Shown here in pieces: positions 1 to 64,000 of a stretch of 64,000 nt of DNA. Source of the stretch: Clostridium sp. Marseille-P2415 (GTDB lineage: Bacteria; Bacillota; Clostridia; Lachnospirales; Lachnospiraceae). The notes under the pieces were generated by a model. It had not been told where the DNA came from. It was given only the letters and a program-made list of their open reading frames with translations, and searched no databases. The stretch is from positions 2,906,656 through 2,970,655 of the forward strand of contig NZ_LT732526.1 of the NCBI RefSeq assembly GCF_900155545.1, in the 5' to 3' direction. Both the position numbers and the translations under genes were made by a program. Within the stretch, counting starts at the first letter, position 1; every line of letters begins with the position of its first letter.

Positions 1-378
1 AGCACCATCTGGATTCACATAGACCTTACCTCTCAGCTTATGGATTTCTTTCTGAAAATGCACAGCAAATGGACCAATACGACAAGCAAGTATGTATATG
101 ATAGGATTTTTAATTTTATTTTTCTTGATGTACTTTACGCAAAAATTTAGTGCCACCACATCATAGTAAATCGCTTGAGCTGGACCGATATTGGGAACTT
201 TAATCTGGAAACAATGTGCATTATGGTATTCAAACTCTTTGTTTTCAGCACCTTTCCATGCGATATGATATTTAATTTTCTTATTGTTTTGGTGATACTC
301 TGTTAGCTTATACAAAAATGTTTCATATCCGCCATATGCGCCGCAATTTTGGGCACCGACTATAAACACATGTTTCAT
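1..378 (-). CDS. DUF1972/GT4 rhamnosyltransferase-like protein, N-terminal part (runs off left edge)
   Basis: The reading frame begins with ATG at 378, preceded by a strong GGGGAGG ribosome site, and stays open for 126 codons to the window edge. The protein starts MKHVFIVGAQNCGAYGGYET, the glycine-rich nucleotide-sugar loop typical of DUF1972-type glycosyltransferases (many annotated as beta-1,4-rhamnosyltransferases), and reaches an NPDG motif near residue 123, also typical of that family. These enzymes act at the cytoplasmic membrane on lipid-linked glycan precursors. Remnants of dTDP-rhamnose genes just upstream fit a rhamnose-containing glycan. The acceptor and the exact sugar cannot be read from this part. 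Confidence 0.8.
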   Translation of the reverse strand, partial: MKHVFIVGAQNCGAYGGYETFLYKLTEYHQNNKKIKYHIAWKGAENKEFEYHNAHCFQIKVPNIGPAQAIYYDVVALNFCVKYIKKNKIKNPIIYILACRIGPFAVHFQKEIHKLRGKVYVNPDGA

Positions 379-419
379 AGTTTTCCTCCCCCTCTTAAGT
401 ATTTAGAATTTAAATGTAT

Positions 420-583
420 CCTTCAATCCAATTCACCTTCGTCGCCAGGAGATAAAAATCAGTCACTTTGTAACAAAACTCATCAGTCTCACACAAAACA
501 AGGAATCCTTACGCAAAGCCTTCGTAAATGTAAAACTGCTTTTTGTTCTCTTCTGTCAGCTCCACATCATACCACTTGCCATA
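420..583 (-). pseudogene. rmlC: Remnant of dTDP-4-dehydrorhamnose 3,5-epimerase (rmlC)
   Basis: Translating the minus strand from 583 gives YGKWYDVELTEENKKQFYI, then YEGFA, an in-frame stop, then GFLVLCETDEFCYKVTDFY. This aligns block for block with the intact RmlC at 42190-42744, which has YGKWFGVELSAENKKQFYI, PEGFAHGFLVLSDEAEF and YKCTDFY. The fragment has no start, contains a stop where the family has a conserved His, and loses similarity toward 420. It is a decayed second copy, not a gene. It directly abuts the rmlB fragment, so a deletion has joined two formerly separate rhamnose-pathway genes. Confidence 0.8.
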
Positions 584-591
584 GGCTCGCT

Positions 592-895
592 ACCATCACA
601 GCAGTACCTTTAATATTGGTATTAAGAAACACTTCCGGATTTTAATTGAACAGTAACATGCGACTTTGCAGAAAAATTAATAATAATATCAGCAAGTTCT
701 TCTTCAAACAGCCGATAAATTGCTTCGCGATCATAAATGCTAATTTTACAGTAACGAAAACTCGGATTTTTCAGTACCTCGTTCAATTTAGACAAATTGC
801 CCGCATAAATCAAGTAGTCCACATAAAACAATATGATAATCTGAGTATTTATTCAAAGATTCGATACGATGAAATTAAAATGACCAGAAAACTCA
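592..895 (-). pseudogene. rmlB: Remnant of dTDP-glucose 4,6-dehydratase (rmlB)
   Basis: The minus-strand frame from 831 reads VDYLIYAGNL, then ISIYDREAIYRLFEEELADI and IINFSAKSHV. This matches the N-terminal Rossmann segment of RmlB (consensus VDKLTYAGNL, DREAIYKLFEE, DIVVNFAAESHVD). After a frameshift near 620 the match resumes as VFLNTNIKGTAVM, the next RmlB block. Upstream of 831 weaker similarity, including a stop, may extend to about 895. The catalytic Thr-x-Glu and YxxxK regions are absent. The product would have made dTDP-4-keto-6-deoxyglucose for rhamnose synthesis. Confidence 0.8.
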
Positions 896-946
896 TAACG
901 AATTATTTCACATGCTCTGTTATGATACACAGAACATGGGTTTAAC

Positions 947-963
947 TAGTGTCTGCTGATTAA
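947..963. repeat. Left terminal inverted repeat of the IS element
   Basis: Sequence TAGTGTCTGCTGATTAA. It is the exact reverse complement of 2010-2026; identity stops at the next base inward. Confidence 0.9.
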
Positions 964-1866
964 ACCGTCTCCGGTTCAAAATCAGCAGGTTGATATGCTA
1001 TCAGCTCCCAAAGCCAAATCAGGGCAAAAAGTATTCGTGCCTGAATCTTGAAAAGATTCGTCACAAATACAGATAACGCAATTGATGTAAGTGTCGTATC
1101 ATACTGCTTGGTCTTGATCAATCCCAGTCCATAGCAGCGCTTGCTTAAACTGAAAAACCGCTCCACTTCAATTCGATCTGTGTTATCCTGATATTCCTGT
1201 TTTTTATCTTTGGCTGAAGGTTTTGTCAAACTTGGTCTTCCAAGTTTTGGTCCAGATAGCCGAATTCCATGGAGCTTGCAGAAACTGCGGTTTCCTCTGG
1301 TCCGATAAATCTGATCGGCAAGTACACGTTCTGGATAATGACCGGTGCGTTTCTTGAAGCGTTCTACTGCCTCAATCAGTACGGTGCGGCTCATCATTTC
1401 CACATCCACCTGTTGGAGGATTGGAATGGTCATCATCATCATTATCATCACTGGACTCCTTCTCTTTGAAGGCATTCAGCATATATTCGTTGGCTTCCAT
1501 GATAACGTCCATTTTCAGGCATTTACGGAATAAGACCAGCGTACTTGCATCCACCGGTGGTTCTTCCTGATATCCTGGAAGACCGATAAAATACTGATAA
1601 TACGGATTCTCCGTCAGCTGATCAACCAGTTCCCGATCAGAATACTGATACTTGGTCTGAATAATCAGAGAGCCAAGGGCAAGACGTAAAGGTTTTGCTA
1701 CGCGTCCATTCTTTCCCTTGAACAAACGGGAGTATTTCTTTTCAAATATCTCCCACGGAATAGAATCTGCCATTTTTATCCATCGATTCTCCGGATTCAT
1801 ATGGAGTCCCATTGGCTGATTGAAACTGAGAAAGTTGCTCTGTGTATTATCGGTGTATTTATACAT
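960..1866 (-). pseudogene. IS5/IS1182-family transposase, central part deleted and frameshifted
   Basis: From 1866 the frame encodes the DUF772-type N-terminal domain (MKxDxIPWEIFEKKYSRLF-like block, QYSDRELVDQLTENPYYQYF, GLPGYQEEPPVDASTLVLFR) followed by an Asp-rich linker, then stops at 1372. A different frame continues with AVERFKKRTGHYPERVLADQ, IYRTRGN and DNTDRIEVERFFSLSKR to a stop at 960. That second part carries the second catalytic Asp and the catalytic Glu regions. The segment with the first catalytic Asp (LxDAT-type motif) and roughly 150 further residues is missing. Both a deletion and a frame change lie between about 1385 and 1446. Confidence 0.85.
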
Positions 1867-2009
1867 TAAATTATTTGCTCCTAAAATGGTACTTTTCTAT
1901 GAAAAACTGCACGAAAAAAGATTTGAATTCATCGTAAACCGTGCACTTATAGTATACCACTCTGGAGTGAGAAAGTCAGTAAAATCAATAGTTTCTGGCT
2001 GATTTTAAA

Positions 2010-2026
2010 TTAATCAGCAGACACTA
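2010..2026. repeat. Right terminal inverted repeat of the IS element
   Basis: Sequence TTAATCAGCAGACACTA, exact reverse complement of 947-963. Confidence 0.9.
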
Positions 2027-2266
2027 TTTATAACACTGATATTGGAATATAATTTCTAGCGTAAGATGATTCACTTTAATTTTATAACAATATTTGTCAA
2101 ATGGAAGCAAAATAACTGCCTCTCCATATTCATTAAAAATTCCAACATATTCGTTCCGCCTCCCACAAAAACATTCTTGATAATAGTAGTATGTTAGAAT
2201 CTCATAATCTAGCTCAGAATGCAGACATTCAAAATTATGGGTATATATGTATTTTTGATAAATTTT
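2024..2266 (-). pseudogene. Unrecognised open frame cut by the IS end
   Basis: Between the IS and the downstream end of the polymerase-like gene there is an 80-codon open frame on the minus strand. It has no plausible start codon, and its stop is supplied by the IS terminal repeat. It reads for example ELDYEILTYYYYQECFCG then NEYVGIFNEYGEAVILLPFD, which looks coding in composition. I do not recognise the family. It is most simply the tail of a gene interrupted by the IS insertion, but could be chance in AT-rich DNA. Nothing else is visible in 2027-2314. Confidence 0.25.
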
Positions 2267-2314
2267 CTAGCTTCATCTACATATTTCTTTCAAAAAATAG
2301 TATTAACTATCTTT

Positions 2315-4783
2315 CTAATCGCTTACTATTTGGTATTTTACTGCCGAGATTGCTATTTTCGAATTTCCATTAGCAAAAAGTAAAAACTCCATATTAGCAC
2401 TGTCTGAAACATCCTGTATCATACTTATAGTTAATTGTGCATTCTCATTAAACTCTCCCTTATTTATATCTCTAAGTGCAATTATGTTTTTTCCATAGTC
2501 ACTTGATATTCGGGCTTTTGCGACCTCACCAGTATCTATATTAGTCTCAAGTAGAGTTAATTCATATGTAACCTTTAACTTTCCTTTATATACAGTTAGA
2601 TATGGACCATGAACCAACGATTTTTCTTCTCCAGTAACTTCCATTGCAGTCTGTCCATTTTTAAGTAATATCATAGGAAGATCATTCATCTTTGCTAGAT
2701 TTTTAAGATCAACTGTCTCAATTCCGTCATAATATTGTTTTAAATCAACACCCTGCTGCATGATTCCTTGTTTTAATTTTTCATTTTTCACAAAAACATA
2801 TTCTTTGTCATAAAGTAAACTACCGAAATAATTATTATTAAACAAAGTTTTATAATAATTTCCTTTTTTCGCAAAGACAATGGCATTTTCATTCTGTTTC
2901 GGCATTGTTCCTGCAATTACAGGAACTCCTTTTAACAGTTTTCGATAACAGTAAGGAATATCTTCAACATAAATTGCATCAAACTGATTTCCTTGGTTCT
3001 CCAACTCTTCTATTAGATGAATTCCTGCTTGTATATCCTTTTCATAATCCTTCTGCTTTTGAGCAATCATAAATATAATAGAGCAATAACCTACACCCAT
3101 TAACAAAACACAGCCCCCAACAAGAATTCTATTCCTAATTTTTTTCTTACCAATGTTCAACCCAATACAAATCACAATGCCAGACATGATAATAAAGAAT
3201 AGAACAAAATATTTTTGCCTGTCAGCCGCATAGAATTGATACATATTCATCCATGTGCGAATCATACCACTAAGTTCGGAACCATAAAATATTGTTAAAA
3301 TTAAAATACCTACAAGCAAGAAGTTTATTAGTATTCCATTCTTCTTATCAACTGCGGCTTTCAATGCATTGTCTTTGTAATACTCCCCATCCCAAGCCTT
3401 GCTTAAACCATATAAAAGAAAAGGATTAAATTCCAGCCACATCAACTGGGGATCCAAAATACTGTGCGACGCAATTAAAAATACTGACATTCCAAACCAG
3501 ACATCTTTCTTTTTAATTGCTCTATCATTTAGCTTCATAAAATAAATACATGCCAATAAAAAAGCAATAAGACCAAACTCCAACAAAAATTGAACATAAG
3601 AAGAGTCTACATAATTATAAGCCTTTTGATTAATTTCATAAATAATTCCGCCCCCTACCCATTCAATTTTATTTCCAAACAAATCTATACCGTATTGTTC
3701 TATTCCTAATTTTCCTTGATTTAGCCTATCATTAAAAAAGATGTTCATGGAATTCATCCATGAAATATTTTGATTGTACAAACTTGTCATGCACACAGTT
3801 ATGAACGCAAAGAACGGAATAGACCATATATATATATAATTTATCCATCTATGAGGCTTAGAGAAATATGATGAAATTTTTAATACGAATGCCCCAATCA
3901 ATACTATACAACCTATTCCAAAAGCATTTCTTGTATCTGTTAACCTATATATAACTACATTTATAAGCATTAATACAATCATTGATACAATACTGATTTT
4001 CTTTTTCTTCCAATATACATACATGATAATCATATGCATATAAAGGTTTGCTATATTAGTAGTATACTGGTATCCTAAGCTATACCTGTAATCACCATTG
4101 AATCTCAGATATATTCTGTTTTCCACAACCCCAAACAAGCTGCTTGCCACAACGAATAGCATAAGGTAAACATTTACATAAAAAGAATATTTTATTATCT
4201 GATCAAATTCAATTTCTTTTGCCGCTAATATGAATACCCATAAAGTGACCATTGTCAAATTTTCTGTCTTTAAATATAACACACATTGAAAAGTACTAAT
4301 GAATGTAATAACAAATAATGTTTTTAAATTATACTTCTCCTCAACAATGTCCAGTGCAATTTTTAAAAATGCCATTAGAATACAAACCTTCTTTAATAGC
4401 AAAGTTAATTTCCACCAGTCTCCTGTGAGATTCAGCATGCTGATGCTTAGTGTGCTTTGAATAAAAAAAATCCCAAGTGCTGTAAAAAAGAGTATATTAC
4501 CTATTTTTTTTAAATTTTTCGTTTCCAAGATTAAATAGTAAGCACTTTTTAAATTGGAAATTCTACAAGATTCATTAAGCTTAAAAATATGTGAAAATTC
4601 CTTAACTTTTAAAATCAGCATAAATATAAAAGTAAAGAAAATGCCGGCAAACACTAATTGAGAACTAAAAGAAAAGAAAAATCTGGCTTTTAATAAAACG
4701 AATAAGAATACAGCTAACAAAAGTAATATATTCAGTTTTAATAATACCTCAATTCTATGCTTATAATAAAGATTTTGATTCAT
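2315..4783 (-). CDS. Large polytopic membrane protein, Wzy/O-antigen-polymerase-like with C-terminal extracytoplasmic domain
   Basis: 822 residues. The first ~440 hold about a dozen hydrophobic segments. A soluble loop near residues 345-395 has the block GKLGIEQYGIDLFGNKIEW, a pattern I associate with Wzy-like polysaccharide polymerases of Clostridia. Two or three more membrane spans follow near 490-580, then a roughly 240-residue predicted extracytoplasmic domain that I do not recognise. The start ATG immediately follows the TGA of the upstream YfhO-like gene, so the two are translationally coupled. Last gene of the 15.6-2.3 kb operon. The likely role is linking or transferring glycan units outside the membrane; ligase activity is the alternative. 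Confidence 0.65.
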   Translation of the reverse strand: MNQNLYYKHRIEVLLKLNILLLLAVFLFVLLKARFFFSFSSQLVFAGIFFTFIFMLILKVKEFSHIFKLNESCRISNLKSAYYLILETKNLKKIGNILFFTALGIFFIQSTLSISMLNLTGDWWKLTLLLKKVCILMAFLKIALDIVEEKYNLKTLFVITFISTFQCVLYLKTENLTMVTLWVFILAAKEIEFDQIIKYSFYVNVYLMLFVVASSLFGVVENRIYLRFNGDYRYSLGYQYTTNIANLYMHMIIMYVYWKKKKISIVSMIVLMLINVVIYRLTDTRNAFGIGCIVLIGAFVLKISSYFSKPHRWINYIYIWSIPFFAFITVCMTSLYNQNISWMNSMNIFFNDRLNQGKLGIEQYGIDLFGNKIEWVGGGIIYEINQKAYNYVDSSYVQFLLEFGLIAFLLACIYFMKLNDRAIKKKDVWFGMSVFLIASHSILDPQLMWLEFNPFLLYGLSKAWDGEYYKDNALKAAVDKKNGILINFLLVGILILTIFYGSELSGMIRTWMNMYQFYAADRQKYFVLFFIIMSGIVICIGLNIGKKKIRNRILVGGCVLLMGVGYCSIIFMIAQKQKDYEKDIQAGIHLIEELENQGNQFDAIYVEDIPYCYRKLLKGVPVIAGTMPKQNENAIVFAKKGNYYKTLFNNNYFGSLLYDKEYVFVKNEKLKQGIMQQGVDLKQYYDGIETVDLKNLAKMNDLPMILLKNGQTAMEVTGEEKSLVHGPYLTVYKGKLKVTYELTLLETNIDTGEVAKARISSDYGKNIIALRDINKGEFNENAQLTISMIQDVSDSANMEFLLFANGNSKIAISAVKYQIVSD

Positions 4784-7321
4784 TCATTCTACCTCGCCTC
4801 GGCCAGTTTCCCGTTTACTCTTATAATAATATAATAATTTTTTCTTTTTTTCATCAAAATAAATAATAAAAAAGGCAATTGCTGATATTATAAAGCCTGG
4901 AATAATACCCGGAATCTTATACTGTAACTTAATTTTATTTGTTCCCTGTTCAACAGGAATAGTCAAAAAAGTATTTCCTCCCCTTTGCGCTGAGACTTTA
5001 CTGCTATTAACCTGAATTTCCCAGCCATCATCATATGGAATGGTTAATAAGAGGTATCCTGCTTTATCCGAATAAAATTCTCCTTCTACATCGCCATCCA
5101 TAAACTTACTTACATTAAAAACATTCTGCTTCAATTGATCAATTGCTCTTCTAAATACAGCCATATCAAGATAGTATAACTGCATTTCCATATTATCATT
5201 TGTATCATTATAATTTTCAAACCGTATTTGATGTAAAGTATTTATCTGTCCAACGTTAAAAGTCTTATAACTCAACCACTGATTATAATCACATCGATAA
5301 ACATCATCAATAAATAACTTTAGCTCCCTTCGAGGAGTTTCAGCATAACCATATATAATACCGTCAATATCAATTACAGGAGTATTAAAAATAATATTTC
5401 CATTTTCATTTTGACTATTAAAACTTATTTTTTTATATATTTCAATATCTTCTCCTAAAATTGCAGAAAATAATTTATTTTGAAATTCAAATGGGTTAAC
5501 ATCTTCTATCTTGTCCAGTACTCTTGAACTAGCACTCATTCCTAAACCCAAAGCATATGGATTTATATATACATTCTTTCCACATTTCTGCTCAATATCT
5601 TCTATCTTATCAAATCCAGCATATTGTCTCTGTGTCATAAGATATTTAATTCCCATAAAACTATCAGCAGCAAGGTTTGGTTCTCCATATGGAATAATAT
5701 AATGTTCCCCATCATAGTATCCCAGATCCACCATAAGCTTCATAATGTCCGAATTTATCGTTGAAGTATAATTGGCCACTCCATGAAATCCATAGACCAT
5801 ACTATCATTAAAAGCCGCACTTATTCCATTCCCGCTTATCTGACGATTAAGCGTCTCTTCAATCCTATAAAAAGAATTTGTATCTAATCCTTTAATATCA
5901 TTTACTATTTCTGTCTGCTCTTTTGTATATTGCTTATATTTTTCTATATCTCCAGTATTGTAGCTCCCATCTCTAACTAAAATACCATTTATTATTAATT
6001 CGAAAAACACTATCCCGCAAAGCATTATCGAAGCCAATCTATATTTTGAGCAAATAATCCAGATTAAATAAAAACTCAAAATAAACAATGTTAATATGAT
6101 TTTTTTAGGTTCAAATGGTAGAAATAGATATAAAGCTTCAAAAGTAACTGCTAGTAAGCTTATATGCTTCGCTAAAGCCAGTTTATCTGCGCTTTTATAT
6201 AATGTCATTCCTTTAAGGCCTAAATATATAATAAGGAAAATAATAAGATACCCAAAACGACAGTAAAAGCTATCTGCTCTTCTAAATCCATTCCAAATAT
6301 TTTCAATAGCAAAGACAAATCCTGATATAAGCATTATAAATAAAAAAATAGCAGAACATATTTTTTCTCTAATATTTATTGTTTTATTAGAAAAATAAAA
6401 CAATAGAAATACTAATATAATATATCCACAAAACATCGATAATTGACGTGTAGTATCCGGTGCTAAATTTCCTATCATAAACCCTTTAATAAGGTTATTT
6501 AAATTCCCATTAAAGCTAAACTGAAATATATTTTGTGATCCAAAATCAGCTTTTCCTTTGATCATAGCTATTATAACCGGTAAGAAAAAAAAGAAACTAC
6601 TTAAAACTCCTATCAATTCATAAAAACAAAAAACGAAAAAATCTTTTATAAAATCAATCTTTCTCTCTACTAAAAATCTTTCATATAAATAATATAAAAC
6701 TACAAATATACAATTCATGTATGCAGTATACCAATTAAATAGGATTGATATAAAGACCATTATACAAAAAAATTTATGATTTTTCTGTATAATATAGCGA
6801 TACACTCCAGTAAGCATTAGAGGAAGTAGATAAACTCCATCTAGCCACATAATATTAGTAAGCTGCGCTATATTATATTGCATCAAAGAATAGCATACAG
6901 ATGCGATTAAAATATAACTATCCTTGCAATTTTTAAACCTTACTCTAGCAAAATAGGTAAATGTTACTCCACATAATGCAATTTTTAAGATGGTTATCAA
7001 AAAGACGAATAAAGGTATCTGCTCTTCTGAAAAGAAATAGATGAGCAAATTGAAGGGCGAAGATAAATAATATGCAAATAATCCTATGGTTTGATTTCCC
7101 AAAGACATTGAAAATGAATAAGTCAATTTTGCATTTCCTAACAATACATTTCTTAACCAGCCAAAATAATCAATATATTGATAATATAAATCAGAAGCTA
7201 GGTTGCTTGTCTTTCCTAACGGATAAACACCACAATACAAAAAAATCAAGCAAATTCCTACAATAGATAGCAACGCTGAAATAATATAAATTTTTTTTTC
7301 ATATAATTTCGAAAAAAACAT
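4784..7321 (-). CDS. YfhO-family GT-C membrane glycosyltransferase
   Basis: About 845 residues from ATG at 7321; a further upstream TTG in frame is rejected because GGGGAAAGGA lies just before the ATG. The N-terminus shows the YfhO pattern: one TM, YPLGKTSNLASDLYYQY with the acidic residues of a GT-C first loop, then PFNLLIYF and about a dozen TM spans. A beta-rich extracytoplasmic C-terminal region has the family block LLLTIPYDDGWEIQVNS near residue 770, followed by a final TM and a Lys-rich tail. YfhO proteins move a sugar from undecaprenyl phosphate onto extracellular polymers. The GtrB-like gene directly upstream supplies such a lipid-linked sugar, so the pair likely decorates the exported glycan or teichoic acid. 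Confidence 0.85.
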   Translation of the reverse strand: MFFSKLYEKKIYIISALLSIVGICLIFLYCGVYPLGKTSNLASDLYYQYIDYFGWLRNVLLGNAKLTYSFSMSLGNQTIGLFAYYLSSPFNLLIYFFSEEQIPLFVFLITILKIALCGVTFTYFARVRFKNCKDSYILIASVCYSLMQYNIAQLTNIMWLDGVYLLPLMLTGVYRYIIQKNHKFFCIMVFISILFNWYTAYMNCIFVVLYYLYERFLVERKIDFIKDFFVFCFYELIGVLSSFFFFLPVIIAMIKGKADFGSQNIFQFSFNGNLNNLIKGFMIGNLAPDTTRQLSMFCGYIILVFLLFYFSNKTINIREKICSAIFLFIMLISGFVFAIENIWNGFRRADSFYCRFGYLIIFLIIYLGLKGMTLYKSADKLALAKHISLLAVTFEALYLFLPFEPKKIILTLFILSFYLIWIICSKYRLASIMLCGIVFFELIINGILVRDGSYNTGDIEKYKQYTKEQTEIVNDIKGLDTNSFYRIEETLNRQISGNGISAAFNDSMVYGFHGVANYTSTINSDIMKLMVDLGYYDGEHYIIPYGEPNLAADSFMGIKYLMTQRQYAGFDKIEDIEQKCGKNVYINPYALGLGMSASSRVLDKIEDVNPFEFQNKLFSAILGEDIEIYKKISFNSQNENGNIIFNTPVIDIDGIIYGYAETPRRELKLFIDDVYRCDYNQWLSYKTFNVGQINTLHQIRFENYNDTNDNMEMQLYYLDMAVFRRAIDQLKQNVFNVSKFMDGDVEGEFYSDKAGYLLLTIPYDDGWEIQVNSSKVSAQRGGNTFLTIPVEQGTNKIKLQYKIPGIIPGFIISAIAFFIIYFDEKKKKLLYYYKSKRETGRGEVE

Positions 7322-7352
7322 ATTAATTCCTTTCCCCAAAATACAATTAGCT

Positions 7353-8288
7353 TTATTTTATATTACTCTCATCTATTAAATAAATAGGTCTTTTTTTAAT
7401 TTCAAGATACATTTTGGCCAGATATTGCCCTAGTATCCCCAGACAGAATAATTGGACGCCCCCCAAAAATGTAATAATACATGTTAATGAGGCCCAACCA
7501 GCCACAGGATCACCAAACAGAAGCCTTCTTACTACTATAAATGTAATTGCTATTATTGATAACAAGCAAAATATAAAACCGACTATAGAAGAAATTACTA
7601 ATGGTGTTGTAGTGAATGCTACAATACCTTCTATGCTATAACGAAATAAAGACCAAAAAGACCACTTTGTTTTACCTGCTACGCGTTCCACATTTTCATA
7701 GTCAATCCATTTGTTTTTAAATCCAACCCAGCCAAATAATCCCTTAGAAAATCGATTGTATTCACTTAATTCTAATAGTGCGTCCACAAATTTTCTATTC
7801 ATTAATCTAAAATCTCTGGCACCATCTACAATCTCTACATCTGACATTTTATTAATAATTTTATAAAAGCATCTGGCAAATAAAGATCTGATGGGTGGTT
7901 CCCCCCTACGGGTAACTCGTCTAGTCGCAACAGAATCATACCCTTCCTCTGTCACTGCCTTATACATATCAGGTAAAAGGCTTGGTGGATCCTGTAAATC
8001 TGCATCCATCATTGCTACAAAACTACCCTTAGCATGTTGAAAACCTGCATAAATAGCTGCTTCTTTCCCAAAATTTCTAGAAAAAGATATAAACTTAACT
8101 TTATCATCCACTTCTGCTATTTGTTTTATAATCTGTTTTGTATTATCTATAGACCCATCATCCACTAGAATTATTTCAAAATTCAGTTCGTGCATTTGAT
8201 GAGCAACTTTATCCATTTCCTTCATAAATAATGGTAATGCTTCACTTTCATTATAACAGGGCACTATGATAGATATCAGTTCTCTCAT
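7353..8288 (-). CDS. GtrB/DPM1-like polyprenyl-phosphate glycosyltransferase (GT2)
   Basis: 311 residues. An N-terminal GT-A domain shows IIVPCYNESEALP, VDDGSIDNT and the nucleotide-sugar/metal motif DADLQDPP near residue 94. RNFGKEAAIYAG and a C-terminal pair of TM helices (about 230-290) complete the GtrB/CsbB/YkcC pattern. The enzyme transfers a sugar from a nucleotide donor to undecaprenyl phosphate on the cytoplasmic face. It sits between a GlfT2-like transferase and the YfhO-like gene, which would use the product outside. A second, clearly separate paralogue is at 25250-26185. The sugar cannot be deduced. Confidence 0.88.
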   Translation of the reverse strand: MRELISIIVPCYNESEALPLFMKEMDKVAHQMHELNFEIILVDDGSIDNTKQIIKQIAEVDDKVKFISFSRNFGKEAAIYAGFQHAKGSFVAMMDADLQDPPSLLPDMYKAVTEEGYDSVATRRVTRRGEPPIRSLFARCFYKIINKMSDVEIVDGARDFRLMNRKFVDALLELSEYNRFSKGLFGWVGFKNKWIDYENVERVAGKTKWSFWSLFRYSIEGIVAFTTTPLVISSIVGFIFCLLSIIAITFIVVRRLLFGDPVAGWASLTCIITFLGGVQLFCLGILGQYLAKMYLEIKKRPIYLIDESNIK

Positions 8289-8304
8289 TTTTCCTTCTCC
8301 AAAT

Positions 8305-10113
8305 TTACAATATACCTAAATACTTCTTCCAGAATTCTACAGAAGTAATATAAGCACGTTTAGCTGCATATTCTTCCTCAATTATTCCGTTGTTCTTCTT
8401 ATACAAACGTACATTTTTTCTCCAGCGTCTTTGTAAATTTTTATATCTTTGCTTGTCCAAAATACGGATAGCTGCCTGCTTTGTAAATGGATTTACCGCC
8501 AATAAATTCCTATGTAATGCCATTTTAGCAGGCTGATAAACATGATCAAATGCTATAGCTACCGGTTCCTGATTCAGCCAGCTTACAGGAATAAAGCGTT
8601 GACCATTATATGTTAATCTAAATATCCATTTTTTTAAAAAGGTACGCGGCGGATCATAATATATTGCATTTAAATCTACCTCTATATTGCTAAACTCTTT
8701 TAACGATATAAGTATTTCATTAAACTTTCGATTTTTATTAACAATATCTTCCCCATCACTACTAATCAAAAATTCTGGTCCCTTCATATAATCTTCCAAT
8801 GCCTTTATTACTAATTCTGCGGCATCATAATTAAATCGCATTAGTTCTGTACGATAAGATTTATGAACAAAATCAAAAACATTAACATTTGATATCGAAT
8901 TAACTGCCTTTCCGATTAACAAATTCCTACACTGCTGATATCTGTCAAATGCAGCATTATATTTATTCGTAAATCCCATATGCCAAACACATATTCCATT
9001 CATTGTTAATATATGAGCTTTACATCTTAGTGAATATTCCATATCATCGCATCTTATAAATATTGGTAAAGATAATCCATTTTTCTTTATCTGTGAGCTC
9101 GGTATGCAGCAATACCACCAGCCTGCATATTCATTACTGGTATTTGTAAATTCAGACTCATTTCTTAAATTTTCTTGCAGTTTTTCATGAAAACACCTGC
9201 CTTTTAATGAAACAAAATTACAATTTTTTGTTAAAGTTCCAATATCTTCATGCTGAATATTTTTTCTCTCATAAAACAGCATAGCTCCACTTATAAAGCT
9301 ATCTTTAAACTCATCTCTTAACAACGTTAACAAGATATACGTTCTTCTAATGCTCTCTGGGATCATTAAAACATCATCATCCATTAACAAAACATGTGTT
9401 GCCTGAGGATCCTGACGTAAAGATTCTATCATTCCTCTGGAGAATCCACCTGATCCGCCAGAATTTTTATTAGGATACAGCTTTACGTGATAGCCCTCTA
9501 TATCTTCTTTATTTAATGTTCTCCCATTATCAACCACCTGAATATATAAGTTTTCTCTGACTTCACTATCTTCAAGTAGTAACTCTTTCTTAATAAGTTC
9601 TACATTACTTTTTATAAATTCTTCTTTAAAACATGTGGTTGTAGCTAAGGAAAGTACTACCTTCTTAACATCTGACTCTTCACAATCTCCTACATAAGAG
9701 CCACCATATATTTCACAATCACTGTAGGTCCTTATCTCAAAACCCACAATCTGTTCTTTGTTGTCTGGGTATGGAATCACAATATCAGTTTTTTTATCAA
9801 CCTTATATCTTGTAGTTCCAAATATTTTTTTTTCAACCTCTCCTAACTCCAAATGATATCCAACCAGTACTAACTCAAAATCTCCAGAAACTTTTAGATT
9901 TAAGGATATTGTTCCTACATTAGTATACTTCTTCCATTTTCCATAAGAACAGCCATTTAAATAAGAGGTAAAATCTACTTCATGAAAGGCCGGAATCCTC
10001 AAAGCATCAATATCATTATCAATCATAAACTTATTATTATGATAAAAAAGCTCCCATTGTTCCTTATAAACTTCATCTTTCGGTAACAATATTTTCTGCA
10101 ATTCTTTTTTCAT
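8305..10113 (-). CDS. GlfT2-like galactofuranosyltransferase (GT2)
   Basis: 602 residues. A beta-sandwich-like N-terminal region (to ~150) is followed by a GT-A domain with VVDNGRTLN, NSGGSGGFSRG, the triple Asp HVLLMDDDV at 245-247, GWWYCC at ~331 and FIRCDDMEYSL at ~353. A histidine in CVWHMGF near 378 and a helical C-terminus complete the GlfT2 layout (DDD metal site, DDxE catalytic segment, WH motif). Such enzymes polymerise galactofuranose from UDP-Galf at the membrane. No UDP-galactopyranose mutase gene is in the window, so the Galf assignment is inference from family. A paralogue sits on the other side of the ABC transporter. Confidence 0.8.
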   Translation of the reverse strand: MKKELQKILLPKDEVYKEQWELFYHNNKFMIDNDIDALRIPAFHEVDFTSYLNGCSYGKWKKYTNVGTISLNLKVSGDFELVLVGYHLELGEVEKKIFGTTRYKVDKKTDIVIPYPDNKEQIVGFEIRTYSDCEIYGGSYVGDCEESDVKKVVLSLATTTCFKEEFIKSNVELIKKELLLEDSEVRENLYIQVVDNGRTLNKEDIEGYHVKLYPNKNSGGSGGFSRGMIESLRQDPQATHVLLMDDDVLMIPESIRRTYILLTLLRDEFKDSFISGAMLFYERKNIQHEDIGTLTKNCNFVSLKGRCFHEKLQENLRNESEFTNTSNEYAGWWYCCIPSSQIKKNGLSLPIFIRCDDMEYSLRCKAHILTMNGICVWHMGFTNKYNAAFDRYQQCRNLLIGKAVNSISNVNVFDFVHKSYRTELMRFNYDAAELVIKALEDYMKGPEFLISSDGEDIVNKNRKFNEILISLKEFSNIEVDLNAIYYDPPRTFLKKWIFRLTYNGQRFIPVSWLNQEPVAIAFDHVYQPAKMALHRNLLAVNPFTKQAAIRILDKQRYKNLQRRWRKNVRLYKKNNGIIEEEYAAKRAYITSVEFWKKYLGIL

Positions 10114-10130
10114 CTTTATTTATTCTCCTC

Positions 10131-10874
10131 CTATTGCAAAGATTTCATGTAGGAATCACAAACAGTCTCTGCATCTCCGCACATTACTGAATGTCCCTTT
10201 CTAAGCCATAACGCATGATTACAAAGATTTCTAACTGATTCAATGGAATGCGATACATATAGCAATGTAGTTCCTCCATTCAACATTTCCTGCATTCTTC
10301 TCTCACATTTCTGTTGAAAAGCATAATCTCCTACAGAGAGCACTTCATCAACAATCAAAATATCAGGTGACACCATAGTAGCTATGGAAAAGCCCAGACG
10401 AGCCGCCATACCTGAGGAGTAATTTTTAATAGGCATATCTAAGAAATCCTTTAATTCTGCAAAATCAACAATCTCATCAAAATGTTCCTGCATATATCGC
10501 TTACTATGGCCAAGTAAAGTACCATTTAAAAAAATATTTTCTTTAGCAGTTAAATTCCCATCAAATCCGGCACCTAATTCTATCAAAGGTGCAATTGTAC
10601 CATTGATATTCACACTCCCCTTATAGGGCTTTAAAATACCACAAATCAATTTTAATAAAGTAGATTTTCCAGAACCATTCGTACCGATAATCCCCCAAGC
10701 TTCCCCTCTCCTCACATTAAAATCAATACTTTGCAAAGCCAGAAACTCTTGGAACATTAACTGCCCTCTAACCATCTTAATAAAATATTCTTTTAAATTA
10801 TCAATCTGCTCTGAGGCCATATTAAAACGAACTGTAGCATCTGATACTTCTATTACATAATCTTTTTTTTCCAT
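10131..10874 (-). CDS. wzt: Polysaccharide ABC exporter ATPase (Wzt/TagH-like, short form)
   Basis: 247 residues. Walker A GTNGSGKST, signature YSSGMAARLGF, Walker B DILIVDEVLSVGD and switch His in YVSHS are all present. The N-terminal extension NLKEYFIKMVRGQ and the gate motif IAPLIELGAGFDGNLTAKEN are typical of Wzt/TagH ATPases of the ABC-2 polysaccharide export class. It ends after the NBD without the C-terminal carbohydrate-binding domain found in the second copy at 39993, so export here should not need recognition of a chain-terminating group. It is paired with the permease 22 bases upstream. Confidence 0.92.
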   Translation of the reverse strand: MEKKDYVIEVSDATVRFNMASEQIDNLKEYFIKMVRGQLMFQEFLALQSIDFNVRRGEAWGIIGTNGSGKSTLLKLICGILKPYKGSVNINGTIAPLIELGAGFDGNLTAKENIFLNGTLLGHSKRYMQEHFDEIVDFAELKDFLDMPIKNYSSGMAARLGFSIATMVSPDILIVDEVLSVGDYAFQQKCERRMQEMLNGGTTLLYVSHSIESVRNLCNHALWLRKGHSVMCGDAETVCDSYMKSLQ

Positions 10875-10896
10875 AGAAACCCTCTAAACTTTCCAA

Positions 10897-11685
10897 TCAG
10901 ATATATAATATAAACTTATCCTGAGTTTTACTAAATGCCCAAATTCCAATAATTAAGACTATTAAAGAAATTGATACTCCCGGCAAGATTAATGCCTGAG
11001 AAGGCATCTTCCCTTCCATAACAATTGTCCTGAATTGTGATATATAAAAATACATTGGATTGAAGGTTACTACTAATTTATAAATTTTTTCAGGTAAGGC
11101 CGTAATAGGGTAAAATATAGGAGTTAAATACATCCAAGCTGTAATAACTGCACCATATATATGCTGAACATCACGAAAAAAAACAGCTGCCTGAGCTAAA
11201 AACAAACCAAGTCCAAGGCTGAATACATATATTTGAAGCAAAATCAGAGGAATAAACAGAAAATATATATTAAACTGGACTTTACATACTAAAAATACAA
11301 GCAACATCGCTCCCAGAGCAAACAATAGATTCACCAATGAACTTGTTACTTTGGATATAGTAAAAATATATTTTGGCACATATGTTTTCTTTAATAACGG
11401 CGCGTTATCCATTATAGAATTAATGGATAAGGTTGTAGATTCATTAACAAAGTTAAACATTGTCTGACCAATAATAAGATAAACTGGATAATTTTCTATT
11501 TCAAAACGGAACATATTCGAAAACACAATCACCATGATCATCATGATCATCAAAGGATTCAATATGCTCCAGATATAGCCCAAAAAGCTACGTCTATATT
11601 TCAGTTTAATATCTTTTTCCACTAATTGCTGAAGCAAAAAACGATATGAATAGAATACATTAAAATGTTCTATAAATGGCTTCAT
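10897..11685 (-). CDS. wzm: Polysaccharide ABC exporter permease (Wzm/TagG-like)
   Basis: 262 residues, six predicted TM spans. The N-terminal amphipathic block LVEKDIKLKYRRSFLGYIWS and the following NPLMIMMIM, then YLTPIFYPI and FNPMYFYISQFR, are family signatures of ABC-2 polysaccharide permeases. It forms the membrane channel for undecaprenyl-pyrophosphate-linked glycan with the ATPase immediately downstream. Placed between the two GlfT2-like genes in the operon. Confidence 0.92.
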   Translation of the reverse strand: MKPFIEHFNVFYSYRFLLQQLVEKDIKLKYRRSFLGYIWSILNPLMIMMIMVIVFSNMFRFEIENYPVYLIIGQTMFNFVNESTTLSINSIMDNAPLLKKTYVPKYIFTISKVTSSLVNLLFALGAMLLVFLVCKVQFNIYFLFIPLILLQIYVFSLGLGLFLAQAAVFFRDVQHIYGAVITAWMYLTPIFYPITALPEKIYKLVVTFNPMYFYISQFRTIVMEGKMPSQALILPGVSISLIVLIIGIWAFSKTQDKFILYI

Positions 11686-11706
11686 TTTTCTTACCTTTCC
11701 TCATTT

Positions 11707-13233
11707 TTATACATTTGGAGGCGTTTCATATTTATTCCAATATTTTTCAGTAGTTAATAACCGCCAATATTTATGATAATTATTATGGTATTTATCATAG
11801 AATACAGGGAAAAGCAGTACTGTTACACACACATTAATAATATCTCTAACAGAAGCCTTTTCTTTTTCAGAATTCACTTTCTGGTGAAGAATATCAATTT
11901 CCTGTTTTTCCCACCATTCAACCCCTCTAAAAAAATCCTTCATTGCATTAACCCGCATTGGAAAACTTAATCTTGGCATAATTAATCCAGCTGCCAGTCG
12001 ACGGATAAGTGCTTTAGTCAACCGCCACCTTGAATATCCTTTTTTATTATAAAGAATATTTAAAACCATAAAGTTCCTAACATCATAATAATCCCTTATA
12101 ATATTTTTTCTAACAGCAGCAATTTCATGCCATACACAAATTCCATTAAGAAGAATCCAATTTCTAGCATTACGTAGACCATACTCCATGTCGTCACAAT
12201 GTATAAAAAACGGAAGAGGTAAATTATTCAATCCTATCTCTGACAATGGCATACAGCAATACCACCATGCATTATAATCTACAGGATAAATTTCATCGTT
12301 TTTTAAAATATTTTCTGCTTTTTTTAAATCATAGCCCTTGCCCTGTGGGTGTAAGATTCCATCCCAAGCAGCACCGGCTTCTTCTTGCACACATGGCTCA
12401 TCACGTCTCAACATTGCGCCGCCTATAAAAGACTTTCTATAATTATCTTTTAGCAGGCATAGCATAGAATACATTCTTTCAAATGCTTCAGGTTCTATAT
12501 CAACATCATCATCCATTAAAAGAATATGCGTATATGCCTTCTCTTCTTTCTGGTGGAGTGCTTCAATAATCCCTCTGGTAAATCCCCCTGTTCCACCCGT
12601 ATTACGATTTTTAATTAAAAGAATGTCTTCAAAACCATCATTTAATGTTTGTCCATTATCTACTACGATTATATCTAAATGTTTTCTTAAAAGCGCTTCA
12701 CCATTCTGTAAAATTCTTTTTCTAATCTGGTCTATATTCCGTTTAATAAACTCTTCTCTTTTATAAGTGCATACGATCATAGCAATCTTTATACTATAAT
12801 CACACGTTTCTTCTCCAGAATAATGCAGGTCTTCCACTTCAACATCTGAAATTGACCTTATTTTTACGTAGCACATACTATTCAAATGCTGTGGAGTCAG
12901 TGCCACATCAAGAGATATTTCGTCCTCAGCATTCTGTTCGCAACTAAATATACATTGATCTTGTACATTATCTTTGAAAAAAGCTCTTTCGAAAACTTCC
13001 AGACAATAATGTCCTTTTATTTTTCCTTCTAATTTAATTTGTTTAATCTTTGTATATTCTCTCCACTTTCTAATTGAAATACTATTAAAATAAGTTCCAG
13101 TATCAAGAACTCCACCACTGTCAACCCGAGCTTTATTATAATTCAAAATTTGAACCTTCTCATTAAACTTGGCGTACAATTCTTTTGCATCAAGACCTTC
13201 TAGAGAGGGGAATATTATTGATTGTAATCTCAT
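11707..13233 (-). CDS. GlfT2-like galactofuranosyltransferase (GT2), second copy
   Basis: 508 residues, shorter than the 602-residue paralogue at 8305 but with the same order of motifs: N-terminal beta domain, VVDNGQTLND, NRNTGGTGGFTRG, THILLMDDDVDI, WWYCCMPLSEI, FIHCDDMEYGLR and CVWHE. It also ends in a helical membrane-associated region. The ATG shares one base with the TGA of the upstream GT2 gene, indicating translational coupling. In galactan-type O-antigen systems two related transferases make alternating linkages; a division of labour with the 8305 protein is a reasonable inference. Substrate unproved. Confidence 0.8.
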   Translation of the reverse strand: MRLQSIIFPSLEGLDAKELYAKFNEKVQILNYNKARVDSGGVLDTGTYFNSISIRKWREYTKIKQIKLEGKIKGHYCLEVFERAFFKDNVQDQCIFSCEQNAEDEISLDVALTPQHLNSMCYVKIRSISDVEVEDLHYSGEETCDYSIKIAMIVCTYKREEFIKRNIDQIRKRILQNGEALLRKHLDIIVVDNGQTLNDGFEDILLIKNRNTGGTGGFTRGIIEALHQKEEKAYTHILLMDDDVDIEPEAFERMYSMLCLLKDNYRKSFIGGAMLRRDEPCVQEEAGAAWDGILHPQGKGYDLKKAENILKNDEIYPVDYNAWWYCCMPLSEIGLNNLPLPFFIHCDDMEYGLRNARNWILLNGICVWHEIAAVRKNIIRDYYDVRNFMVLNILYNKKGYSRWRLTKALIRRLAAGLIMPRLSFPMRVNAMKDFFRGVEWWEKQEIDILHQKVNSEKEKASVRDIINVCVTVLLFPVFYDKYHNNYHKYWRLLTTEKYWNKYETPPNV

Positions 13234-14216
13234 CAGCTACCTCCATGTTTATAATTTACCAGTCTAGATATCAAACCGTAAAGGCAATAGCTGCTCTTCC
13301 TCATAATCAGTATTGCTGGGTTTTTAACTACCCCGTAAATTTCCGGATATTTGTTTCGTAAATCTTTTTCCATTCTGATTAATTTTCTTTTATGATCCAA
13401 CCCGAAGCTTAAATAAATCTTATACTGGCTGGTAACCACTCTACCAACTATTCCAGCCATACAGTACCTACACTCTTCATTCCTGCAAGCTTCAAAATAT
13501 TGAAGCAAATGACCTAAAACCTTTTCATGCTGCGCGCATCGTTTCCTCATATTTTCAATGCTCACACTTTGTGTCGGCTGTCCAATCCGGTACATATATA
13601 CATAATCTGGTATAGCAGCTACAGAATTAATATAAGGAAGCGGAAATGTCATGTATTCCATATCTACATAATAACAATGTTCATCAATTTTTTCAGGAAT
13701 TTTTCTAAGGATTTCTGTACGATATGTAATAGCGTGCATTTTAAAGAATATTTTATCCGATATACTGTTAAATGAAACCTCTTGACCATATTTTATTCCC
13801 GGACATATCTGATCAACCTCTTTGCTTTTCCTTCCTGTTGAATCATTCACCCAGTAATAATTGTTCAGTACGAGATCAGCCTCTATAGACTTTAATAGAG
13901 CCATCAGGCTTTTAAGCCCTTCTGCCAGAACCCAGTCATCGCCGTCTACCACCTTAAAATATTTACCAGCTGCTTCTTCAATCCCTTTATTGATTGTAGA
14001 ACCGTGACCACCATTCTCCTTTGTGATCATCCGGAAAGTCTGGGGATAGTTATTTACATACTTTTGACCAATTTGCGGACTGGAATCAGTTGATCCATCA
14101 TTAATGATTAAAACTTCTAATTCTCCCATAATTTCTGGGACCACAAAAGAATTCAGACATTGATTTAGATATTTTTCTACATTATAAGTTGGCACAATAA
14201 CTGTCAAAGTTTTCAT
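13233..14216 (-). CDS. Family 2 glycosyltransferase
   Basis: 327 residues, cytoplasmic GT-A fold: TVIVPTYNVEKYLNQCLNSF at the N-terminus, IINDGSTDSS, ENGGHGSTINKGI and KVVDGDDWV carrying the acidic metal-binding motif near residue 95. A basic, mildly hydrophobic C-terminus suggests membrane association. It lies four bases after the initiating phosphoglycosyltransferase, so it probably adds the second sugar of the lipid-linked unit. The donor sugar cannot be predicted. Confidence 0.88.
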   Translation of the reverse strand: MKTLTVIVPTYNVEKYLNQCLNSFVVPEIMGELEVLIINDGSTDSSPQIGQKYVNNYPQTFRMITKENGGHGSTINKGIEEAAGKYFKVVDGDDWVLAEGLKSLMALLKSIEADLVLNNYYWVNDSTGRKSKEVDQICPGIKYGQEVSFNSISDKIFFKMHAITYRTEILRKIPEKIDEHCYYVDMEYMTFPLPYINSVAAIPDYVYMYRIGQPTQSVSIENMRKRCAQHEKVLGHLLQYFEACRNEECRYCMAGIVGRVVTSQYKIYLSFGLDHKRKLIRMEKDLRNKYPEIYGVVKNPAILIMRKSSYCLYGLISRLVNYKHGGS

Positions 14217-14220
14217 TTTA

Positions 14221-15576
14221 TTATTTCCTTTTATTTTCTGAATCCGGCAATACCCCTTCTGTAGCCTCTTTCATAAACATAATCTTAGGAGTCATAAATA
14301 TCAGCTTTAAATCAAGAAGTAGTGAATAGTTCCTTATATAGGTCAAATCCAACTTCAGCTTATCGTATGATGTTGTATTGTATTTTCCATAAATTTGTGC
14401 ATATCCAGTTAAACCTGCCTTGACCTTGGTTCGATATGAAAATTCCGGAATTTCCTTTAGAATTTCTTCCGCCAGTTCTGGTCTCTCAGGACGAGGGCCT
14501 ACAAAGGTCATATCTCCCATCAGTATATTAAACAACTGTGGAAGTTCATCCAGCCTCGTTCTCCTAAGAAGATGCCCGATCGGCAAAATTCTGGAATCCC
14601 CTTCCGATGCCAAACGCGCTACTCCATCCTCTTCCGCTTCCTGAACCATGGTACGGAACTTATAAATTTCAAATATTTTATCATTCTTTGTTAGTCTGGT
14701 CTGTTTAAAGAAAATTGGACCTTGATCCGTCAGCTTAATGCAAATACCTATGACAAGGAAAAGGGGACTTGACACCACTAATCCGATCAAAGCCCCGACT
14801 ATATCGACCAGTCGTTTCAAAAACTCCTGTTCAATGGTTAACCCTTCATTTCTGGACAACAGAAGCGGTGAATCAAAAAGATTCAACTCTACCGAACTCT
14901 TTAACAGAATGTCTGATATCTTGGGAACATTGTAGGTACGAATGGAATTTGCAAAGCAATATTTTAATATCAGATTTCTCTCATGGGAAGAAATATCCCC
15001 CACTATAACACCATCATATTTTAATATTTCCTGCATCAATAAAGGAATACCCTGTTCAATGTTAATGATCTGACATATTTCGTATTTATCCTCTCTTGAA
15101 TTGATCTTTTCCATAAGATGATAGTCTGATCTTTTTCCGGATACCAAAAGCATCTTTCTCGGAGGAAACATCTTACCATAAATCCACTGGTACACCAGAG
15201 TCCAGCATATAATGACCAGAAAATCCAACACTGTCATCTTAATCAACTGCAAAGGGCCTAAAAAGTGCTTGTCCAAAACTGCAATTTGCAAGTATGTAAA
15301 AATATTAGTAAATATTACGGCCAGAATCTGGGAATATATTAGATTCCCTTTTTTTAGATATCCAACCTTAAATCCACCGTATGTACTCATAAAAAGGACA
15401 AGAAGAACACCATAGAGGAAAATCATCATCCAGTTTCCTCTTCTAAAAAACGGAAACTCAATAATCCTATTATAATGGTAAATCCACGTCCAGCCATACA
15501 GCGCAATCAGCATTGACGTGATCCCAAAAGTGAATATTATTTTAATGAGCCGTTTATATTTCTGATCAACTTTCAT
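14221..15576 (-). CDS. Undecaprenyl-phosphate sugar phosphotransferase (WbaP/PssY-like) initiating glycan synthesis
   Basis: 451 residues. Four N-terminal TM helices, a central Rossmann-like segment, then a membrane helix and the bacterial sugar transferase domain (about 245-440): KRLVDIVGALIGLVVSSPLF, GPIFFKQTRLTKNDKIFEIY, KFRTM, DELPQLFNILMGDM and the invariant FVGPRPE. This enzyme joins a sugar-1-phosphate to undecaprenyl phosphate and starts each glycan chain. As first gene after the promoter at 15632-15661 it heads the operon running to 2315. Closest common activities are Glc-1-P, Gal-1-P or GalNAc-1-P transfer; the sequence does not decide. Confidence 0.92.
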   Translation of the reverse strand: MKVDQKYKRLIKIIFTFGITSMLIALYGWTWIYHYNRIIEFPFFRRGNWMMIFLYGVLLVLFMSTYGGFKVGYLKKGNLIYSQILAVIFTNIFTYLQIAVLDKHFLGPLQLIKMTVLDFLVIICWTLVYQWIYGKMFPPRKMLLVSGKRSDYHLMEKINSREDKYEICQIINIEQGIPLLMQEILKYDGVIVGDISSHERNLILKYCFANSIRTYNVPKISDILLKSSVELNLFDSPLLLSRNEGLTIEQEFLKRLVDIVGALIGLVVSSPLFLVIGICIKLTDQGPIFFKQTRLTKNDKIFEIYKFRTMVQEAEEDGVARLASEGDSRILPIGHLLRRTRLDELPQLFNILMGDMTFVGPRPERPELAEEILKEIPEFSYRTKVKAGLTGYAQIYGKYNTTSYDKLKLDLTYIRNYSLLLDLKLIFMTPKIMFMKEATEGVLPDSENKRK

Positions 15577-15631
15577 TTAAAATGCACCTTTATCTCTATT
15601 AATCTTGTTGTAATCCGCCTAAGGCCTTATT

Positions 15632-15661
15632 AGTATACCATATTTTCTCCGCTTAGTACAA
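15632..15661 (-). promoter_or_regulatory. Sigma-A promoter of the first glycan operon
   Basis: On the minus strand: TTGTAC (15661-15656), 18-base spacer, TATACT (15637-15632), about 55 bases upstream of the ATG at 15576. No other start for the 13-kb operon was seen. Confidence 0.7.
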
Positions 15662-15728
15662 TCTTCTCCATGACAAAAAGCGCTGTTATTATTTAAGATT
15701 TTATGAATATTTTACCTTTCTATTAAAA

Positions 15729-15778
15729 AACTCCAAAAGCTGGTGAATTTAGGCAGAATTCATCAGTTTTTGGAGTTT
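15729..15778 (-). terminator. Intrinsic terminator of the ligase gene
   Basis: A long imperfect hairpin (arms about 15729-15750 and 15756-15778: CTCCAAAAGCTGGTGAATT against AATTCATCAGTTTTTGGAG) ends on the minus strand in a T-run, 15 bases after the stop of the 15794 gene. Confidence 0.8.
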
Positions 15779-15793
15779 GCAATTATTTTACAT

Positions 15794-17368
15794 TTATTGT
15801 TCTTCTATTGATCTTGCAGATCCTATTCCCAATAAAAGCCAAAGTATAGGTGTAGTAATAGGGAGATTGAGATTTACAAAGGCCTGGACACTGTAACAAA
15901 TAACGCCAAAAGCGATTGCTATGATATATGGATCTTTCTTTTTATAGCTAAAACATTTTTTTATATAAGAAAATATAAAAATCAGATATGCAGTCAAGCC
16001 TGCTATGCCGACAGTCACCAAGGTATGCAAATATTCATTATGTGCACTGTCAAATAATTCATGATAGGGATTGTTAGCAGTTTTTCTCATCACCAAAATG
16101 CCGAAGGTTTCAGGCCCAAATCCGATTATTTTCTTCCACGTAGATAGTTTTAAATAGCATTCCATAGTATTTCTCCAGATATATCCTCGATGAGTTCCCC
16201 ACTCATCATTGAAAAGGATATAATTACTTAAGTTCCCGTATTTTTCAACATTGCCTGCAACATTACAATCAAAAAAGACATATAGAATAGCAATTAAAAC
16301 TAATCCAATCATCCCCAACCATACATATCTGAACGTATTGCCGTACTCTTTCACTCCCGCTTTTCTTTTATAGCCTATAATATATAAAAACAGAACAACA
16401 GCCCACATGGTAATTACTAAAAAGTGTAAACCGCCAAATCCAATCACCAGATTGAATGCACTATTTATGCCAAGAACTTTATCTCCAAAACAAGTATTAA
16501 TCCATTCAATGCATTGAGTAACAGTAAAAAACGTTGCCAGTAGAATGAGATATCTTTGAATGCCTTTTTTACTCTTGAATAAATACAAAGGTAAAAAACC
16601 AAATAATGCAGCTAAGGAAAGATAAGCGTTATCGCTAACTCCCATAATAATAGCAAAAAAGCTGATTACCATGCAAGCAAAATACCAAATTTTATATTTA
16701 AACCGTTCTTCTGTCGTAAAAAGAACTGTAGCAATAGCAGTGATTAACCCAACATAAGCGGTGTAAGTATTTATATTGCCAAGAGTGGAGGTGAAAATTG
16801 GCCTTTGTTCAGCAATCATAGCAACCTTGAAACGAAAAATATCCAAATTAAAATAGTCTGTAATCCCAAATAGGCATACAAATATTCCAGTTGCTAATAT
16901 CAAATCAATATACCAGCGTTTATAATTCCAGAATCTGCTTATACAAAAATAGGCTACAACATACTGGGTAATCAAAAAAAGTCCTGTATATCTTCCCTCA
17001 TTACCCCAAAATGATTCATAAAGATAATCCGATGTGACAGTCGATATTATAGCTATGAATAAATAAATCAATACAAAATAGTCTTGTACCTTTAAATTTT
17101 TTAAAAAGGCTTTTAAAGTAAAATTTTTCAAATATAATGCCGTACGTTTAAACCCTATAGTGAAGGAATATCCTACCAGCAATACCACCATTAATATTGT
17201 GCAAAAGCAAAAATAATAGTATTTAAAGAGTAGAATATCAAAATAGCGATCCCTAACAGCAAGCGGAAGACCTACGCCAATGGATATTACATATATTCCA
17301 AGGAGTATTGATAATAAATCTCGCTTTTCATCTGTTCTTTCCACATTTTTATAAGAATTAGTTGACAT
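15794..17368 (-). CDS. O-antigen ligase (WaaL/Wzy_C) family membrane protein
   Basis: 524 residues with about 12 TM helices. A large periplasm-side-equivalent loop near residues 375-455 carries GYIWRNTMECY, IIGFGPETFG and FDSAHNEYLHTLVTVG. The last contains the conserved His of the Wzy_C/WaaL domain, and the loop Arg is also present. Such proteins transfer lipid-linked glycan to an acceptor or polymerise repeat units on the outer face. The gene has its own promoter and terminator, so it is a single-gene unit next to, not inside, the ABC-export operon. In a Gram-positive the acceptor would be a cell-wall polymer or protein rather than lipid A. Confidence 0.82.
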   Translation of the reverse strand: MSTNSYKNVERTDEKRDLLSILLGIYVISIGVGLPLAVRDRYFDILLFKYYYFCFCTILMVVLLVGYSFTIGFKRTALYLKNFTLKAFLKNLKVQDYFVLIYLFIAIISTVTSDYLYESFWGNEGRYTGLFLITQYVVAYFCISRFWNYKRWYIDLILATGIFVCLFGITDYFNLDIFRFKVAMIAEQRPIFTSTLGNINTYTAYVGLITAIATVLFTTEERFKYKIWYFACMVISFFAIIMGVSDNAYLSLAALFGFLPLYLFKSKKGIQRYLILLATFFTVTQCIEWINTCFGDKVLGINSAFNLVIGFGGLHFLVITMWAVVLFLYIIGYKRKAGVKEYGNTFRYVWLGMIGLVLIAILYVFFDCNVAGNVEKYGNLSNYILFNDEWGTHRGYIWRNTMECYLKLSTWKKIIGFGPETFGILVMRKTANNPYHELFDSAHNEYLHTLVTVGIAGLTAYLIFIFSYIKKCFSYKKKDPYIIAIAFGVICYSVQAFVNLNLPITTPILWLLLGIGSARSIEEQ

Positions 17369-17401
17369 ATATAATTCCTTTCATTCCAAATGTTTTGTCT
17401 T

Positions 17402-17430
17402 AGTATAACACCTTATATCTCAGACTGCAA
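17402..17430 (-). promoter_or_regulatory. Sigma-A promoter of the ligase gene
   Basis: Minus strand TTGCAG (17430-17425), 17-base spacer, TATACT (17407-17402), about 35 bases upstream of the ATG at 17368. Confidence 0.75.
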
Positions 17431-17984
17431 CTTTTTCCAGGTTTTTATTCTTCTTTGTGAATGGAAACATTATTTTATCTAAAAGATCACATAAGCAATT
17501 AAAAATATTCAATATAACAACTGGAAATTAGATATCCTGAATATCTTCAAAATGAACTTTCAGACATATCGCACTAAGTTCCTATTGTAAAATCAAAGTA
17601 CCAAAACATAATCATTATAATATGGGGCCTTCAGGCGAGAGACTGTTACATAATCTGCATAAGCTTGAAAAACTGATGAAGGATATGTAAATAGCTATTT
17701 TAGGGTGGAGTTGTTTTTTCACTCTTAATCTTTACTTATAATAATGCAAATTCCAGGCATATCGATCATGGGTACTGGTAGCCTGTCCAATCGGGGGCAT
17801 TATTGCCAAATAAACATCTTTAGCAGGTTCTCACTAGAATAAAAACCATCTTGGATTTGCTTTCTTCACGTAGCCGAAGGTCATACCATTCAATGTAAAA
17901 TTAGCTTTAAATATAGTAATGGAGCAGGATACTAGAGAATCCCACTCCAATGATTGATAATGAAAAAGATTAAACACATTGTAA

Positions 17985-18016
17985 AAACCGGTGATAAGAC
18001 TCCTTATCACCGGTTT
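17985..18016 (-). terminator. Intrinsic terminator of the choline-binding protein gene
   Basis: Perfect 14-bp stem (AAACCGGTGATAAG, 4-base loop, CTTATCACCGGTTT) followed on the minus strand by further T residues, about 35 bases after the stop at 18051. Confidence 0.9.
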
Positions 18017-18050
18017 CAAAGCAATTAGAATTTCACATCAAAAAATATGA

Positions 18051-19721
18051 TTAATCTTCTACGAAGATATAGTTAATCTTCTCGCCAGTCTGATTGTAGC
18101 AACGATCATTACCATCTTTAGCTTTGGATTTGCTCTTCTGTACACTACCAGAAGTATTGATCAGCTTATAGGTAATCTTATTAGCTGCAGCAGCAGCATT
18201 ATCAACTACATAATACTCTTCCCAATCTTTCTTATCTGGAACAGCTTCTTCTTTTACATATGCATCAGGTTCATCAATGAACTTATCAGTTGTTAAAAGT
18301 TCATATGTTGGTGTAGCACCACTTTCGTCAATTTTCAGAACTGCATACTTATCATCCTTATCAGCCTTCATAAGCATACCAGCCATGTAATACTTGCTGT
18401 TATCTACGCCAGACTTACCAGCACCCTTATAGCTGCCGGACTTGTTGAATAAGAAGTTGAAAGATTCTCCATCGACTTCAACGCTCTGCTTGTTGGTCTT
18501 CATTGAGCCATCATCGCCATTACCGAAGTAGTAGCAGTAATATCCCTCACTTAACAACTTATTAGCGCTTTCTTTGAAGTTATCTTCTGTATCAAACTTA
18601 GCATCATCGCGGGTATCATCAGCTAAGATTTCTTCAATCTTAGTTGTGCTTCCGTCTTCGAACTTGATGAACTTCAGACCGTCTTTCATTCTACCATAAG
18701 AGTCGAATGCATACTTCTTACCATTGATAGACTTGATTTCAGAAGCTACTAACTTACCATCCTTGTCGGAATAGTACCAATAATCTTCATCATCATTGTA
18801 CTTATCTTCATACAGATTCTCATCCGGAACAACTTTAAACCAGCCCTTGGTTACTCTGGCACCATCTTCTGGTGTTCCATAATATCTCCAATTGCTTGAA
18901 TAGTCTGCTGTACCCTGGCTAGCAGTTGCTGTAGTTGGTGAAGCATCATAAACTACCCACTCTGCATTCATACGGCCATATTCATCAAAGCTGTACTTCT
19001 TGCCATTGATGGTCTTGCCCTTTTCGTCAACCATCTTCTTACCGTTGCCCTTGAAGTAGAACCAACGTGTCTGGTTCTCATCATCGAAGACATTGCTGCT
19101 GGACATACCTTCGTTGTCTGTCTCATAATTATTGTCTATAATGTCAAGATAAGCCCAACCAACAGCCTGTGCGCCGTCATTCTCATCGCCGCAGTAGTAA
19201 ACACCTTCCTGCCACTTTTCATCGCCGGTCTCTCTCTCGCCATTGGAATTGATCCAACCATAGAGCATCTTACCTTCATCATCAAAGATGTATTTCTTAC
19301 CGTTTACGGTCTTGAAGGAAGCTGCGTTGCTGGTAGAAGAGCTCTTATAAGCCTTACCATTGGATCCGAAGTAATACCAGTGATTTACCGGTTCCTCGTC
19401 CTCATCACCATCACCATATTCGTCATTTTCAACGGAAACCCACTTATTAGCTACCATAGCGCCGTTCTCGTCTACATAGTAGTAGTTGTCGTTGTATTCA
19501 ACGATAGCATCGGTAGCCATCTCACCGTCTTCGTTCAGGTAGAACCAGTTGTCACCGGATTTCTCCCACTTTTCGGTTTCTAAGTCGCCGCTCTTATCGT
19601 AGTACACCCATGTACCATTTTCTTCCTGCCAGCCTGTTGCTGCGAAAGAGGTCATGGAAGCGCCTACTGCAAGCAGTGCTGCTGTGGATAATACAGCAAC
19701 TAATTTGGTCTGCTTTCTCAT
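18051..19721 (-). CDS. Secreted choline-binding/cell-wall-binding repeat protein
   Basis: 556 residues. Signal peptide: basic MRKQTK, hydrophobic core, likely cleavage after SFA-A near residue 28. From ~30 to ~400 there are aromatic-rich cell-wall-binding repeats (units such as GWQEENGTWVYYDKSGDLET, WFYLNEDGEM, YYYVDENGAMVANKW, NGKKYIFDDEGKMLYGW) of the CW_binding type that bind phosphocholine on wall polymers. The repeats are unusually acidic and interrupted by Asp/Glu-rich inserts. Residues ~400-556 are degenerate, with no catalytic domain recognised. Strong SD and a near-consensus promoter suggest high expression. It is divergent from the phosphocholine gene at 20172, consistent with a role as a surface-attached structural or adhesive protein. 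Confidence 0.85.
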   Translation of the reverse strand: MRKQTKLVAVLSTAALLAVGASMTSFAATGWQEENGTWVYYDKSGDLETEKWEKSGDNWFYLNEDGEMATDAIVEYNDNYYYVDENGAMVANKWVSVENDEYGDGDEDEEPVNHWYYFGSNGKAYKSSSTSNAASFKTVNGKKYIFDDEGKMLYGWINSNGERETGDEKWQEGVYYCGDENDGAQAVGWAYLDIIDNNYETDNEGMSSSNVFDDENQTRWFYFKGNGKKMVDEKGKTINGKKYSFDEYGRMNAEWVVYDASPTTATASQGTADYSSNWRYYGTPEDGARVTKGWFKVVPDENLYEDKYNDDEDYWYYSDKDGKLVASEIKSINGKKYAFDSYGRMKDGLKFIKFEDGSTTKIEEILADDTRDDAKFDTEDNFKESANKLLSEGYYCYYFGNGDDGSMKTNKQSVEVDGESFNFLFNKSGSYKGAGKSGVDNSKYYMAGMLMKADKDDKYAVLKIDESGATPTYELLTTDKFIDEPDAYVKEEAVPDKKDWEEYYVVDNAAAAANKITYKLINTSGSVQKSKSKAKDGNDRCYNQTGEKINYIFVED

Positions 19722-19786
19722 AATTAATGCACTCTCCTTTTTCTTTTTGAAATACTTTCTGAAATTCCTAATTGCATTACGAGGTA

Positions 19787-19815
19787 ATTATACTTCCTAT
19801 AATGGAAATTATCAA
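19787..19815 (-). promoter_or_regulatory. Near-consensus sigma-A promoter of the choline-binding protein gene
   Basis: Minus strand TTGATA (19815-19810), 17-base spacer, TATAAT (19792-19787), about 65 bases upstream of the ATG at 19721. Among the best promoters in the window. Confidence 0.8.
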
Positions 19816-20074
19816 TACTTTTTTTACTTTTTTTGCATATTTTTCAAAAAGCAAAAAATATTTACATTTCCGGCAGAAGCTATCAATTCCTCCATCACAT
19901 GGAACAGTATAATACAAATTTTAGGAAAATGCTATAACATTTCTCTGTTCATTTTCTTACATAATCTTTACGGAATAGGTTTTTTCCTCAAATATTGTAT
20001 TTTTATCCATACATAAGATTGATTTTCAACCTTAAAGTACCCTTTTCTTCTATATAAAATATGGAAATACCGTA

Positions 20075-20102
20075 TTGCTTTTTACCATTTCAATGTTATA
20101 AT
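20075..20102 (+). promoter_or_regulatory. Promoter of the licC/licA-like fusion gene
   Basis: TTGCTT (20075-20080), 16-base spacer, TATAAT (20097-20102) preceded by TG at 20094-20095 (extended -10). The ATG is at 20172. Confidence 0.65.
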
Positions 20103-20139
20103 GTTCATATTGTTGATTTATTTTTTTACTTTTGAACAT
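20101..20139. promoter_or_regulatory. Inverted repeat ATGTTCA...TGAACAT, possible operator
   Basis: A 7-bp dyad (20101-20107 and 20133-20139) starts in the last bases of the -10 box and spans the expected transcription start. The gene it precedes encodes its own N-terminal winged HTH, so autoregulation is a natural but untested idea. Confidence 0.35.
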
Positions 20140-20171
20140 TATTTCATTGAATATATGGAGGTTACACCGCT

Positions 20172-22001
20172 ATGGACCGCAATGTCATTATCTGCCGCTC
20201 TATCCTTGAGAATCCGGCTGTCACCCAGAGAGAGTTGTCCCAGGAGCTGAATGTTTCTCTTGGAACTGCCAATAACCTGGTAAAAGAATGCATGGAAAAA
20301 GAACTGATAACTACAGGAAAGGTCAACTGTTCCTATGAACTGCTCCCAGCAGGGAGGATGCTTTTAAGTCAAAATAAGGTTGACGGTGCTTTGATCATCG
20401 CGGCAGGCTTCGGTTCCCGCTTCGTTCCCCTGACCTTTGAAACTCCCAAGGGACTTTTGGAGGTATTTGGAGAACGCATGATTGAACGACAGATCCGGCA
20501 GCTGCATGAGGCCGGGATTACTGATATCACAATCGTAGTCGGTTATTTAAAAGAAAAATTCGAATATCTTATGGATAAATATCAGGTTAAGCTTCTATAT
20601 AATCCGGAGTATTCCCATAAAAATACTCTGACCACCATTTACCATGCCAGGGAGGTTCTACGCGGGAAGAACATGTATGTCCTCTCTTCTGATAACTGGA
20701 TGAGACATAACATGTACCACGCTTATGAAGGCGGCGCCTGGTATTCCTCATCTTATATGGAAGGGGAAACCTCGGAATGGTGCCTGGACTATAATAAAAA
20801 GGGCCGGATTCTGAATGTATCCGTAGGCGGCCGGGACAAATGGGTCATGTACGGACCGGCATTTTTTTCAAAATCCTTTTCTGAGCAGTTTCTGACCGTA
20901 TTGGAAGGCTATTATAAGCTTCCGGGAACAGAACAGTTCTATTGGGAAAACGTTTATATGGATATGTTGTCCGGGGAGGCTGCGGGGAGACTTCCGGATG
21001 TACCGGAAGCCGGCCGGGAGATCGATATGTTCATCAACCGCAGACCGGCAGACGAAGTATATGAATTTGAAAATCTGGAAGAGCTGCGCCGCTTTGATAT
21101 TAAATATCAGCATCATTCTGATAATGAAGCAATGGAACTGGTTTCTAAGGTTTTTCACGTAAAGGAATCTGAAATTACGGAAATACGCTGTTTAAAGGCG
21201 GGCATGACGAATAAATCCTTCCTGTTTAAAGTTAAGGACCGCCATTACATCTGCCGCATCCCGGGACCCGGAACAGAAGCTTTGATCAACAGGAAGCAGG
21301 AAAAGGCAGTTTATGATGCTTTGACCGGGTTTGATATCTCGGAGAAGGTGATTTATTTTAACGGAGAAACCGGATATAAAATCGCAGAATTTTACGAAGG
21401 CGCCCACAATGCCGATCCACGCAGCCAGGAGGAAATGGAGAAGTGTATGGCAGTGGTCCGCAGATTTCATAAATCCGGTCTTAAGGTCGGACATACCTTT
21501 GATTTTAAGGAACGCATTGACTTTTATGAAAAGCTCTGCAAGTCTCATGGTGATATTTTATTTGAAGATTACAGCCAGGTCCGCGGTCATATGACAGAAC
21601 TTCTTAATAAACTGGAAAGCTTTGGACATGAGAAGGTTCTTTCTCATCTGGATACGGTCGTGGACAATTTCCTGATGCTGCCGAACGGCGATGTGCGCTT
21701 AATTGACTGGGAGTATGCCGGAATGTGCGACCCGTTGGCTGATATTGCCATGTGTGCAATTTACTCTTATTACAGCAAGGAAGAAACCGATCACCTGATC
21801 GAAGTTTACTTAGAGCGGGAACCTACCGGGGAAGAGAGGTTTACAATTTATGCTTATATGGCTCTGGGCGGTTTCCTGTGGAGCCTCTGGGCAATATACA
21901 AGGCATCACTGGGTGATGAATTTGGCGAATACACGATTATCATGTATCGCTATGCGAAGAACTACTACAAAAAATGCTGTAAAATCGCGAATATAAGATA
22001 A
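20172..22001 (+). CDS. Trifunctional-looking wHTH / choline-phosphate cytidylyltransferase / choline kinase (LicC-LicA-like fusion)
   Basis: 609 residues in three parts. Residues 1-65 form a MarR/Lrp-like winged HTH (TQRELSQELNVSLGTANNLV). Residues ~72-290 are a nucleotidyltransferase of the LicC type: ALIIAAGFGSRF at 73-84, TPKGLLE, DITIVVGY, and SSDNW with an acidic metal ligand at ~174. Residues ~330-600 are a LicA/APH-like kinase: MTNKSFLFKV, catalytic HLDTVVDN at 492-499, and LIDWEYAGMCDPLAD with the metal Asp. LicA phosphorylates choline and LicC makes CDP-choline for phosphocholine decoration of surface glycans. The flanking choline-binding proteins are the expected readers of that mark. 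SD GGAGG nine bases before the ATG. Confidence 0.85.
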   Translation: MDRNVIICRSILENPAVTQRELSQELNVSLGTANNLVKECMEKELITTGKVNCSYELLPAGRMLLSQNKVDGALIIAAGFGSRFVPLTFETPKGLLEVFGERMIERQIRQLHEAGITDITIVVGYLKEKFEYLMDKYQVKLLYNPEYSHKNTLTTIYHAREVLRGKNMYVLSSDNWMRHNMYHAYEGGAWYSSSYMEGETSEWCLDYNKKGRILNVSVGGRDKWVMYGPAFFSKSFSEQFLTVLEGYYKLPGTEQFYWENVYMDMLSGEAAGRLPDVPEAGREIDMFINRRPADEVYEFENLEELRRFDIKYQHHSDNEAMELVSKVFHVKESEITEIRCLKAGMTNKSFLFKVKDRHYICRIPGPGTEALINRKQEKAVYDALTGFDISEKVIYFNGETGYKIAEFYEGAHNADPRSQEEMEKCMAVVRRFHKSGLKVGHTFDFKERIDFYEKLCKSHGDILFEDYSQVRGHMTELLNKLESFGHEKVLSHLDTVVDNFLMLPNGDVRLIDWEYAGMCDPLADIAMCAIYSYYSKEETDHLIEVYLEREPTGEERFTIYAYMALGGFLWSLWAIYKASLGDEFGEYTIIMYRYAKNYYKKCCKIANIR

Positions 22002-22036
22002 TTTTGGAAATTTGTCTTTAAATCGTAATAAAAATT

Positions 22037-22067
22037 TTATGCATTCTTATGGGTACTATGCTATAAT
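22037..22067 (+). promoter_or_regulatory. Extended -10 promoter of the choline-binding protein gene
   Basis: TGC-TATAAT (-10 at 22062-22067) with a weak -35 (TTATGC, 22037-22042) and about 50 bases of leader to the ATG at 22118. Confidence 0.6.
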
Positions 22068-22117
22068 GGCTTTATGTGTGAAAAAGGGAAAGGCTAGAAC
22101 AGGAGGAGGAGAACGGC

Positions 22118-23218
22118 ATGCGATATAGAAAGAAAGCGACCGCACTGTTAATGGCGGGGCTTATAGGAACCGCTGCTCTGATACCGGCTGGTACGGCCTG
22201 GGGAGCGACAGGATGGGTTGCGGATGGTTCCCAATGGAAGTATGTTGACCAGGACGGCTCGGTACATAAGGGCTGGGTAAAGACCTCAGACGGAACTTTT
22301 TATTTTCTTGATCTCTCCACCGGTCATATGGCAACCGGCTGGAAACAGATCAACGGGAACTGGTATTATTTCCATTCCAACGGAGCCATGGCTACCAAGT
22401 GGATCCAGGATGGAGGAAAGTATTATTACCTCATGGATAACACCGGTGTTCTCGTAAAGGGCTGGCTGAAAATCGGGAACGACTATTATTATATGAAGGG
22501 CGACGGTTCCATGTCCACAGGTTGGCGCGAGATGGATGGCGGCTGGTATTATTTTAAGGAAAACGGAAAATGTATCATTGGCTGGGGGCAGATTGGAAGC
22601 GATTGGTTTTATTTTGGCTCTGACGGTAAAATGGTCACCGGTTGGAAACAGGTTGATAATGCCTACTATTATTTGAATGCTGATTCAAAATCTGTGTTAG
22701 GCAGGATGATGACCGGCTGGCTCAGCGACGGGGCGAATAAGTATTACATGGATACCAGCAGCGGAAAGATGGCTCATGGCTGGAAACAGATCGACGGTTC
22801 TTATTATTACTTCAACGATTCCGGACATATGCAGACGGGCTGGGTACAGCTTTCCGGAGTTTATTACTATCTTGATCCTTCCACCGGTAAGATGGCGGCC
22901 AATACGACCCTTACCATTGATGGAAAAAGCTATACCTTTGGTTCCAGCGGAGCTTATCAGGAGAGCGCTTCCAATTCACCTTCCGGAACAAACAATGGAA
23001 CCACTCCCGGAGGCACTGCCACCGGTACGGTCAACGCGCCGGGCGGAACCACCACAACTGGATCGGATTCCAGCGGACCAGGCGGATCTTCCTCCGACGG
23101 CAATACGTTAAGCGGAGCCCCGGGCAGCACTGCAAACGACACACCGGGCGGTTCAGGAAGTTCTTCAAGCAACGGAGTTTATCAGTTATCACCGGGACTT
23201 ACTTCCGGACCTGGCTGA
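22118..23218 (+). CDS. Secreted choline-binding repeat protein with Gly/Ser/Thr-rich tail
   Basis: 366 residues, ATG preceded by AGGAGGAGGAG. Signal peptide about 1-30 (MRYRKKATALLMAGLIG..., cleavage near AWG-A). Residues ~31-275 are about ten cell-wall-binding repeats of the GW-x-x-x-x-G-x-WYYF type (for example GWKQINGNWYYFHSNGAMAT and GWVQLSGVYYYLDPSTGKMA), the phosphocholine-binding fold. Residues ~280-366 are a low-complexity Gly/Ser/Thr/Pro tail, probably an extended linker or glycosylation target. There is no catalytic domain. It lies between the CDP-choline gene and the GH25 lysozyme. Confidence 0.88.
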   Translation: MRYRKKATALLMAGLIGTAALIPAGTAWGATGWVADGSQWKYVDQDGSVHKGWVKTSDGTFYFLDLSTGHMATGWKQINGNWYYFHSNGAMATKWIQDGGKYYYLMDNTGVLVKGWLKIGNDYYYMKGDGSMSTGWREMDGGWYYFKENGKCIIGWGQIGSDWFYFGSDGKMVTGWKQVDNAYYYLNADSKSVLGRMMTGWLSDGANKYYMDTSSGKMAHGWKQIDGSYYYFNDSGHMQTGWVQLSGVYYYLDPSTGKMAANTTLTIDGKSYTFGSSGAYQESASNSPSGTNNGTTPGGTATGTVNAPGGTTTTGSDSSGPGGSSSDGNTLSGAPGSTANDTPGGSGSSSSNGVYQLSPGLTSGPG

Positions 23219-23240
23219 TATCCTCATACTTCGTATCTGT

Positions 23241-23279
23241 GTGGGTATCTGCACCTCGGCGCGGATACCCGCTTTTATT
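23241..23279 (+). terminator. Intrinsic terminator after the choline-binding protein gene
   Basis: 12-bp stem with two G-U pairs (GTGGGTATCTGC / GCGGATACCCGC), 8-base loop, then TTTTATTT. Confidence 0.85.
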
Positions 23280-23362
23280 TACGCGGGCAACGAGCCAAAT
23301 GAACATGTTAGCGTTTTCCGCACAGTATTCAAAAATACCTGAATGATAAGGAGGCTAAAGCA

Positions 23363-25162
23363 TTGAGACACAAAAAAGGAAGCCGGCGTTTTGCCGCAGC
23401 AGCATTATGTGCTTTTATGGGAATGAGCGCCGGTTTTTACCCGGCCATGAATTCCTGGGCAGCGGGTTATGAAAAGGTAAATGGGCATTATCAGCTGGCA
23501 GATGGTACGGTGATTCAACAGGTTATTGCCAGAGGAATCGACGTTTCCAGATGGCAGGGCAATGTAGACTGGACGGCGGTGGCTGCGGATGATGTCAGTT
23601 TCGTCATGTTGGGTACCAGGTCTAAGGGCGTGGTGGATCCATATTTCCATACCAATGTTCAGAGTGCATCAGAAGCCGGACTCAAGGTTGGGGCTTATAT
23701 CTATTCACTGGCCACCACTCCTGAAATGGCAAGGGAAGAAGCGGATTTTGTCCTGAGTCTGGTAAAGGATTATCCGGTCTCATTTCCCATTGCTTTTGAC
23801 GCAGAGGACAGTGCCACCCTTGGAACGCTCCCGCCCGCAGAAGTAAGCAAGGTTATCAATGCATTCTGTGAGCGCATCGCGGATGCCGGATATTACCCGA
23901 TCGTTTACGCCAATGATTACTGGTTATCGAACAAAATCGATTTATCCAACATGAAATATGATGTGTGGGTTGCCCGGTATGAGGCAAAGCACAGTTATTC
24001 CAACCCGATTATGTGGCAGGTCACCAGCTCCGGCTCCATCGATGGCATAAGCGGAAACGTTGATATTGATTTTCTCTATAAGGATCTGACTCCAAAGCTT
24101 CCGGGAAATATTTGGAGAACCATTGGAGGAAGGACTTATTACTATCAAAATTATTCTATGCAGAAGGATACCTGGATCAACGATGGTACCGGATGGTTCT
24201 ATATGAACGGAGAGGGGCAGCCTGCCACCGGATGGTTTGATAAGGACGGGCGGCACTATTATCTTGATGAAACCACGGGGCGGATGAACACCGGCTGGAA
24301 GCTGCTTTCTGACAAATGGTACTTCTTTAACGCCGGCGGCTCCATGAATACCGGCTGGCTCTCTGACAGCGGAGCACGTTATTATTTAAATTCCGATGGT
24401 TCCATGGCAACAGGCTGGCAGGAATTAAACGACCAGTATTACTACCTGGAGCCTTCTTCCGGCCAGATGGCAACCGGATGGAAGGACTTAAACGGCAAGT
24501 GGTACTTCCTGCAGGAAAGCGGAGTTATGGCTACCGGATGGCTCGATAACAACGGTACACGGTATTATCTGAATAACGACGGTTCTATGGTAACGGGATG
24601 GCACACCGATGGTTCTTCCAAATATTATATGGCTGAAAGCGGTGCAGTTTCTACCGGATGGAAGCAGCTTAACAACGATTGGTATTTCTTTAACCCCAAT
24701 GGAGCCATGTCGACAGGCTGGGTCAGCCCGGATGGGAACTGGTATTACATTGGAACGGACGGAAAAATGCAGTCCGGATGGCTGGAGGACCGGGGAGCAA
24801 AGTATTATTTAAGCACTTCTTCCGGTAAGATGACCGTTGGCTGGAGACAGATCGATGGAAATTGGTATTACTTCGGCGGAAGCGGCGCCATGACAACCGG
24901 CATGACGCAGGTCAACGGCCAACAGTATTATTTAAATCCGGCTGACGGGAAAATGGCAGAATCTGCTACGTTTGTCCTGGAAGGCGTTTCCTACACCGCC
25001 GATGCAAACGGCGTCTGCACTTTGACTCCGGAAACAACAGCCGAACAGACGGATGGACAGAACACGGCGGAAAGTCAGACTGCACAAACGGATACTGCGT
25101 CGACTGATTCCGGTACCAACCCGACGAAAGAAATCGGCCCTGGAATTGGAATTCACAAATAA
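23363..25162 (+). CDS. Choline-binding GH25 lysozyme (1,4-beta-N-acetylmuramidase)
   Basis: 599 residues, starting at TTG (23363) with AAGGAGG nine bases before it; no in-frame ATG could include the signal peptide. Signal peptide 1-34 (cut near SWA-A). GH25 domain ~56-250: RGIDVSRWQGN with catalytic Asp60, FDAED with Asp146/Glu148, YANDYWL and MWQVTSSGSIDGISGNVDID. It would hydrolyse the MurNAc-GlcNAc bond of peptidoglycan. Residues ~255-540 are about 13 choline-binding repeats, then a Thr/Gln/Glu-rich tail. The architecture matches pneumococcal-phage Cpl-1-type lysins, but the signal peptide and chromosomal neighbours indicate a secreted autolysin bound to phosphocholine. Confidence 0.92.
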   Translation: MRHKKGSRRFAAAALCAFMGMSAGFYPAMNSWAAGYEKVNGHYQLADGTVIQQVIARGIDVSRWQGNVDWTAVAADDVSFVMLGTRSKGVVDPYFHTNVQSASEAGLKVGAYIYSLATTPEMAREEADFVLSLVKDYPVSFPIAFDAEDSATLGTLPPAEVSKVINAFCERIADAGYYPIVYANDYWLSNKIDLSNMKYDVWVARYEAKHSYSNPIMWQVTSSGSIDGISGNVDIDFLYKDLTPKLPGNIWRTIGGRTYYYQNYSMQKDTWINDGTGWFYMNGEGQPATGWFDKDGRHYYLDETTGRMNTGWKLLSDKWYFFNAGGSMNTGWLSDSGARYYLNSDGSMATGWQELNDQYYYLEPSSGQMATGWKDLNGKWYFLQESGVMATGWLDNNGTRYYLNNDGSMVTGWHTDGSSKYYMAESGAVSTGWKQLNNDWYFFNPNGAMSTGWVSPDGNWYYIGTDGKMQSGWLEDRGAKYYLSTSSGKMTVGWRQIDGNWYYFGGSGAMTTGMTQVNGQQYYLNPADGKMAESATFVLEGVSYTADANGVCTLTPETTAEQTDGQNTAESQTAQTDTASTDSGTNPTKEIGPGIGIHK

Positions 25163-25177
25163 GTAATAAGTAAATGG

Positions 25178-25233
25178 AAAAAACCACCTAAGGCTTTGTT
25201 CAAATGTAAAATGAAAAGCCAAGGTGGTTTTTT
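25178..25233. terminator. Bidirectional terminator between convergent genes
   Basis: Arms AAAAAACCACCTAAGGCTTT and AAAGCCAAGGTGGTTTTTT around a short loop give T-runs on both strands. It serves the GH25 gene (plus) and the GT2 gene ending at 25250 (minus). Confidence 0.9.
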
Positions 25234-25249
25234 GCATCCATACATTCTT

Positions 25250-26185
25250 TTATTCCGGAAAATTTTTCGTTTCTCCCACAATATAAATGGGCCTGTCCTT
25301 TAGCTCTGCAAACAGGATGGCAATGTAATTGCCGATTATACCCACGATCAGGAACAAAACCGCAAACATGAAACAGATCAGTACAATGGTGGTGGCATAT
25401 CCGTTTGGCGTCCCGACTCTTGCCCAACTCCATATGGTATAGATCATCATCAGCACTCCCAAAAGACCGGCTCCGCAGCCGGCATAAATTCCAAGCTTTA
25501 AGGGGAGGTTGGAAAAGCACATGATAGTATTTAGGGAAAAGGCCACCAGCTTTTTAATGCTGTATTTGCTTTCACCTGCTACCCTGACTCTGGCCTCATA
25601 TTCAATGGTGGTCCGGTTAAAGCCGATATTTTGCACATATCCGCGCAGGAAACGTACCTTTTCCCTGTAATTATCCTTAAGCACGATTGATGCCCGCTTT
25701 GATACAGCAAAAAAATCGGAAGCATTTGGCTCAAATTTCACGTCGGCAAGTGCATTGATCAAATGATAAAAGGCAGAGGAGGCAAAATTTTTAAACCAGC
25801 CTGCGGACTCATTTTTGGTGCGGACCATATTTATGACGTCATTACCATCCTCTAATTTCTTAATGATCTCTGGCAAATATTCCGGTGGGTGCTGAAGGTC
25901 CGCATCCATGCAGACGATTCCATCCCCGCTGCTGTAATCAAGCCCTGCGATCATAGCGGCTTCATGGCCGAAATTCCTGGAAAAGCTGATGACCTTTACC
26001 TGTTTATCCATTTCAGATAAACGGGTGAGGATCTTCATGGTTCCATCCTGGCTTCCGTCATTTACAAAAATAAGTTCATAATTCCAGTGCAGCTTATTTA
26101 AAATAATGGCCGTTTCCTGATAGAACTGGTCCAAAGCCAGCTCTTCGTTGTAGCACGATACAACGACCGATAGTGTTTTTCTCAT
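25250..26185 (-). CDS. GtrB-like polyprenyl-phosphate glycosyltransferase (GT2), second copy
   Basis: 311 residues: SVVVSCYNEELALDQFYQE, FVNDGSQDGT, SRNFGHEAAMIAGLDYS, DADLQHPPEYL near residue 95, and two C-terminal TM helices (~230-295). It is the same class as 7353-8288 but clearly diverged. ATG with GGAG nine bases upstream. It is the last gene of the heptose/GT-C operon and probably loads a sugar on undecaprenyl phosphate for one of the three GT-C-like membrane proteins just upstream. Confidence 0.88.
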   Translation of the reverse strand: MRKTLSVVVSCYNEELALDQFYQETAIILNKLHWNYELIFVNDGSQDGTMKILTRLSEMDKQVKVISFSRNFGHEAAMIAGLDYSSGDGIVCMDADLQHPPEYLPEIIKKLEDGNDVINMVRTKNESAGWFKNFASSAFYHLINALADVKFEPNASDFFAVSKRASIVLKDNYREKVRFLRGYVQNIGFNRTTIEYEARVRVAGESKYSIKKLVAFSLNTIMCFSNLPLKLGIYAGCGAGLLGVLMMIYTIWSWARVGTPNGYATTIVLICFMFAVLFLIVGIIGNYIAILFAELKDRPIYIVGETKNFPE

Positions 26186-26202
26186 AATTTATGCTCCTCA
26201 AG

Positions 26203-28467
26203 CTATTGCTTTTCATTTGCTTCCTTTTTTATATAACATCGTTCAAATTCTGTCAATGCCCTGGCCGACATTTCACTGTACTCCCCGTTTATTTCTACTG
26301 CAGCCAGGAGATTTCCGTCCTCAAAGCAGACCGGGACCAGCTTCCCCCATTCGATCAAATCTTTTATCAGGGTATAAGACCGGTTCTTTTCTCCGCTATA
26401 GCCTGCCTGTACATAAACATAATCGGTTTTTGCATAATTCATGAATTCTACGAAATAATCCATTTTCTTGACCAGAGCCACATTTCCCCAGACCCCTGTA
26501 ATATCATCGTAGGACTGGACACTGCATGGGAACGCCAGTACACCCGGGTGTTCTCCGATGGCAATGAGCCTTGTTTCCGGGTCGGCGGCAAGAAGATTCC
26601 ATATCTTTTCGTTTCCCTTTGAAATCATGTCCTGTCTGGCTGCATCCTGATGGTTATAATATCCCCTGTGCCGGAATGATACAGGGGTAAAGCCAAGGCT
26701 CCAGTTCCAATTTACCATGGCCGTGAAAAATACAGAGAAAAGAAGCACCCAGACCCCGGCTCCTACTGCTCCCCGCCATACGGCCCTCTCTCCGGCTTCT
26801 GCCGCGGCCTTTAATACATAGACCGTTGTAAGCACATAGAGAAGCATAAAATAATTCCCGTCTACCTGGGTCAGCATAGCCAGACTTATGAGATTTACGA
26901 TTAAAAACGGTACATAGATGAGCCCTAAAAGCACGGAGAGCTCATGCTTTTCCCCTCTGTCCACATTTTTGCCGCAAAAATGGCTTACAATCCACAAAAG
27001 GAGAAGAAAGAACAGCATAAATCCTCCCCAGGCAAGTATGACATGATCCATGTCTGCACCAACCGGGCAGAAGAAAAATCCATAAAGCCTGTTTGCGAAC
27101 TGCCATGCCTGTTCTTTTAGGGAGCTTCCTGAGCTGCAATTGGGTATGGAATTGGCCACAAAGGGATATTTCATATGAAATCCCAGCCTTGTCAGCAGAG
27201 AGGAAAATACCGATGTAAGGGGAAGCCCCGTTATGATCAGTGTTCTTGCCCAGATTCCTGCCAAGGCCAGAGCAGCCCCCGCCATAACTGCCAAAACTCC
27301 GCTGTTTTGCCCTTCTGCCCAGAATTTCGGGAAATAAAGCTTTCCGAGCAGGTATAAGACGGCCATGCCAAAAACAGCGGTGGAAAAAACCAGGGCCGTC
27401 GGCTTTAAGGTAAGGCTGATGAAAAAGGCGGAAACTGCATACCCCAGATAACGCCAGGACTGCCTCCCTGCCTTTCTGTAGCAAAGCAGGTAATATACCA
27501 TGATCTCCTGAAATAACAGCGTGATCATATCGCTTTTTGCAGTAACCGCCATATTCATAATCCCAGGATTCGCCGAGAGCATGGCCGCCAAAAAGACCGC
27601 CTGTTCCCGTTTCATATAAAACCGGCCGATCTTGTATCCCAGATAAAGGACTCCTCCTGCCAGCCACAGGTTAACGGAGGTGATAAAGCTATAGGAAGGA
27701 AGCTGAGACAGGGGAAGCGTCAAAACCTCAAAGCCTTTGGAATAGGTATAAACGATTCCGATGGTCCCCATATTCTCATAGATTCCGTGGCCATTATCCA
27801 GAATATAGCGGGATCTGACTCCATACCACAGACTGTCATAATCCACTGCAATGTTAATCCTTCCGGCCTGAATGCACAGCATGGTCATAAGAAATGCAAG
27901 AAAGAATATTTCCTTCCAGTTATATGGAGCAGCTTTTTCCTTATCCCAGTCTGTTTTCAGACAGGATCTTCCCAGGAACACCAGCGCTCCGGCACTGATA
28001 AAAACAAAAATATTTAAACAGGGAACGGATCCAATGCCCACAGCGGACATCAGACAAAAAATAATCATGAGAAAGGCCCCGCCGGTGAGGAAGTCCGATG
28101 CCATACCGTCTTTTCCCGGAAGCCTCCACACAGAAACCCTCAGGAAGCGTCCCAAAAACAGAATATAGGCCAGATAAAGGCCGGAAGCAAGCACAGGTAC
28201 AAAAGTCGTATGAGCCCACAAAAAGACGGACAGGATCAGAACTGCTGCCATAAGCTTCTGCCGGTTCCCCGGAATCAAAAATCCGGATAAGCAGAAGGCA
28301 GCAAACAGCTCCGCCGTCTCTGCCAGCATGGTTTTATATTCGTTCTGATTCATGATCCACTGAAAAGCTTCCTGATTAAGAATCTGCTCCAGAGAATACA
28401 GGATCGCTGCTGCTGAGAGCAGCATGAACAGCAGCACCCCATACCGATGTTTTTGTGACCGATTCAT
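26203..28467 (-). CDS. Polytopic membrane protein, GT-C glycosyltransferase-like
   Basis: About 754 residues from ATG 28467; a TTG at 28479 directly abutting the upstream stop is an alternative start. About 14 TM helices. The loop after the early TM spans contains RINIAVDYDSLWYGVRSRYI, an acidic D-x-D-like site typical of GT-C enzymes that use polyprenyl-linked sugars. The last ~130 residues are soluble and extracytoplasmic. No specific family is recognised. Sits 17 bases upstream of the GtrB-like gene, which could provide its donor. Confidence 0.65.
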   Translation of the reverse strand: MNRSQKHRYGVLLFMLLSAAAILYSLEQILNQEAFQWIMNQNEYKTMLAETAELFAAFCLSGFLIPGNRQKLMAAVLILSVFLWAHTTFVPVLASGLYLAYILFLGRFLRVSVWRLPGKDGMASDFLTGGAFLMIIFCLMSAVGIGSVPCLNIFVFISAGALVFLGRSCLKTDWDKEKAAPYNWKEIFFLAFLMTMLCIQAGRINIAVDYDSLWYGVRSRYILDNGHGIYENMGTIGIVYTYSKGFEVLTLPLSQLPSYSFITSVNLWLAGGVLYLGYKIGRFYMKREQAVFLAAMLSANPGIMNMAVTAKSDMITLLFQEIMVYYLLCYRKAGRQSWRYLGYAVSAFFISLTLKPTALVFSTAVFGMAVLYLLGKLYFPKFWAEGQNSGVLAVMAGAALALAGIWARTLIITGLPLTSVFSSLLTRLGFHMKYPFVANSIPNCSSGSSLKEQAWQFANRLYGFFFCPVGADMDHVILAWGGFMLFFLLLLWIVSHFCGKNVDRGEKHELSVLLGLIYVPFLIVNLISLAMLTQVDGNYFMLLYVLTTVYVLKAAAEAGERAVWRGAVGAGVWVLLFSVFFTAMVNWNWSLGFTPVSFRHRGYYNHQDAARQDMISKGNEKIWNLLAADPETRLIAIGEHPGVLAFPCSVQSYDDITGVWGNVALVKKMDYFVEFMNYAKTDYVYVQAGYSGEKNRSYTLIKDLIEWGKLVPVCFEDGNLLAAVEINGEYSEMSARALTEFERCYIKKEANEKQ

Positions 28468-28479
28468 AAAAACCCCCAA

Positions 28480-29868
28480 CTATCTTTTTTCCCGCATAAA
28501 ATCATTCCGGAAAACGCTGTATCCATTCTCTTTTAAAATGGCCAAGGCGCTCCGTACCTTAGCACCGCTGTCCGACCTGCCGGGCCGGTATTCAAAGCCT
28601 GCCCGCAGTTCCTCGTCCGTACACTGCTCAAAATTCAGAGCCAATTCTGCCCTTTTTTCATAAAGATCTCTGCGGTTGGGAATCTTTTTTACTTCAATAT
28701 AAGTGGTGTAACAGTTTCCAACGAGAAACAAAACACAGGCTGTCCCGGCCGCAATCCGCACCAGACACCTGTTTTTTTCTCTTTGCCTTTTTAATAATAA
28801 AGCAAAAGTCAGCAGAATCCCCAGGATACCGGTCTGAAACTGAAGTGCATACCTGGAACTGAGACCGTAATTTTCCTGTAGGAATATCCATCTGGACAGC
28901 ATAATGAGCACATGATTCAGCCCACCGGATACGATAAGAATGAGAGGCAGGATTGTTTCCTCATACAGCCGGTAACGCCAGTGAAACCACAGGGCAAGCA
29001 GGTATAACGCTATGACCAGAAAGCCCAGGATCAGAAACGGTGCGTTGCTGTGAAAGATTTCTTCGGCCCGTTCCCCGCCTATGACCATGGAAGAGAAGGA
29101 TTTTACAAAAAAACGCGCAAAAAAACCGGGCGTATCCTTTAACTGGGTGAAAAGGGATACTTCCGCCGGTGCGGCATGATCTTCCACCGCATAGGAATTG
29201 CTCCACAGATAAAGAAGGAGCGGTACCAGAGCGCAGAGTCCATAAAGGCCGTAACCGGATTTTTTGTCATGCCTCTTCAACAAAAAGCAAAGGCCGCAGG
29301 CTAGAATCACTGTCACCGAATAGATCGCGCAATATGGCCCTGCTATGAACAGTGTCGTGATAAAAGGAAGGAGCATGAGCTTTATGCGGTCATGCCTTTT
29401 TTCCTGGCCGCTCCAAACCCGGTCCAGAACCTCATAATGGTAATAGAAACATGCAAAGGATAAAAAATGGGCCCAGCCGCTTCCATTGGTCAGCATTTCC
29501 CATTTATTGAGGCTGAACAGCACGACCAGGATAAGAGCAAACCAGCCGGTGGAAATCCGCCGGCGGTAACAGTATCCTCCCAGTACCGCACCGGAAAGTC
29601 CCAGGGCCAGAACGCCCAGAACCCGGTCGAACATGATATTATACCCAAAAAGGGATACATTGATGATCCTGCCCAGGTAATTGACCGGAATTCTGGTAAG
29701 GATATCCGGAACAAAAAACCTGGCCGGATTCCATACATCCGGCAGATAGCTGTTAACAAGGCGGACATAATCCGAATATATCCCGTCACAGGTAGCAGCA
29801 AAGATATACCAGAGGCCGAAAACCGTCCCCAAAAGAGGTAACAAATAATAAAAATACTTACGCTTCAT
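28480..29868 (-). CDS. Polytopic membrane protein of the heptose operon
   Basis: 462 residues with about 10-11 TM helices. The N-terminus MKRKYFYYLLPLLGTVFGLW is followed by a loop with CDGIYSDYVRLVNSYLPDVW, whose acidic pair fits a GT-C-like active-site loop, though this is weak evidence. A short basic soluble tail ends the protein. It is one of three consecutive large membrane proteins (26203, 28480, 29887) in the same orientation with gaps under 20 bases. Function unknown beyond probable glycan assembly. Confidence 0.6.
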   Translation of the reverse strand: MKRKYFYYLLPLLGTVFGLWYIFAATCDGIYSDYVRLVNSYLPDVWNPARFFVPDILTRIPVNYLGRIINVSLFGYNIMFDRVLGVLALGLSGAVLGGYCYRRRISTGWFALILVVLFSLNKWEMLTNGSGWAHFLSFACFYYHYEVLDRVWSGQEKRHDRIKLMLLPFITTLFIAGPYCAIYSVTVILACGLCFLLKRHDKKSGYGLYGLCALVPLLLYLWSNSYAVEDHAAPAEVSLFTQLKDTPGFFARFFVKSFSSMVIGGERAEEIFHSNAPFLILGFLVIALYLLALWFHWRYRLYEETILPLILIVSGGLNHVLIMLSRWIFLQENYGLSSRYALQFQTGILGILLTFALLLKRQREKNRCLVRIAAGTACVLFLVGNCYTTYIEVKKIPNRRDLYEKRAELALNFEQCTDEELRAGFEYRPGRSDSGAKVRSALAILKENGYSVFRNDFMREKR

Positions 29869-29886
29869 GCATTCACCTTATATCCC

Positions 29887-31719
29887 TTAATCTGCGGTCA
29901 TTTCAGCGACCACAGAGAGGTGCTTCTCTCCTCTTTGTTCCGTCGCATCTTCATAATAAAAGTTGCTTTCAAAACCCAGCTCTGTGACCTGATACGGCGA
30001 CCCGTCAATTTCAGCGGTTACCGTACTGGAATTGATGGGAATTACATTTTCTTCTTTCCCATCAATGGTCACGGTAATGTGTTCCAAGCCGGTAATCTTT
30101 CCCGGATAGTAGAACTTTAAAAGAATTTTTCCTTCTTTCCCTGCCATTATCCGGACTTTGGCACTTTCATCCAGCCAGCCGTCCTCATAATATCCATATA
30201 CCGGCTCTAATTTCATGGTCCGGACAAAATCTGTGACATCCTGAAATGCATTGTGGGCCGGATCTTCCCGAAGGATCAGCATATTGGGAGTTACCAGGCC
30301 GATGTCGTGAATGGATTTAATGAAGTACACCTCCGTCCCTTCTGCTTTCCGCTGCCTGTCAAAGGTCTTAAAAAAAGTATGGGCGGTAAAATCGCTCATC
30401 TCATAAGAATCACCCATAATAAAGATCTTTTTCCCAAATATATCATTCTTATATTTTTCGTAAGTCACCTCTGCAAGCGAGTTATACCGCTGCTGGTCGG
30501 ACCAGTAATACAGGTTCTCATATTTCCCGCGGTAAAAACTTTCCACAGGCAGCATGAAAAGACCGTAAAAAAAGAACAGGCCACAGTAAAAAAGCGGTTT
30601 GGCAAGCTTCACTCCTGTCTCCTTTTTCGGCACCACAACACCGCACATGTAGGCAGCAAAAAGCCATGCAGCCGTCATGGATACATAAATCCATCTGGTT
30701 TCCACCCGGATCGTAACGCTGGAGGAGCCGATGCACAAGGCGATGAACAGGAGAAACAGGATTATTACACGAAGGCGTACTTTTAAGTATTCCCGTTCTC
30801 TGATGACTGTTATCAGAAACATTACGATCATACTGAAAAGGAACAGATCCGCAAAAACTACCAGAACATGAAGCCAGGCCGGTGATTTCCCCCAGCTTAA
30901 ACCGTTTAAGTGATCCGGTCCTGCGTTGATTCCGAACAGGTAGAACACCTGGCTGATGGCATACCGGAATGCATCTGAAAGCCGGAAGGTATCCGCCACC
31001 GTCGTTCCGCCGGTTCCTGCCGGAGAGAGGTTTCCAATCGTAAAAAAGCGGATTGCCTGAACTGCCAGAAATACGGCCGTAACACCAAGCCAGTGTTTCG
31101 GACGCCTTTCCTTTCTCATAAGAAAAGCTGCATAAAACAGCGGAAGCAGAACCATGTAACGTTCATGGATAAAGCACACGGAAAAATACAGAGCCACTGC
31201 CGCGGATGCAAGTCCCTTACTTTCTTCTTCCTCAGACACATAGCGGTACAGGCAATAAAAAATGCCGATCGCTGCCCACAGCGCCATGCTTTCCATCAGA
31301 CCGTATACCTGGCTGATCTGATAGTAGGACATTCTGGAGAGCAGATACAGGATCCCGCAGGGAAATCCGATCAGCCACCTGCCTGACAAACGTTTTCCGA
31401 ACCGGTATACCGTATAGGCAATGCAGGTGTTTAATAAAATGTTAAACGGTACAAACCAGCCGATATGGCTGCCTGTGATCATAAGCTCCAGCCAGGCTGC
31501 CAGATAATACACAAAACGGAACCTGGTACCTCCCAATGGAAATACAAATTCACGGAACGACTGCTCTCCGTAGCAGGACCAAAGGTAGAGGTCATCCATA
31601 TAAAGTCCTTTTATCTCAATCCCCCTGTTTATGAAAAAAGCAAAGGCCAGCAAAAGTGCGGCTGCGATGATTTCGTCTTTCCATGCGGCTTCTTTTCCGA
31701 TCCATTGTCTGTCTTCCAT
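29887..31719 (-). CDS. Polytopic membrane protein with extracytoplasmic C-terminal domain, GT-C-like
   Basis: 610 residues. Residues ~15-400 contain 10-11 TM helices; the first loop IEIKGLYMDDLYLWSCYGEQ holds an MDD-L motif resembling the first-loop acidic site of GT-C enzymes. Residues ~410-610 are soluble and beta-rich. The stretch GKKIFIMGDSYEMSDFTAHT resembles a GDS-type nucleophile loop, but no complete SGNH set is evident. Strong AGGAGG SD. Placed directly downstream of gmhA, so a role in building the heptose-containing glycan is inferred. Confidence 0.6.
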   Translation of the reverse strand: MEDRQWIGKEAAWKDEIIAAALLLAFAFFINRGIEIKGLYMDDLYLWSCYGEQSFREFVFPLGGTRFRFVYYLAAWLELMITGSHIGWFVPFNILLNTCIAYTVYRFGKRLSGRWLIGFPCGILYLLSRMSYYQISQVYGLMESMALWAAIGIFYCLYRYVSEEEESKGLASAAVALYFSVCFIHERYMVLLPLFYAAFLMRKERRPKHWLGVTAVFLAVQAIRFFTIGNLSPAGTGGTTVADTFRLSDAFRYAISQVFYLFGINAGPDHLNGLSWGKSPAWLHVLVVFADLFLFSMIVMFLITVIREREYLKVRLRVIILFLLFIALCIGSSSVTIRVETRWIYVSMTAAWLFAAYMCGVVVPKKETGVKLAKPLFYCGLFFFYGLFMLPVESFYRGKYENLYYWSDQQRYNSLAEVTYEKYKNDIFGKKIFIMGDSYEMSDFTAHTFFKTFDRQRKAEGTEVYFIKSIHDIGLVTPNMLILREDPAHNAFQDVTDFVRTMKLEPVYGYYEDGWLDESAKVRIMAGKEGKILLKFYYPGKITGLEHITVTIDGKEENVIPINSSTVTAEIDGSPYQVTELGFESNFYYEDATEQRGEKHLSVVAEMTAD

Positions 31720-31794
31720 CTTTTCCTCCTGTTACGCGTTTTAAACGTCATTTGCTCAGGAATGGGGGAAATTTCTTTCCCCTTACTCCCTTTC

Positions 31795-32430
31795 TTAAAA
31801 AAACCGTTCTTCTAACATCAGGCAGAGCGCATGATAAACCGGAAGATGGAGTTCCTGTATTTTAAATGTCTCCGTCTCCGGGACCACAATGGCAACATCT
31901 GCCGCCCTTTTTAAAAGCCCCCCGTCTTTTCCGGTAAGGCCAATGGTCTTCATTCCGATCGCTTTTGCTGCCGTAAGGGCATACATGATATTCTTCGAAT
32001 TGCCGGAAGTGGAGATTCCCAGAAATACATCGCCCTTTCTTCCATAGCCATAGGTCTGCTGGGCATAAATCATCTCACCGTCCACATCGTTTAAATATGC
32101 GGTCGAAAGGCCGGGATGGCCGGTCAAGGCAATGGCCGGAAGGCCACCCTGCAGTTTCTCAGCAAGTTCTTTTCCGCGCTCCGGATCCGCTTCCATAAGC
32201 CTCTTTGCAAAATCCGCAGATACGGCACGGCGCTTCACAAACCCCTTCATCAATTCCCCCACAATGTGCTCTGCGTCGGCACAGCTTCCGCCGTTTCCGG
32301 CGATCAACAGCTTTCCGCCGCTTTCATAGCAGGCTGCCAGAATTTCATAAGCTTCCCTGATCTGAGGCTTCACTCTCTCAAGCACCGGGTAACGCTCCAT
32401 CAGTTCTTCTAAATATTTCATTGGCTCCAT
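31795..32430 (-). CDS. gmhA: Sedoheptulose-7-phosphate isomerase
   Basis: 211 residues, single SIS domain: LLIAGNGGSCADAEHIVGEL near residues 39-58, LGISTSGNSKN, IGLTGKDGG, and C-terminal EIQELHLPVYHALCLMLE-like helix with the catalytic His/Glu. It converts sedoheptulose-7-phosphate to D-glycero-D-manno-heptose-7-phosphate. Next to gmhB, hddA and hddC, which provide the other three steps of the GDP-activated heptose route. Slightly longer than the typical ~195 residues, with no missing motif. Confidence 0.92.
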   Translation of the reverse strand: MEPMKYLEELMERYPVLERVKPQIREAYEILAACYESGGKLLIAGNGGSCADAEHIVGELMKGFVKRRAVSADFAKRLMEADPERGKELAEKLQGGLPAIALTGHPGLSTAYLNDVDGEMIYAQQTYGYGRKGDVFLGISTSGNSKNIMYALTAAKAIGMKTIGLTGKDGGLLKRAADVAIVVPETETFKIQELHLPVYHALCLMLEERFF

Positions 32431-32435
32431 GTATT

Positions 32436-33014
32436 TTACACTCCTTCTCTGTTCAGTATCCAGTCCACAGCCTCTTTCATGGTTGCGGCATAGGCATCAA
32501 AAGATTCCTTCTTCTGTTCCCCGGCCATGCTTTCATACAATTCCCGGCCATATCCGGTTCCTACCAGCACCGTACTCACTCCATATCTCCTTCCGGCTTC
32601 CGTATCCAGAAGCTTATCCCCGATCATATAAGAGTGGTCCTTGTCCACTTGGAAATATTCTTCCGCCATCTCAAACATGCCGGTCTCCGGCTTCCGGCAA
32701 TGGCATTCCCGGCGGTATTTTCCGATTCCATGGACCGGATGGTGGGGACAGTAAAAAAAGTGGTCGATCCCGGCTCCCTCTTTTAAAAGGAGGCTGTTTA
32801 AATATTCGTGCAGGGATACCACATCCTCTTCGCCATAATACCCTCTTGCCACCCCCGCCTGGTTGGTGACCACCACAAGCTTGAATCCGTGCTCTTTCAG
32901 CCGCCTTAAGGCATCCGGCACCCCGGTCAGGATGACCAGATCCGACGGTTTGTGCAAGTATTCCACTTCTTCGTTAATGGTACCGTCCCGGTCTAAAAAT
33001 ACAATTTTCTCCAT
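32436..33014 (-). CDS. gmhB: D-glycero-D-manno-heptose-1,7-bisphosphate 7-phosphatase
   Basis: 192 residues of the HAD histidinol-phosphatase-like subclass: nucleophile block FLDRDGTINEE at 5-15, VVTNQAGVARG, zinc loop CPHHP...CHCRKPETGM, and SYMIGDKLLDTEAG. It removes the 7-phosphate after HddA has made the 1,7-bisphosphate. The gap to gmhA is five bases. The SD is distant (AGGAGA about 12 bases before the ATG), suggesting modest or coupled translation. Confidence 0.93.
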   Translation of the reverse strand: MEKIVFLDRDGTINEEVEYLHKPSDLVILTGVPDALRRLKEHGFKLVVVTNQAGVARGYYGEEDVVSLHEYLNSLLLKEGAGIDHFFYCPHHPVHGIGKYRRECHCRKPETGMFEMAEEYFQVDKDHSYMIGDKLLDTEAGRRYGVSTVLVGTGYGRELYESMAGEQKKESFDAYAATMKEAVDWILNREGV

Positions 33015-33050
33015 CTGTTTTTCGATTCTCCTGGTGCCTTTCTCTCTCGT

Positions 33051-34121
33051 TTACAGTTCAAAATGATATTCGCCGCCTGGAATGGCAACCCGGATATTAT
33101 TATAATCCCAGCGGTTTTCATCGGTGATCCACGCCTGGGCTCCACGCAGCTCGAAGTTCCAGTCCGTAAGCTGTCCCCCGGCTTCTTCCATTCGGGCCGC
33201 CACCTTATGGCGCACGTTATAAGGGCAGTATACCAGGAGAAACCCGCCTCCGCCGGCTCCTAAAAGCTTTCCGCCTAAGGCTCCTGCTTTTAAGGCCTCT
33301 TCGTAAAGCTCTTCTATCTGAGGCGTGGATATCTTGCTGCTCATACGTTTTTTGCTCTTCCATCCGTAATCCAAAAGCTTTCCAAAGCTGTATAAATTCC
33401 CCTTTAACAATTCATCCTTCATGGCATAAGCCAGAGCCTTTACCTCGCACATGGCATCAAACGGATCCTTCTTTTCATAATTCTTTACCTGATCCTTGAT
33501 GATATTGGCGGATACGTGGACGTTGCCCGTATAGCAGAGCAGCAGGTTGTACTGCAGCTCGTGGATGATTTCCTTCTTGATCCGGAGAGGATTGACCACC
33601 ACATTGTTGCGTCCGTGGAATTCAATGAAGTTAAAGCCTCCGAAGGTGGCGGCATACTGGTCCTGATATCCGCCGTCGATTTTCAAATCCTCCCGCTCTA
33701 CTTTATAAGCCAGATCCGCCATGGCGTAGCAGTCCATCTCCACGCCTTTCCATTTGGCCATGGCGGTGAGCAAGGCCACCATGACGGTGGAGGATGTCCC
33801 AAGACCCGATCCCGGCGGCGCATCGCACTGCAAATACACTTCACAACCCTGTTTGATGTCCATGGCTTTTAATGCAGCCGTTACCAGATCAAGGCGTCCG
33901 TCATATACATAATTTTCTTTGGTATTATACTTGACTGTCATATCAAAGTCCAGGGAATGAACGATGATCTGATCATCTTCCCTGGGAACGATGGAGCAGT
34001 ATGCGTATTTATTGATGGTGCTTCCGATGATCGCTCCTCCCTGCTCGTCACAGAATGGAGCCACATCCGTACCGCCTCCGCCAAAGCTCACCCGCAGGGG
34101 TGCACGTCCTCTGATTATCAT
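33051..34121 (-). CDS. hddA: D-glycero-alpha-D-manno-heptose-7-phosphate 1-kinase
   Basis: 356 residues, GHMP kinase fold: RGRAPLRVSFGGGGTDVAPF at the N-terminus, ATP loop PPGSGLGTSSTV near 103-115, DGGYQDQYAATFGG, and the C-terminal GGKLLGAGGGGFLLVYC. The opening motif with GGGTD is diagnostic of the heptose/fucose kinase subfamily. The ATG overlaps the TGA of hddC by four bases (ATGA), so they are coupled. It phosphorylates C1 of heptose-7-phosphate, forming the alpha anomer used for GDP activation. Confidence 0.93.
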   Translation of the reverse strand: MIIRGRAPLRVSFGGGGTDVAPFCDEQGGAIIGSTINKYAYCSIVPREDDQIIVHSLDFDMTVKYNTKENYVYDGRLDLVTAALKAMDIKQGCEVYLQCDAPPGSGLGTSSTVMVALLTAMAKWKGVEMDCYAMADLAYKVEREDLKIDGGYQDQYAATFGGFNFIEFHGRNNVVVNPLRIKKEIIHELQYNLLLCYTGNVHVSANIIKDQVKNYEKKDPFDAMCEVKALAYAMKDELLKGNLYSFGKLLDYGWKSKKRMSSKISTPQIEELYEEALKAGALGGKLLGAGGGGFLLVYCPYNVRHKVAARMEEAGGQLTDWNFELRGAQAWITDENRWDYNNIRVAIPGGEYHFEL

Positions 34122-34825
34122 ATGATCACCGTTCCTTTCTTCACATCATCCATAAACCGGTAATAGTCCTCCGGGATTCCGATATCAATAAAATATCCGT
34201 CATTGACAAAACCGCCAAGCTTCTTTCCCCCGGACAGCCATTTCGGAATCATGTCGTGCTCTAAGGACACCTTACCTTTTGGTATGGCATCGAGCAGGGA
34301 GCGGTTCATCAGATAAACGCCTCCGTTAATGGTTCCCCGGCGCTTTTCTTCTGTCTTTTCATCAAATGCCGTCAGCCAGCCGTCTTCTAAAACAGCCTGT
34401 CCGTAACGGGACACATCCGGCACCTCCCGCAGCACCAGAGCCATGTCAAGGCCGCGCTCTTCGCTTAAGGTCATCAGCCTGGTATAATCAATCTGGTAAA
34501 AGGTATCCGCGTTTAAGACCAGGAACCGGTCTTCGGTCACCTTTTGTCCTGCATTCTTAATGGCTCCTGCGGTTCCCAGGAGTTCCTCCTCATAGGCATA
34601 GGAAACCCGGATTCCCCACTCTGATCCGTTTTTAAAATATTCTTCTACCATGGAGCCCTTATATCCAACAGCAAAAATAATTTCAGTCACTCCATGTTTC
34701 CTTAACTCCATTACTACATATTCCATAAAAGGTTTCTCTTCAATCAGCGCCATTGGCTTAGGCCTGTCGCTTACCACGGAACGGAGCCGTGTGCCAAGAC
34801 CTCCTGCCAGCAAAACTGCCTGCAT
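34118..34825 (-). CDS. hddC: D-glycero-alpha-D-manno-heptose-1-phosphate guanylyltransferase
   Basis: 235 residues, nucleotidyltransferase: AVLLAGGLGTRLRSVVSDRP with KPM at the N-terminus, EIIFAVGYKG, GTAGAIKNAG, LVLNADTFY with the metal Asp, and GTINGGVYLM. Size and motif set match HddC, which makes GDP-D-glycero-alpha-D-manno-heptose. The guanylyl rather than other nucleotide preference is inferred from the adjacent HddA. First gene of its operon, with AGGAGG SD and a promoter at 34878-34907. Confidence 0.9.
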   Translation of the reverse strand: MQAVLLAGGLGTRLRSVVSDRPKPMALIEEKPFMEYVVMELRKHGVTEIIFAVGYKGSMVEEYFKNGSEWGIRVSYAYEEELLGTAGAIKNAGQKVTEDRFLVLNADTFYQIDYTRLMTLSEERGLDMALVLREVPDVSRYGQAVLEDGWLTAFDEKTEEKRRGTINGGVYLMNRSLLDAIPKGKVSLEHDMIPKWLSGGKKLGGFVNDGYFIDIGIPEDYYRFMDDVKKGTVII

Positions 34826-34877
34826 ATCGGTATCCTCCTGATATCATCTTCATCGGTTAAATGGTTGAAACGTTCTT

Positions 34878-34907
34878 ATTATATCATATATCCTTTGGAA
34901 CAATCCA
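34878..34907 (-). promoter_or_regulatory. Promoter of the heptose operon
   Basis: Minus strand TGGATT (34907-34902), 18-base spacer, TATAAT (34883-34878) preceded by TGA (extended -10). It lies about 53 bases upstream of hddC. Confidence 0.65.
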
Positions 34908-34940
34908 CTATATTTGGCATAAAGTTGGAAAGGCGGAAGG

Positions 34941-36029
34941 TCATGTTTCCTGACTTCCGGCCCATGTCCGGACCACATGCCCCAGCCCATGGACCGCTTT
35001 CCTTATTCCCATTGCAGCCAGTACAGGTAAGAGCACTCCTAAAACCAGGTACAGGAAATGGAGTTCCGGATAGGAATAGGGAAATCCGCCCTGGTTTTCT
35101 ATGAGCTCGGATATGAGCCGTGCATGGATCCAGTCAATGGTCTTAAACACCAGAAAATGAAGAGCCATAATGTCAAAGGAATATCTTCCAAGCAGAGCCG
35201 CTGCCCGGCCTGCCTTTGGAATTTTCTGAAGGCATTTGGCCGCAAAGCAGCAGAGATAGATCCCGGCTGCGGATATTACATAGAAATTGATTCCTCCCGG
35301 TATTTCATTGACGGATAACTCTACACTCTCTTTGGTAAACGCCAGAAAATACCAGAAAAGCCCTGCACAGGCGGCTGCACCATACCAGGTCGTGTATTTC
35401 TCAACGGAGATCTTCCTTTTCCGCAGCAGATATCCTCCATAGTAAACCGGAATCACCAGTATGGCTGTCTGCATGTGGTAGTTTAAGAATAATCCTTTCC
35501 GGTTTAAGGCTATGCCAAATAGGCCGGTCACAATACAGAAAGCTGCTGCCGCCCACGAACGAACAGAAGCGGGAAGGTAGTTACGGCAAAACCAGATGAT
35601 GACCGAAAAGACCGTACCGGCTCCCAGCATGACAGGAACAAACCATAACGCGCCTGCAGGCCCTTCGGCGCAGCGAAGGAACAGGGTGTTCATCATGGCG
35701 TACAAAAGTTCTTTTTTGTTGTAATCATCTGACGGAAAAAGAAGATATTCAGAAAGCAGGTTATGTAATAAAACAAACAGGCCGCCATAGCTGATATAAG
35801 AAACCCACATATTCTTCAGCCTGCGTGCAAAAAATTCAAAGGGTTTATCGCCATAGCGCTCTTCATTATAAAGATATCCTGATATGAAAAAGAATATAGC
35901 CAGATGATAGTAATATACGGTGCGAATGGCAATCCCAAGGTTTTGGGAATGTCCGAAAACAATGGATACAATGCCGATTCCTTTTAAAATATCCCAGAAC
36001 AAAAACCGTTCCTTCTTTTTTTCTTCCAT
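34941..36029 (-). CDS. Membrane acyltransferase, acyltransferase-3 family
   Basis: About 362 residues from ATG 36029, chosen because AGGGAG lies six bases before it; a longer form to 36059 lacks a site. About ten TM helices. The N-terminal block FLFWDILKGIGIVSIVFGHS with the catalytic-site His, then FFISGYLYNEE, are acyltransferase-3 (OafA/WecH/NodX) signatures. These proteins O-acetylate or O-acylate glycans at the membrane. It follows the multidomain glycosyltransferase by 70 bases and probably modifies the same glycan. Confidence 0.88.
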   Translation of the reverse strand: MEEKKKERFLFWDILKGIGIVSIVFGHSQNLGIAIRTVYYYHLAIFFFISGYLYNEERYGDKPFEFFARRLKNMWVSYISYGGLFVLLHNLLSEYLLFPSDDYNKKELLYAMMNTLFLRCAEGPAGALWFVPVMLGAGTVFSVIIWFCRNYLPASVRSWAAAAFCIVTGLFGIALNRKGLFLNYHMQTAILVIPVYYGGYLLRKRKISVEKYTTWYGAAACAGLFWYFLAFTKESVELSVNEIPGGINFYVISAAGIYLCCFAAKCLQKIPKAGRAAALLGRYSFDIMALHFLVFKTIDWIHARLISELIENQGGFPYSYPELHFLYLVLGVLLPVLAAMGIRKAVHGLGHVVRTWAGSQET

Positions 36030-36053
36030 GTAATTCTCCCTGACTGGACGGTA

Positions 36054-36079
36054 CCGCACCCGGGGAAACCAGGGCGCGG
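36054..36079 (-). other. GC-rich hairpin in the intergenic spacer
   Basis: CCGCACCC and GGGCGCGG (one G-U on the minus strand) flank a 10-base loop. There is no T-run. It sits between the stop of the 1037-residue protein and the SD of the acyltransferase, so it may affect mRNA stability or partial termination. Confidence 0.35.
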
Positions 36080-36099
36080 CCGCCTTCCAGACAGTTCCT

Positions 36100-39000
36100 T
36101 TAAAAATCTTCTCCGATCACGTTCCAGGCTGCGTCTATGCTGTGATATCTGCGGATATAATCCTGGGTATCCCGGCACATCTGCCTGCACCGGTCTGCAT
36201 CCTGGTAAAGGGATAAGACCTCCCCGGCAAAAGCCTCCGGTTCATCTCTTACCGCCATAACCGTCTCTGACTCCGGAATTCCTTCCGCGCCTATAGACGT
36301 GGTAACCACAGGAGCACCATGATACAAGGCTTCAATGACTTTTCCTTTCACTCCGGCGCCGTAGCGCAGCGGCACCACCACGATCCTGCAGCCGGCATAA
36401 AGCCTTGACAATTCTTCTTCCGTAACAAAGCCCTTAACAATGATCCCGTTATCCGGCTGTTCCAGAGCTTTAATCTCATCCGTCACCTTGGAGCCGACGA
36501 TATAGAAATTCACCTTGAGCCGTTCCCGGATAAGGGGGAATATTTCTCCGGCAAACCATAAAACCGCATCTGCATTCGGCGGATGGGCAAAGCCTCCTAC
36601 AAACAGCAGACCTTCCCTCTTTTCAAAGTCAGCCGGTATGTGATTTAGGAACTTCTCAAATACATAGGCCACAATGGCCTTCACATTTATGGATGGCTCG
36701 ATCTGATGGATGGCCTCCCGCTCCACATAGGAGGGATAATAGGAAACCGCCGCCTTTCTCATAATACGCAGCTCCACGGACTTCCAGTATTCAGAGGACC
36801 TCCTCTTTTCCGGATCTCCGGTCAGTTCATACTCTCTGCCTTCCCGCAAGAAGTGCAGGTCGTGACCGTAATAAATGATTTTCATTTTTGTGTGGTTTTT
36901 GATAAAATCAGCATACTTTGTAGCAATATGGGGGCGGTTTAAATATGCCACCTTTATGTCATCTCCATGTTTCTTTAACCAGTCCCAGATCCCGGCCTGA
37001 TGATCCTTGCCGTAAAGAATCTCGATTCCCATCTGCTGCAAAACAGTGGAATAAGGTTCCTCATGAAGGAAGTTATCGCCCAGGAATTTCACCACATACC
37101 CCTTTTCCAGGAACATCTTCAAATACTGAAAGGTGGTCTTGGAACCGGCATCCCGGTCATAGGTCGGCACATAGTGGTCAACCACCAGAATGATATCCTT
37201 GCCCTGGCTTCTCTCTCTGGCCCTGAAGGGGTCGGGATTTCCGTCGTTTTCACACTGCTTCCGAAACTCGGCCGCCCATTTTTCTTTCAGCTTCCGTCCA
37301 TTTTCCACCTGATACCGCTTAAGGCCTGAGCCATTGACATCCGTACCGTTTGATACGCCTTCAAAATGAATGACCCTCGAAAGCGGCTGATAGACGACCC
37401 GCAGCCCCGCCTTCCGCACCTCAAAGGCGAGATCAGAATCTTCGCAGTAAGCAGGCGCAAAGCGTTCATCAAATCCGCCGATCCATTTCCACAGATCATT
37501 GGACAGGAGGATCGCTGCACCGGAAATATAATCCACATCCTTCACATAATTGTACTCCGGCTTATCCGGATCATCGAGGCGCCCGTAATTCCAGCCGGAA
37601 CCATCGCTCCAGATGATCCCGCCTGCTTCCTGCAGCCGCCCATCCGGATAAACCAGTTTGGAACCCACCATGCCGATGGACGGATCGGATTCGATCAAAT
37701 TTACCAGACTGCTGAGCCAGCCTTCCATCACCTGGGTATCGTTGTTAAGAAACATGATATACTTTCCTCTGGCCGCCTTAGCCGCCTGGTTGCAGTTTCT
37801 TAAAAACCCCTGGTTGGTCTCATTGCGGCAGATCACTACATTTTCGGTGAATTTAGACAGTTCCGCCGTGGCGTCGGTGGAAACATCGTCCGCTATGATG
37901 ACTTCATAGACCACATCCTTTGTATGTTCCAGAATGGACGCAAGGCAGGCATAGGTATAATGGATCTGGTTGTAAACCGGAATGATGATGGACACGGTTG
38001 GGTGCCCCTCTTTTACAAAGCGGAGTTTTCCATGTATACGGTATATATCTCCGATTTTCATATCCCCTTCGATCAGGTTTTTCCCCTCTTCGGTTGTATA
38101 GAGGCGAAAGGACCGGACCGGATGGAGAACTGTATCCCTGGCGTAAGATAAAAATTTCCGTTTTCTCGTCCCTTCGGGAAATTTATCATCGAAGATTCTT
38201 CCAAGCTTTCTCCCAACGCGGTAGGTAAATGCCAGGTGCCCCTGAAGGCCGGCGACCATCTCCTGCATATTCTGGCAGTCCCTGCGAAGCGTGTCAATGA
38301 TCATTTCCTGGTTGCTCACATGATTATCGGTCAGGCGCTTCTCTTCCTGCTGCTTTGTGATGGTTACATCCTTTTCCTTTATCTCCAGCTCCAGTTGAGA
38401 TATATGTTCTTTTGTATCATCGATCATCTGTGACAGGACGTACATATCCTCCGGCAGTGCATGGGTTTCATGCATATAATTGACCAGATAGATCTGCTGG
38501 TTCTCCCCGTGGACGTATTCCTGGAAATGGCGCTCCATCTCCTGATACGTACCGATGCGCTCTGTCTCCACGCCGAATTCTTCCATATACTCTTCCATGG
38601 AACCATAGCGTAAAATACTCTTATACTGCTCATAAAAATAATAGAGCATCCGGAATTTAATAAATGTCATGGGGACCGGAAAGGAAAATACCCATTCATA
38701 ATCCAGACAATACGGGCCATCCGCGGTCATCATGATGTTCTCAAAAAGACAATCGATGTTGGACGTTTGAAAGGACCAGTCCTTTTTCATGCTTTCATCC
38801 GCCTCAGAAAGGCTGCCGAATACCTCTTCAAATTCGGGGGTGATGGTAAAGGGAATAATGTAGTTTTCCCTGACATTTAAAATCATGGAAATCCCGTCTT
38901 CCACGTGGGAAACGGAAACCTTTCCATCACGGATCTCCTTTCCAAGAAGCTCGGATAAGGTTTCCCCTTTCAGGAAATCAAAACGGGCGGTCCGCCCATC

Positions 39001-39213
39001 GGGACTTAGGGAAACCTCTACAACCTTCAGCTTCTGGTTTTGCTCCTTTAAGCTCCGGTATTTGTCCGCAAGTGATTTTATATGGGCGGCGCCTTCATCC
39101 CTTAAGGCTGTTTTTTCCACAAAGGGACAACCATCCACCTCCACCAGACTGGTGCGGATCTGGAACGCTTCCCTGCGGGTTTTGTTGTATTTTACAAAAT
39201 TAATTTTCTTCAT
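36100..39213 (-). CDS. Multidomain kinase-like / coiled-coil / GT2 / GT4 glycosyltransferase
   Basis: 1037 residues. Residues ~1-235 resemble a small-molecule or LPS-type kinase: Asp154 and Asn159 in SNIDCLFENIMM have the D-x4-N spacing of a catalytic loop, and CLDYEW (Asp171) resembles the metal-binding DxEW segment. Residues ~262-325 are charged and heptad-like, a likely coiled coil. Residues ~405-650 are a GT2 domain (VSIIIPVYNQIHYT, ADDVSTD, FLNNDTQV, CEDSDLAFEVRKAG). Residues ~672-1035 are a GT4-like domain (LLFVGGFAHPPNADAV, PLRYGAGVKGKVIEAL, TSIGAEGIP). It overlaps the methyltransferase stop by 14 bases. It likely extends and perhaps caps the glycan exported by the adjacent ABC system. 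Confidence 0.8.
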   Translation of the reverse strand: MKKINFVKYNKTRREAFQIRTSLVEVDGCPFVEKTALRDEGAAHIKSLADKYRSLKEQNQKLKVVEVSLSPDGRTARFDFLKGETLSELLGKEIRDGKVSVSHVEDGISMILNVRENYIIPFTITPEFEEVFGSLSEADESMKKDWSFQTSNIDCLFENIMMTADGPYCLDYEWVFSFPVPMTFIKFRMLYYFYEQYKSILRYGSMEEYMEEFGVETERIGTYQEMERHFQEYVHGENQQIYLVNYMHETHALPEDMYVLSQMIDDTKEHISQLELEIKEKDVTITKQQEEKRLTDNHVSNQEMIIDTLRRDCQNMQEMVAGLQGHLAFTYRVGRKLGRIFDDKFPEGTRKRKFLSYARDTVLHPVRSFRLYTTEEGKNLIEGDMKIGDIYRIHGKLRFVKEGHPTVSIIIPVYNQIHYTYACLASILEHTKDVVYEVIIADDVSTDATAELSKFTENVVICRNETNQGFLRNCNQAAKAARGKYIMFLNNDTQVMEGWLSSLVNLIESDPSIGMVGSKLVYPDGRLQEAGGIIWSDGSGWNYGRLDDPDKPEYNYVKDVDYISGAAILLSNDLWKWIGGFDERFAPAYCEDSDLAFEVRKAGLRVVYQPLSRVIHFEGVSNGTDVNGSGLKRYQVENGRKLKEKWAAEFRKQCENDGNPDPFRARERSQGKDIILVVDHYVPTYDRDAGSKTTFQYLKMFLEKGYVVKFLGDNFLHEEPYSTVLQQMGIEILYGKDHQAGIWDWLKKHGDDIKVAYLNRPHIATKYADFIKNHTKMKIIYYGHDLHFLREGREYELTGDPEKRRSSEYWKSVELRIMRKAAVSYYPSYVEREAIHQIEPSINVKAIVAYVFEKFLNHIPADFEKREGLLFVGGFAHPPNADAVLWFAGEIFPLIRERLKVNFYIVGSKVTDEIKALEQPDNGIIVKGFVTEEELSRLYAGCRIVVVPLRYGAGVKGKVIEALYHGAPVVTTSIGAEGIPESETVMAVRDEPEAFAGEVLSLYQDADRCRQMCRDTQDYIRRYHSIDAAWNVIGEDF

Positions 39214-39979
39214 GGCGGCTCCATATGACTAAAAATGAATTGGCAAATGTCTCAAACTGCTTTCCCTCGCATACCTCATCAAACATCTTTCCCAAATCAA
39301 ACCTTAAGTATTTGGGATAATCATAGGCCAGAATGGCATGGGACAAATCTCCCTTGCCCGGCAGGTACCCGTCGGAATATATTGTTATGGGCAGACGGTA
39401 GTCCGGCATGGGATAATAGAATTCTGCCTGTCCGTCCGTTCCTTCCCTGCCGCACAGAAGCTCCCGGACTTCTGCCCTGGAAAGCCGGTCTTTGTCCGGC
39501 ACAGCCCCTGCCTGATATTTTAAGCCCAGGCGGTTGCAAACAGCCAGAATAAGCTTTCCCTGCGGCTTTAAAAGGGATTTTGCTTTTTTGATCTGCCCGT
39601 CATAAGGGGACGTCAGGGATCCAACCATGACCACATAATCAAACCCATCTTCTTCAAAGGAGTCTAAATCCCCGGTCACATAACGGATATTCTCCTGCTT
39701 CTGATAGCGGAGGCGGTTGACTGACAGGTTATTCCGGTTCGGGTCAAGGACCGTTACCTGGCTCACCCTTCTGCTGTATAAGCCGGTAAGAGCGCCGTAG
39801 TCGGAACCAACCTGCAGTAATGAAGCCTCCTCATCAAACCCGTACCACTCCAGTATGTTCTCACGGATATCCGATAAGGCATATAAGTAATCCTGGTTAG
39901 GATTTTCCTTAAGCAGCTTTTTCATATCCCCGTTATATTTAAGCAACAGATTCCTGACCTCAGGACTGATATCTTTCAT
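39200..39979 (-). CDS. SAM-dependent methyltransferase
   Basis: About 259 residues from ATG 39979, preceded by GAGGAGGAA; an in-frame ATG at 40006 overlaps the wzt stop and lacks a site. Class I Rossmann fold: motif I LLQVGSDYGALT near 60-71, acidic VTVLDPN, VTGDLDSF, YVVMVGSL and the LLKPQGKLILAV post-motif. It lies between the Wzt with a C-terminal domain and the kinase-like/GT protein, and is translationally coupled to the latter. A chain-end methylating role is inferred from this order. Confidence 0.82.
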   Translation of the reverse strand: MKDISPEVRNLLLKYNGDMKKLLKENPNQDYLYALSDIRENILEWYGFDEEASLLQVGSDYGALTGLYSRRVSQVTVLDPNRNNLSVNRLRYQKQENIRYVTGDLDSFEEDGFDYVVMVGSLTSPYDGQIKKAKSLLKPQGKLILAVCNRLGLKYQAGAVPDKDRLSRAEVRELLCGREGTDGQAEFYYPMPDYRLPITIYSDGYLPGKGDLSHAILAYDYPKYLRFDLGKMFDEVCEGKQFETFANSFLVIWSRHEEN

Positions 39980-39992
39980 GCATACTTCCTCC

Positions 39993-41339
39993 TCATTCTC
40001 CTGCACGGTAAAGCTTTAGGCTTACTTCCGATTCCATATCATAAATCCCTACCGTATTCTTATTGGAAATGACTGTAATGTTTGCAATATCATACAGGCG
40101 GTGGTAGACTACATGTTCTCCGTTTTCAAAACCGGTACAGCTCATGGACAGCAGATATTCCCCTCCCTGAAGGGTCATTTTCTGGTTGAATTCCACCTCA
40201 TACTCATCGCCTTTTTTTACAGCCTTTACATCAGAGGCTTCGTACATGGTATTGGTGCCGGTCAAATCGGCTCCTCTTTTATCCTTGATGGTGTACGTGA
40301 AAATCGGCGTCTCGATCTCCGTATTGAAATGGATCCGTTCCTTAATGGTAAAGCGTTCCCCCTTTAACAGCAGGTTAGTCACATTTCCCCTCTCGTCAAA
40401 AAGCCCGAAATCCACGATTTCCGCCCTTTTGTCACCGTATTCGGTGCGATTGGGGTTAACCGTAAGCTTCTCCTTCATAAGACCCTGATAACGGGTACTC
40501 TCCGGTTGCTTCCCGGAAACAGCCGGTTCCCCGGAAAAATCGTTTAAAACGCCGGTTCTGATCTCTTCCAGCTCCTCACCGAGGTCGTCCATCTGGTTTG
40601 CCAGGATCTTCTTATAAAGATCCACCATTTTCCCCGGTTCTCCCTCGGCAATGAAATTCCCTTTGTTCAGTACTACTACACGGTCACAGTATTTAATGAT
40701 TGCTCCCATATCATGTGTAACCATCAAAATGGTGGTGCCGTTCTTCCGGATATCCTCCATGCGGCGGTAGCATTTTGCCTGAAAGAATACATCGCCTACG
40801 GACAGCGCCTCATCAACGATCAGAATTTCAGGTTCCACATTGATCGCCAGGGCGAATGCCAGCCGGACGAACATGCCGCTGGAATAGGTCTTGACCGGCT
40901 GATAAACAAAATCCCCGATATCCGCAAATTCCAGGATATCCTGAAGTTTTTCATCCATCTCCTTTTTGGAAAAACCCATCATGGTTCCGTTCATGTAAAT
41001 GTTTTCGATGCCGGTATAATCCATGTTAAACCCGGCTCCTAGCTCCAACAGAGCGGAAATGACCCCATTTACCTCCAGCTTGCCGCTGGTAGGAGTCAGG
41101 ACTCCGGTGATGATCTTCAGTATGGTGGACTTGCCCGAACCGTTGGTACCGATGATTCCCACGGTTTGTCCCTTTTCCACATCAAAGGAAATGCCGTTTA
41201 AGGCATAGAAATCCCGATGGTAGTTCTTATGGGTTATACTTAAGGATTCTTTTAAACGGTCTATAGGCTTGTCATATAATCTATAGATTTTTGTTACATT
41301 ATTAACAGAAATTGCTTTGTTGTTCGATTCTACGGACAT
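39993..41339 (-). CDS. wzt: Polysaccharide ABC exporter ATPase with C-terminal carbohydrate-binding domain (Wzt)
   Basis: About 448 residues from ATG 41339, chosen for GGAGG five bases upstream rather than the in-frame ATG at 41372 inside wzm. NBD ~1-240: Walker A GTNGSGKST, LLELGAGFNMDYTGIENIYM, YSSGMFVRLAFA, ILIVDEALSVGD. A linker ~240-300 leads to a beta-sandwich Wzt_C-like domain (~305-448: EIVDFGLFDERGN, VTNLLLKGERFTIKERIHF, GEYLLSMSCTGFE). In E. coli O9a/O8 this domain binds the modified non-reducing end of the finished chain before export. The adjacent methyltransferase and kinase-like gene fit that logic. Confidence 0.93.
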   Translation of the reverse strand: MSVESNNKAISVNNVTKIYRLYDKPIDRLKESLSITHKNYHRDFYALNGISFDVEKGQTVGIIGTNGSGKSTILKIITGVLTPTSGKLEVNGVISALLELGAGFNMDYTGIENIYMNGTMMGFSKKEMDEKLQDILEFADIGDFVYQPVKTYSSGMFVRLAFALAINVEPEILIVDEALSVGDVFFQAKCYRRMEDIRKNGTTILMVTHDMGAIIKYCDRVVVLNKGNFIAEGEPGKMVDLYKKILANQMDDLGEELEEIRTGVLNDFSGEPAVSGKQPESTRYQGLMKEKLTVNPNRTEYGDKRAEIVDFGLFDERGNVTNLLLKGERFTIKERIHFNTEIETPIFTYTIKDKRGADLTGTNTMYEASDVKAVKKGDEYEVEFNQKMTLQGGEYLLSMSCTGFENGEHVVYHRLYDIANITVISNKNTVGIYDMESEVSLKLYRAGE

Positions 41340-41361
41340 TAAATCCTCCAAATTAAGCTGG

Positions 41362-42174
41362 TTACAGCACATCAGAAAAATGCGGACGCAGCTTTTTAAA
41401 TACTTTCAGCCCCACAAGCATGAGGACAATGGTAACACCCCAGAAATACAGTCCCAGAGTGGGCCGCTCGTTCAGCCAGTTTCCGGTCAGCATGCTGTCA
41501 CGGTACCCCGCCACGATATAATAGAACGGGTTGACCTTAAGCAGGGAAGGCAGCCAGGCGGGTATGGAGGGAAACATCTCCGGTGCCCACATAACAGGCA
41601 CCATCCAGATACCAAACTGCAGGAATATCCCTACGATCTGAGCGATATCCTTGAAAAATACATTGACGGCACTGGTAAAATATGCGATCGCCAGAGACAG
41701 CATGGAGCTTGCAAAGGAATAATAGATGATCTGGATCCAGCTGATCTTAGGCAGAAAACCATAGCAGAGAAATACCACGATCATGATGACTGCAAAAATG
41801 CCATGAACCATCAGGCAGGAAAGCATCTTGATGACCGGCAGGATCTCCACCCGGAACACCACCTTTTTCACCAGGTAATTGTATTCCTGCAGGCAGTTGG
41901 TTCCCATATTCAAAACCTCGCTGAAATAAAACCAGGGAACGATGCCGGGTATCAGCCACAGCACATATGGGTAATCCGGTACGGGAGGAACACTTTTAAA
42001 GCCCAGCTGAAACACGAAAAAGTACACCAGAATCGTTGCCAGAGGCTGCAGAAACATCCACGCAATGCCGAAATAGGAGCCTACAAACCGCTTCTTAAAA
42101 TCGGCTTTTGACAAGTCCAGAATCAATTTTCTTTTTATGACGATTTCTTTTAACAAGGAAACCAGATAACTCAT
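41362..42174 (-). CDS. wzm: Polysaccharide ABC exporter permease (Wzm), second system
   Basis: 270 residues, six TM spans: LSKADFKKRFVGSYFGIAWM, FLQPLATILVYFFVFQLGFK, IPGIVPWFYFSE, KVVFRVEILPV and KVNPFYYIVAGYRD are conserved ABC-2 polysaccharide permease blocks. SD GAGAGGAG. Followed after 22 bases by its Wzt partner. It is not a recent duplicate of the 10897 permease; the two differ throughout. Confidence 0.93.
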   Translation of the reverse strand: MSYLVSLLKEIVIKRKLILDLSKADFKKRFVGSYFGIAWMFLQPLATILVYFFVFQLGFKSVPPVPDYPYVLWLIPGIVPWFYFSEVLNMGTNCLQEYNYLVKKVVFRVEILPVIKMLSCLMVHGIFAVIMIVVFLCYGFLPKISWIQIIYYSFASSMLSLAIAYFTSAVNVFFKDIAQIVGIFLQFGIWMVPVMWAPEMFPSIPAWLPSLLKVNPFYYIVAGYRDSMLTGNWLNERPTLGLYFWGVTIVLMLVGLKVFKKLRPHFSDVL

Positions 42175-42189
42175 GGTTTTCTCCTCTCA

Positions 42190-42744
42190 CTAAAATTTGA
42201 AGGTATCGCGGATTCCGCTCCATTTCTGGTCCTTATCGGAAATAATCAGCTTCATACCCTCTTCGACCGGCCAGTCAATGCCGATTTCCGGGTCACTCCA
42301 TAAAATTCCGCCTTCATCGCCCGGATGATAGAAATCGGTACACTTATACGCGAACTCCGCCTCATCGGACAGAACTAAAAATCCGTGTGCAAAGCCTTCC
42401 GGAATATAAAACTGCTTCTTGTTTTCCGCAGACAGCTCCACGCCAAACCATTTTCCGTAGGTCCCTGAAGAGGAACGTAAATCCACCGCCACATCAAATA
42501 CCTTTCCTCTCACGACCCGCACAAGCTTTCCCTGGGGAAACTGCTTCTGGAAATGGAGGCCACGCAGGACCCCTCTTACGGACATGGACTGGTTATCCTG
42601 TACAAAAACCATGGAAAGTCCGGCTTCCTTAAAATCATTCTGGTTATAGGTTTCCATAAAATAACCTCTGGAATCAGGAAATACCGTTGGTTCGATCACA
42701 TATAGCCCTTCAATCCCGCATTCTGTTACTTTTATCTTTCCCAT
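42190..42744 (-). CDS. rmlC: dTDP-4-dehydrorhamnose 3,5-epimerase
   Basis: 184 residues, cupin-fold RmlC: IEPTVFPDSRGYFMETYNQN, the catalytic-His block LRGLHFQKQFPQGKLVRVV, YGKWFGVELSAENKKQFYI, PEGFAHGFLVLSDEAEF and the C-terminal GGILWSDPEIGIDWP. It epimerises dTDP-4-keto-6-deoxyglucose en route to dTDP-L-rhamnose. No intact rmlA, rmlB or rmlD is in the window, so these must lie elsewhere. First gene of the second exporter operon. SD GGAG in AAAGGAGCATAAATTATG. Confidence 0.95.
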   Translation of the reverse strand: MGKIKVTECGIEGLYVIEPTVFPDSRGYFMETYNQNDFKEAGLSMVFVQDNQSMSVRGVLRGLHFQKQFPQGKLVRVVRGKVFDVAVDLRSSSGTYGKWFGVELSAENKKQFYIPEGFAHGFLVLSDEAEFAYKCTDFYHPGDEGGILWSDPEIGIDWPVEEGMKLIISDKDQKWSGIRDTFKF

Positions 42745-42788
42745 AATTTATGCTCCTTTACCTGTTAAATCATTCTTTTACTTGTAGC

Positions 42789-42797
42789 ATTCTACCA
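42789..42797 (-). promoter_or_regulatory. Extended -10 promoter of the rmlC operon
   Basis: Minus strand TGG-TAGAAT, about 45 bases before the rmlC ATG. No good -35. The surrounding CTTGTAG...CTACCACAAG has partial dyad symmetry. Confidence 0.45.
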
Positions 42798-42865
42798 CAA
42801 GTTGGAGCAGATTTCTATATATAGGGGGATTTTTGTTAAAATATGACAGGAACGGGGCCAATAAG

Positions 42866-42940
42866 AAGTGCCTCAAAAAATGATATCACCCGCTTACCAC
42901 CATGGTGTGGATATTGCGTACGTCATCTTTTGAAGCACTT
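42866..42940. repeat. 18-bp imperfect inverted repeat with inner palindrome
   Basis: Arms 42866-42883 and 42923-42940 match at 16 of 18 positions. The loop contains the palindrome CACCATGGTG. It lies between the nitroreductase remnant and the rmlC promoter. It could be a factor-independent terminator-like RNA fold or a small mobile repeat; it has no clean T-run. Confidence 0.5.
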
Positions 42941-42969
42941 ACTACAGCCATTTCATGACTGCGGCATCT

Positions 42970-43412
42970 TTAAAATTTCCCAATATGGACTTTATCCATC
43001 GGAAGCTGCGATAAACCGTATGCTCCCCTTTCTTCGTTCGGAACTCCAACTGTCAGGATAGCCTGAAGCTTATAATTTTCAGGAAACTCCAGTATATCCC
43101 GTAAAAAATCTTCTGTATCTCTTCCATCGTTTGCCTTACGCAGCCGTCCCTGCACCCAGCAGCTTCCAAGTCCAAGACTGTGCGCTGCGAGATGCATGTT
43201 GCTCATTGCTACAGAACAGTCTTCTATCCATACATCCGTCACGTCTGAATTTCCGATGACTACAATCGCACATGCCGCTTCTTTCAGCTTGCCTTTCCTG
43301 AAGCTGATAAGAGCCCTGCCTGCACGATTTTCATAATCTTTTCTTCAGAAATCTCTTCCTCTGTATAACTTCTGACACTCCGTCTTGTTCTCATAATTTC
43401 TATCAGATCCAT
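42970..43412 (-). pseudogene. Nitroreductase-family protein, internally deleted and frameshifted
   Basis: From ATG 43412 (SD GAGGGAAGGA) the frame reads MDLIEIMRTRRSVRSYTEEE and QAGLLSASG, the FMN-binding N-terminus of nitroreductases, then hits TGA at 43284. A shifted frame continues KLKEAACAIVVIGNSDVTDV, then WIEDCSVAMSNMHLAAHSLG, LGSCWVQGRLRKA, YKLQAILTVGVPNEE to 42970. The usual RPWEF-containing strand and about 30 residues between SASG and the second part are missing. It is a dead oxidoreductase gene between the glycan locus and the allantoin regulator. Confidence 0.82.
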
Positions 43413-43519
43413 ATTCCTTCCCTCACTTCCATTTTGTCTGTAAAATTATAAACAGCCACATTTTCAACAACATGTACATCCGCACCAAGCCTTATTGCCA
43501 TTCTCGCCGCTTACCTGCT

Positions 43520-45184
43520 TTACATTTTATTGTAATTCTCAATCAGCTTGTAAACTACCAGCCCGATCCTGACTGCAAGCCTTTCATTAGCATTGTCAAA
43601 ATCTATCCCTGTAATCTTTGAGATTTTTGCAATGCGGTAAGCCGCCGTTTTATAGTGCACATATAAGTCCTGCGCCGTCTTCGAAAGATTCTGGTTATAA
43701 TTCAGATAGGTCTTCAGTGTTATAACAAGATCTTCCTGCTGCGGTTTCTTATAATTATATAATTTCTGAAGCGATTCCGGAACATACTCCAGCAGCATAG
43801 CCGGATCATCCATCTGACACAGCAGCTTGAAGATTCCTAAATCCGAAAACATCATGATATACGAATTTCCCTCATATAAAATATCCGCTGCAATATCAAT
43901 GAAGGAAAATGCATCGGCCGCTTCCTGGTATGACACCGCCAGCTGCATAATCCCATCTACAATCTTTCCCACTCCGGCCTTAACCCGAAACTTTTTATTA
44001 TGCCGGCTCATGCCAGTCTGCACCTTGTTCCACATTTCTTTTAATTCTTTGCGGTATTCTACCTGTGTCCGATTCGGGTTTACTGTCTTTATAGCAACTA
44101 CCTTATCCATATCCGTAAGCACTTTCACATCCATAAGCTGCTGTTTTACAACTTCTTCCAGCCAATTAATGTGACGTAGCCTCTCGTTCATTTTCTTCTG
44201 TGGGCTTCCTTCATACGTTACTCCAAAGACAATAACCCGGTAATATCCATTTGGGTTCATCCCAAGAAGGCTCGCATTCTTTTTCAGCTCATCAGCAGAA
44301 GTTACTTTTCCATTCAGAATATTATTCAACAAATCATGCTGATACTTCTTTTCCAGTTTCGATACGGCGAACTTTCTTGAGAATTCATATTGAAGTGCAA
44401 CGATAGCATTCTCCACTGCAATACAATCCATCTGATTAAACCTGATCTCTTTTTCTATAATCACGAGGTACATCTGTACCCCTACATTCAGACTAATTCT
44501 GACAATATACTGGGTATATTCCCCCTTCTGCTCCATGTACTTATAATTAGAAAAAATACCGGGATCATACTCACTCGCATTTTTGGATAATTCAAATCCT
44601 ATCTCCTCATCACCTGCTGACGCATAACACGACATATTCTGATTGTAAAGAGCGATCGGATTACGAATCAGTTTGTTGAGCATATCTAAAATATCCCCGA
44701 CCGGATTTTTTTTATAACTGTTGGAAAGCGACAAAGCCATAAAATTATCATGCGTTGTTTTATAGTATTTTAATTTTGTCACTTCTTCGTTAAAAAGCCG
44801 CTCCATAACCAGTGACAAAATGGTCTGGAAAGATATTTCAAAAGGGACCTCGATCAAAGGAACATTGCATTTTTCTGCATATTCTTTCAACAGCACGATC
44901 TTACTTTCCACATCTTCCACCAGTCTCCTTCTTTTTAAAATCAATCCGCTTACTTCTTTTCTCTGCAGCTCGGAAATATAGTTTTTAAACTCTTCAATTG
45001 TACATGAACGAAACGCATACAAACCTGTCAGCAACAGCTCTCCTCCATTGATAAATTTGACAATATCAGGAGCCTCAATGATTGTAGCGCCCTTGATTTC
45101 CTTTTTTAAGCCGTTCTCTCCGCAAATCAAAGTCATCTTTCCTAATTCTTCCATCCGGAGAAATTCTTCAACTGTAAATTTCAT
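43520..45184 (-). CDS. PucR-family transcriptional regulator of purine/allantoin catabolism
   Basis: About 554 residues from ATG 45184 (AAGGAGG directly upstream). A longer frame to 45334 is rejected because it crosses a hairpin and a promoter. N-terminal PucR domain ~1-125: MKFTVEEFLRMEELGKMTLI, ATIIEAPDIVKFINGGELLL, TG, EKCNVPLIEVP. Middle CdaR/GGDEF-like region ~285-430. C-terminal PucR-type HTH ~495-550: TLKTYLNYNQNLSKTAQDLY, VHYKTAAYRIAKI. PucR regulators sense purine-ureide intermediates and control allantoin genes; here it lies at the end of the allC operon. Target sites may be the repeats at 53627 and 54663. Confidence 0.9.
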   Translation of the reverse strand: MKFTVEEFLRMEELGKMTLICGENGLKKEIKGATIIEAPDIVKFINGGELLLTGLYAFRSCTIEEFKNYISELQRKEVSGLILKRRRLVEDVESKIVLLKEYAEKCNVPLIEVPFEISFQTILSLVMERLFNEEVTKLKYYKTTHDNFMALSLSNSYKKNPVGDILDMLNKLIRNPIALYNQNMSCYASAGDEEIGFELSKNASEYDPGIFSNYKYMEQKGEYTQYIVRISLNVGVQMYLVIIEKEIRFNQMDCIAVENAIVALQYEFSRKFAVSKLEKKYQHDLLNNILNGKVTSADELKKNASLLGMNPNGYYRVIVFGVTYEGSPQKKMNERLRHINWLEEVVKQQLMDVKVLTDMDKVVAIKTVNPNRTQVEYRKELKEMWNKVQTGMSRHNKKFRVKAGVGKIVDGIMQLAVSYQEAADAFSFIDIAADILYEGNSYIMMFSDLGIFKLLCQMDDPAMLLEYVPESLQKLYNYKKPQQEDLVITLKTYLNYNQNLSKTAQDLYVHYKTAAYRIAKISKITGIDFDNANERLAVRIGLVVYKLIENYNKM

Positions 45185-45227
45185 TGCCTCCTTCGCCTCC
45201 CTTCTTATTGTTTTATCATATTCATTT

Positions 45228-45236
45228 AGTATAACA
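45228..45236 (-). promoter_or_regulatory. Extended -10 element before the PucR gene
   Basis: Minus strand TGT-TATACT, about 45 bases before the ATG at 45184. The -35 is weak, so activator dependence or readthrough from allC is possible. Confidence 0.5.
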
Positions 45237-45285
45237 CAAAATAGCAGGAAACGGTAGTTAATGAGTGTCCTCATTGGGGCATAAT

Positions 45286-45309
45286 AGCCGGGCTTTGAAA
45301 AGCCCGGCT
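45286..45309. terminator. Perfect hairpin between allC and the PucR gene
   Basis: AGCCGGGCTT, 4-base loop, AAGCCCGGCT. No real T-run on either strand, so it is probably a weak terminator or attenuator after allC. Confidence 0.5.
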
Positions 45310-45339
45310 CCTGAATTTCAGGCTGTAAACTCATTTCCT

Positions 45340-46578
45340 CTATGCCAGCAATTTCTCCGCAAGTTCCGTCATAATGACTGATGCCTTTGCAAAATCACTG
45401 AATTTTGTAAATTCTACCGGGCAATGGCTTCTTCCATCTTTACTTGGAACAAAAAGCATAACCGCAGGGATCACCTGCCCGATTTCCAGCGCATCATGTC
45501 CGGCTCCGCTCGAAAGATACTTATAGCTGAATCCATGTTCTTTACAGCTTTCTTCCATTATTTTCAGCATATCCGCCGATAAATTTACCGATGTAATCTT
45601 AAGCTTGTTTTCCATTTCGTAACTGCCTCCCATCAGCTTTACTTCATGGTCCAAAGCAGTACGAATTCTTTTTGCAATGTCACTGATATTATCGTTGTTT
45701 CTTGAGCGGATATCCACTGTAAACCCGCACTTTTCAGCCACAATATTCATGCCTCCCGGAATCGTATTGATATATCCTACTGTTGCAACGGTTCCATCCG
45801 CTTTTTCTCTGGCCCAGTCCGCTATCTTTGAGATGACTTTGGAAGCAGCATCTACCGCATCCTTCCTCATGTCCATTGGTGTTGTTCCGGCATGATCTGC
45901 TCTTCCGTGGACTGTAACCATATATCTTTGAATGCCGACAATACAGTCCACCAACCCCAGTTCCGTTCCTTCCGCATCCAGAACAGGCCCCTGCTCGATA
46001 TGCATCTCCAGAAAATATCCAATAGAGCCTTCCGGCCATTTTGCCTCTCCGATCTTCTCAGGATCCAATCCATATCCTTTCATAGCGTCATAAATGGAAA
46101 TTCCGTCGGTATCTTTAAATTTCCCGCAATACTCTGCATCCCGGTTGCCCAGTATTGCTCCGGAGCCAAAATAACCGGTTCCAAACCGCATGCCTTCTTC
46201 ATCACAAAAGCCAACAACCACAAAATTTCTTTTTGGTGTAATGCAATTTTCCTTCAGCTCCCGTGCAACTTCTATCGCGCATACAATTCCTGCAATCCCG
46301 TCAAAGTCTCCACCATTCATTACAGAGTCATAATGAGATCCCATCATAACACATGGAAGCTCCGGATTTTCTCCTTCAAGGACACCTATTACATTTCCTG
46401 CCGCATCTTCATGCACTTTTAGCCCTGCTTCCCTCATAACTGTTTTAAGATATTCTACCGCATTTCTGGACTCTTTTGTAAAAGGAAGACGGGTACATCC
46501 TTCTCCCGGAGTTGCAGTATACTGTTTTAAACACTCCAAATCTTTGGCGATTCTGCCTGTTACCTCTTCAACAGCCAT
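45340..46578 (-). CDS. allC: Allantoate amidohydrolase (M20/hydantoinase-carbamoylase family)
   Basis: 412 residues. Dimetal-site motifs are in order: GSHYDSVMNGGDFDGIAGI (His and Asp ligands), CDEEGMRFGTGYFGS (Glu-Glu), HIEQGPVLD (His), and the C-terminal SGAGHDALEIG with SRSHCPVEFT-like His. GRADHAGTTPMDMRKDA is the dimerisation/active-site loop of the allantoate/N-carbamoyl subfamily. It hydrolyses allantoate to ureidoglycine, CO2 and ammonia. Cotranscribed with the LctP-like permease and small membrane protein upstream. A beta-ureidopropionase-type substrate is excluded mainly by context. Confidence 0.9.
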   Translation of the reverse strand: MAVEEVTGRIAKDLECLKQYTATPGEGCTRLPFTKESRNAVEYLKTVMREAGLKVHEDAAGNVIGVLEGENPELPCVMMGSHYDSVMNGGDFDGIAGIVCAIEVARELKENCITPKRNFVVVGFCDEEGMRFGTGYFGSGAILGNRDAEYCGKFKDTDGISIYDAMKGYGLDPEKIGEAKWPEGSIGYFLEMHIEQGPVLDAEGTELGLVDCIVGIQRYMVTVHGRADHAGTTPMDMRKDAVDAASKVISKIADWAREKADGTVATVGYINTIPGGMNIVAEKCGFTVDIRSRNNDNISDIAKRIRTALDHEVKLMGGSYEMENKLKITSVNLSADMLKIMEESCKEHGFSYKYLSSGAGHDALEIGQVIPAVMLFVPSKDGRSHCPVEFTKFSDFAKASVIMTELAEKLLA

Positions 46579-46592
46579 TTGTTTTCCCTCGC

Positions 46593-46805
46593 TTATTTTC
46601 TTTTATCGTTTTTCATGCAATCGTAAATATACACTTTACAAGGTGAATAAAGCATTGCAGCAACAACAATCGCGAAGCCCACGAGACATAACACCTTACT
46701 GGCACTATACAAGCCAATCATTATTGTAATAAATGCAACTATAATTGCAATAAATGCAATGGTCAATCCTCCTGCTTTCGTTTGAAAAAAACCTTTCTCT
46801 TTCAT
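46593..46805 (-). CDS. Small two-TM membrane protein
   Basis: 70 residues: short basic N-terminus MKEKGFFQTKAGG, two hydrophobic helices (about 14-32 and 36-54), then a charged tail ending KNDKRK. Spacing of 42 bases from lctP and 14 bases to allC in the same orientation supports a real gene. The family is not recognised. A partner or accessory subunit of the adjacent permease is the simplest guess, without direct evidence. Confidence 0.6.
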   Translation of the reverse strand: MKEKGFFQTKAGGLTIAFIAIIVAFITIMIGLYSASKVLCLVGFAIVVAAMLYSPCKVYIYDCMKNDKRK

Positions 46806-46847
46806 TCACACTTGCTTCTTCTTTCTTATGAATTTATTATGAATTTA

Positions 46848-48458
46848 TTATATTCCCAGCAATACAAACAGAAACAATCCGATTACGATTGTAACCGGGA
46901 CCGTAACCATGAGAATTCTTTTTAGCACTTCCCCTTCACTTCCCAGAATTTCTGCTGTTGTGGTTCCCAGAATAATGTTGCTCGGGCTTACTGCACCTCC
47001 GATTGAACCGCCTGCTGACTGGGCTCCTAAAACAGCTGTCGGATCAACCTGCAGCAGATTTGCTGTTGTCATCTGGAATCCGCCGAATAAAATATTGGAG
47101 CTCATATTGCTTCCGGTCATAAATGTACCTAAAAGTCCCACAAAAGGTACCAGCGCAATATATACCTTTCCAAGCACGTTCGCAATTCCGTTGGCCAATA
47201 CAACCGTCTGGCCTGTTCCAGCCATAATTTTTGACATCATTACAAGACCAATGATCGCAATACCAGAAGGCATGGTCATGGAAACGGATTTAACAAATAC
47301 CCGCTTTGTCCCTCCCTCTTTTATAAAGCCTTTCTTCCTGTAATACAAAAGTCCGGCAACAGAAGACACCAGCAAAAACATGCTTGCATGCGTGAATGGT
47401 GCTAATGGGGAAAAACAGCCGCTTGCCGCATTCACGAATCCATATCCGGTCGAAGTCTCCGGAAAAGCCAGTCCAAACTGGAATTGCGCCAGAAACCCGT
47501 GAACCGGTTTTACTACGAGAACGGCCAGCGCAATCGCTGACAGCAGAAAATAAGGGACAAATGCCTGTACCAGCGTCATGCCTTTCGGAAGTTGCCCGCC
47601 CTCTTGTTTTGCAAATTCCCGATCCATGATCGGACTGTCTTCCAGGCTCCATTCATTTTTATACATTCTGGTTCTCCCCAGAAGAAGTATGACAAGCAAA
47701 GACAGGCAGGCCGGTACAAAGCAGGCTATCGTTGTGTTGACCTGCGTAAGCAGAAGTTGCCCTCCGCCTTGTATCAATGATAGAATGATCACTGCTGCCA
47801 GCCCCTTCCTTACAGCCTTTCCTCTTCCGTAAAACCAGCATACGACAACTCCCACAGCAATATTCCAGAACCAGATAAATACAGCAGTCCAAAATGCAGT
47901 CATCATATACTCTCTGCTTCCTGCTGCCAGACTGACACTCATGACCAAGGAATCCCACGCTGCTCCTAATGTTCCAAAAGTGTTTCCCCATGCCTGTCCA
48001 AGAAGGGGAATAATGACTGCCCAGACCGGCTGCACTCCGATTCCGATCAAAAGAGGGGCGCCAACGGCAACCGGAACACCAAATCCGGTAATTCCCTGAA
48101 GGAAACCTTCAAACACCCAGCCCATTGCAAGTACCAGCAGCAGTTCATTGGGCAGCAGCTTTCTCATTCCGTCCCGTATTACCAGAAAAGCTTTTGCTTC
48201 ATCGCCTACCTGATATAAAAGAATCGCTGTCCAGACAATAATCAAAATAATCAATGCATTCCATATGCCCTTCGCACTTTCCGATGCAATCACTGTTAAA
48301 TCAGCCTTAAAAAAAACAGCTCCCGTAATAATTGTTATAATAAGCCCGACAGGTGCAGCCTCCGTCGCTCCCCACCGGAATTTAATCATCAGGATCAATA
48401 ATACAATGATCGGCAGAAATGCCATTCCCCACGTAAATATATTAACTGGTATATTCAT
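46848..48458 (-). CDS. LctP-family (lactate permease-like) carboxylate transporter
   Basis: 536 residues with 13-14 TM helices. Family blocks: EGFLQGITGFGVPVAVGAPL, LLGQAWGNTFGTLGAAWDSL, SNMSSNILFGGFQ and the C-terminal AQSAGGSIGGAVSPSNIILG. LctP proteins move lactate, glycolate and related 2-oxo/2-hydroxy monocarboxylates. Here the gene is inside an allantoin operon, between carbamate kinase and allC. Lactate uptake is therefore unlikely; export of oxamate, a pyruvate/lactate analogue expected as pathway end product, or exchange of a ureide acid are plausible inferences. SD GAGGAAA. Confidence 0.88.
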   Translation of the reverse strand: MNIPVNIFTWGMAFLPIIVLLILMIKFRWGATEAAPVGLIITIITGAVFFKADLTVIASESAKGIWNALIILIIVWTAILLYQVGDEAKAFLVIRDGMRKLLPNELLLVLAMGWVFEGFLQGITGFGVPVAVGAPLLIGIGVQPVWAVIIPLLGQAWGNTFGTLGAAWDSLVMSVSLAAGSREYMMTAFWTAVFIWFWNIAVGVVVCWFYGRGKAVRKGLAAVIILSLIQGGGQLLLTQVNTTIACFVPACLSLLVILLLGRTRMYKNEWSLEDSPIMDREFAKQEGGQLPKGMTLVQAFVPYFLLSAIALAVLVVKPVHGFLAQFQFGLAFPETSTGYGFVNAASGCFSPLAPFTHASMFLLVSSVAGLLYYRKKGFIKEGGTKRVFVKSVSMTMPSGIAIIGLVMMSKIMAGTGQTVVLANGIANVLGKVYIALVPFVGLLGTFMTGSNMSSNILFGGFQMTTANLLQVDPTAVLGAQSAGGSIGGAVSPSNIILGTTTAEILGSEGEVLKRILMVTVPVTIVIGLFLFVLLGI

Positions 48459-48479
48459 ATCAAAATTTCCTCGTTCTTA

Positions 48480-49412
48480 CTATACATGAATAAGGGTTCC
48501 CGTCTTTCCGGTAATTCCGTCCGATGCTTTATCCAGCAGCGTAATTAACGTTTTTCTGCCTTTCCCGGATTCTGCAAACCGGATGGCTGCTTCGACTTTC
48601 GGAAGCATGGAACCTTTTGCAAACTGTCCCTGCGCAATACATTCTCTGGCTTTTTCTACTGTCAGGTCTGAAAGCCATTCCTGGTTTTCCTTTCCGAAAT
48701 TTACCGCAACCTTTTCCACAGCCGTCAGAATGACCAGATAATCAGCTCCTGTCTGCGATGCCAGCAGGCTGCTCACGTTGTCTTTATCAATTACCGCATT
48801 CATGCCGACAAGCTTCCCGGCTCTGCTGACAACCGGGATTCCTCCTCCTCCGCAGGTTATAACCACATGCCCTGCGTTCATGAGTGTCCTTATTGTTTCC
48901 AACTCCCGGATTCTCTTTGGCATGGGAGACGGTACGGCGATGCGGTATCCTCTGCCTGCATCTTCCATACACCGCACTCCATTTGCCTCATTTTTCTCCG
49001 CCTCTTCCTTCGTAAGAAATCTTCCGATTGGCTTTGTTGGATTCTGAAAGGCTTCGTCGTTCTCATCCACTTCCACCTGTGAAAGAATGGTAGAAACCTT
49101 TCCATCTATATTGCGCCTGAAAAATTCATATTTGATCGCATTTTGCAGGTCAATTCCTATATATCCCTGGCTCATTGCCACACTGGTCGGCAGAGGTACC
49201 TGTTTACAGCCTTCCTGCACCAGGGTAAGGTTATCCATGGCATTTTGAATCAGCCCCACCTGAGGTCCGTTACCATGTGTAACAATAATAGAAAACCCCT
49301 GTTGTACAAGATCCACGATAACCCTGGCTGTCCTGGCAACTGCTTCCTTTTGCTCTTCTATATCTTTGCCCAGGGCATTTCCTCCCAGGGCTATTACAAT
49401 TCTTTTATTTTC
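48480..49412 (-). CDS. arcC: Carbamate kinase
   Basis: About 310 residues from GTG 49412, which has AAGGAG six bases upstream and overlaps the fusion-protein stop by eight bases; longer in-frame ATGs have no site. Family motifs: RIVIALGGNALGK, VTHGNGPQVGLIQNA, QGYIGIDLQNAI, VITCGGGGIPVV, DKDNVSSLLASQ, TAVEKVAVNFG and GSMLPKVEAAIRF. It transfers phosphate from carbamoyl phosphate to ADP, yielding ATP, CO2 and ammonia. Coupling to the FdrA-DUF1116 gene shows its substrate is the carbamoyl phosphate released from oxalurate. Confidence 0.95.
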   Translation of the reverse strand, partial: ENKRIVIALGGNALGKDIEEQKEAVARTARVIVDLVQQGFSIIVTHGNGPQVGLIQNAMDNLTLVQEGCKQVPLPTSVAMSQGYIGIDLQNAIKYEFFRRNIDGKVSTILSQVEVDENDEAFQNPTKPIGRFLTKEEAEKNEANGVRCMEDAGRGYRIAVPSPMPKRIRELETIRTLMNAGHVVITCGGGGIPVVSRAGKLVGMNAVIDKDNVSSLLASQTGADYLVILTAVEKVAVNFGKENQEWLSDLTVEKARECIAQGQFAKGSMLPKVEAAIRFAESGKGRKTLITLLDKASDGITGKTGTLIHV

Positions 49413-52400
49413 CACGGCTTTCTCCTTCATCGAAACCCAGTTTCTTCGCATACGCCGTGATCGCTTTTTCAAAGCATTCCATCGGCGGATGCACCGTCCC
49501 TGCTCCTATTTGTCCATATCCGGCAATTTTATGGGCAATTCCTGTGTTGATTACCGGAGTAATTCCTTTTTCCACAACAAGCCTTGCATCAATTCCAAGA
49601 CAGATTCCCTGGAAATTCCAGTTTGGAATGATAAAGTTCGGATTCCTGTCAACGGTGATTTCCGCCATTTCTGTGCTGGTACGGAGCGCATCTTCATATC
49701 CGCCCGCCCCTACGAATCTTGTAACAGCAGGTGCAGCGATCATTGCCATGCCGCCTACCCCAAATGTTTCTGTAATTGCACTGTCTCCCATATCCGGGCA
49801 GGCATCCTCGCTGTCATAGCCTGTAAAATACAGCCCCTGCGGAGTATTTACCGGTCCTGTGAACCATTCATCACCCATTCCGGCAATGCGGATACCAAAT
49901 TCCACACCATTTCTGCACATCGCAGTCACAATCGTACCGTCTGTCAGAGTCCGTGCCGCATCCATAACTGACTTTCCGGTTGCCATCATAATATTCAAGA
50001 AGAACTGATCTGTATCTGACAGGAATTTAATAACGTCATAACGATCCTTTTCATCCATTTTCATTTTCGTAATTGCCGGGGCGACTTCTTTCAAAAATGC
50101 CAGAGAAGCAGCAATATTTCTTTGGTGGAATTCATCTCCCATGGCAATGGCTTTTGCAATAAGAGGATTTACATTAATTCCTCCTATCTCCCTGATTGCT
50201 GTTCCCAGGACCGGTCCAAGGACATCTCTCATCCAGCGGAGTCTGCTTACAACTTCTCCGGAGTATGCGCCGAAACGAAGTACCTTACCAATTCCCTCAT
50301 TCATGGTACAGTAAGCTTCATTCCCGTCTGTCGTATTTTCCACAACAAACACTGCCATATTCGGAGAGGTAATTCCGCCCATCGGTCCTACTGCCCTTAC
50401 AGAATGACAGGGAATGAATTTCACTTCTCCGGACTCCAAAAGCTTTCTTGCCTCTTCTTCGGTATCCGCCCATTCTTCAAAAAGAACTGCGCCCACACAT
50501 GATCCCTGCATCGGGTCCGGCATATCGCTGTAAGCAATCGGAGGACCTGCATGAAGGATGACTTTTCCTTCATTCAATTCAGGAATCACCTCTTTTGCAC
50601 GGACATTGTCTTTTATAACCGGCTGACTTGCAACGACTTTTGTGATTACTGCACGATTCGCCTCATCGATATCCAGATTTTTATAATTTCTAAGAAAATT
50701 CAGAATCTTTATTAATTCCACATTTCCGCCTGCCGGAGGCGTCCAATCGTACTGTACCACTTCACATCCAAACTGCTCTGCGACTTCTGAAAAGCTTTTC
50801 AGCCCAAGATTTATAATCTTTGGTTTCTCTGCCAGCATCTGCAGCAATTTTTCTGAAGCCTTTCCCGGAATCACATCCGAAACCTGCTTTGGCCGGATTT
50901 CTTTTTTCGGCTCCTCAAAGTCAAGACCAATCGACTGGATAGCCGTACGAACAGCAAGCTTATTTGTTTCGCATACAATAACTCCGGCATCCTTAAGCTT
51001 TTTCACCGCATCATCATACCCCTGGAAATCGCTTCTTGTACCGCAGACAGTTGCAATAAAGAAAACTTTTCTGCCTTCTTTCTCTGCCTTATCACGAAGT
51101 TCCTTTATTGTCGGAAGCAAAGCTCCTGCCATGTCTGCATGAGATCCATATCCAAGCATGATATCCAGAAGAATTACTCCTGTAGATTCATCATCAATTG
51201 CTTCTTTCATGCATTCGATTCTTTTTGCGGGATCAATCATCGGATGGGGCTTGCCCTGTGTATATACATCATCACCCAGATCTACAACGATGTGCCCTCC
51301 GGTTTTCAGCATATATCCTTCTGCTTTTTCCGGCGGAATTTTAAGCTTCAACGCATCTTTCATCAGCATAGCAGCTTCTCCGGCAAGCGTTCCGCCTGAG
51401 TAATATGCCTTGATCGTCTTCTTCGCTTTTGCAGGATAACATGCGGATTTATCCACATGAACCTCACCTTCATTTACCTTTTCCCCGCGTACCAGACTGA
51501 CTGCCAGACGGGCTGCTTCATCAAGTGTATATGTATGATAGAAATTCTCCTCATGATATTCCGGTTTTTCTCCCAGGAACAAAGTAATTACCGGTTTCCT
51601 GCTGACACTCAGTCTTGCTGAAATTTTTTCTCTGACTGATTTTGCCGGCGGCTTGGAAATTACGATCATGACCTTCACGCTGTCATCATCTTCCATTGCA
51701 TCGATCATATCCATCATAGTAATACCACCGACTTCCGTCGACAGATCCCGGCCGCCGGTCCCTATGGCGTTTTTTACACCTTCGCCGAGACGGTCAATGA
51801 TTGTAGTAAGCTCCTGGATGCCTGTTCCGGATGCCCCTATAATTCCAATGGCACCTGGTGTTACACGGTTTGTAAACGCAATCGGCACACCCTGAATAAT
51901 GCTGGTCCCGCAATCCGGGCCCATAACAACAAGTCCTTTTTCATGTGCCTTTTCTTTCAATTTCTTTTCGTCCTCAATCGTGACATTGTCACTGAACATG
52001 AACACGTTCATACCCTCATTTAATGCCCGGTCTGCCTCAAGGGCCGCATAGGCTCCCGGTATGGAAATCACCGCAAGATTGGCATCCGGAAGCTTCTCCA
52101 GTGCCTTGTCCCATGATTTTACATTTTCTGCTCCTGTCTTATTTTCTGCAGATGCGGACTGCTTCTTTAAGAATTCCTCTGCTTCTTCCATAATGGTATC
52201 AAGCATACTGTCATCTTCCACGTCGGCAACAACAACCATATCATTTGCTGTGGATTCCATTAATTCTTCCGTATCCAGACCGCTCTGCTTAAAAATATCT
52301 TTGTTAGCCGGCGTCGCCATCATGACAGAAACTTTGTTTACTCCTTTGATTGTTGATAACTGGTTTGTAAGAAGCATCAGTACCACTGAATCATGATAGC

Positions 52401-52428
52401 TTCCTTTTTTTACTACTGTTCTTAACAT
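49405..52428 (-). CDS. FdrA-DUF1116 fusion, predicted oxamate carbamoyltransferase subunits AllF-AllG
   Basis: 1007 residues. Residues ~1-505 are FdrA, a succinyl-CoA-synthetase-like protein: VVMGPDCGTS (~167-176), GIIGASGTGIQELTTI (~195-210), GTGGRDLS, and ILLDIMLGYGSHADMAGAL in the second ligase-like half. Residues ~536-1000 are a DUF1116 domain: QYDWTPPAGGN, HAGPPIAYSDMPDPMQGS, SVRAVGPMGGITSPNM, MGDEFHQRN. In E. coli these are separate proteins (FdrA/AllF and YlbE/AllG) that, with YlbF/AllH, form oxamic transcarbamylase, turning oxalurate and phosphate into oxamate and carbamoyl phosphate. The AllH-like partner is at 57202. The single long frame has no frameshift. Confidence 0.92.
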   Translation of the reverse strand: MLRTVVKKGSYHDSVVLMLLTNQLSTIKGVNKVSVMMATPANKDIFKQSGLDTEELMESTANDMVVVADVEDDSMLDTIMEEAEEFLKKQSASAENKTGAENVKSWDKALEKLPDANLAVISIPGAYAALEADRALNEGMNVFMFSDNVTIEDEKKLKEKAHEKGLVVMGPDCGTSIIQGVPIAFTNRVTPGAIGIIGASGTGIQELTTIIDRLGEGVKNAIGTGGRDLSTEVGGITMMDMIDAMEDDDSVKVMIVISKPPAKSVREKISARLSVSRKPVITLFLGEKPEYHEENFYHTYTLDEAARLAVSLVRGEKVNEGEVHVDKSACYPAKAKKTIKAYYSGGTLAGEAAMLMKDALKLKIPPEKAEGYMLKTGGHIVVDLGDDVYTQGKPHPMIDPAKRIECMKEAIDDESTGVILLDIMLGYGSHADMAGALLPTIKELRDKAEKEGRKVFFIATVCGTRSDFQGYDDAVKKLKDAGVIVCETNKLAVRTAIQSIGLDFEEPKKEIRPKQVSDVIPGKASEKLLQMLAEKPKIINLGLKSFSEVAEQFGCEVVQYDWTPPAGGNVELIKILNFLRNYKNLDIDEANRAVITKVVASQPVIKDNVRAKEVIPELNEGKVILHAGPPIAYSDMPDPMQGSCVGAVLFEEWADTEEEARKLLESGEVKFIPCHSVRAVGPMGGITSPNMAVFVVENTTDGNEAYCTMNEGIGKVLRFGAYSGEVVSRLRWMRDVLGPVLGTAIREIGGINVNPLIAKAIAMGDEFHQRNIAASLAFLKEVAPAITKMKMDEKDRYDVIKFLSDTDQFFLNIMMATGKSVMDAARTLTDGTIVTAMCRNGVEFGIRIAGMGDEWFTGPVNTPQGLYFTGYDSEDACPDMGDSAITETFGVGGMAMIAAPAVTRFVGAGGYEDALRTSTEMAEITVDRNPNFIIPNWNFQGICLGIDARLVVEKGITPVINTGIAHKIAGYGQIGAGTVHPPMECFEKAITAYAKKLGFDEGESRGK

Positions 52429-52442
52429 ATTGGCATTTCTCC

Positions 52443-53495
52443 TTATTCTGCAAATCTGTTTTTGTGATCATACCTGTTAAAATGGACCGCATCGCTATTT
52501 AAATACTCATAAATAGAATCTACGATTTCAATTCCGCCGGTCTCATAAGCATTGTCCCGTCTCATAACTGCCCTCTCGCCCGGATAGTATACTTTGTTAT
52601 ATCCTTCTGCCGGCGGTATTGCGTTTAACTCATCGCAGGTAACGGACATGTTTTTCTTAAACTCTTCTATTCCTGTAAAACGCTTCGGATCCATAACAAT
52701 ATGCATCTGTCCCAGCTCTCTCCCTTTCGAGCAGTCATGATACATGGAGCTTACATGCTTGCCGAAAGGCACGCCCAGAAGGATTCCCGAAAAAACATCC
52801 ACCATCATCATAAGGCCATATCCTTTTGGGCCTGCAATCGGAACCAGCGCGTTTACTTTCTTAGGATCTGTTACCGGATTCCCTTTTTCATCTACAGCCC
52901 AGGTATCCGGAATGGATTCTCCCCTGGATCTTTTATCCAGAATCTTGCCCCATGCCTGCACCGTGGTTGCCATATCAAATACGACTTTTCTTTCATCCGC
53001 CGTGGGCGCTGCAAAAGAAATTGGATTTGTTCCGTAATACGGCTCTGTTCCTCCGGTCGGAACCGCCATTGGATCTGACTGGCAGAAGGAAATTGCCACC
53101 ATGTCCCGGTCTGCTGCCATTTCCGTATAATATCCCAAAGAACCGCTGTGTGAAATATTACGGATACCAACAACTGCAATACCATTTTTCTCTGCCATTT
53201 CAATTGCCTTATCCATTGCCATTTTCACAGCCACATATCCGCATCCATTATCCCCTTCGAAAATAGCAGAACACGGACCTGTTTCCTTAAATTCAAAATG
53301 GGGATCTGTTGTAATGCCGCCTTTCGAAATTCTCTCACAATAATACTCTACTCTGACAGCCCCATGAGAATGGTATCCTCTCTCATCCGACCATGTCAGG
53401 ATTTCTGCTGTGATATCAGCATGATCTTCTTTCAATCCGGATTTCATCAATTTTTTTTTCATTAAATCTTTTAGTTCAGCTCTTAAAAGCTTCAT
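52443..53495 (-). CDS. allD: Ureidoglycolate dehydrogenase (malate/L-lactate dehydrogenase-2 family)
   Basis: About 350 residues from ATG 53495 (GAGGAAA before it). Ldh_2 fold: catalytic-His block VVGIRNISHSGSLGYYTEMA, SFCQSDPMAVPTGGTEPYYG, TNPISFAAPT, VFDMATT, and IAGPKGYGLMMMVDVFSGIL near the C-terminal third. With NAD(P)+ it oxidises (S)-ureidoglycolate to oxalurate, the substrate of the next gene's product 14 bases downstream. Malate, lactate or sulfolactate oxidation are family alternatives, but the context is decisive. Confidence 0.9.
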   Translation of the reverse strand: MKLLRAELKDLMKKKLMKSGLKEDHADITAEILTWSDERGYHSHGAVRVEYYCERISKGGITTDPHFEFKETGPCSAIFEGDNGCGYVAVKMAMDKAIEMAEKNGIAVVGIRNISHSGSLGYYTEMAADRDMVAISFCQSDPMAVPTGGTEPYYGTNPISFAAPTADERKVVFDMATTVQAWGKILDKRSRGESIPDTWAVDEKGNPVTDPKKVNALVPIAGPKGYGLMMMVDVFSGILLGVPFGKHVSSMYHDCSKGRELGQMHIVMDPKRFTGIEEFKKNMSVTCDELNAIPPAEGYNKVYYPGERAVMRRDNAYETGGIEIVDSIYEYLNSDAVHFNRYDHKNRFAE

Positions 53496-53524
53496 TTCTA
53501 TTTCCTCACTTTCATAATTAACGG

Positions 53525-53552
53525 TTAATATGTTACAGCAAATTATGACCAA
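53525..53552 (-). promoter_or_regulatory. Promoter of the allD operon
   Basis: Minus strand TTGGTC (53552-53547), 16-base spacer, TATTAA (53530-53525), 30 bases upstream of the ATG at 53495. The shared motif at 53627-53641 lies about 75 bases further upstream. Confidence 0.5.
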
Positions 53553-53626
53553 CCAGTTTTTATTTATCTATTATCACTATTTTTCCTTCCCTTTTCAATC
53601 AAATAACTAGATAAATGTACTTTTGA

Positions 53627-53641
53627 TTTTTATCCACTTTT
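53627..53641. promoter_or_regulatory. Shared 15-bp motif TTTTTATCCACTTTT, copy 1
   Basis: Identical to 54663-54677. It lies 132 bases upstream of the allD start. Candidate activator site. Confidence 0.45.
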
Positions 53642-53679
53642 GTGATATTGTGATTTCTTTTATCATATTTAGGCATGGA

Positions 53680-53724
53680 AAAACCGGCTTATCGGTATAT
53701 GTCAGATACCGATAAGCCGGTTTT
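53680..53724 (-). terminator. Intrinsic terminator of allE
   Basis: Perfect 19-bp stem (AAAACCGGCTTATCGGTAT and its complement) with a 7-base loop. On the minus strand it ends in six T. It starts about 32 bases after the allE stop. Confidence 0.95.
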
Positions 53725-53755
53725 CACGGATATATTAATTTTTGCAGCCAATCTT

Positions 53756-54544
53756 TTAAAGCTTCACATCTCTGTTGCAATCTTTGGAATATATATATGT
53801 AAGCTCTTCTTCACGTCCGACTGCATAACATGCCTGGGGGCAGTATGCGTCCATAAATACATAATCGCCTTTCTTTACCGGAACCCAGTCGTTATCCAGT
53901 CTGTACATTGCGCTTCCGGAAAGGAAGTACATTCCATGCTCCTGAACATGAGTCTCTATATATCCGTGAGAAGCCCCTAAATGGAATCTCAGAATATGCA
54001 TATTCATATCAAATCCAAAATCCTCCGCTGCAGGAAGGAAATCCCGGATAAAGCAGTTTTCCATACCTTCATAAGGAGTCCACGGAAGGTTATCTGCATT
54101 TCCGGCTACTGTATGAGCGCTGTGTCCTTCCAGCGCTTCATATCTGCGTTTATAGGCAAACAGCTTCGCGTCTTCTTTTCCCGCATTTGCAAAAGATACC
54201 GTCTTGCTTACCGGTGAATAAATATACCCGCCTTCTGTAAGAGTCTCTTCTTTGTCTGCGTTTTTCACTTTAACGGAACCTTCGATTACATAAATAAATG
54301 TTTCCAGTCCTTCTCCACCGAATGCGGGGTTATTTCCCCCTTCATGGACCGTTACAAGGTAGTCCGCAAAAGAAGCACCCATTGCAGGAGATCCGAGAAT
54401 CGTAACATCACATTTTTCATATCCCGGAATCGCGTTTTTTACAATCCCGTCCGGTTCAATTAAAACATAATTTTCTTTTTTTACAACGGATCTGGTAGCC
54501 AATAAATCATCACGGTAACCCGTTTGCCCGTTTAAATAGCTCAT
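53756..54544 (-). CDS. allE: (S)-ureidoglycine aminohydrolase (bicupin)
   Basis: About 262 residues from ATG 54544 (GAGGAG seven bases before); a longer in-frame ATG at 54592 lacks a site. Two cupin domains: the first with GGNNPAFGGEGLETFIYVIE, the second with YIETHVQEHGMYFLSGSAMY and GDYVFMDAYCPQACYAV, carrying the Glu/His/His/Gln-type metal set of AllE/UGlyAH. It releases ammonia from ureidoglycine to give (S)-ureidoglycolate. Monocistronic, with its own terminator, divergent from the alpha/beta hydrolase gene. Confidence 0.93.
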   Translation of the reverse strand: MSYLNGQTGYRDDLLATRSVVKKENYVLIEPDGIVKNAIPGYEKCDVTILGSPAMGASFADYLVTVHEGGNNPAFGGEGLETFIYVIEGSVKVKNADKEETLTEGGYIYSPVSKTVSFANAGKEDAKLFAYKRRYEALEGHSAHTVAGNADNLPWTPYEGMENCFIRDFLPAAEDFGFDMNMHILRFHLGASHGYIETHVQEHGMYFLSGSAMYRLDNDWVPVKKGDYVFMDAYCPQACYAVGREEELTYIYSKDCNRDVKL

Positions 54545-54605
54545 AATTAATCTCCTCACTTTTCTTTTGGTCTGTTCCTGGCAGGCAGCCAATATCTATA
54601 TGTTC

Positions 54606-54634
54606 ATTATTGCAGGTATTCTATATTATTTCAA
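54606..54634 (-). promoter_or_regulatory. Possible promoter of allE
   Basis: Minus strand TTGAAA (54634-54629), 17-base spacer, AATAAT (54611-54606), about 62 bases upstream of the start. The -10 is imperfect, as expected for an activated promoter. Confidence 0.4.
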
Positions 54635-54662
54635 TTGTAAGATGCGATAAAAGCCCTCCTTT

Positions 54663-54677
54663 TTTTTATCCACTTTT
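54663..54677. promoter_or_regulatory. Shared 15-bp motif TTTTTATCCACTTTT, copy 2
   Basis: Identical to 53627-53641. It lies 119 bases upstream of allE and just upstream of the divergent hydrolase promoter. Confidence 0.45.
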
Positions 54678-54711
54678 CCCCCGTTTGTTTATTTTTTAAC
54701 ATTTATTTTTA

Positions 54712-54720
54712 TGCTATAAT
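54712..54720 (+). promoter_or_regulatory. Extended -10 promoter of the alpha/beta hydrolase gene
   Basis: TGC-TATAAT at 54712-54720. A transcript starting about seven bases later leaves only the ATG at 54771 with a usable leader. Confidence 0.6.
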
Positions 54721-54770
54721 CTTCTTGTAACAATATGAACGATCTCTTAACAGCAGGAAGGAATTCCAGT

Positions 54771-55622
54771 ATGATTACTCAAAAAGAAATTACGTTGAAT
54801 GAAACATCTTATCCGGTAAAAGCCACCATATACCAGAATACAGACATCGTTCCCCGGGCATGCGTTTTATACTTTCATGGCGGCGGACTCCTGTACGGAT
54901 CACGCTTAGATCTGCCTGAATTGCACTTAAACAGCCTTACAGACGCCGGATGCGTGATCATTTCCTATGATTATCCTCTTGCTCCCGCCGTAAAAATCGA
55001 CTTTATCATAAATAATGTTGTTGATTCCATCAATCACTATGTTAAACATCCGATGCGTTATGCTGCCCGGGAACTTCCCTATTTTCTCTGGGGCCGTTCT
55101 GCCGGAGCATATTTATGCCTGCTTGCTTCTGCCAGCGGCCGCCTTCTCCTGCCTCCAAACGGAATCCTTTCCTATTATGGCTACGGCTTCCTGTGCGACA
55201 GCTGGTTCAGTACTCCCAGCAAATATTATTGTACTTTGCCGGCAGTTCCTGAATCCTGCCTCCTTGCTGTTTCAGACCGGGTTCATACGGAAGGAGATTT
55301 GGATACGCACTACAGCATTTATGTTTATGCCAGGCAGACAGGCACATGGAAATCTCTTTTTTACGATGGACGGGACAAATGTTTCTTTCTGGATTATTCG
55401 CTCCGGGCCTGTGATAAACTTCCGGCTCCCTTATTCTGTGCGCACAGTATCAATGATACGGATGTTCCATATTCGGAGTTTCTCGAGCTATGCGGCAAGT
55501 ATCGGGCAGAGAAATTTATTGTTTCAAGAGCAATGCACGATTTTGACAGAGATGAAACGGATTCTCTTACCGTTCAGCTTCTCAAGGCAACTGTACATTT
55601 TTTAGAAATTCATCTTATTTGA
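54771..55622 (+). CDS. Alpha/beta hydrolase (HSL/formamidase-like) of the allantoin cluster
   Basis: About 283 residues from ATG 54771 (GGAAGG nine bases before); an ATG at 54735 is too close to the -10 box. Oxyanion motif FHGGGLLYGS, nucleophile elbow WGRSAGAYL, acid in SINDTDVPYSEF and His in RAMHDFDRD give a complete serine-hydrolase triad with the HGGG hallmark of the hormone-sensitive-lipase/kynurenine-formamidase group. There is no signal peptide, so it is cytoplasmic. Its 3' end overlaps the convergent allantoinase gene by eight bases. No allantoin-pathway step is known to need it; the substrate is unknown. Confidence 0.8.
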   Translation: MITQKEITLNETSYPVKATIYQNTDIVPRACVLYFHGGGLLYGSRLDLPELHLNSLTDAGCVIISYDYPLAPAVKIDFIINNVVDSINHYVKHPMRYAARELPYFLWGRSAGAYLCLLASASGRLLLPPNGILSYYGYGFLCDSWFSTPSKYYCTLPAVPESCLLAVSDRVHTEGDLDTHYSIYVYARQTGTWKSLFYDGRDKCFFLDYSLRACDKLPAPLFCAHSINDTDVPYSEFLELCGKYRAEKFIVSRAMHDFDRDETDSLTVQLLKATVHFLEIHLI

Positions 55623-56988
55623 TTTTTCTGATCAGTGTTCCATACCCCTTTTTCCCAACAAGCTTTCCATCTTCAGCGATAACATTGCCGCGTACAATTG
55701 TGCAGACCGGCAGTCCTTTTCCTTTCATTCCTACAAAAGCGGAAATCTTGTTCACATATAGAAGAGATTCTTTTGTAATCTCCCATTCCTTATTTGCATC
55801 AATAATGAGAAGATCTGCATCGAATCCTGCTCTGATATCTCCTTTTCTGCCGTAAATTCCAAAAGCTTCCGCCGGTTTTTTTGCCATTGCATTTGCCAGA
55901 ACAGACGGTGAAATGTTACGTTTCACGCAGCCTTCATAGAAGCTTACCTGGAAACCGCTCTGGATTCCGCTGATTCCGCCCCATACATCAAACACATTCT
56001 CGATTTTATTCCCCAAAATCTCATTGTATTTCTCATCATAAGCACATGGGGAATGGTCACTTGCAATTCCGCTGAATGTACCGTCTTCTACATAGGTCCA
56101 TAATCTTTCGACTTCTTCCTTTGAACGCAGAGGCGGCGCACATTTAAATAAAGGTCCGTTTTTCAGCACATTTTCATCTGTCATACTTAAATAGTGAGAA
56201 CAGGTTTCTGCTGTGATATCGTATCCTTCCTGCTGCGCTTCTTTGATTTTCTGCGCAACATCCGGACTGCTCACATGGCAGATATGAGTTTTACAGCCTG
56301 TTGCTTTCGCAAGTTCAATGACATCAACGGTAGCAATCATTTCTGCAATAACCGGTCTGGAATCCAGAAAGCCCTGCCAGTCAAGTCTGCACTCTTTTTT
56401 CATTCTTTGTTCCTGCCATTTAATTGTTGCAAAGTCCTCGCAATGGAAACCGGCACGTCCGTCAAACCCCCGGATAATCTGCATTGCTTCGTATACCTGT
56501 CCATAATTCAATGAACTGTAATCGGGTGACACCGGTCCGATAAAGGATTTAAACGCTACACATCCTTTCTCGTCCAGCCCTTCCAGATCCCGGAAATTAT
56601 CCGGAATCAGACCTCCCCAGAAGCAGTAATCCACATATGCATTCGGAGATACCTTTTCAAACTTTTTATTAAATATTTCCGCATTGGTCATAGCGGGTTC
56701 GTTCTGCAGCGGCATATCAATCACGGTTGTATATCCGCCTACAGCAGCAGCGGCAGTTCCATGCCCGTAATCTTCACGCCATTCATATCCCGGATCATTC
56801 AAATGTGCATGCGTATCAATTGCACCGGGGAATACATAGTTTCCTTTTGCATCAATTACTTTCTCAGCTTCCGGTTCTTCTCCTGCAATAAGAATTGCTG
56901 CAATTTTACCTCCTTTCACCGCGATATTTCCCTGAAAAACACAATCTGTCGTTACAATCTTCCCATTTTTCACTAATAAATCATACAT
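55615..56988 (-). CDS. allB: Allantoinase (cyclic amidohydrolase), copy 1
   Basis: 457 residues. All metal-site elements of the dihydroorotase/allantoinase family are present: DTHAHLNDPG (HxH), VAFKSFIG (carbamylated Lys), FHCEDF, THICHVSS and ASDHSP (Asp). GHGTAAAAVGGYTTVIDMPL is the allantoinase-type substrate loop. It opens the hydantoin ring of allantoin to allantoate. SD GGAGG. Divergent from the DUF2877 gene. Paralogue of 59561-60937. Confidence 0.88.
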   Translation of the reverse strand: MYDLLVKNGKIVTTDCVFQGNIAVKGGKIAAILIAGEEPEAEKVIDAKGNYVFPGAIDTHAHLNDPGYEWREDYGHGTAAAAVGGYTTVIDMPLQNEPAMTNAEIFNKKFEKVSPNAYVDYCFWGGLIPDNFRDLEGLDEKGCVAFKSFIGPVSPDYSSLNYGQVYEAMQIIRGFDGRAGFHCEDFATIKWQEQRMKKECRLDWQGFLDSRPVIAEMIATVDVIELAKATGCKTHICHVSSPDVAQKIKEAQQEGYDITAETCSHYLSMTDENVLKNGPLFKCAPPLRSKEEVERLWTYVEDGTFSGIASDHSPCAYDEKYNEILGNKIENVFDVWGGISGIQSGFQVSFYEGCVKRNISPSVLANAMAKKPAEAFGIYGRKGDIRAGFDADLLIIDANKEWEITKESLLYVNKISAFVGMKGKGLPVCTIVRGNVIAEDGKLVGKKGYGTLIRKIK

Positions 56989-57103
56989 ATTTTTTCCTCC
57001 AATCCCGATTTTGGTTGATTACTGGCTGGTCAAACATTTTTCATCATTTTAGTTAATAACGCTTCTAAAAACAATGCAAAAAGAAGTGAAATTTCGCTTA
57101 AAC

Positions 57104-57113
57104 TTTTGTCCAA
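57104..57113. promoter_or_regulatory. TTTTGTCCAA, partial match to the shared motif
   Basis: Shares TTTT-R-TCCA with the 15-bp repeats at 53627 and 54663. It lies in the divergent region between allantoinase 1 and the AllH-like gene, 116 bases upstream of the allantoinase ATG. Confidence 0.3.
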
Positions 57114-57137
57114 CATGTACAATTTATGTCATTATGT

Positions 57138-57166
57138 TTGTGTTTTTCTCAGCCTTTTGCTAGAAT
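57138..57166 (+). promoter_or_regulatory. Promoter of the allH-like gene
   Basis: TTGTGT (57138-57143), 17-base spacer, TAGAAT (57161-57166), 35 bases before the ATG at 57202. Confidence 0.65.
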
Positions 57167-57201
57167 ACATAATATAAAACAGAAAGAAAAAGGGATCTGC
57201 T

Positions 57202-58065
57202 ATGCTCTTCTACATTTCATCCATTGCATCATATTCTTTAAAAATATTAACTTCCGTCACAGAGGGCCATGTACACTCCGTATACCGGAAAACAATAAAT
57301 CTTCAAATCGGGACCTGTCTGCTGGCATTACAGGCAGCCTCTTCTCCCATATCCCCTGTCAGCCTCATTACCGAACTGGATGCACAATCCATGGAAGCAC
57401 TTCCTGTTCTTCGTAATCAGCGGGTTAAAATAAGTCCCGGCAGAATATCGATATACGGTTCCGACACTGTTTTTCACTTTTGTTTTTCAAAAGCTCATAT
57501 ATTTGACTCAGAACTATCCTCCGGATCTTCCTCACTATCACGGGATTTACTGAAGTCTGTGCTGGAACGGTCCTCCGCCGGAGGCTTCCGTACTATTTTT
57601 GTCCCCTCTTGTACTGAATCCGGCAACAATGAAATGGATCAGGCTCTTGTAACTGCCGCCGCAAGGCAGCGTCTTTCAGCCTGCCATACTTTTATGCATG
57701 TTCCGGATTATGACAGAGCCGCTGACGAATTGATTCATTTAATCGGATTAGGCATCGGACTTACCCCAAGCGGTGATGATTTTTTGTGCGGCGTACTGGC
57801 TGGCCTGACACTTTCAGGAAATTGGGACCATCCTTTTGCATCAATTCTCAGAGAAAAAATAACAGCGAATCTTCATAACACAAATGATATCAGCCGGACA
57901 TTTATCTGCTGTGCACTTTCCTCTCACTTCAGCAAACCGATCAAGGATCTGATCCCTCCTTCTTCTCCCGGAGAAATCCTCGCTTCATTTGAAGCAGTGG
58001 GCCATTCCTCCGGTATCGATTCTCTCTGCGGAATATATTATGCTCTCTCTCTGGGGCGTGTTTGA
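57202..58065 (+). CDS. allH: DUF2877 protein, predicted third subunit of oxamate carbamoyltransferase (AllH)
   Basis: 287 residues. The C-terminal half carries the DUF2877 signature GLGIGLTPSGDDFLCGVLAG (~185-204) and GHSSGIDSLCGIYYAL near the end, with SCTESGNNEMD in the middle. E. coli YlbF/AllH of this family is the small subunit working with FdrA and YlbE. Here it is not in the fdrA operon but 5 kb away on the opposite strand, still inside the regulon. AAGGGA ribosome site six bases before the ATG. Confidence 0.88.
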   Translation: MLFYISSIASYSLKILTSVTEGHVHSVYRKTINLQIGTCLLALQAASSPISPVSLITELDAQSMEALPVLRNQRVKISPGRISIYGSDTVFHFCFSKAHIFDSELSSGSSSLSRDLLKSVLERSSAGGFRTIFVPSCTESGNNEMDQALVTAAARQRLSACHTFMHVPDYDRAADELIHLIGLGIGLTPSGDDFLCGVLAGLTLSGNWDHPFASILREKITANLHNTNDISRTFICCALSSHFSKPIKDLIPPSSPGEILASFEAVGHSSGIDSLCGIYYALSLGRV

Positions 58066-58152
58066 AAACTGCTTGTGCCGGGCTGAATGTTCCACTTTGT
58101 GGGAGGCAAGAAGCAATTTGTGGGGCGTAGTGGGCTACGTTCCCATCAAAAA

Positions 58153-58193
58153 AGAAGTCTTCCGTGACAGTTTCTATCACAGAAAACTTCTTA
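58153..58193 (-). terminator. Terminator of the NCS1 permease gene
   Basis: 16-bp stem with two mismatched or G-U positions (58153-58168 / 58178-58193), 9-base loop. On the minus strand it is followed by six T. It also lies downstream of the convergent allH gene. Confidence 0.85.
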
Positions 58194-58200
58194 TCATATT

Positions 58201-59550
58201 TCAATCCTTTTCGCCGCGTTTTTTTAAATATTTTGTCAGAACATAGTAAACGATTCCTGCAGGCAAAATGCTTGCCAGCCATGATACATCAATGAAAACA
58301 AGCCCTACCGTCACGCCTGCTATCATAGCCCCGATTGCCGCCGGATTCATTCCTTTAAATGATCCTTCCGGATCATAATAGTCACTTAAGTTTACATTCT
58401 GCTTTTTAATCATATAGTAGTCCACAACCAGGATCGCGAAAACCGGTCCCAGGACCGCAGAAGAAATCAGAACAAAAAGATTTAATCCAGCCGCGGAAGA
58501 CTCTTTCACAAGTTCCCAGGGAAAAGTAACATACGCGAGCAGTCCGACAATAACCGCGCATTTCTTCAGCGAAAGCTTCAGAAGATCTACCAGCACATAA
58601 ATCGGAGGCAGCGCATTATTCAGCATATTTGTGGTAAGCGTTCCGCATACGATACACAATAATGTAACTACGACAATCGCTTTATTCGGCATAATATATG
58701 CAAAACCTACAATCGGATTGGCAATTCCGGTTACGCTTGTAACAAGCAGGCCAATCACTCCCATGAATACAACAGCCGGAATCATAGCAAAAGCATATGC
58801 TGATCCCCGCTTTACCGGGCCGCATCCAGGTCTTAACTGTCTTACGGAATCACCGATATTTACCAAAAGCGCACAGTTTACACCAATGAAGGATGTAACC
58901 GCTCCAAAGAACGGAAGCCCCCATGATCCTTCCTGGTTCACAACTTCTGTTACTACATCTCCATGCATGTTCAGAATCGTGATCAGCATGTAAATCAGCG
59001 CTATCATAACAATAGCTCCGCCAATATTATTGATGACTTTGATTCCCTGAAACCCCAATGCAGAAAGTCCGATCTGCAGGGCCTGGAAAATAATGAACCA
59101 CACGACAATACTGTCAAAACCAATCAGTATTTTACTGATTTCATTGATTGCCGATGCGCCCACCCAGCTCTGAAAGCCATACCATACAATTGCCGGAATT
59201 CCTCTGCACAGTGCGGGGATCACGGTTCCTTTAAAGCCAAATGCACCTCTTAACTGCACTACATATGGAATTCCGGTAGTGTAACATAGCTTGTCATTTA
59301 ACACCATGCATATCACGCACAGGGCTGATCCAAATGCAATTGCAATGATTGCCTGAACAAGATTCAATCCTCCTGAAACCAGGTCAGAACCAAGTGTTAA
59401 GTTTGCGGTAGAAACACATCCTCCAAGCCATACAAGCCAGTAGGAAGATGCCTTCATAGTTCTCTTACTCATAGGAACAGGCACCATCCCATCCCGTTTA
59501 TTGGCTGCATCCACTGCTTTTCCTTCTGTTTTCAGTTCACTTTCTTCCAT
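58201..59550 (-). CDS. NCS1-family allantoin/purine permease
   Basis: 449 residues, 12 TM helices. NCS1 signatures: SSYWLVWLGGCVSTANLTLGS, GIPYVVQLRGAFGFKGTVIP, GIPAIVWYGFQSWVGASAI (Trp-Tyr-Gly substrate-binding region), and NMLNNALPPIYVL. Transporters of this family take up allantoin, hydantoins, cytosine or uracil with Na+ or H+. Cotranscribed with allantoinase 2 (ten-base gap), so allantoin is the probable substrate. Confidence 0.9.
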   Translation of the reverse strand: MEESELKTEGKAVDAANKRDGMVPVPMSKRTMKASSYWLVWLGGCVSTANLTLGSDLVSGGLNLVQAIIAIAFGSALCVICMVLNDKLCYTTGIPYVVQLRGAFGFKGTVIPALCRGIPAIVWYGFQSWVGASAINEISKILIGFDSIVVWFIIFQALQIGLSALGFQGIKVINNIGGAIVMIALIYMLITILNMHGDVVTEVVNQEGSWGLPFFGAVTSFIGVNCALLVNIGDSVRQLRPGCGPVKRGSAYAFAMIPAVVFMGVIGLLVTSVTGIANPIVGFAYIMPNKAIVVVTLLCIVCGTLTTNMLNNALPPIYVLVDLLKLSLKKCAVIVGLLAYVTFPWELVKESSAAGLNLFVLISSAVLGPVFAILVVDYYMIKKQNVNLSDYYDPEGSFKGMNPAAIGAMIAGVTVGLVFIDVSWLASILPAGIVYYVLTKYLKKRGEKD

Positions 59551-59560
59551 ATTCTTCTCC

Positions 59561-60937
59561 TTATATATGGTCTTGTCTTTGTGACACTCTGGCGGGCGTG
59601 ATCAATTTTCCTCCTGAAACTGCTGTGATTTTACCGTCTTTGAAAATTGTTCTGCCACGTACAATCGTCTGTGCAACTTTTCCTTTAAATTTCATTCCCA
59701 CATAAGGACTCACTTTATGTAAATAGAATAAGGACTCTGCATCCAACACATATTCTTTATCCAAATCCACAATTGCAAAATCTGCATCGTAGCCTGTCCG
59801 GATTTTGCCTTTTCCTTCAATATGAAACACCTCATTTACATTGGATGCGGTCAGTGCTGCAACCTTTGTAAGCATAAGTTTTCTATCATGATAGCCATGG
59901 GTAAGAACTGCAGAAAGCGTACTCTGGCATCCGGATATACCTCCCCATGCTTTCATAAATTCTTTCTCTTTTAATTTCGGATCGCTGGGAGAATGATCCG
60001 ATGAAATAAATGTTATTTCACCGCTAAACAATTTTCCCCACATCTTCTGCCGGTTCCCTGCGTCGCGGATAGGAGGAGAACATTTGCCCAGAGTGCCAAG
60101 TCTTTCTACGTCTTCGTCAGTCAAAATCAAATAATGGCCGATTGTTTCGCAGGACACATCTACGCCCCGTTTTCTCGCCTCCGTAACCAATTCCACGCCT
60201 TTTGCCGTGCTCACATGGGCAATAATAAGTTTACATCCCGTTTCTTCTGCAAACGTGATCATTCTGGAAATACTTTCGATTTCAGTAATCGGCGCGTGGG
60301 CTTCAAAATAATCCATAATACCCGTTTTGTTCTGTACATTTTTTAAGTCTGTCATTTTCCTTGTAATTCCGTCATTTTCACAATGAACCATAAGCGGAAG
60401 ATTCAGTTCTTTCAACTTCTGCATACCTTTGTAAGCCGTATAATCATCAATTCCAGGAAATTCATCGATTCCGCTAAAGCAGGAGAAAGCTTTAAACCCG
60501 ACAACCCCGCACTCGGCGAGCTCTTCCAGTTTGTCTAAGTTTGTCGGACATAATCCTCCCCACAGACCGAAATCACATACAGAATCTCTTCTTGCAATTT
60601 CCAGTTTCTTTTCAAAATTTTCTTTATCAAGTGTACACGGAGAACTGTTCAGCGGCATATCAAAAAATACTGCTCCGCCTCCTGCTGCCAGAGATTGACT
60701 TCCGTTTTTTATTGTTTCCCATTCCGTTCTTCCCGGATCATCGAAGTGCACATGTCCATCTGTTGTTGCCGGAAATACGTATTTCCCTGACACATCAATT
60801 ACTTCTTTCGCATCCTGAGATATTTCTTCGGCTATTTCCGCTATTTTCCCGTTACTTACACCAATATCTGCTTTTTCAATTTTATCTGGAAATACAACGA
60901 TTCCGTTTCTAATAATAAGCTCCATATTTTTGCCCAT
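59561..60937 (-). CDS. allB: Allantoinase, copy 2
   Basis: 458 residues, start ATG 60937 with GGAGG. Family elements: DGHVHFDDPGRTEWE (HxH), VGFKAFSC (carbamylated Lys), MVHCEND, LIIAHVST, ISSDHSPSD. The DDPGRTEWET block and FDMPLNSSPCT look closer to classical AllB than copy 1 does. It catalyses allantoin to allantoate. First gene of the unit with the permease, so it is probably the uptake-linked allantoinase. All metal ligands are present, as in copy 1. Confidence 0.9.
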   Translation of the reverse strand: MGKNMELIIRNGIVVFPDKIEKADIGVSNGKIAEIAEEISQDAKEVIDVSGKYVFPATTDGHVHFDDPGRTEWETIKNGSQSLAAGGGAVFFDMPLNSSPCTLDKENFEKKLEIARRDSVCDFGLWGGLCPTNLDKLEELAECGVVGFKAFSCFSGIDEFPGIDDYTAYKGMQKLKELNLPLMVHCENDGITRKMTDLKNVQNKTGIMDYFEAHAPITEIESISRMITFAEETGCKLIIAHVSTAKGVELVTEARKRGVDVSCETIGHYLILTDEDVERLGTLGKCSPPIRDAGNRQKMWGKLFSGEITFISSDHSPSDPKLKEKEFMKAWGGISGCQSTLSAVLTHGYHDRKLMLTKVAALTASNVNEVFHIEGKGKIRTGYDADFAIVDLDKEYVLDAESLFYLHKVSPYVGMKFKGKVAQTIVRGRTIFKDGKITAVSGGKLITPARVSQRQDHI

Positions 60938-60975
60938 TCTGGTTCCTCCTTTTTCGCATTATGCTCATTCTTTTT

Positions 60976-60996
60976 AATAAATACCGGTAATTTATT
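60976..60996. promoter_or_regulatory. Near-palindrome centred on TACCGGTA, possible operator
   Basis: AATAAA-TACCGGTA-ATTTATT lies just downstream of the -10 box, over the expected transcription start of the allantoinase 2 unit. The position fits a repressor site. Confidence 0.35.
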
Positions 60997-61008
60997 GTGT
61001 TTATTTGC

Positions 61009-61014
61009 ATTATA
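61009..61014 (-). promoter_or_regulatory. -10 box of the allantoinase 2/permease unit
   Basis: TATAAT on the minus strand, about 72 bases before the ATG. No clear -35. Confidence 0.45.
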
Positions 61015-61147
61015 GTTATAGTTCTCCCATGTTTCATTGGCATAAAAAGACAAAAAAGAAAAGTATTTTTATCTGCTATAGCAAAAACTGCTTGATCACA
61101 ACTTCGGTTTTTACTGCTCCAATCCTATCTGCAATCGGAGCGATCTA

Positions 61148-61200
61148 AAAAGAAAGCGGTGACTGGTGGAGTTTTACCTGCCAGTTGACCGCTTTCTTTT
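61148..61200. terminator. Strong hairpin, probable terminator
   Basis: AAAAGAAAGCGGT / ACCGCTTTCTTTT (13 bp perfect) extended by ACTGG/CCAGT after a small bulge. T-rich on both strands, so it may act bidirectionally. Confidence 0.75.
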
Positions 61201-61250
61201 CCATGTACCAATTTATGACTAGCATACATAGGAATTTGCTATAAATATAA

Positions 61251-61291
61251 AAATGCTGCTCCTCATACATCAGTATAAGAAAACAGCATTT
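61251..61291 (-). terminator. Short hairpin directly after the HEPN gene
   Basis: 8-bp stem AAATGCTG/CAGCATTT with a 25-base loop, followed on the minus strand by TTTATATTT, ten bases after the stop at 61301. Confidence 0.5.
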
Positions 61292-61300
61292 AAAAACTAT

Positions 61301-61831
61301 CTATGAATTTTTATCCGCATATCTGTTCAATAGATTTTTTTCAGTACAATAACCATTAATATGGTTATACACATCAAGAGCCCCTTCTATACAATGTTGC
61401 ATAATCCAAATTAATTTCTGCTGATGCATTTCACGATTAAAGTAATCATGCGTTATCTCATTGCGTATCAATAGTTCTCGAAGGAATAATTTTTCTGCTT
61501 CTGTCTGCCGGAACGCAAAAAAATCAAAACTAGTAACGCAATAACGAAGAGAAGCAGCATTTTTTATTATTCCTTCTTCTTTCCTCATAAATTTAACCAG
61601 ATCCTTAAACACCTGCGTAAAATCATTTAATTTTGCAGTTACAATATCAATGCAGTCCATTTGGATATCAACATTATCTGTCTTTTCGTATAATTCACTT
61701 TTCTGTATCATTCTAACTGCACATTCTTTAAAAAATTGAAGCATTTCACTTATTTGCATTACATTGACCGGTTCTTTTTCAACAGGCGGCTCGAGGTTAA
61801 ACTCTTTTAAAATATCTTCGTTAAATTTCAT
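61301..61831 (-). CDS. hepT: HEPN-domain toxin-like protein (HepT family)
   Basis: 176 residues, all-alpha. The HEPN active-site motif R-x4-H-x-Y is present as RNEITHDY near residue 123, the form found in HepT RNases of type VII toxin-antitoxin systems, where the Tyr is AMPylated by MntA. At 176 residues it is longer than typical HepT (about 130-140), with an extra N-terminal segment. The ATG overlaps the stop of the nucleotidyltransferase by four bases (ATGA), the usual pairing, though in reverse order to some systems. Confidence 0.78.
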   Translation of the reverse strand: MKFNEDILKEFNLEPPVEKEPVNVMQISEMLQFFKECAVRMIQKSELYEKTDNVDIQMDCIDIVTAKLNDFTQVFKDLVKFMRKEEGIIKNAASLRYCVTSFDFFAFRQTEAEKLFLRELLIRNEITHDYFNREMHQQKLIWIMQHCIEGALDVYNHINGYCTEKNLLNRYADKNS

Positions 61832-62244
61832 ACGGCAATCCTCGCCTTAGCCTCTTCCAGTTTAAGCCGGCATTTCTTTTCAAACGCCTCCAGCTCTTTA
61901 GGGAAATAATCTGTAAACTGAACCCTGGATTTCAATGGGGCACAGTAAATAGGTGCTTCAATCATAAGATCAATAAAAAATATATCACTTTTTATACCCT
62001 TTTTATCAAAATGTTCTTCCAAATACAGAGACAATTTTTTGTACAAGTCGAAGTCTTCTGCATAAATTGCAATATCAATATCACTCACTCCTTCTACATA
62101 CTGCGTTGTCAAATAACTGCCAAACACGAAAACATTATATCCCGTTTCACCAAACTGGCTTTCCACTTCCTTTTGTAAATCCAGTAGTTCATACAGATGG
62201 CTCATCGCTTTATCCTTTGCCGCGTTATCTACTGCCATATTCAC
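61828..62244 (-). CDS. mntA: Minimal nucleotidyltransferase (MntA-like antitoxin)
   Basis: 138 residues from GTG 62244, six bases after GGGAGG; an ATG six bases later is possible. NTase core: VFVFGSYL, then DIDIAIY, giving a G-S-x11-D-x-D site (MntA usually x10), and a third acidic residue in KSDIFFIDLM. Such proteins transfer AMP to the Tyr of the HepT motif and neutralise it. Coupled to the HEPN gene and driven by its own near-consensus promoter. Confidence 0.82.
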   Translation of the reverse strand: MNMAVDNAAKDKAMSHLYELLDLQKEVESQFGETGYNVFVFGSYLTTQYVEGVSDIDIAIYAEDFDLYKKLSLYLEEHFDKKGIKSDIFFIDLMIEAPIYCAPLKSRVQFTDYFPKELEAFEKKCRLKLEEAKARIAV

Positions 62245-62275
62245 CAGAAGCCTCCCTTCTGTGGTTTGTTTATAT

Positions 62276-62304
62276 ATTATATCCCATCTAACGCAGAGTT
62301 ACAA
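62276..62304 (-). promoter_or_regulatory. Sigma-A promoter of the mntA-hepT operon
   Basis: Minus strand TTGTAA (62304-62299), 17-base spacer, TATAAT (62281-62276), 32 bases upstream of the GTG start. Confidence 0.75.
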
Positions 62305-62365
62305 CATATATCACATTTCTTACAAACAGCTCTTACAAACAGCAGCAGGGATAAGCTGCTTTCTT

Positions 62366-63541
62366 CTATTGTTTCACAATAAACGATTTTCTCTTACTCA
62401 CCACATCAAAAATTACCGCTGCCAGAAGAACCGCCCCCTTTACCACCTTCTGCAGGTTCTGATCCACTCCCATGATACTCATGCCAAGATTTAAAACCCC
62501 CATCAGGGCCGCACCGACAATCACTCCCGGTACGGTTCCGGTACCTCCGTATGCGGAAGCACCTCCGATGAAACAGGCGCCGATGGCATCCATTTCATAG
62601 TTATTTCCGGCTGTCGGGTTTGCGGAGTTCAAACGGGCCACAGTTACCATGCCCGCCACTGCGGCTAACAGTCCCATATTTAAGTAAGCAAGGAAATATA
62701 CCTTATTGGTGTCGATACCGGAGAGTCTCGTTGCTTTCTCATTCCCGCCCACCGCGTAGAAATAACGTCCTGTGGTGGTTTTGGAAGAAATATAACTATA
62801 AATTCCGATGATCACAGTTACCCAGATGAGTGCATTGGGAATTCCCTTATATCTGGCCAGCTTATACATAAAGAATAAGACAACGGCACTGATCAGACTC
62901 ATCTTGATTGCCATGCCTCCAATCGGATCCACCCGGTACCCTTTTTGAAGCTTTTTTCTGCGGTTCAAAAGTTCCAGAACGATAAAGATCAGGCAGGCAA
63001 GGATTCCCGCCAGAAAGCAGGTCAGGTTAAAGCCCTGTATCCCGAACAGGTCCGGAACATAGGTATTAAACAGGTTTAAAAACGGATCCGGAATGGGGGA
63101 CAAGGTCATGCCCTGCAGGACCACATTGGATAAACCGCGGAACATGAGCATGCCGGCCAGAGTCACGATAAAGGGAGGGATCCGTACATAGGCGATCCAG
63201 AAGCCCTGCCATGCACCTGCCAGAATGCCGATGATCAGCATTGACAACAGGGTCAGATAGGGATTGATTCCCATGGTGATCATCATGCTTCCGCCGACAG
63301 CTCCTACAAAACACACCACAGAGCCTACGGATAAGTCGATGTTGCCTCCGGTGAGGATGCAAAAGAGCATGCCGGTAGCCAGAATAAACACGTAGGCGTT
63401 CTGCGCAATTAAGTTATTTACATTCTGGGGCAGAAGCATTTTCCCGCCTGTATTGACTGTGAAAAGAATGATTACAACAGCAAGAACAATTACCATTGTA
63501 TATTTTTTTAATCCCTCAGATAATTTCATCTTATTCTCCAT
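62366..63541 (-). CDS. mmsB: Sugar ABC transporter permease (MmsB/XylH-like)
   Basis: 391 residues with about 10-12 TM helices. Signatures: FILATGMLFCILTGGNIDLS, VGSVVCFVGAVGG, GILAGAWQGFWIAYVRIPPF, IVTLAGMLMFRGL and the EAA-like loop DAIGACFIGGASAYGGTGTV. The length and the LTGGNIDLSVGS block match MmsB/GguB permeases for multiple monosaccharides (xylose, arabinose, galactose type). It follows the ATPase gene by 18 bases. The substrate-binding protein should lie beyond the right edge. Confidence 0.9.
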   Translation of the reverse strand: MENKMKLSEGLKKYTMVIVLAVVIILFTVNTGGKMLLPQNVNNLIAQNAYVFILATGMLFCILTGGNIDLSVGSVVCFVGAVGGSMMITMGINPYLTLLSMLIIGILAGAWQGFWIAYVRIPPFIVTLAGMLMFRGLSNVVLQGMTLSPIPDPFLNLFNTYVPDLFGIQGFNLTCFLAGILACLIFIVLELLNRRKKLQKGYRVDPIGGMAIKMSLISAVVLFFMYKLARYKGIPNALIWVTVIIGIYSYISSKTTTGRYFYAVGGNEKATRLSGIDTNKVYFLAYLNMGLLAAVAGMVTVARLNSANPTAGNNYEMDAIGACFIGGASAYGGTGTVPGVIVGAALMGVLNLGMSIMGVDQNLQKVVKGAVLLAAVIFDVVSKRKSFIVKQ

Positions 63542-63559
63542 GTTCTACTCACCTTTCCT

Positions 63560-64000
63560 CTAATTTACCCGTTCTTTCCGGCATACAGGTATCCCCTCAG
63601 GGTGTTTATCTGATTTTAAGATACAGGCCATGATTTTCTCCTGGGTCGCCTCGTCCGCACTGACCTCTCCCACCATCCTGCCTTCGTTCATAATATAGAT
63701 GCGGTCCGACATCCCCAGTACCTCCGGAAGCTCGGAGGAGATCATGATGACAGATTTTCCTTCCGCAGCCAGGCGGTTGATGATGCAGTAAATTTCGTAT
63801 TTTGCGCCCACATCGATTCCTCTGGTGGGTTCATCTAAGATCAGAATATCCGGCTCGGCAAACATCCATTTTGAAAGAAGCACCTTCTGCTGGTTCCCGC
63901 CGCTTAAGTTGCCTACGTTCTGTTCCACACTGGGGCATTTTGTCTTAAGCTTTTCCCGGTAATCCTCAGCCACCGCATATTCCTTATCCTTGTCAATAAC
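63560..64000 (-). CDS. mmsA: Sugar ABC transporter ATP-binding protein, C-terminal part (MmsA/XylG-like; runs off right edge)
   Basis: 146 residues visible. The frame is open from the window edge ([17 protein letters not shown]) with no start inside. ABC signature [15 protein letters not shown], Walker [21 protein letters not shown], and switch [20 protein letters not shown] identify the second NBD of a duplicated sugar-import ATPase of the carbohydrate-uptake-2 family. The visible sequence ends at a stop codon (63560-63562). Confidence 0.93.

Follow-up and report, generated by a model that had tools for sequence, protein, structure and literature searches.

A 64,000-nucleotide stretch of the Clostridium sp. 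Marseille-P2415 genome (contig NZ_LT732526.1), hereafter the window, carries a cluster of allantoin breakdown genes (Table 1). It includes a single open reading frame that begins with ATG, encodes 1007 amino acids and unites homologues of AllF (FdrA) and AllG (DUF1116), as a preliminary description of this DNA had proposed. The start of AllD was set at residue 20 of the listed frame, where the family model begins, and the true start of AllE probably lies further in than the listed frame.

Table 1. Features of the allantoin gene cluster, with positions in the window.
Feature	Position	Strand	Evidence
PucR-type purine catabolism regulator	43520..45334	-	
Allantoate amidohydrolase	45340..46578	-	subfamily NF006771; under AllC equivalog cut-off
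Lactate-permease-family transporter, between AllK and amidohydrolase	46848..48458	-	PF02652
AllK carbamate kinase, likely GTG start	48480..49415	-	NCBIfam matches; AAGGAG ahead of GTG
AllF-module-AllG fusion, 1007 aa	49405..52428	-	single frame; family and structure matches
AllG (DUF1116) part, residues 584-1007, plus stop	49405..50679	-	family and structure matches
Junction module, residues 527-583	50680..50850	-	
AllF (FdrA) part, residues 1-526	50851..52428	-	family and structure matches
AllD ureidoglycolate dehydrogenase (makes oxalurate)	52443..53495	-	TIGR03175, 581 bits, cut-off 496
AllE (S)-ureidoglycine aminohydrolase	53756..54592	-	TIGR03214, 342 bits, cut-off 200
AllB-like allantoinase 1	55615..56988	-	TIGR03178, 416.5 bits, cut-off 357.85
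AllH (DUF2877), third subunit	57202..58065	+	PF11392
Cytosine/purine/allantoin family permease	58201..59550	-	PF02133
AllB-like allantoinase 2	59561..60937	-	TIGR03178, 518.6 bits

Both halves of the fusion are well defined. The NCBIfam FdrA model NF004760 matches residues 1-579 with 721.8 bits (cut-off 433), and the Pfam AllG model PF06545 matches residues 669-883 (E 3e-96, 321.5 bits against a cut-off of 27); AllG is present in one copy in the genome. Because the structures 3dmy (E. coli FdrA) and 3clq (an E. faecalis DUF1116 protein) align with residues 80-582 and 587-993 respectively, each half is approximately full length, and residues 97-314 have the succinyl-CoA synthetase alpha fold. 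The third subunit, AllH, is likewise a single-copy gene (E 9.5e-22, 78.2 bits against a cut-off of 25), and is encoded on the opposite strand, separated from the 5' end of the fusion gene by 4.77 kb, much as first described. AllK scores above the cut-off of its subfamily NF009007 (313.6 bits against 266) and slightly below that of the equivalog TIGR00746, arcC (342.3 bits against 358.25). Its likely GTG is at 49415, with the AAGGAG at 49427-49422 falling within the fusion gene, and other in-frame starts occur further upstream (ATG 49430, TTG 49472). The fusion stop codon, TAA, occupies 49407-49405, giving an overlap with AllK of 8 nt before the stop, or 11 nt including it. It had been suggested that this overlap causes the producer and consumer of carbamoyl phosphate to be made together; the overlap is present here but is not conserved among the loci compared.

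All four components of the E. coli system, AllF-AllG-AllH (FdrA, YlbE, YlbF) and AllK, thus have homologues here, among the same pathway neighbours. Whereas the E. coli subunits are three separate polypeptides, AllF and AllG form one chain here with almost no added linker; AllK follows the fusion directly and AllH is some 4.8 kb distant on the other strand. This displacement of AllH is lineage-specific, since the gene immediately after the fusion is AllH in both Facklamia and E. faecalis. The E. faecalis gene (WP_002355249.1; 3012 nt, on a plasmid record and annotated just as FdrA) also encodes AllF, module and AllG in one chain, but belongs to a second fused group and overlaps the AllH gene behind it.

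The preliminary description presented the fusion as a rearranged form of the enzyme; a search of other genomes shows that it is not rare. It is the usual form in the sampled AllG-bearing genomes of the family, occurring in 19 of 24 (397 genomes sampled), and is also found in Butyricicoccus, Mogibacterium, Facklamia and Enterococcus faecalis, with two further examples seen in actinobacteria. Across a survey of genome contigs a single AllF-AllG frame was present in 47 of 77 loci, a few of which are cut by contig ends. Fused and separate genes both exist within the genus to which the window belongs, and comparison of sequences indicates that the fused state has changed more than once. AllH is kept although it is unlinked to the fusion: of the 397 family genomes, 24 have AllG, 23 have AllH and 22 have both, and AllH was found in 66 of the 68 AllG genomes queried for it (97 AllG genomes were found). 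The parts of the open-licence PMC literature covered here (including PMC11326118, PMC3364942, PMC12625717 and PMC8550087) contain no mention of either the fusion or the module at its junction.

This module, which the preliminary description overlooked, comprises about 50 amino acids (roughly residues 529-583 of the fusion) with the consensus N-x-G...F...W-x-P-P-A-G-G. Its N, G, F, W, P and G are conserved at 98-100% in 128 distinct modules, these sequences having been selected by the module's own profile; the module of the two fusions from actinobacteria scores just 25 and 17 bits. In the predicted structure the module forms a strand-helix-strand-helix unit that passes at once into the first AllG helix, although the AllF half of the same model aligns with 3dmy no better than at 19 Å rmsd. 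Its position varies: it is internal in fusions, at the C-terminus of AllF in E. coli, at the N-terminus of AllG in YahG-type proteins, or a separate small frame. Among 145 distinct modules, 62 are in fusions, one in a frameshifted fusion, 37 on AllF, 30 on AllG and 15 separate. Of 141 distinct AllF genes, 140 are followed by a module; in the remaining case it heads AllG. The module was found in 57 of 60 AllG genomes and in none of 338 genomes lacking AllG (398 Bacillota genomes); in the three exceptions the sequence surrounding AllG shows no AllF. Since additional AllG copies with no neighbouring AllF carry no module (L087, L093, L183-L185, L195), the module goes with AllF rather than with AllG as such.

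The fusion might have arisen when neighbouring genes of an operon were joined neutrally, the module being simply the tail of AllF or the head of AllG with no role of its own. AllF and AllG do adjoin in separate loci (they are 9 nt apart in E. coli), and fused and separate forms coexist within one genus. Against this, separate small frames preserve the module's amino acids, with dN/dS of 0.04 and 0.12 in the two of seven pairs for which it could be estimated, and none of the 141 AllF genes lacks a module in its locus. A dispensable tail would be expected to show neither, and we consider neutral joining improbable. The 'three-subunit' AllFGH family instead appears to include a further, portable component, its fourth, because the module accompanies AllF and AllG in varied positions and is absent from the sampled Bacillota genomes without AllG. 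In the oxalurate-type clade it occurs only on AllF or in fusions; N-terminal and separate modules belong to the YahG part of the tree (one, L063, uncertainly), and therefore it is in YahG-type paralogues that its independence is seen.

The E. coli YahE-YahF-YahG-YahI proteins are a paralogous set corresponding to AllH, AllF, AllG and a carbamate-kinase-like protein, and differ from the present locus in having separate genes, with the module at the N-terminus of YahG.

E. coli AllFGH was shown to be an oxamic transcarbamylase in PMC11326118, which describes a three-gene enzyme identified in 2024, unlike known transcarbamylases and with an unsettled arrangement of subunits. There, allGH without allF restored 16% of oxamate and allFG without allH 7%; one of the parts may therefore not be needed, or a paralogue may stand in for it. 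Homologues of AllF, AllG and AllH, the components of the AllFGH-type enzyme (EC 2.1.3.5), are all present here, and neither the fusion nor AllH contains an ATCase/OTCase Pfam domain, as would mark the aspartate/ornithine transcarbamylase superfamily, at E <= 0.001 in a sequence search. As the fusion, AllH and AllK lie inside an allantoin cluster, the fusion with AllH is very likely, by analogy with E. coli, an oxamate (oxalurate) carbamoyltransferase in a pathway that ends by yielding ATP. AllD would supply oxalurate, the AllF-module-AllG chain and AllH would catalyse its phosphorolysis to oxamate and carbamoyl phosphate, and AllK would use the latter to form ATP, so that the locus would encode the final steps of anaerobic allantoin breakdown. 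Of the complete ATP-yielding oxalurate branch first claimed, the gene set stands, and the identity of the enzyme is to be read as very likely. A search for ureidoglycolate lyase found none in this genome (0/1; the E. coli control was positive), and there is no convincing urease match in the genome, with two partial matches (E 4e-4 and 7e-4). One of these partial matches is the window's own second AllB frame, and one was counted just above the cut-off.

That the substrate in these bacteria is not oxalurate but some different carbamoyl compound is distinctly unlikely. YahEFG-type paralogues do occur in different surroundings, beside cysteine hydrolases, xanthine permeases or an amidohydrolase for example, but in 34 of the 41 fused loci with enough sequence AllD is found no more than 5 kb upstream in the same orientation, and the AllG half groups with E. 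coli AllG, away from YahG (SH-aLRT 100 for the set, in a tree of 128 rows built by a quick method with YahG on a long branch). Very improbable is the CanOE hypothesis, proposed in PMC3364942, that AllF is an oxamate:CoA ligase and not part of a transcarbamylase. AllF has CoA_binding and Ligase_CoA domains, yet, unlike succinyl-CoA synthetase alpha (E. coli SucD, with GHAGA and His246), it is joined to AllG and has no phosphohistidine motif: none of 171 AllF-type frames, a set that includes duplicates and partial frames, contains GHAG, and sequence homology to SucD stops at SucD residue 237, before the motif. In addition, E. coli no longer formed oxamate once allF was deleted (PMC11326118). An origin of the single frame in faulty assembly or sequencing was rejected as next to impossible, since a frame of about 1000 residues recurs in many independent assemblies, named isolates included, and nothing was found in its favour beyond a frameshifted copy in one genome (G023), whose locus consists largely of broken genes.

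We are fairly confident that this locus encodes the end steps of anaerobic allantoin breakdown and that the seam module is a fixed part of the enzyme family, whether attached to one of AllF and AllG, to both of them or to neither, and probably placed at the AllF-AllG interface. Its conserved N, G, F, W, P and G may serve in substrate binding or in keeping the subunits attached to each other. We lean, with less assurance, towards the broader proposal that the AllFGH/YahEFG family possesses an indispensable fourth component, a catalytic or clamp module of about 50 residues that shifts among subunits (AllF-module, module-AllG, AllF-module-AllG) and is a separate protein of some 56-60 residues in some Bacillota. 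The fusions provide a 1:1 AllF:AllG chain for structural work and indicate which ends of the two proteins meet, and the portable module offers a precise idea about their interface. Where the module is a separate gene, cloning the AllF, AllG and AllH homologues alone would omit a conserved part.

The preliminary description read AllF (FdrA) and AllG (DUF1116) as a single open frame, and this holds: the NCBIfam FdrA model matches residues 1-579 of the fusion and Pfam AllG residues 669-883, and comparison with crystal structures aligns E. coli FdrA (3dmy) to residues 80-582 and E. faecalis DUF1116 (3clq) to residues 587-993. AllH (DUF2877) does lie away from the fusion on the other strand, and the genome has one AllG and one AllH. 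The fusion ends in TAA at 49407-49405 and the likeliest start of the carbamate kinase gene, AllK, is a GTG at 49415 preceded by AAGGAG, so that the eight-base overlap originally reported is correct when counted before the stop and becomes 11 nt with the stop included. In alignment, a C-terminal extension of the fusion accompanies this overlap. In the closest relatives (L098, L099, L100, L147 and L148) a gap of 15-16 nt separates the stop from the aligned start of AllK, and across fused loci where AllK is the next gene the gap to its aligned start is 15-155 nt. AllK is found on the same strand within 2.6 kb downstream in 39 of 42 fused loci with room for it.

Coordinates of features in the window and of three compared loci (L189-L191) with reversed gene order
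Feature	Position	Strand	Remark
AllF-AllG fusion frame	49405..52428	(-)	1007 residues
AllH	57202-58065	(+)	
Lactate-permease-family gene	46848-48458	(-)	
Alpha/beta hydrolase gene	54735-55622	(+)	
AllG-AllF-module cluster, L189	5411-8394		module in own frame at end
AllG-AllF-module cluster, L190	4570-7548		module in own frame at end
AllG-AllF-module cluster, L191	4093-7062		module in own frame at end

The fusion is surrounded by genes for AllD, AllE, two AllB-like proteins, an allantoin-type permease, allantoate amidohydrolase, a lactate-permease-family protein and a PucR regulator. An alpha/beta hydrolase gene lies inside this allantoin cluster on the opposite strand and is retained in several related loci. 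A ureidoglycolate lyase was looked for in the genome and not found, and a Urease_alpha search returned two partial matches, one being the window's AllB2 frame. Among the routes covered by these searches, and as judged from gene content, the oxalurate route is thus the only one found from ureidoglycolate. In the genome contig set, 35 of the 41 fused loci with room have a lactate-permease-family gene no more than 4.5 kb downstream of AllG, compared with none of 24 separate loci; since oxamate is an analogue of pyruvate and lactate, this protein may act as an oxamate exporter. Elsewhere, the ORFs scanned in 2315-17368 and 33051-42744 are mostly of surface-polysaccharide type (glycosyltransferases, an ABC exporter with a Wzt C-terminal domain, a Wzy_C ligase, YfhO and a sugar transferase).

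A search of genomes for FdrA-DUF1116 fusions, as the preliminary description had proposed, recovered many. In the genus sample AllG was present in 13 of 25 genomes, the window's own included: six fused, one fused but truncated at the end of its contig (G019), one frameshifted (G023) and five separate. Most mapped genes of the G023 locus (L061, L169), from a single-contig genome, are frameshifted, which is probably assembly noise. AllG was present in 24 of 397 genomes of the family, 19 with the fusion and four with separate genes only; the remaining genome (G657) has fused pieces on separate contigs plus separate copies. In the phylum sample two of 60 AllG genomes (398 searched) were fused, judged by open-frame length. 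L041 and L042, whose frames are overlong, were rejected as fusions, their genes proving separate. A contig scan, whose fusion profile has both of its patterns in AllF and is therefore biased towards close kin, picked out 77 loci, of which 47 are fused, 25 separate, one frameshifted, two with AllF only and two with neither gene at the threshold used. Named hosts of the fusion include Lacrimispora, Sellimonas, Drancourtella, Butyricicoccus, Mogibacterium, Baileyella, Sporofaciens, Suipraeoptans, Facklamia and Enterococcus faecalis, where the gene is annotated 'FdrA'; in E. gilvus the genes are separate. Actinobacterial frames of 959 and 947 residues from Embleya and Nonomuraea (L180, L181) comprise AllF, a weak junction module and AllG, and follow AllH in gene order.

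Co-occurrence with DUF2877, the other check proposed, is also evident. AllH was present in 66 of 68 AllG genomes queried, taken from 97 found in the genus, phylum and family samples, and neither exception (G583, G795) is fused. In the family sample, where the AllG and AllH draws are the same among the handles listed, 24 genomes had AllG, 23 AllH and 22 both (Fisher p 9e-33, counting genomes as independent of kinship). Where relatives of the window have the fusion, the AllH gene commonly runs the other way, 4.8-10.8 kb upstream of the AllG midpoint; in some (Butyricicoccus) it shares the strand of the fusion, and in others it falls outside the stretch examined. Facklamia and E. faecalis have AllH immediately after the fusion.

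The fused state requires three changes on a tree of 128 AllG rows, from which duplicates, broken copies and rows with fewer than 300 aligned residues had been removed, the actinobacterial fusions being outside the placed rows. An AllF+AllG tree of a chosen subset of 39 loci places fused rows in two groups and rejects a single one (p-AU 0.0007). The window's nearest rows are Lacrimispora and Sellimonas.

At the AllF-AllG junction (residues ~529-583) lies a module of approximately 50 residues, which in separate pairs forms the end of AllF in some and the start of AllG in others. In 13 pairs it is on neither (12 distinct, L015 and L063 being one locus), and each of these 13 encodes it in a small frame of its own between AllF and AllG, which scores 37-81 bits where all other frames score below zero. 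These genes have 56-60 codons, counted from the start closest to the module, with good ribosome-binding sites before some and not others. Three loci of AllG-AllF order carry the module after AllF in its own frame of 65-149 aa. Four separate peptides match NCBIfam FdrA positions 505-555 (E 1e-14, 4e-12, 1e-10 and 4e-3) and no Pfam family; one matched 3dmy residues 430-473 (E 5e-8), and one had 157 matches among plasmid records, the annotation under 57 of the 60 listed always being fdrA and/or DUF1116/yahG.

The 145 distinct module DNAs of the loci collected by that stage comprise 62 fused, one broken fused, 37 on AllF, 30 on AllG and 15 alone; the script's raw split (62, 37, 30 and 16 alone) was changed by hand, L150, a broken AllF, moving from alone to AllF and one 'AllF' being the frameshifted G023 fusion. 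The module lies within 900 nt downstream of 140 of 141 distinct AllF genes having 700 nt of sequence past the aligned end; the one AllF gene that lacks it there is from Methylocystis, in which AllF and AllG are not neighbours and the module is carried by AllG. Across six frames of 2.37 Mb all 180 module matches of at least 12 bits adjoin AllF or AllG, these loci having been selected for either gene so that the flanks alone act as control. A less biased survey of 398 Bacillota genomes (a profile of 20 modules, up to 16 candidates scored per genome) found the module in 57 of 60 genomes with AllG and none of 338 without (Fisher p 6e-66, again treating genomes as independent of kinship); 21 of 64 matches were in frames below 100 aa, a few at contig ends. 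No AllF was seen around AllG in the three module-less genomes (G083, G264, G386), and AllF neighbour and module are both absent from DUF1116 genes of Rhodococcus (L183), Azospirillum (L184) and Paraburkholderia (L185) and from the additional AllG copies of G657 and G695. Close to the Azospirillum gene is hpxZ, which belongs to oxalurate catabolism. The genome of the window contains a single module, the next match having E 0.8. In the 128-row tree fused rows share the E. coli AllG clade with separate pairs whose module ends AllF, and N-terminal and separate modules fall either with the YahG part of the tree or on long branches of uncertain position (L063); the separate form is seen solely outside the oxalurate clade.

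The fusion itself is an ordinary form of a recently identified enzyme, changed more than once, and the novelty lies in the portable module. Because it goes with AllF in every arrangement and can be joined to either partner, its distribution is most simply explained if it lies between AllF and AllG in the assembled enzyme, where its conserved residues may bind substrate or hold the subunits together.
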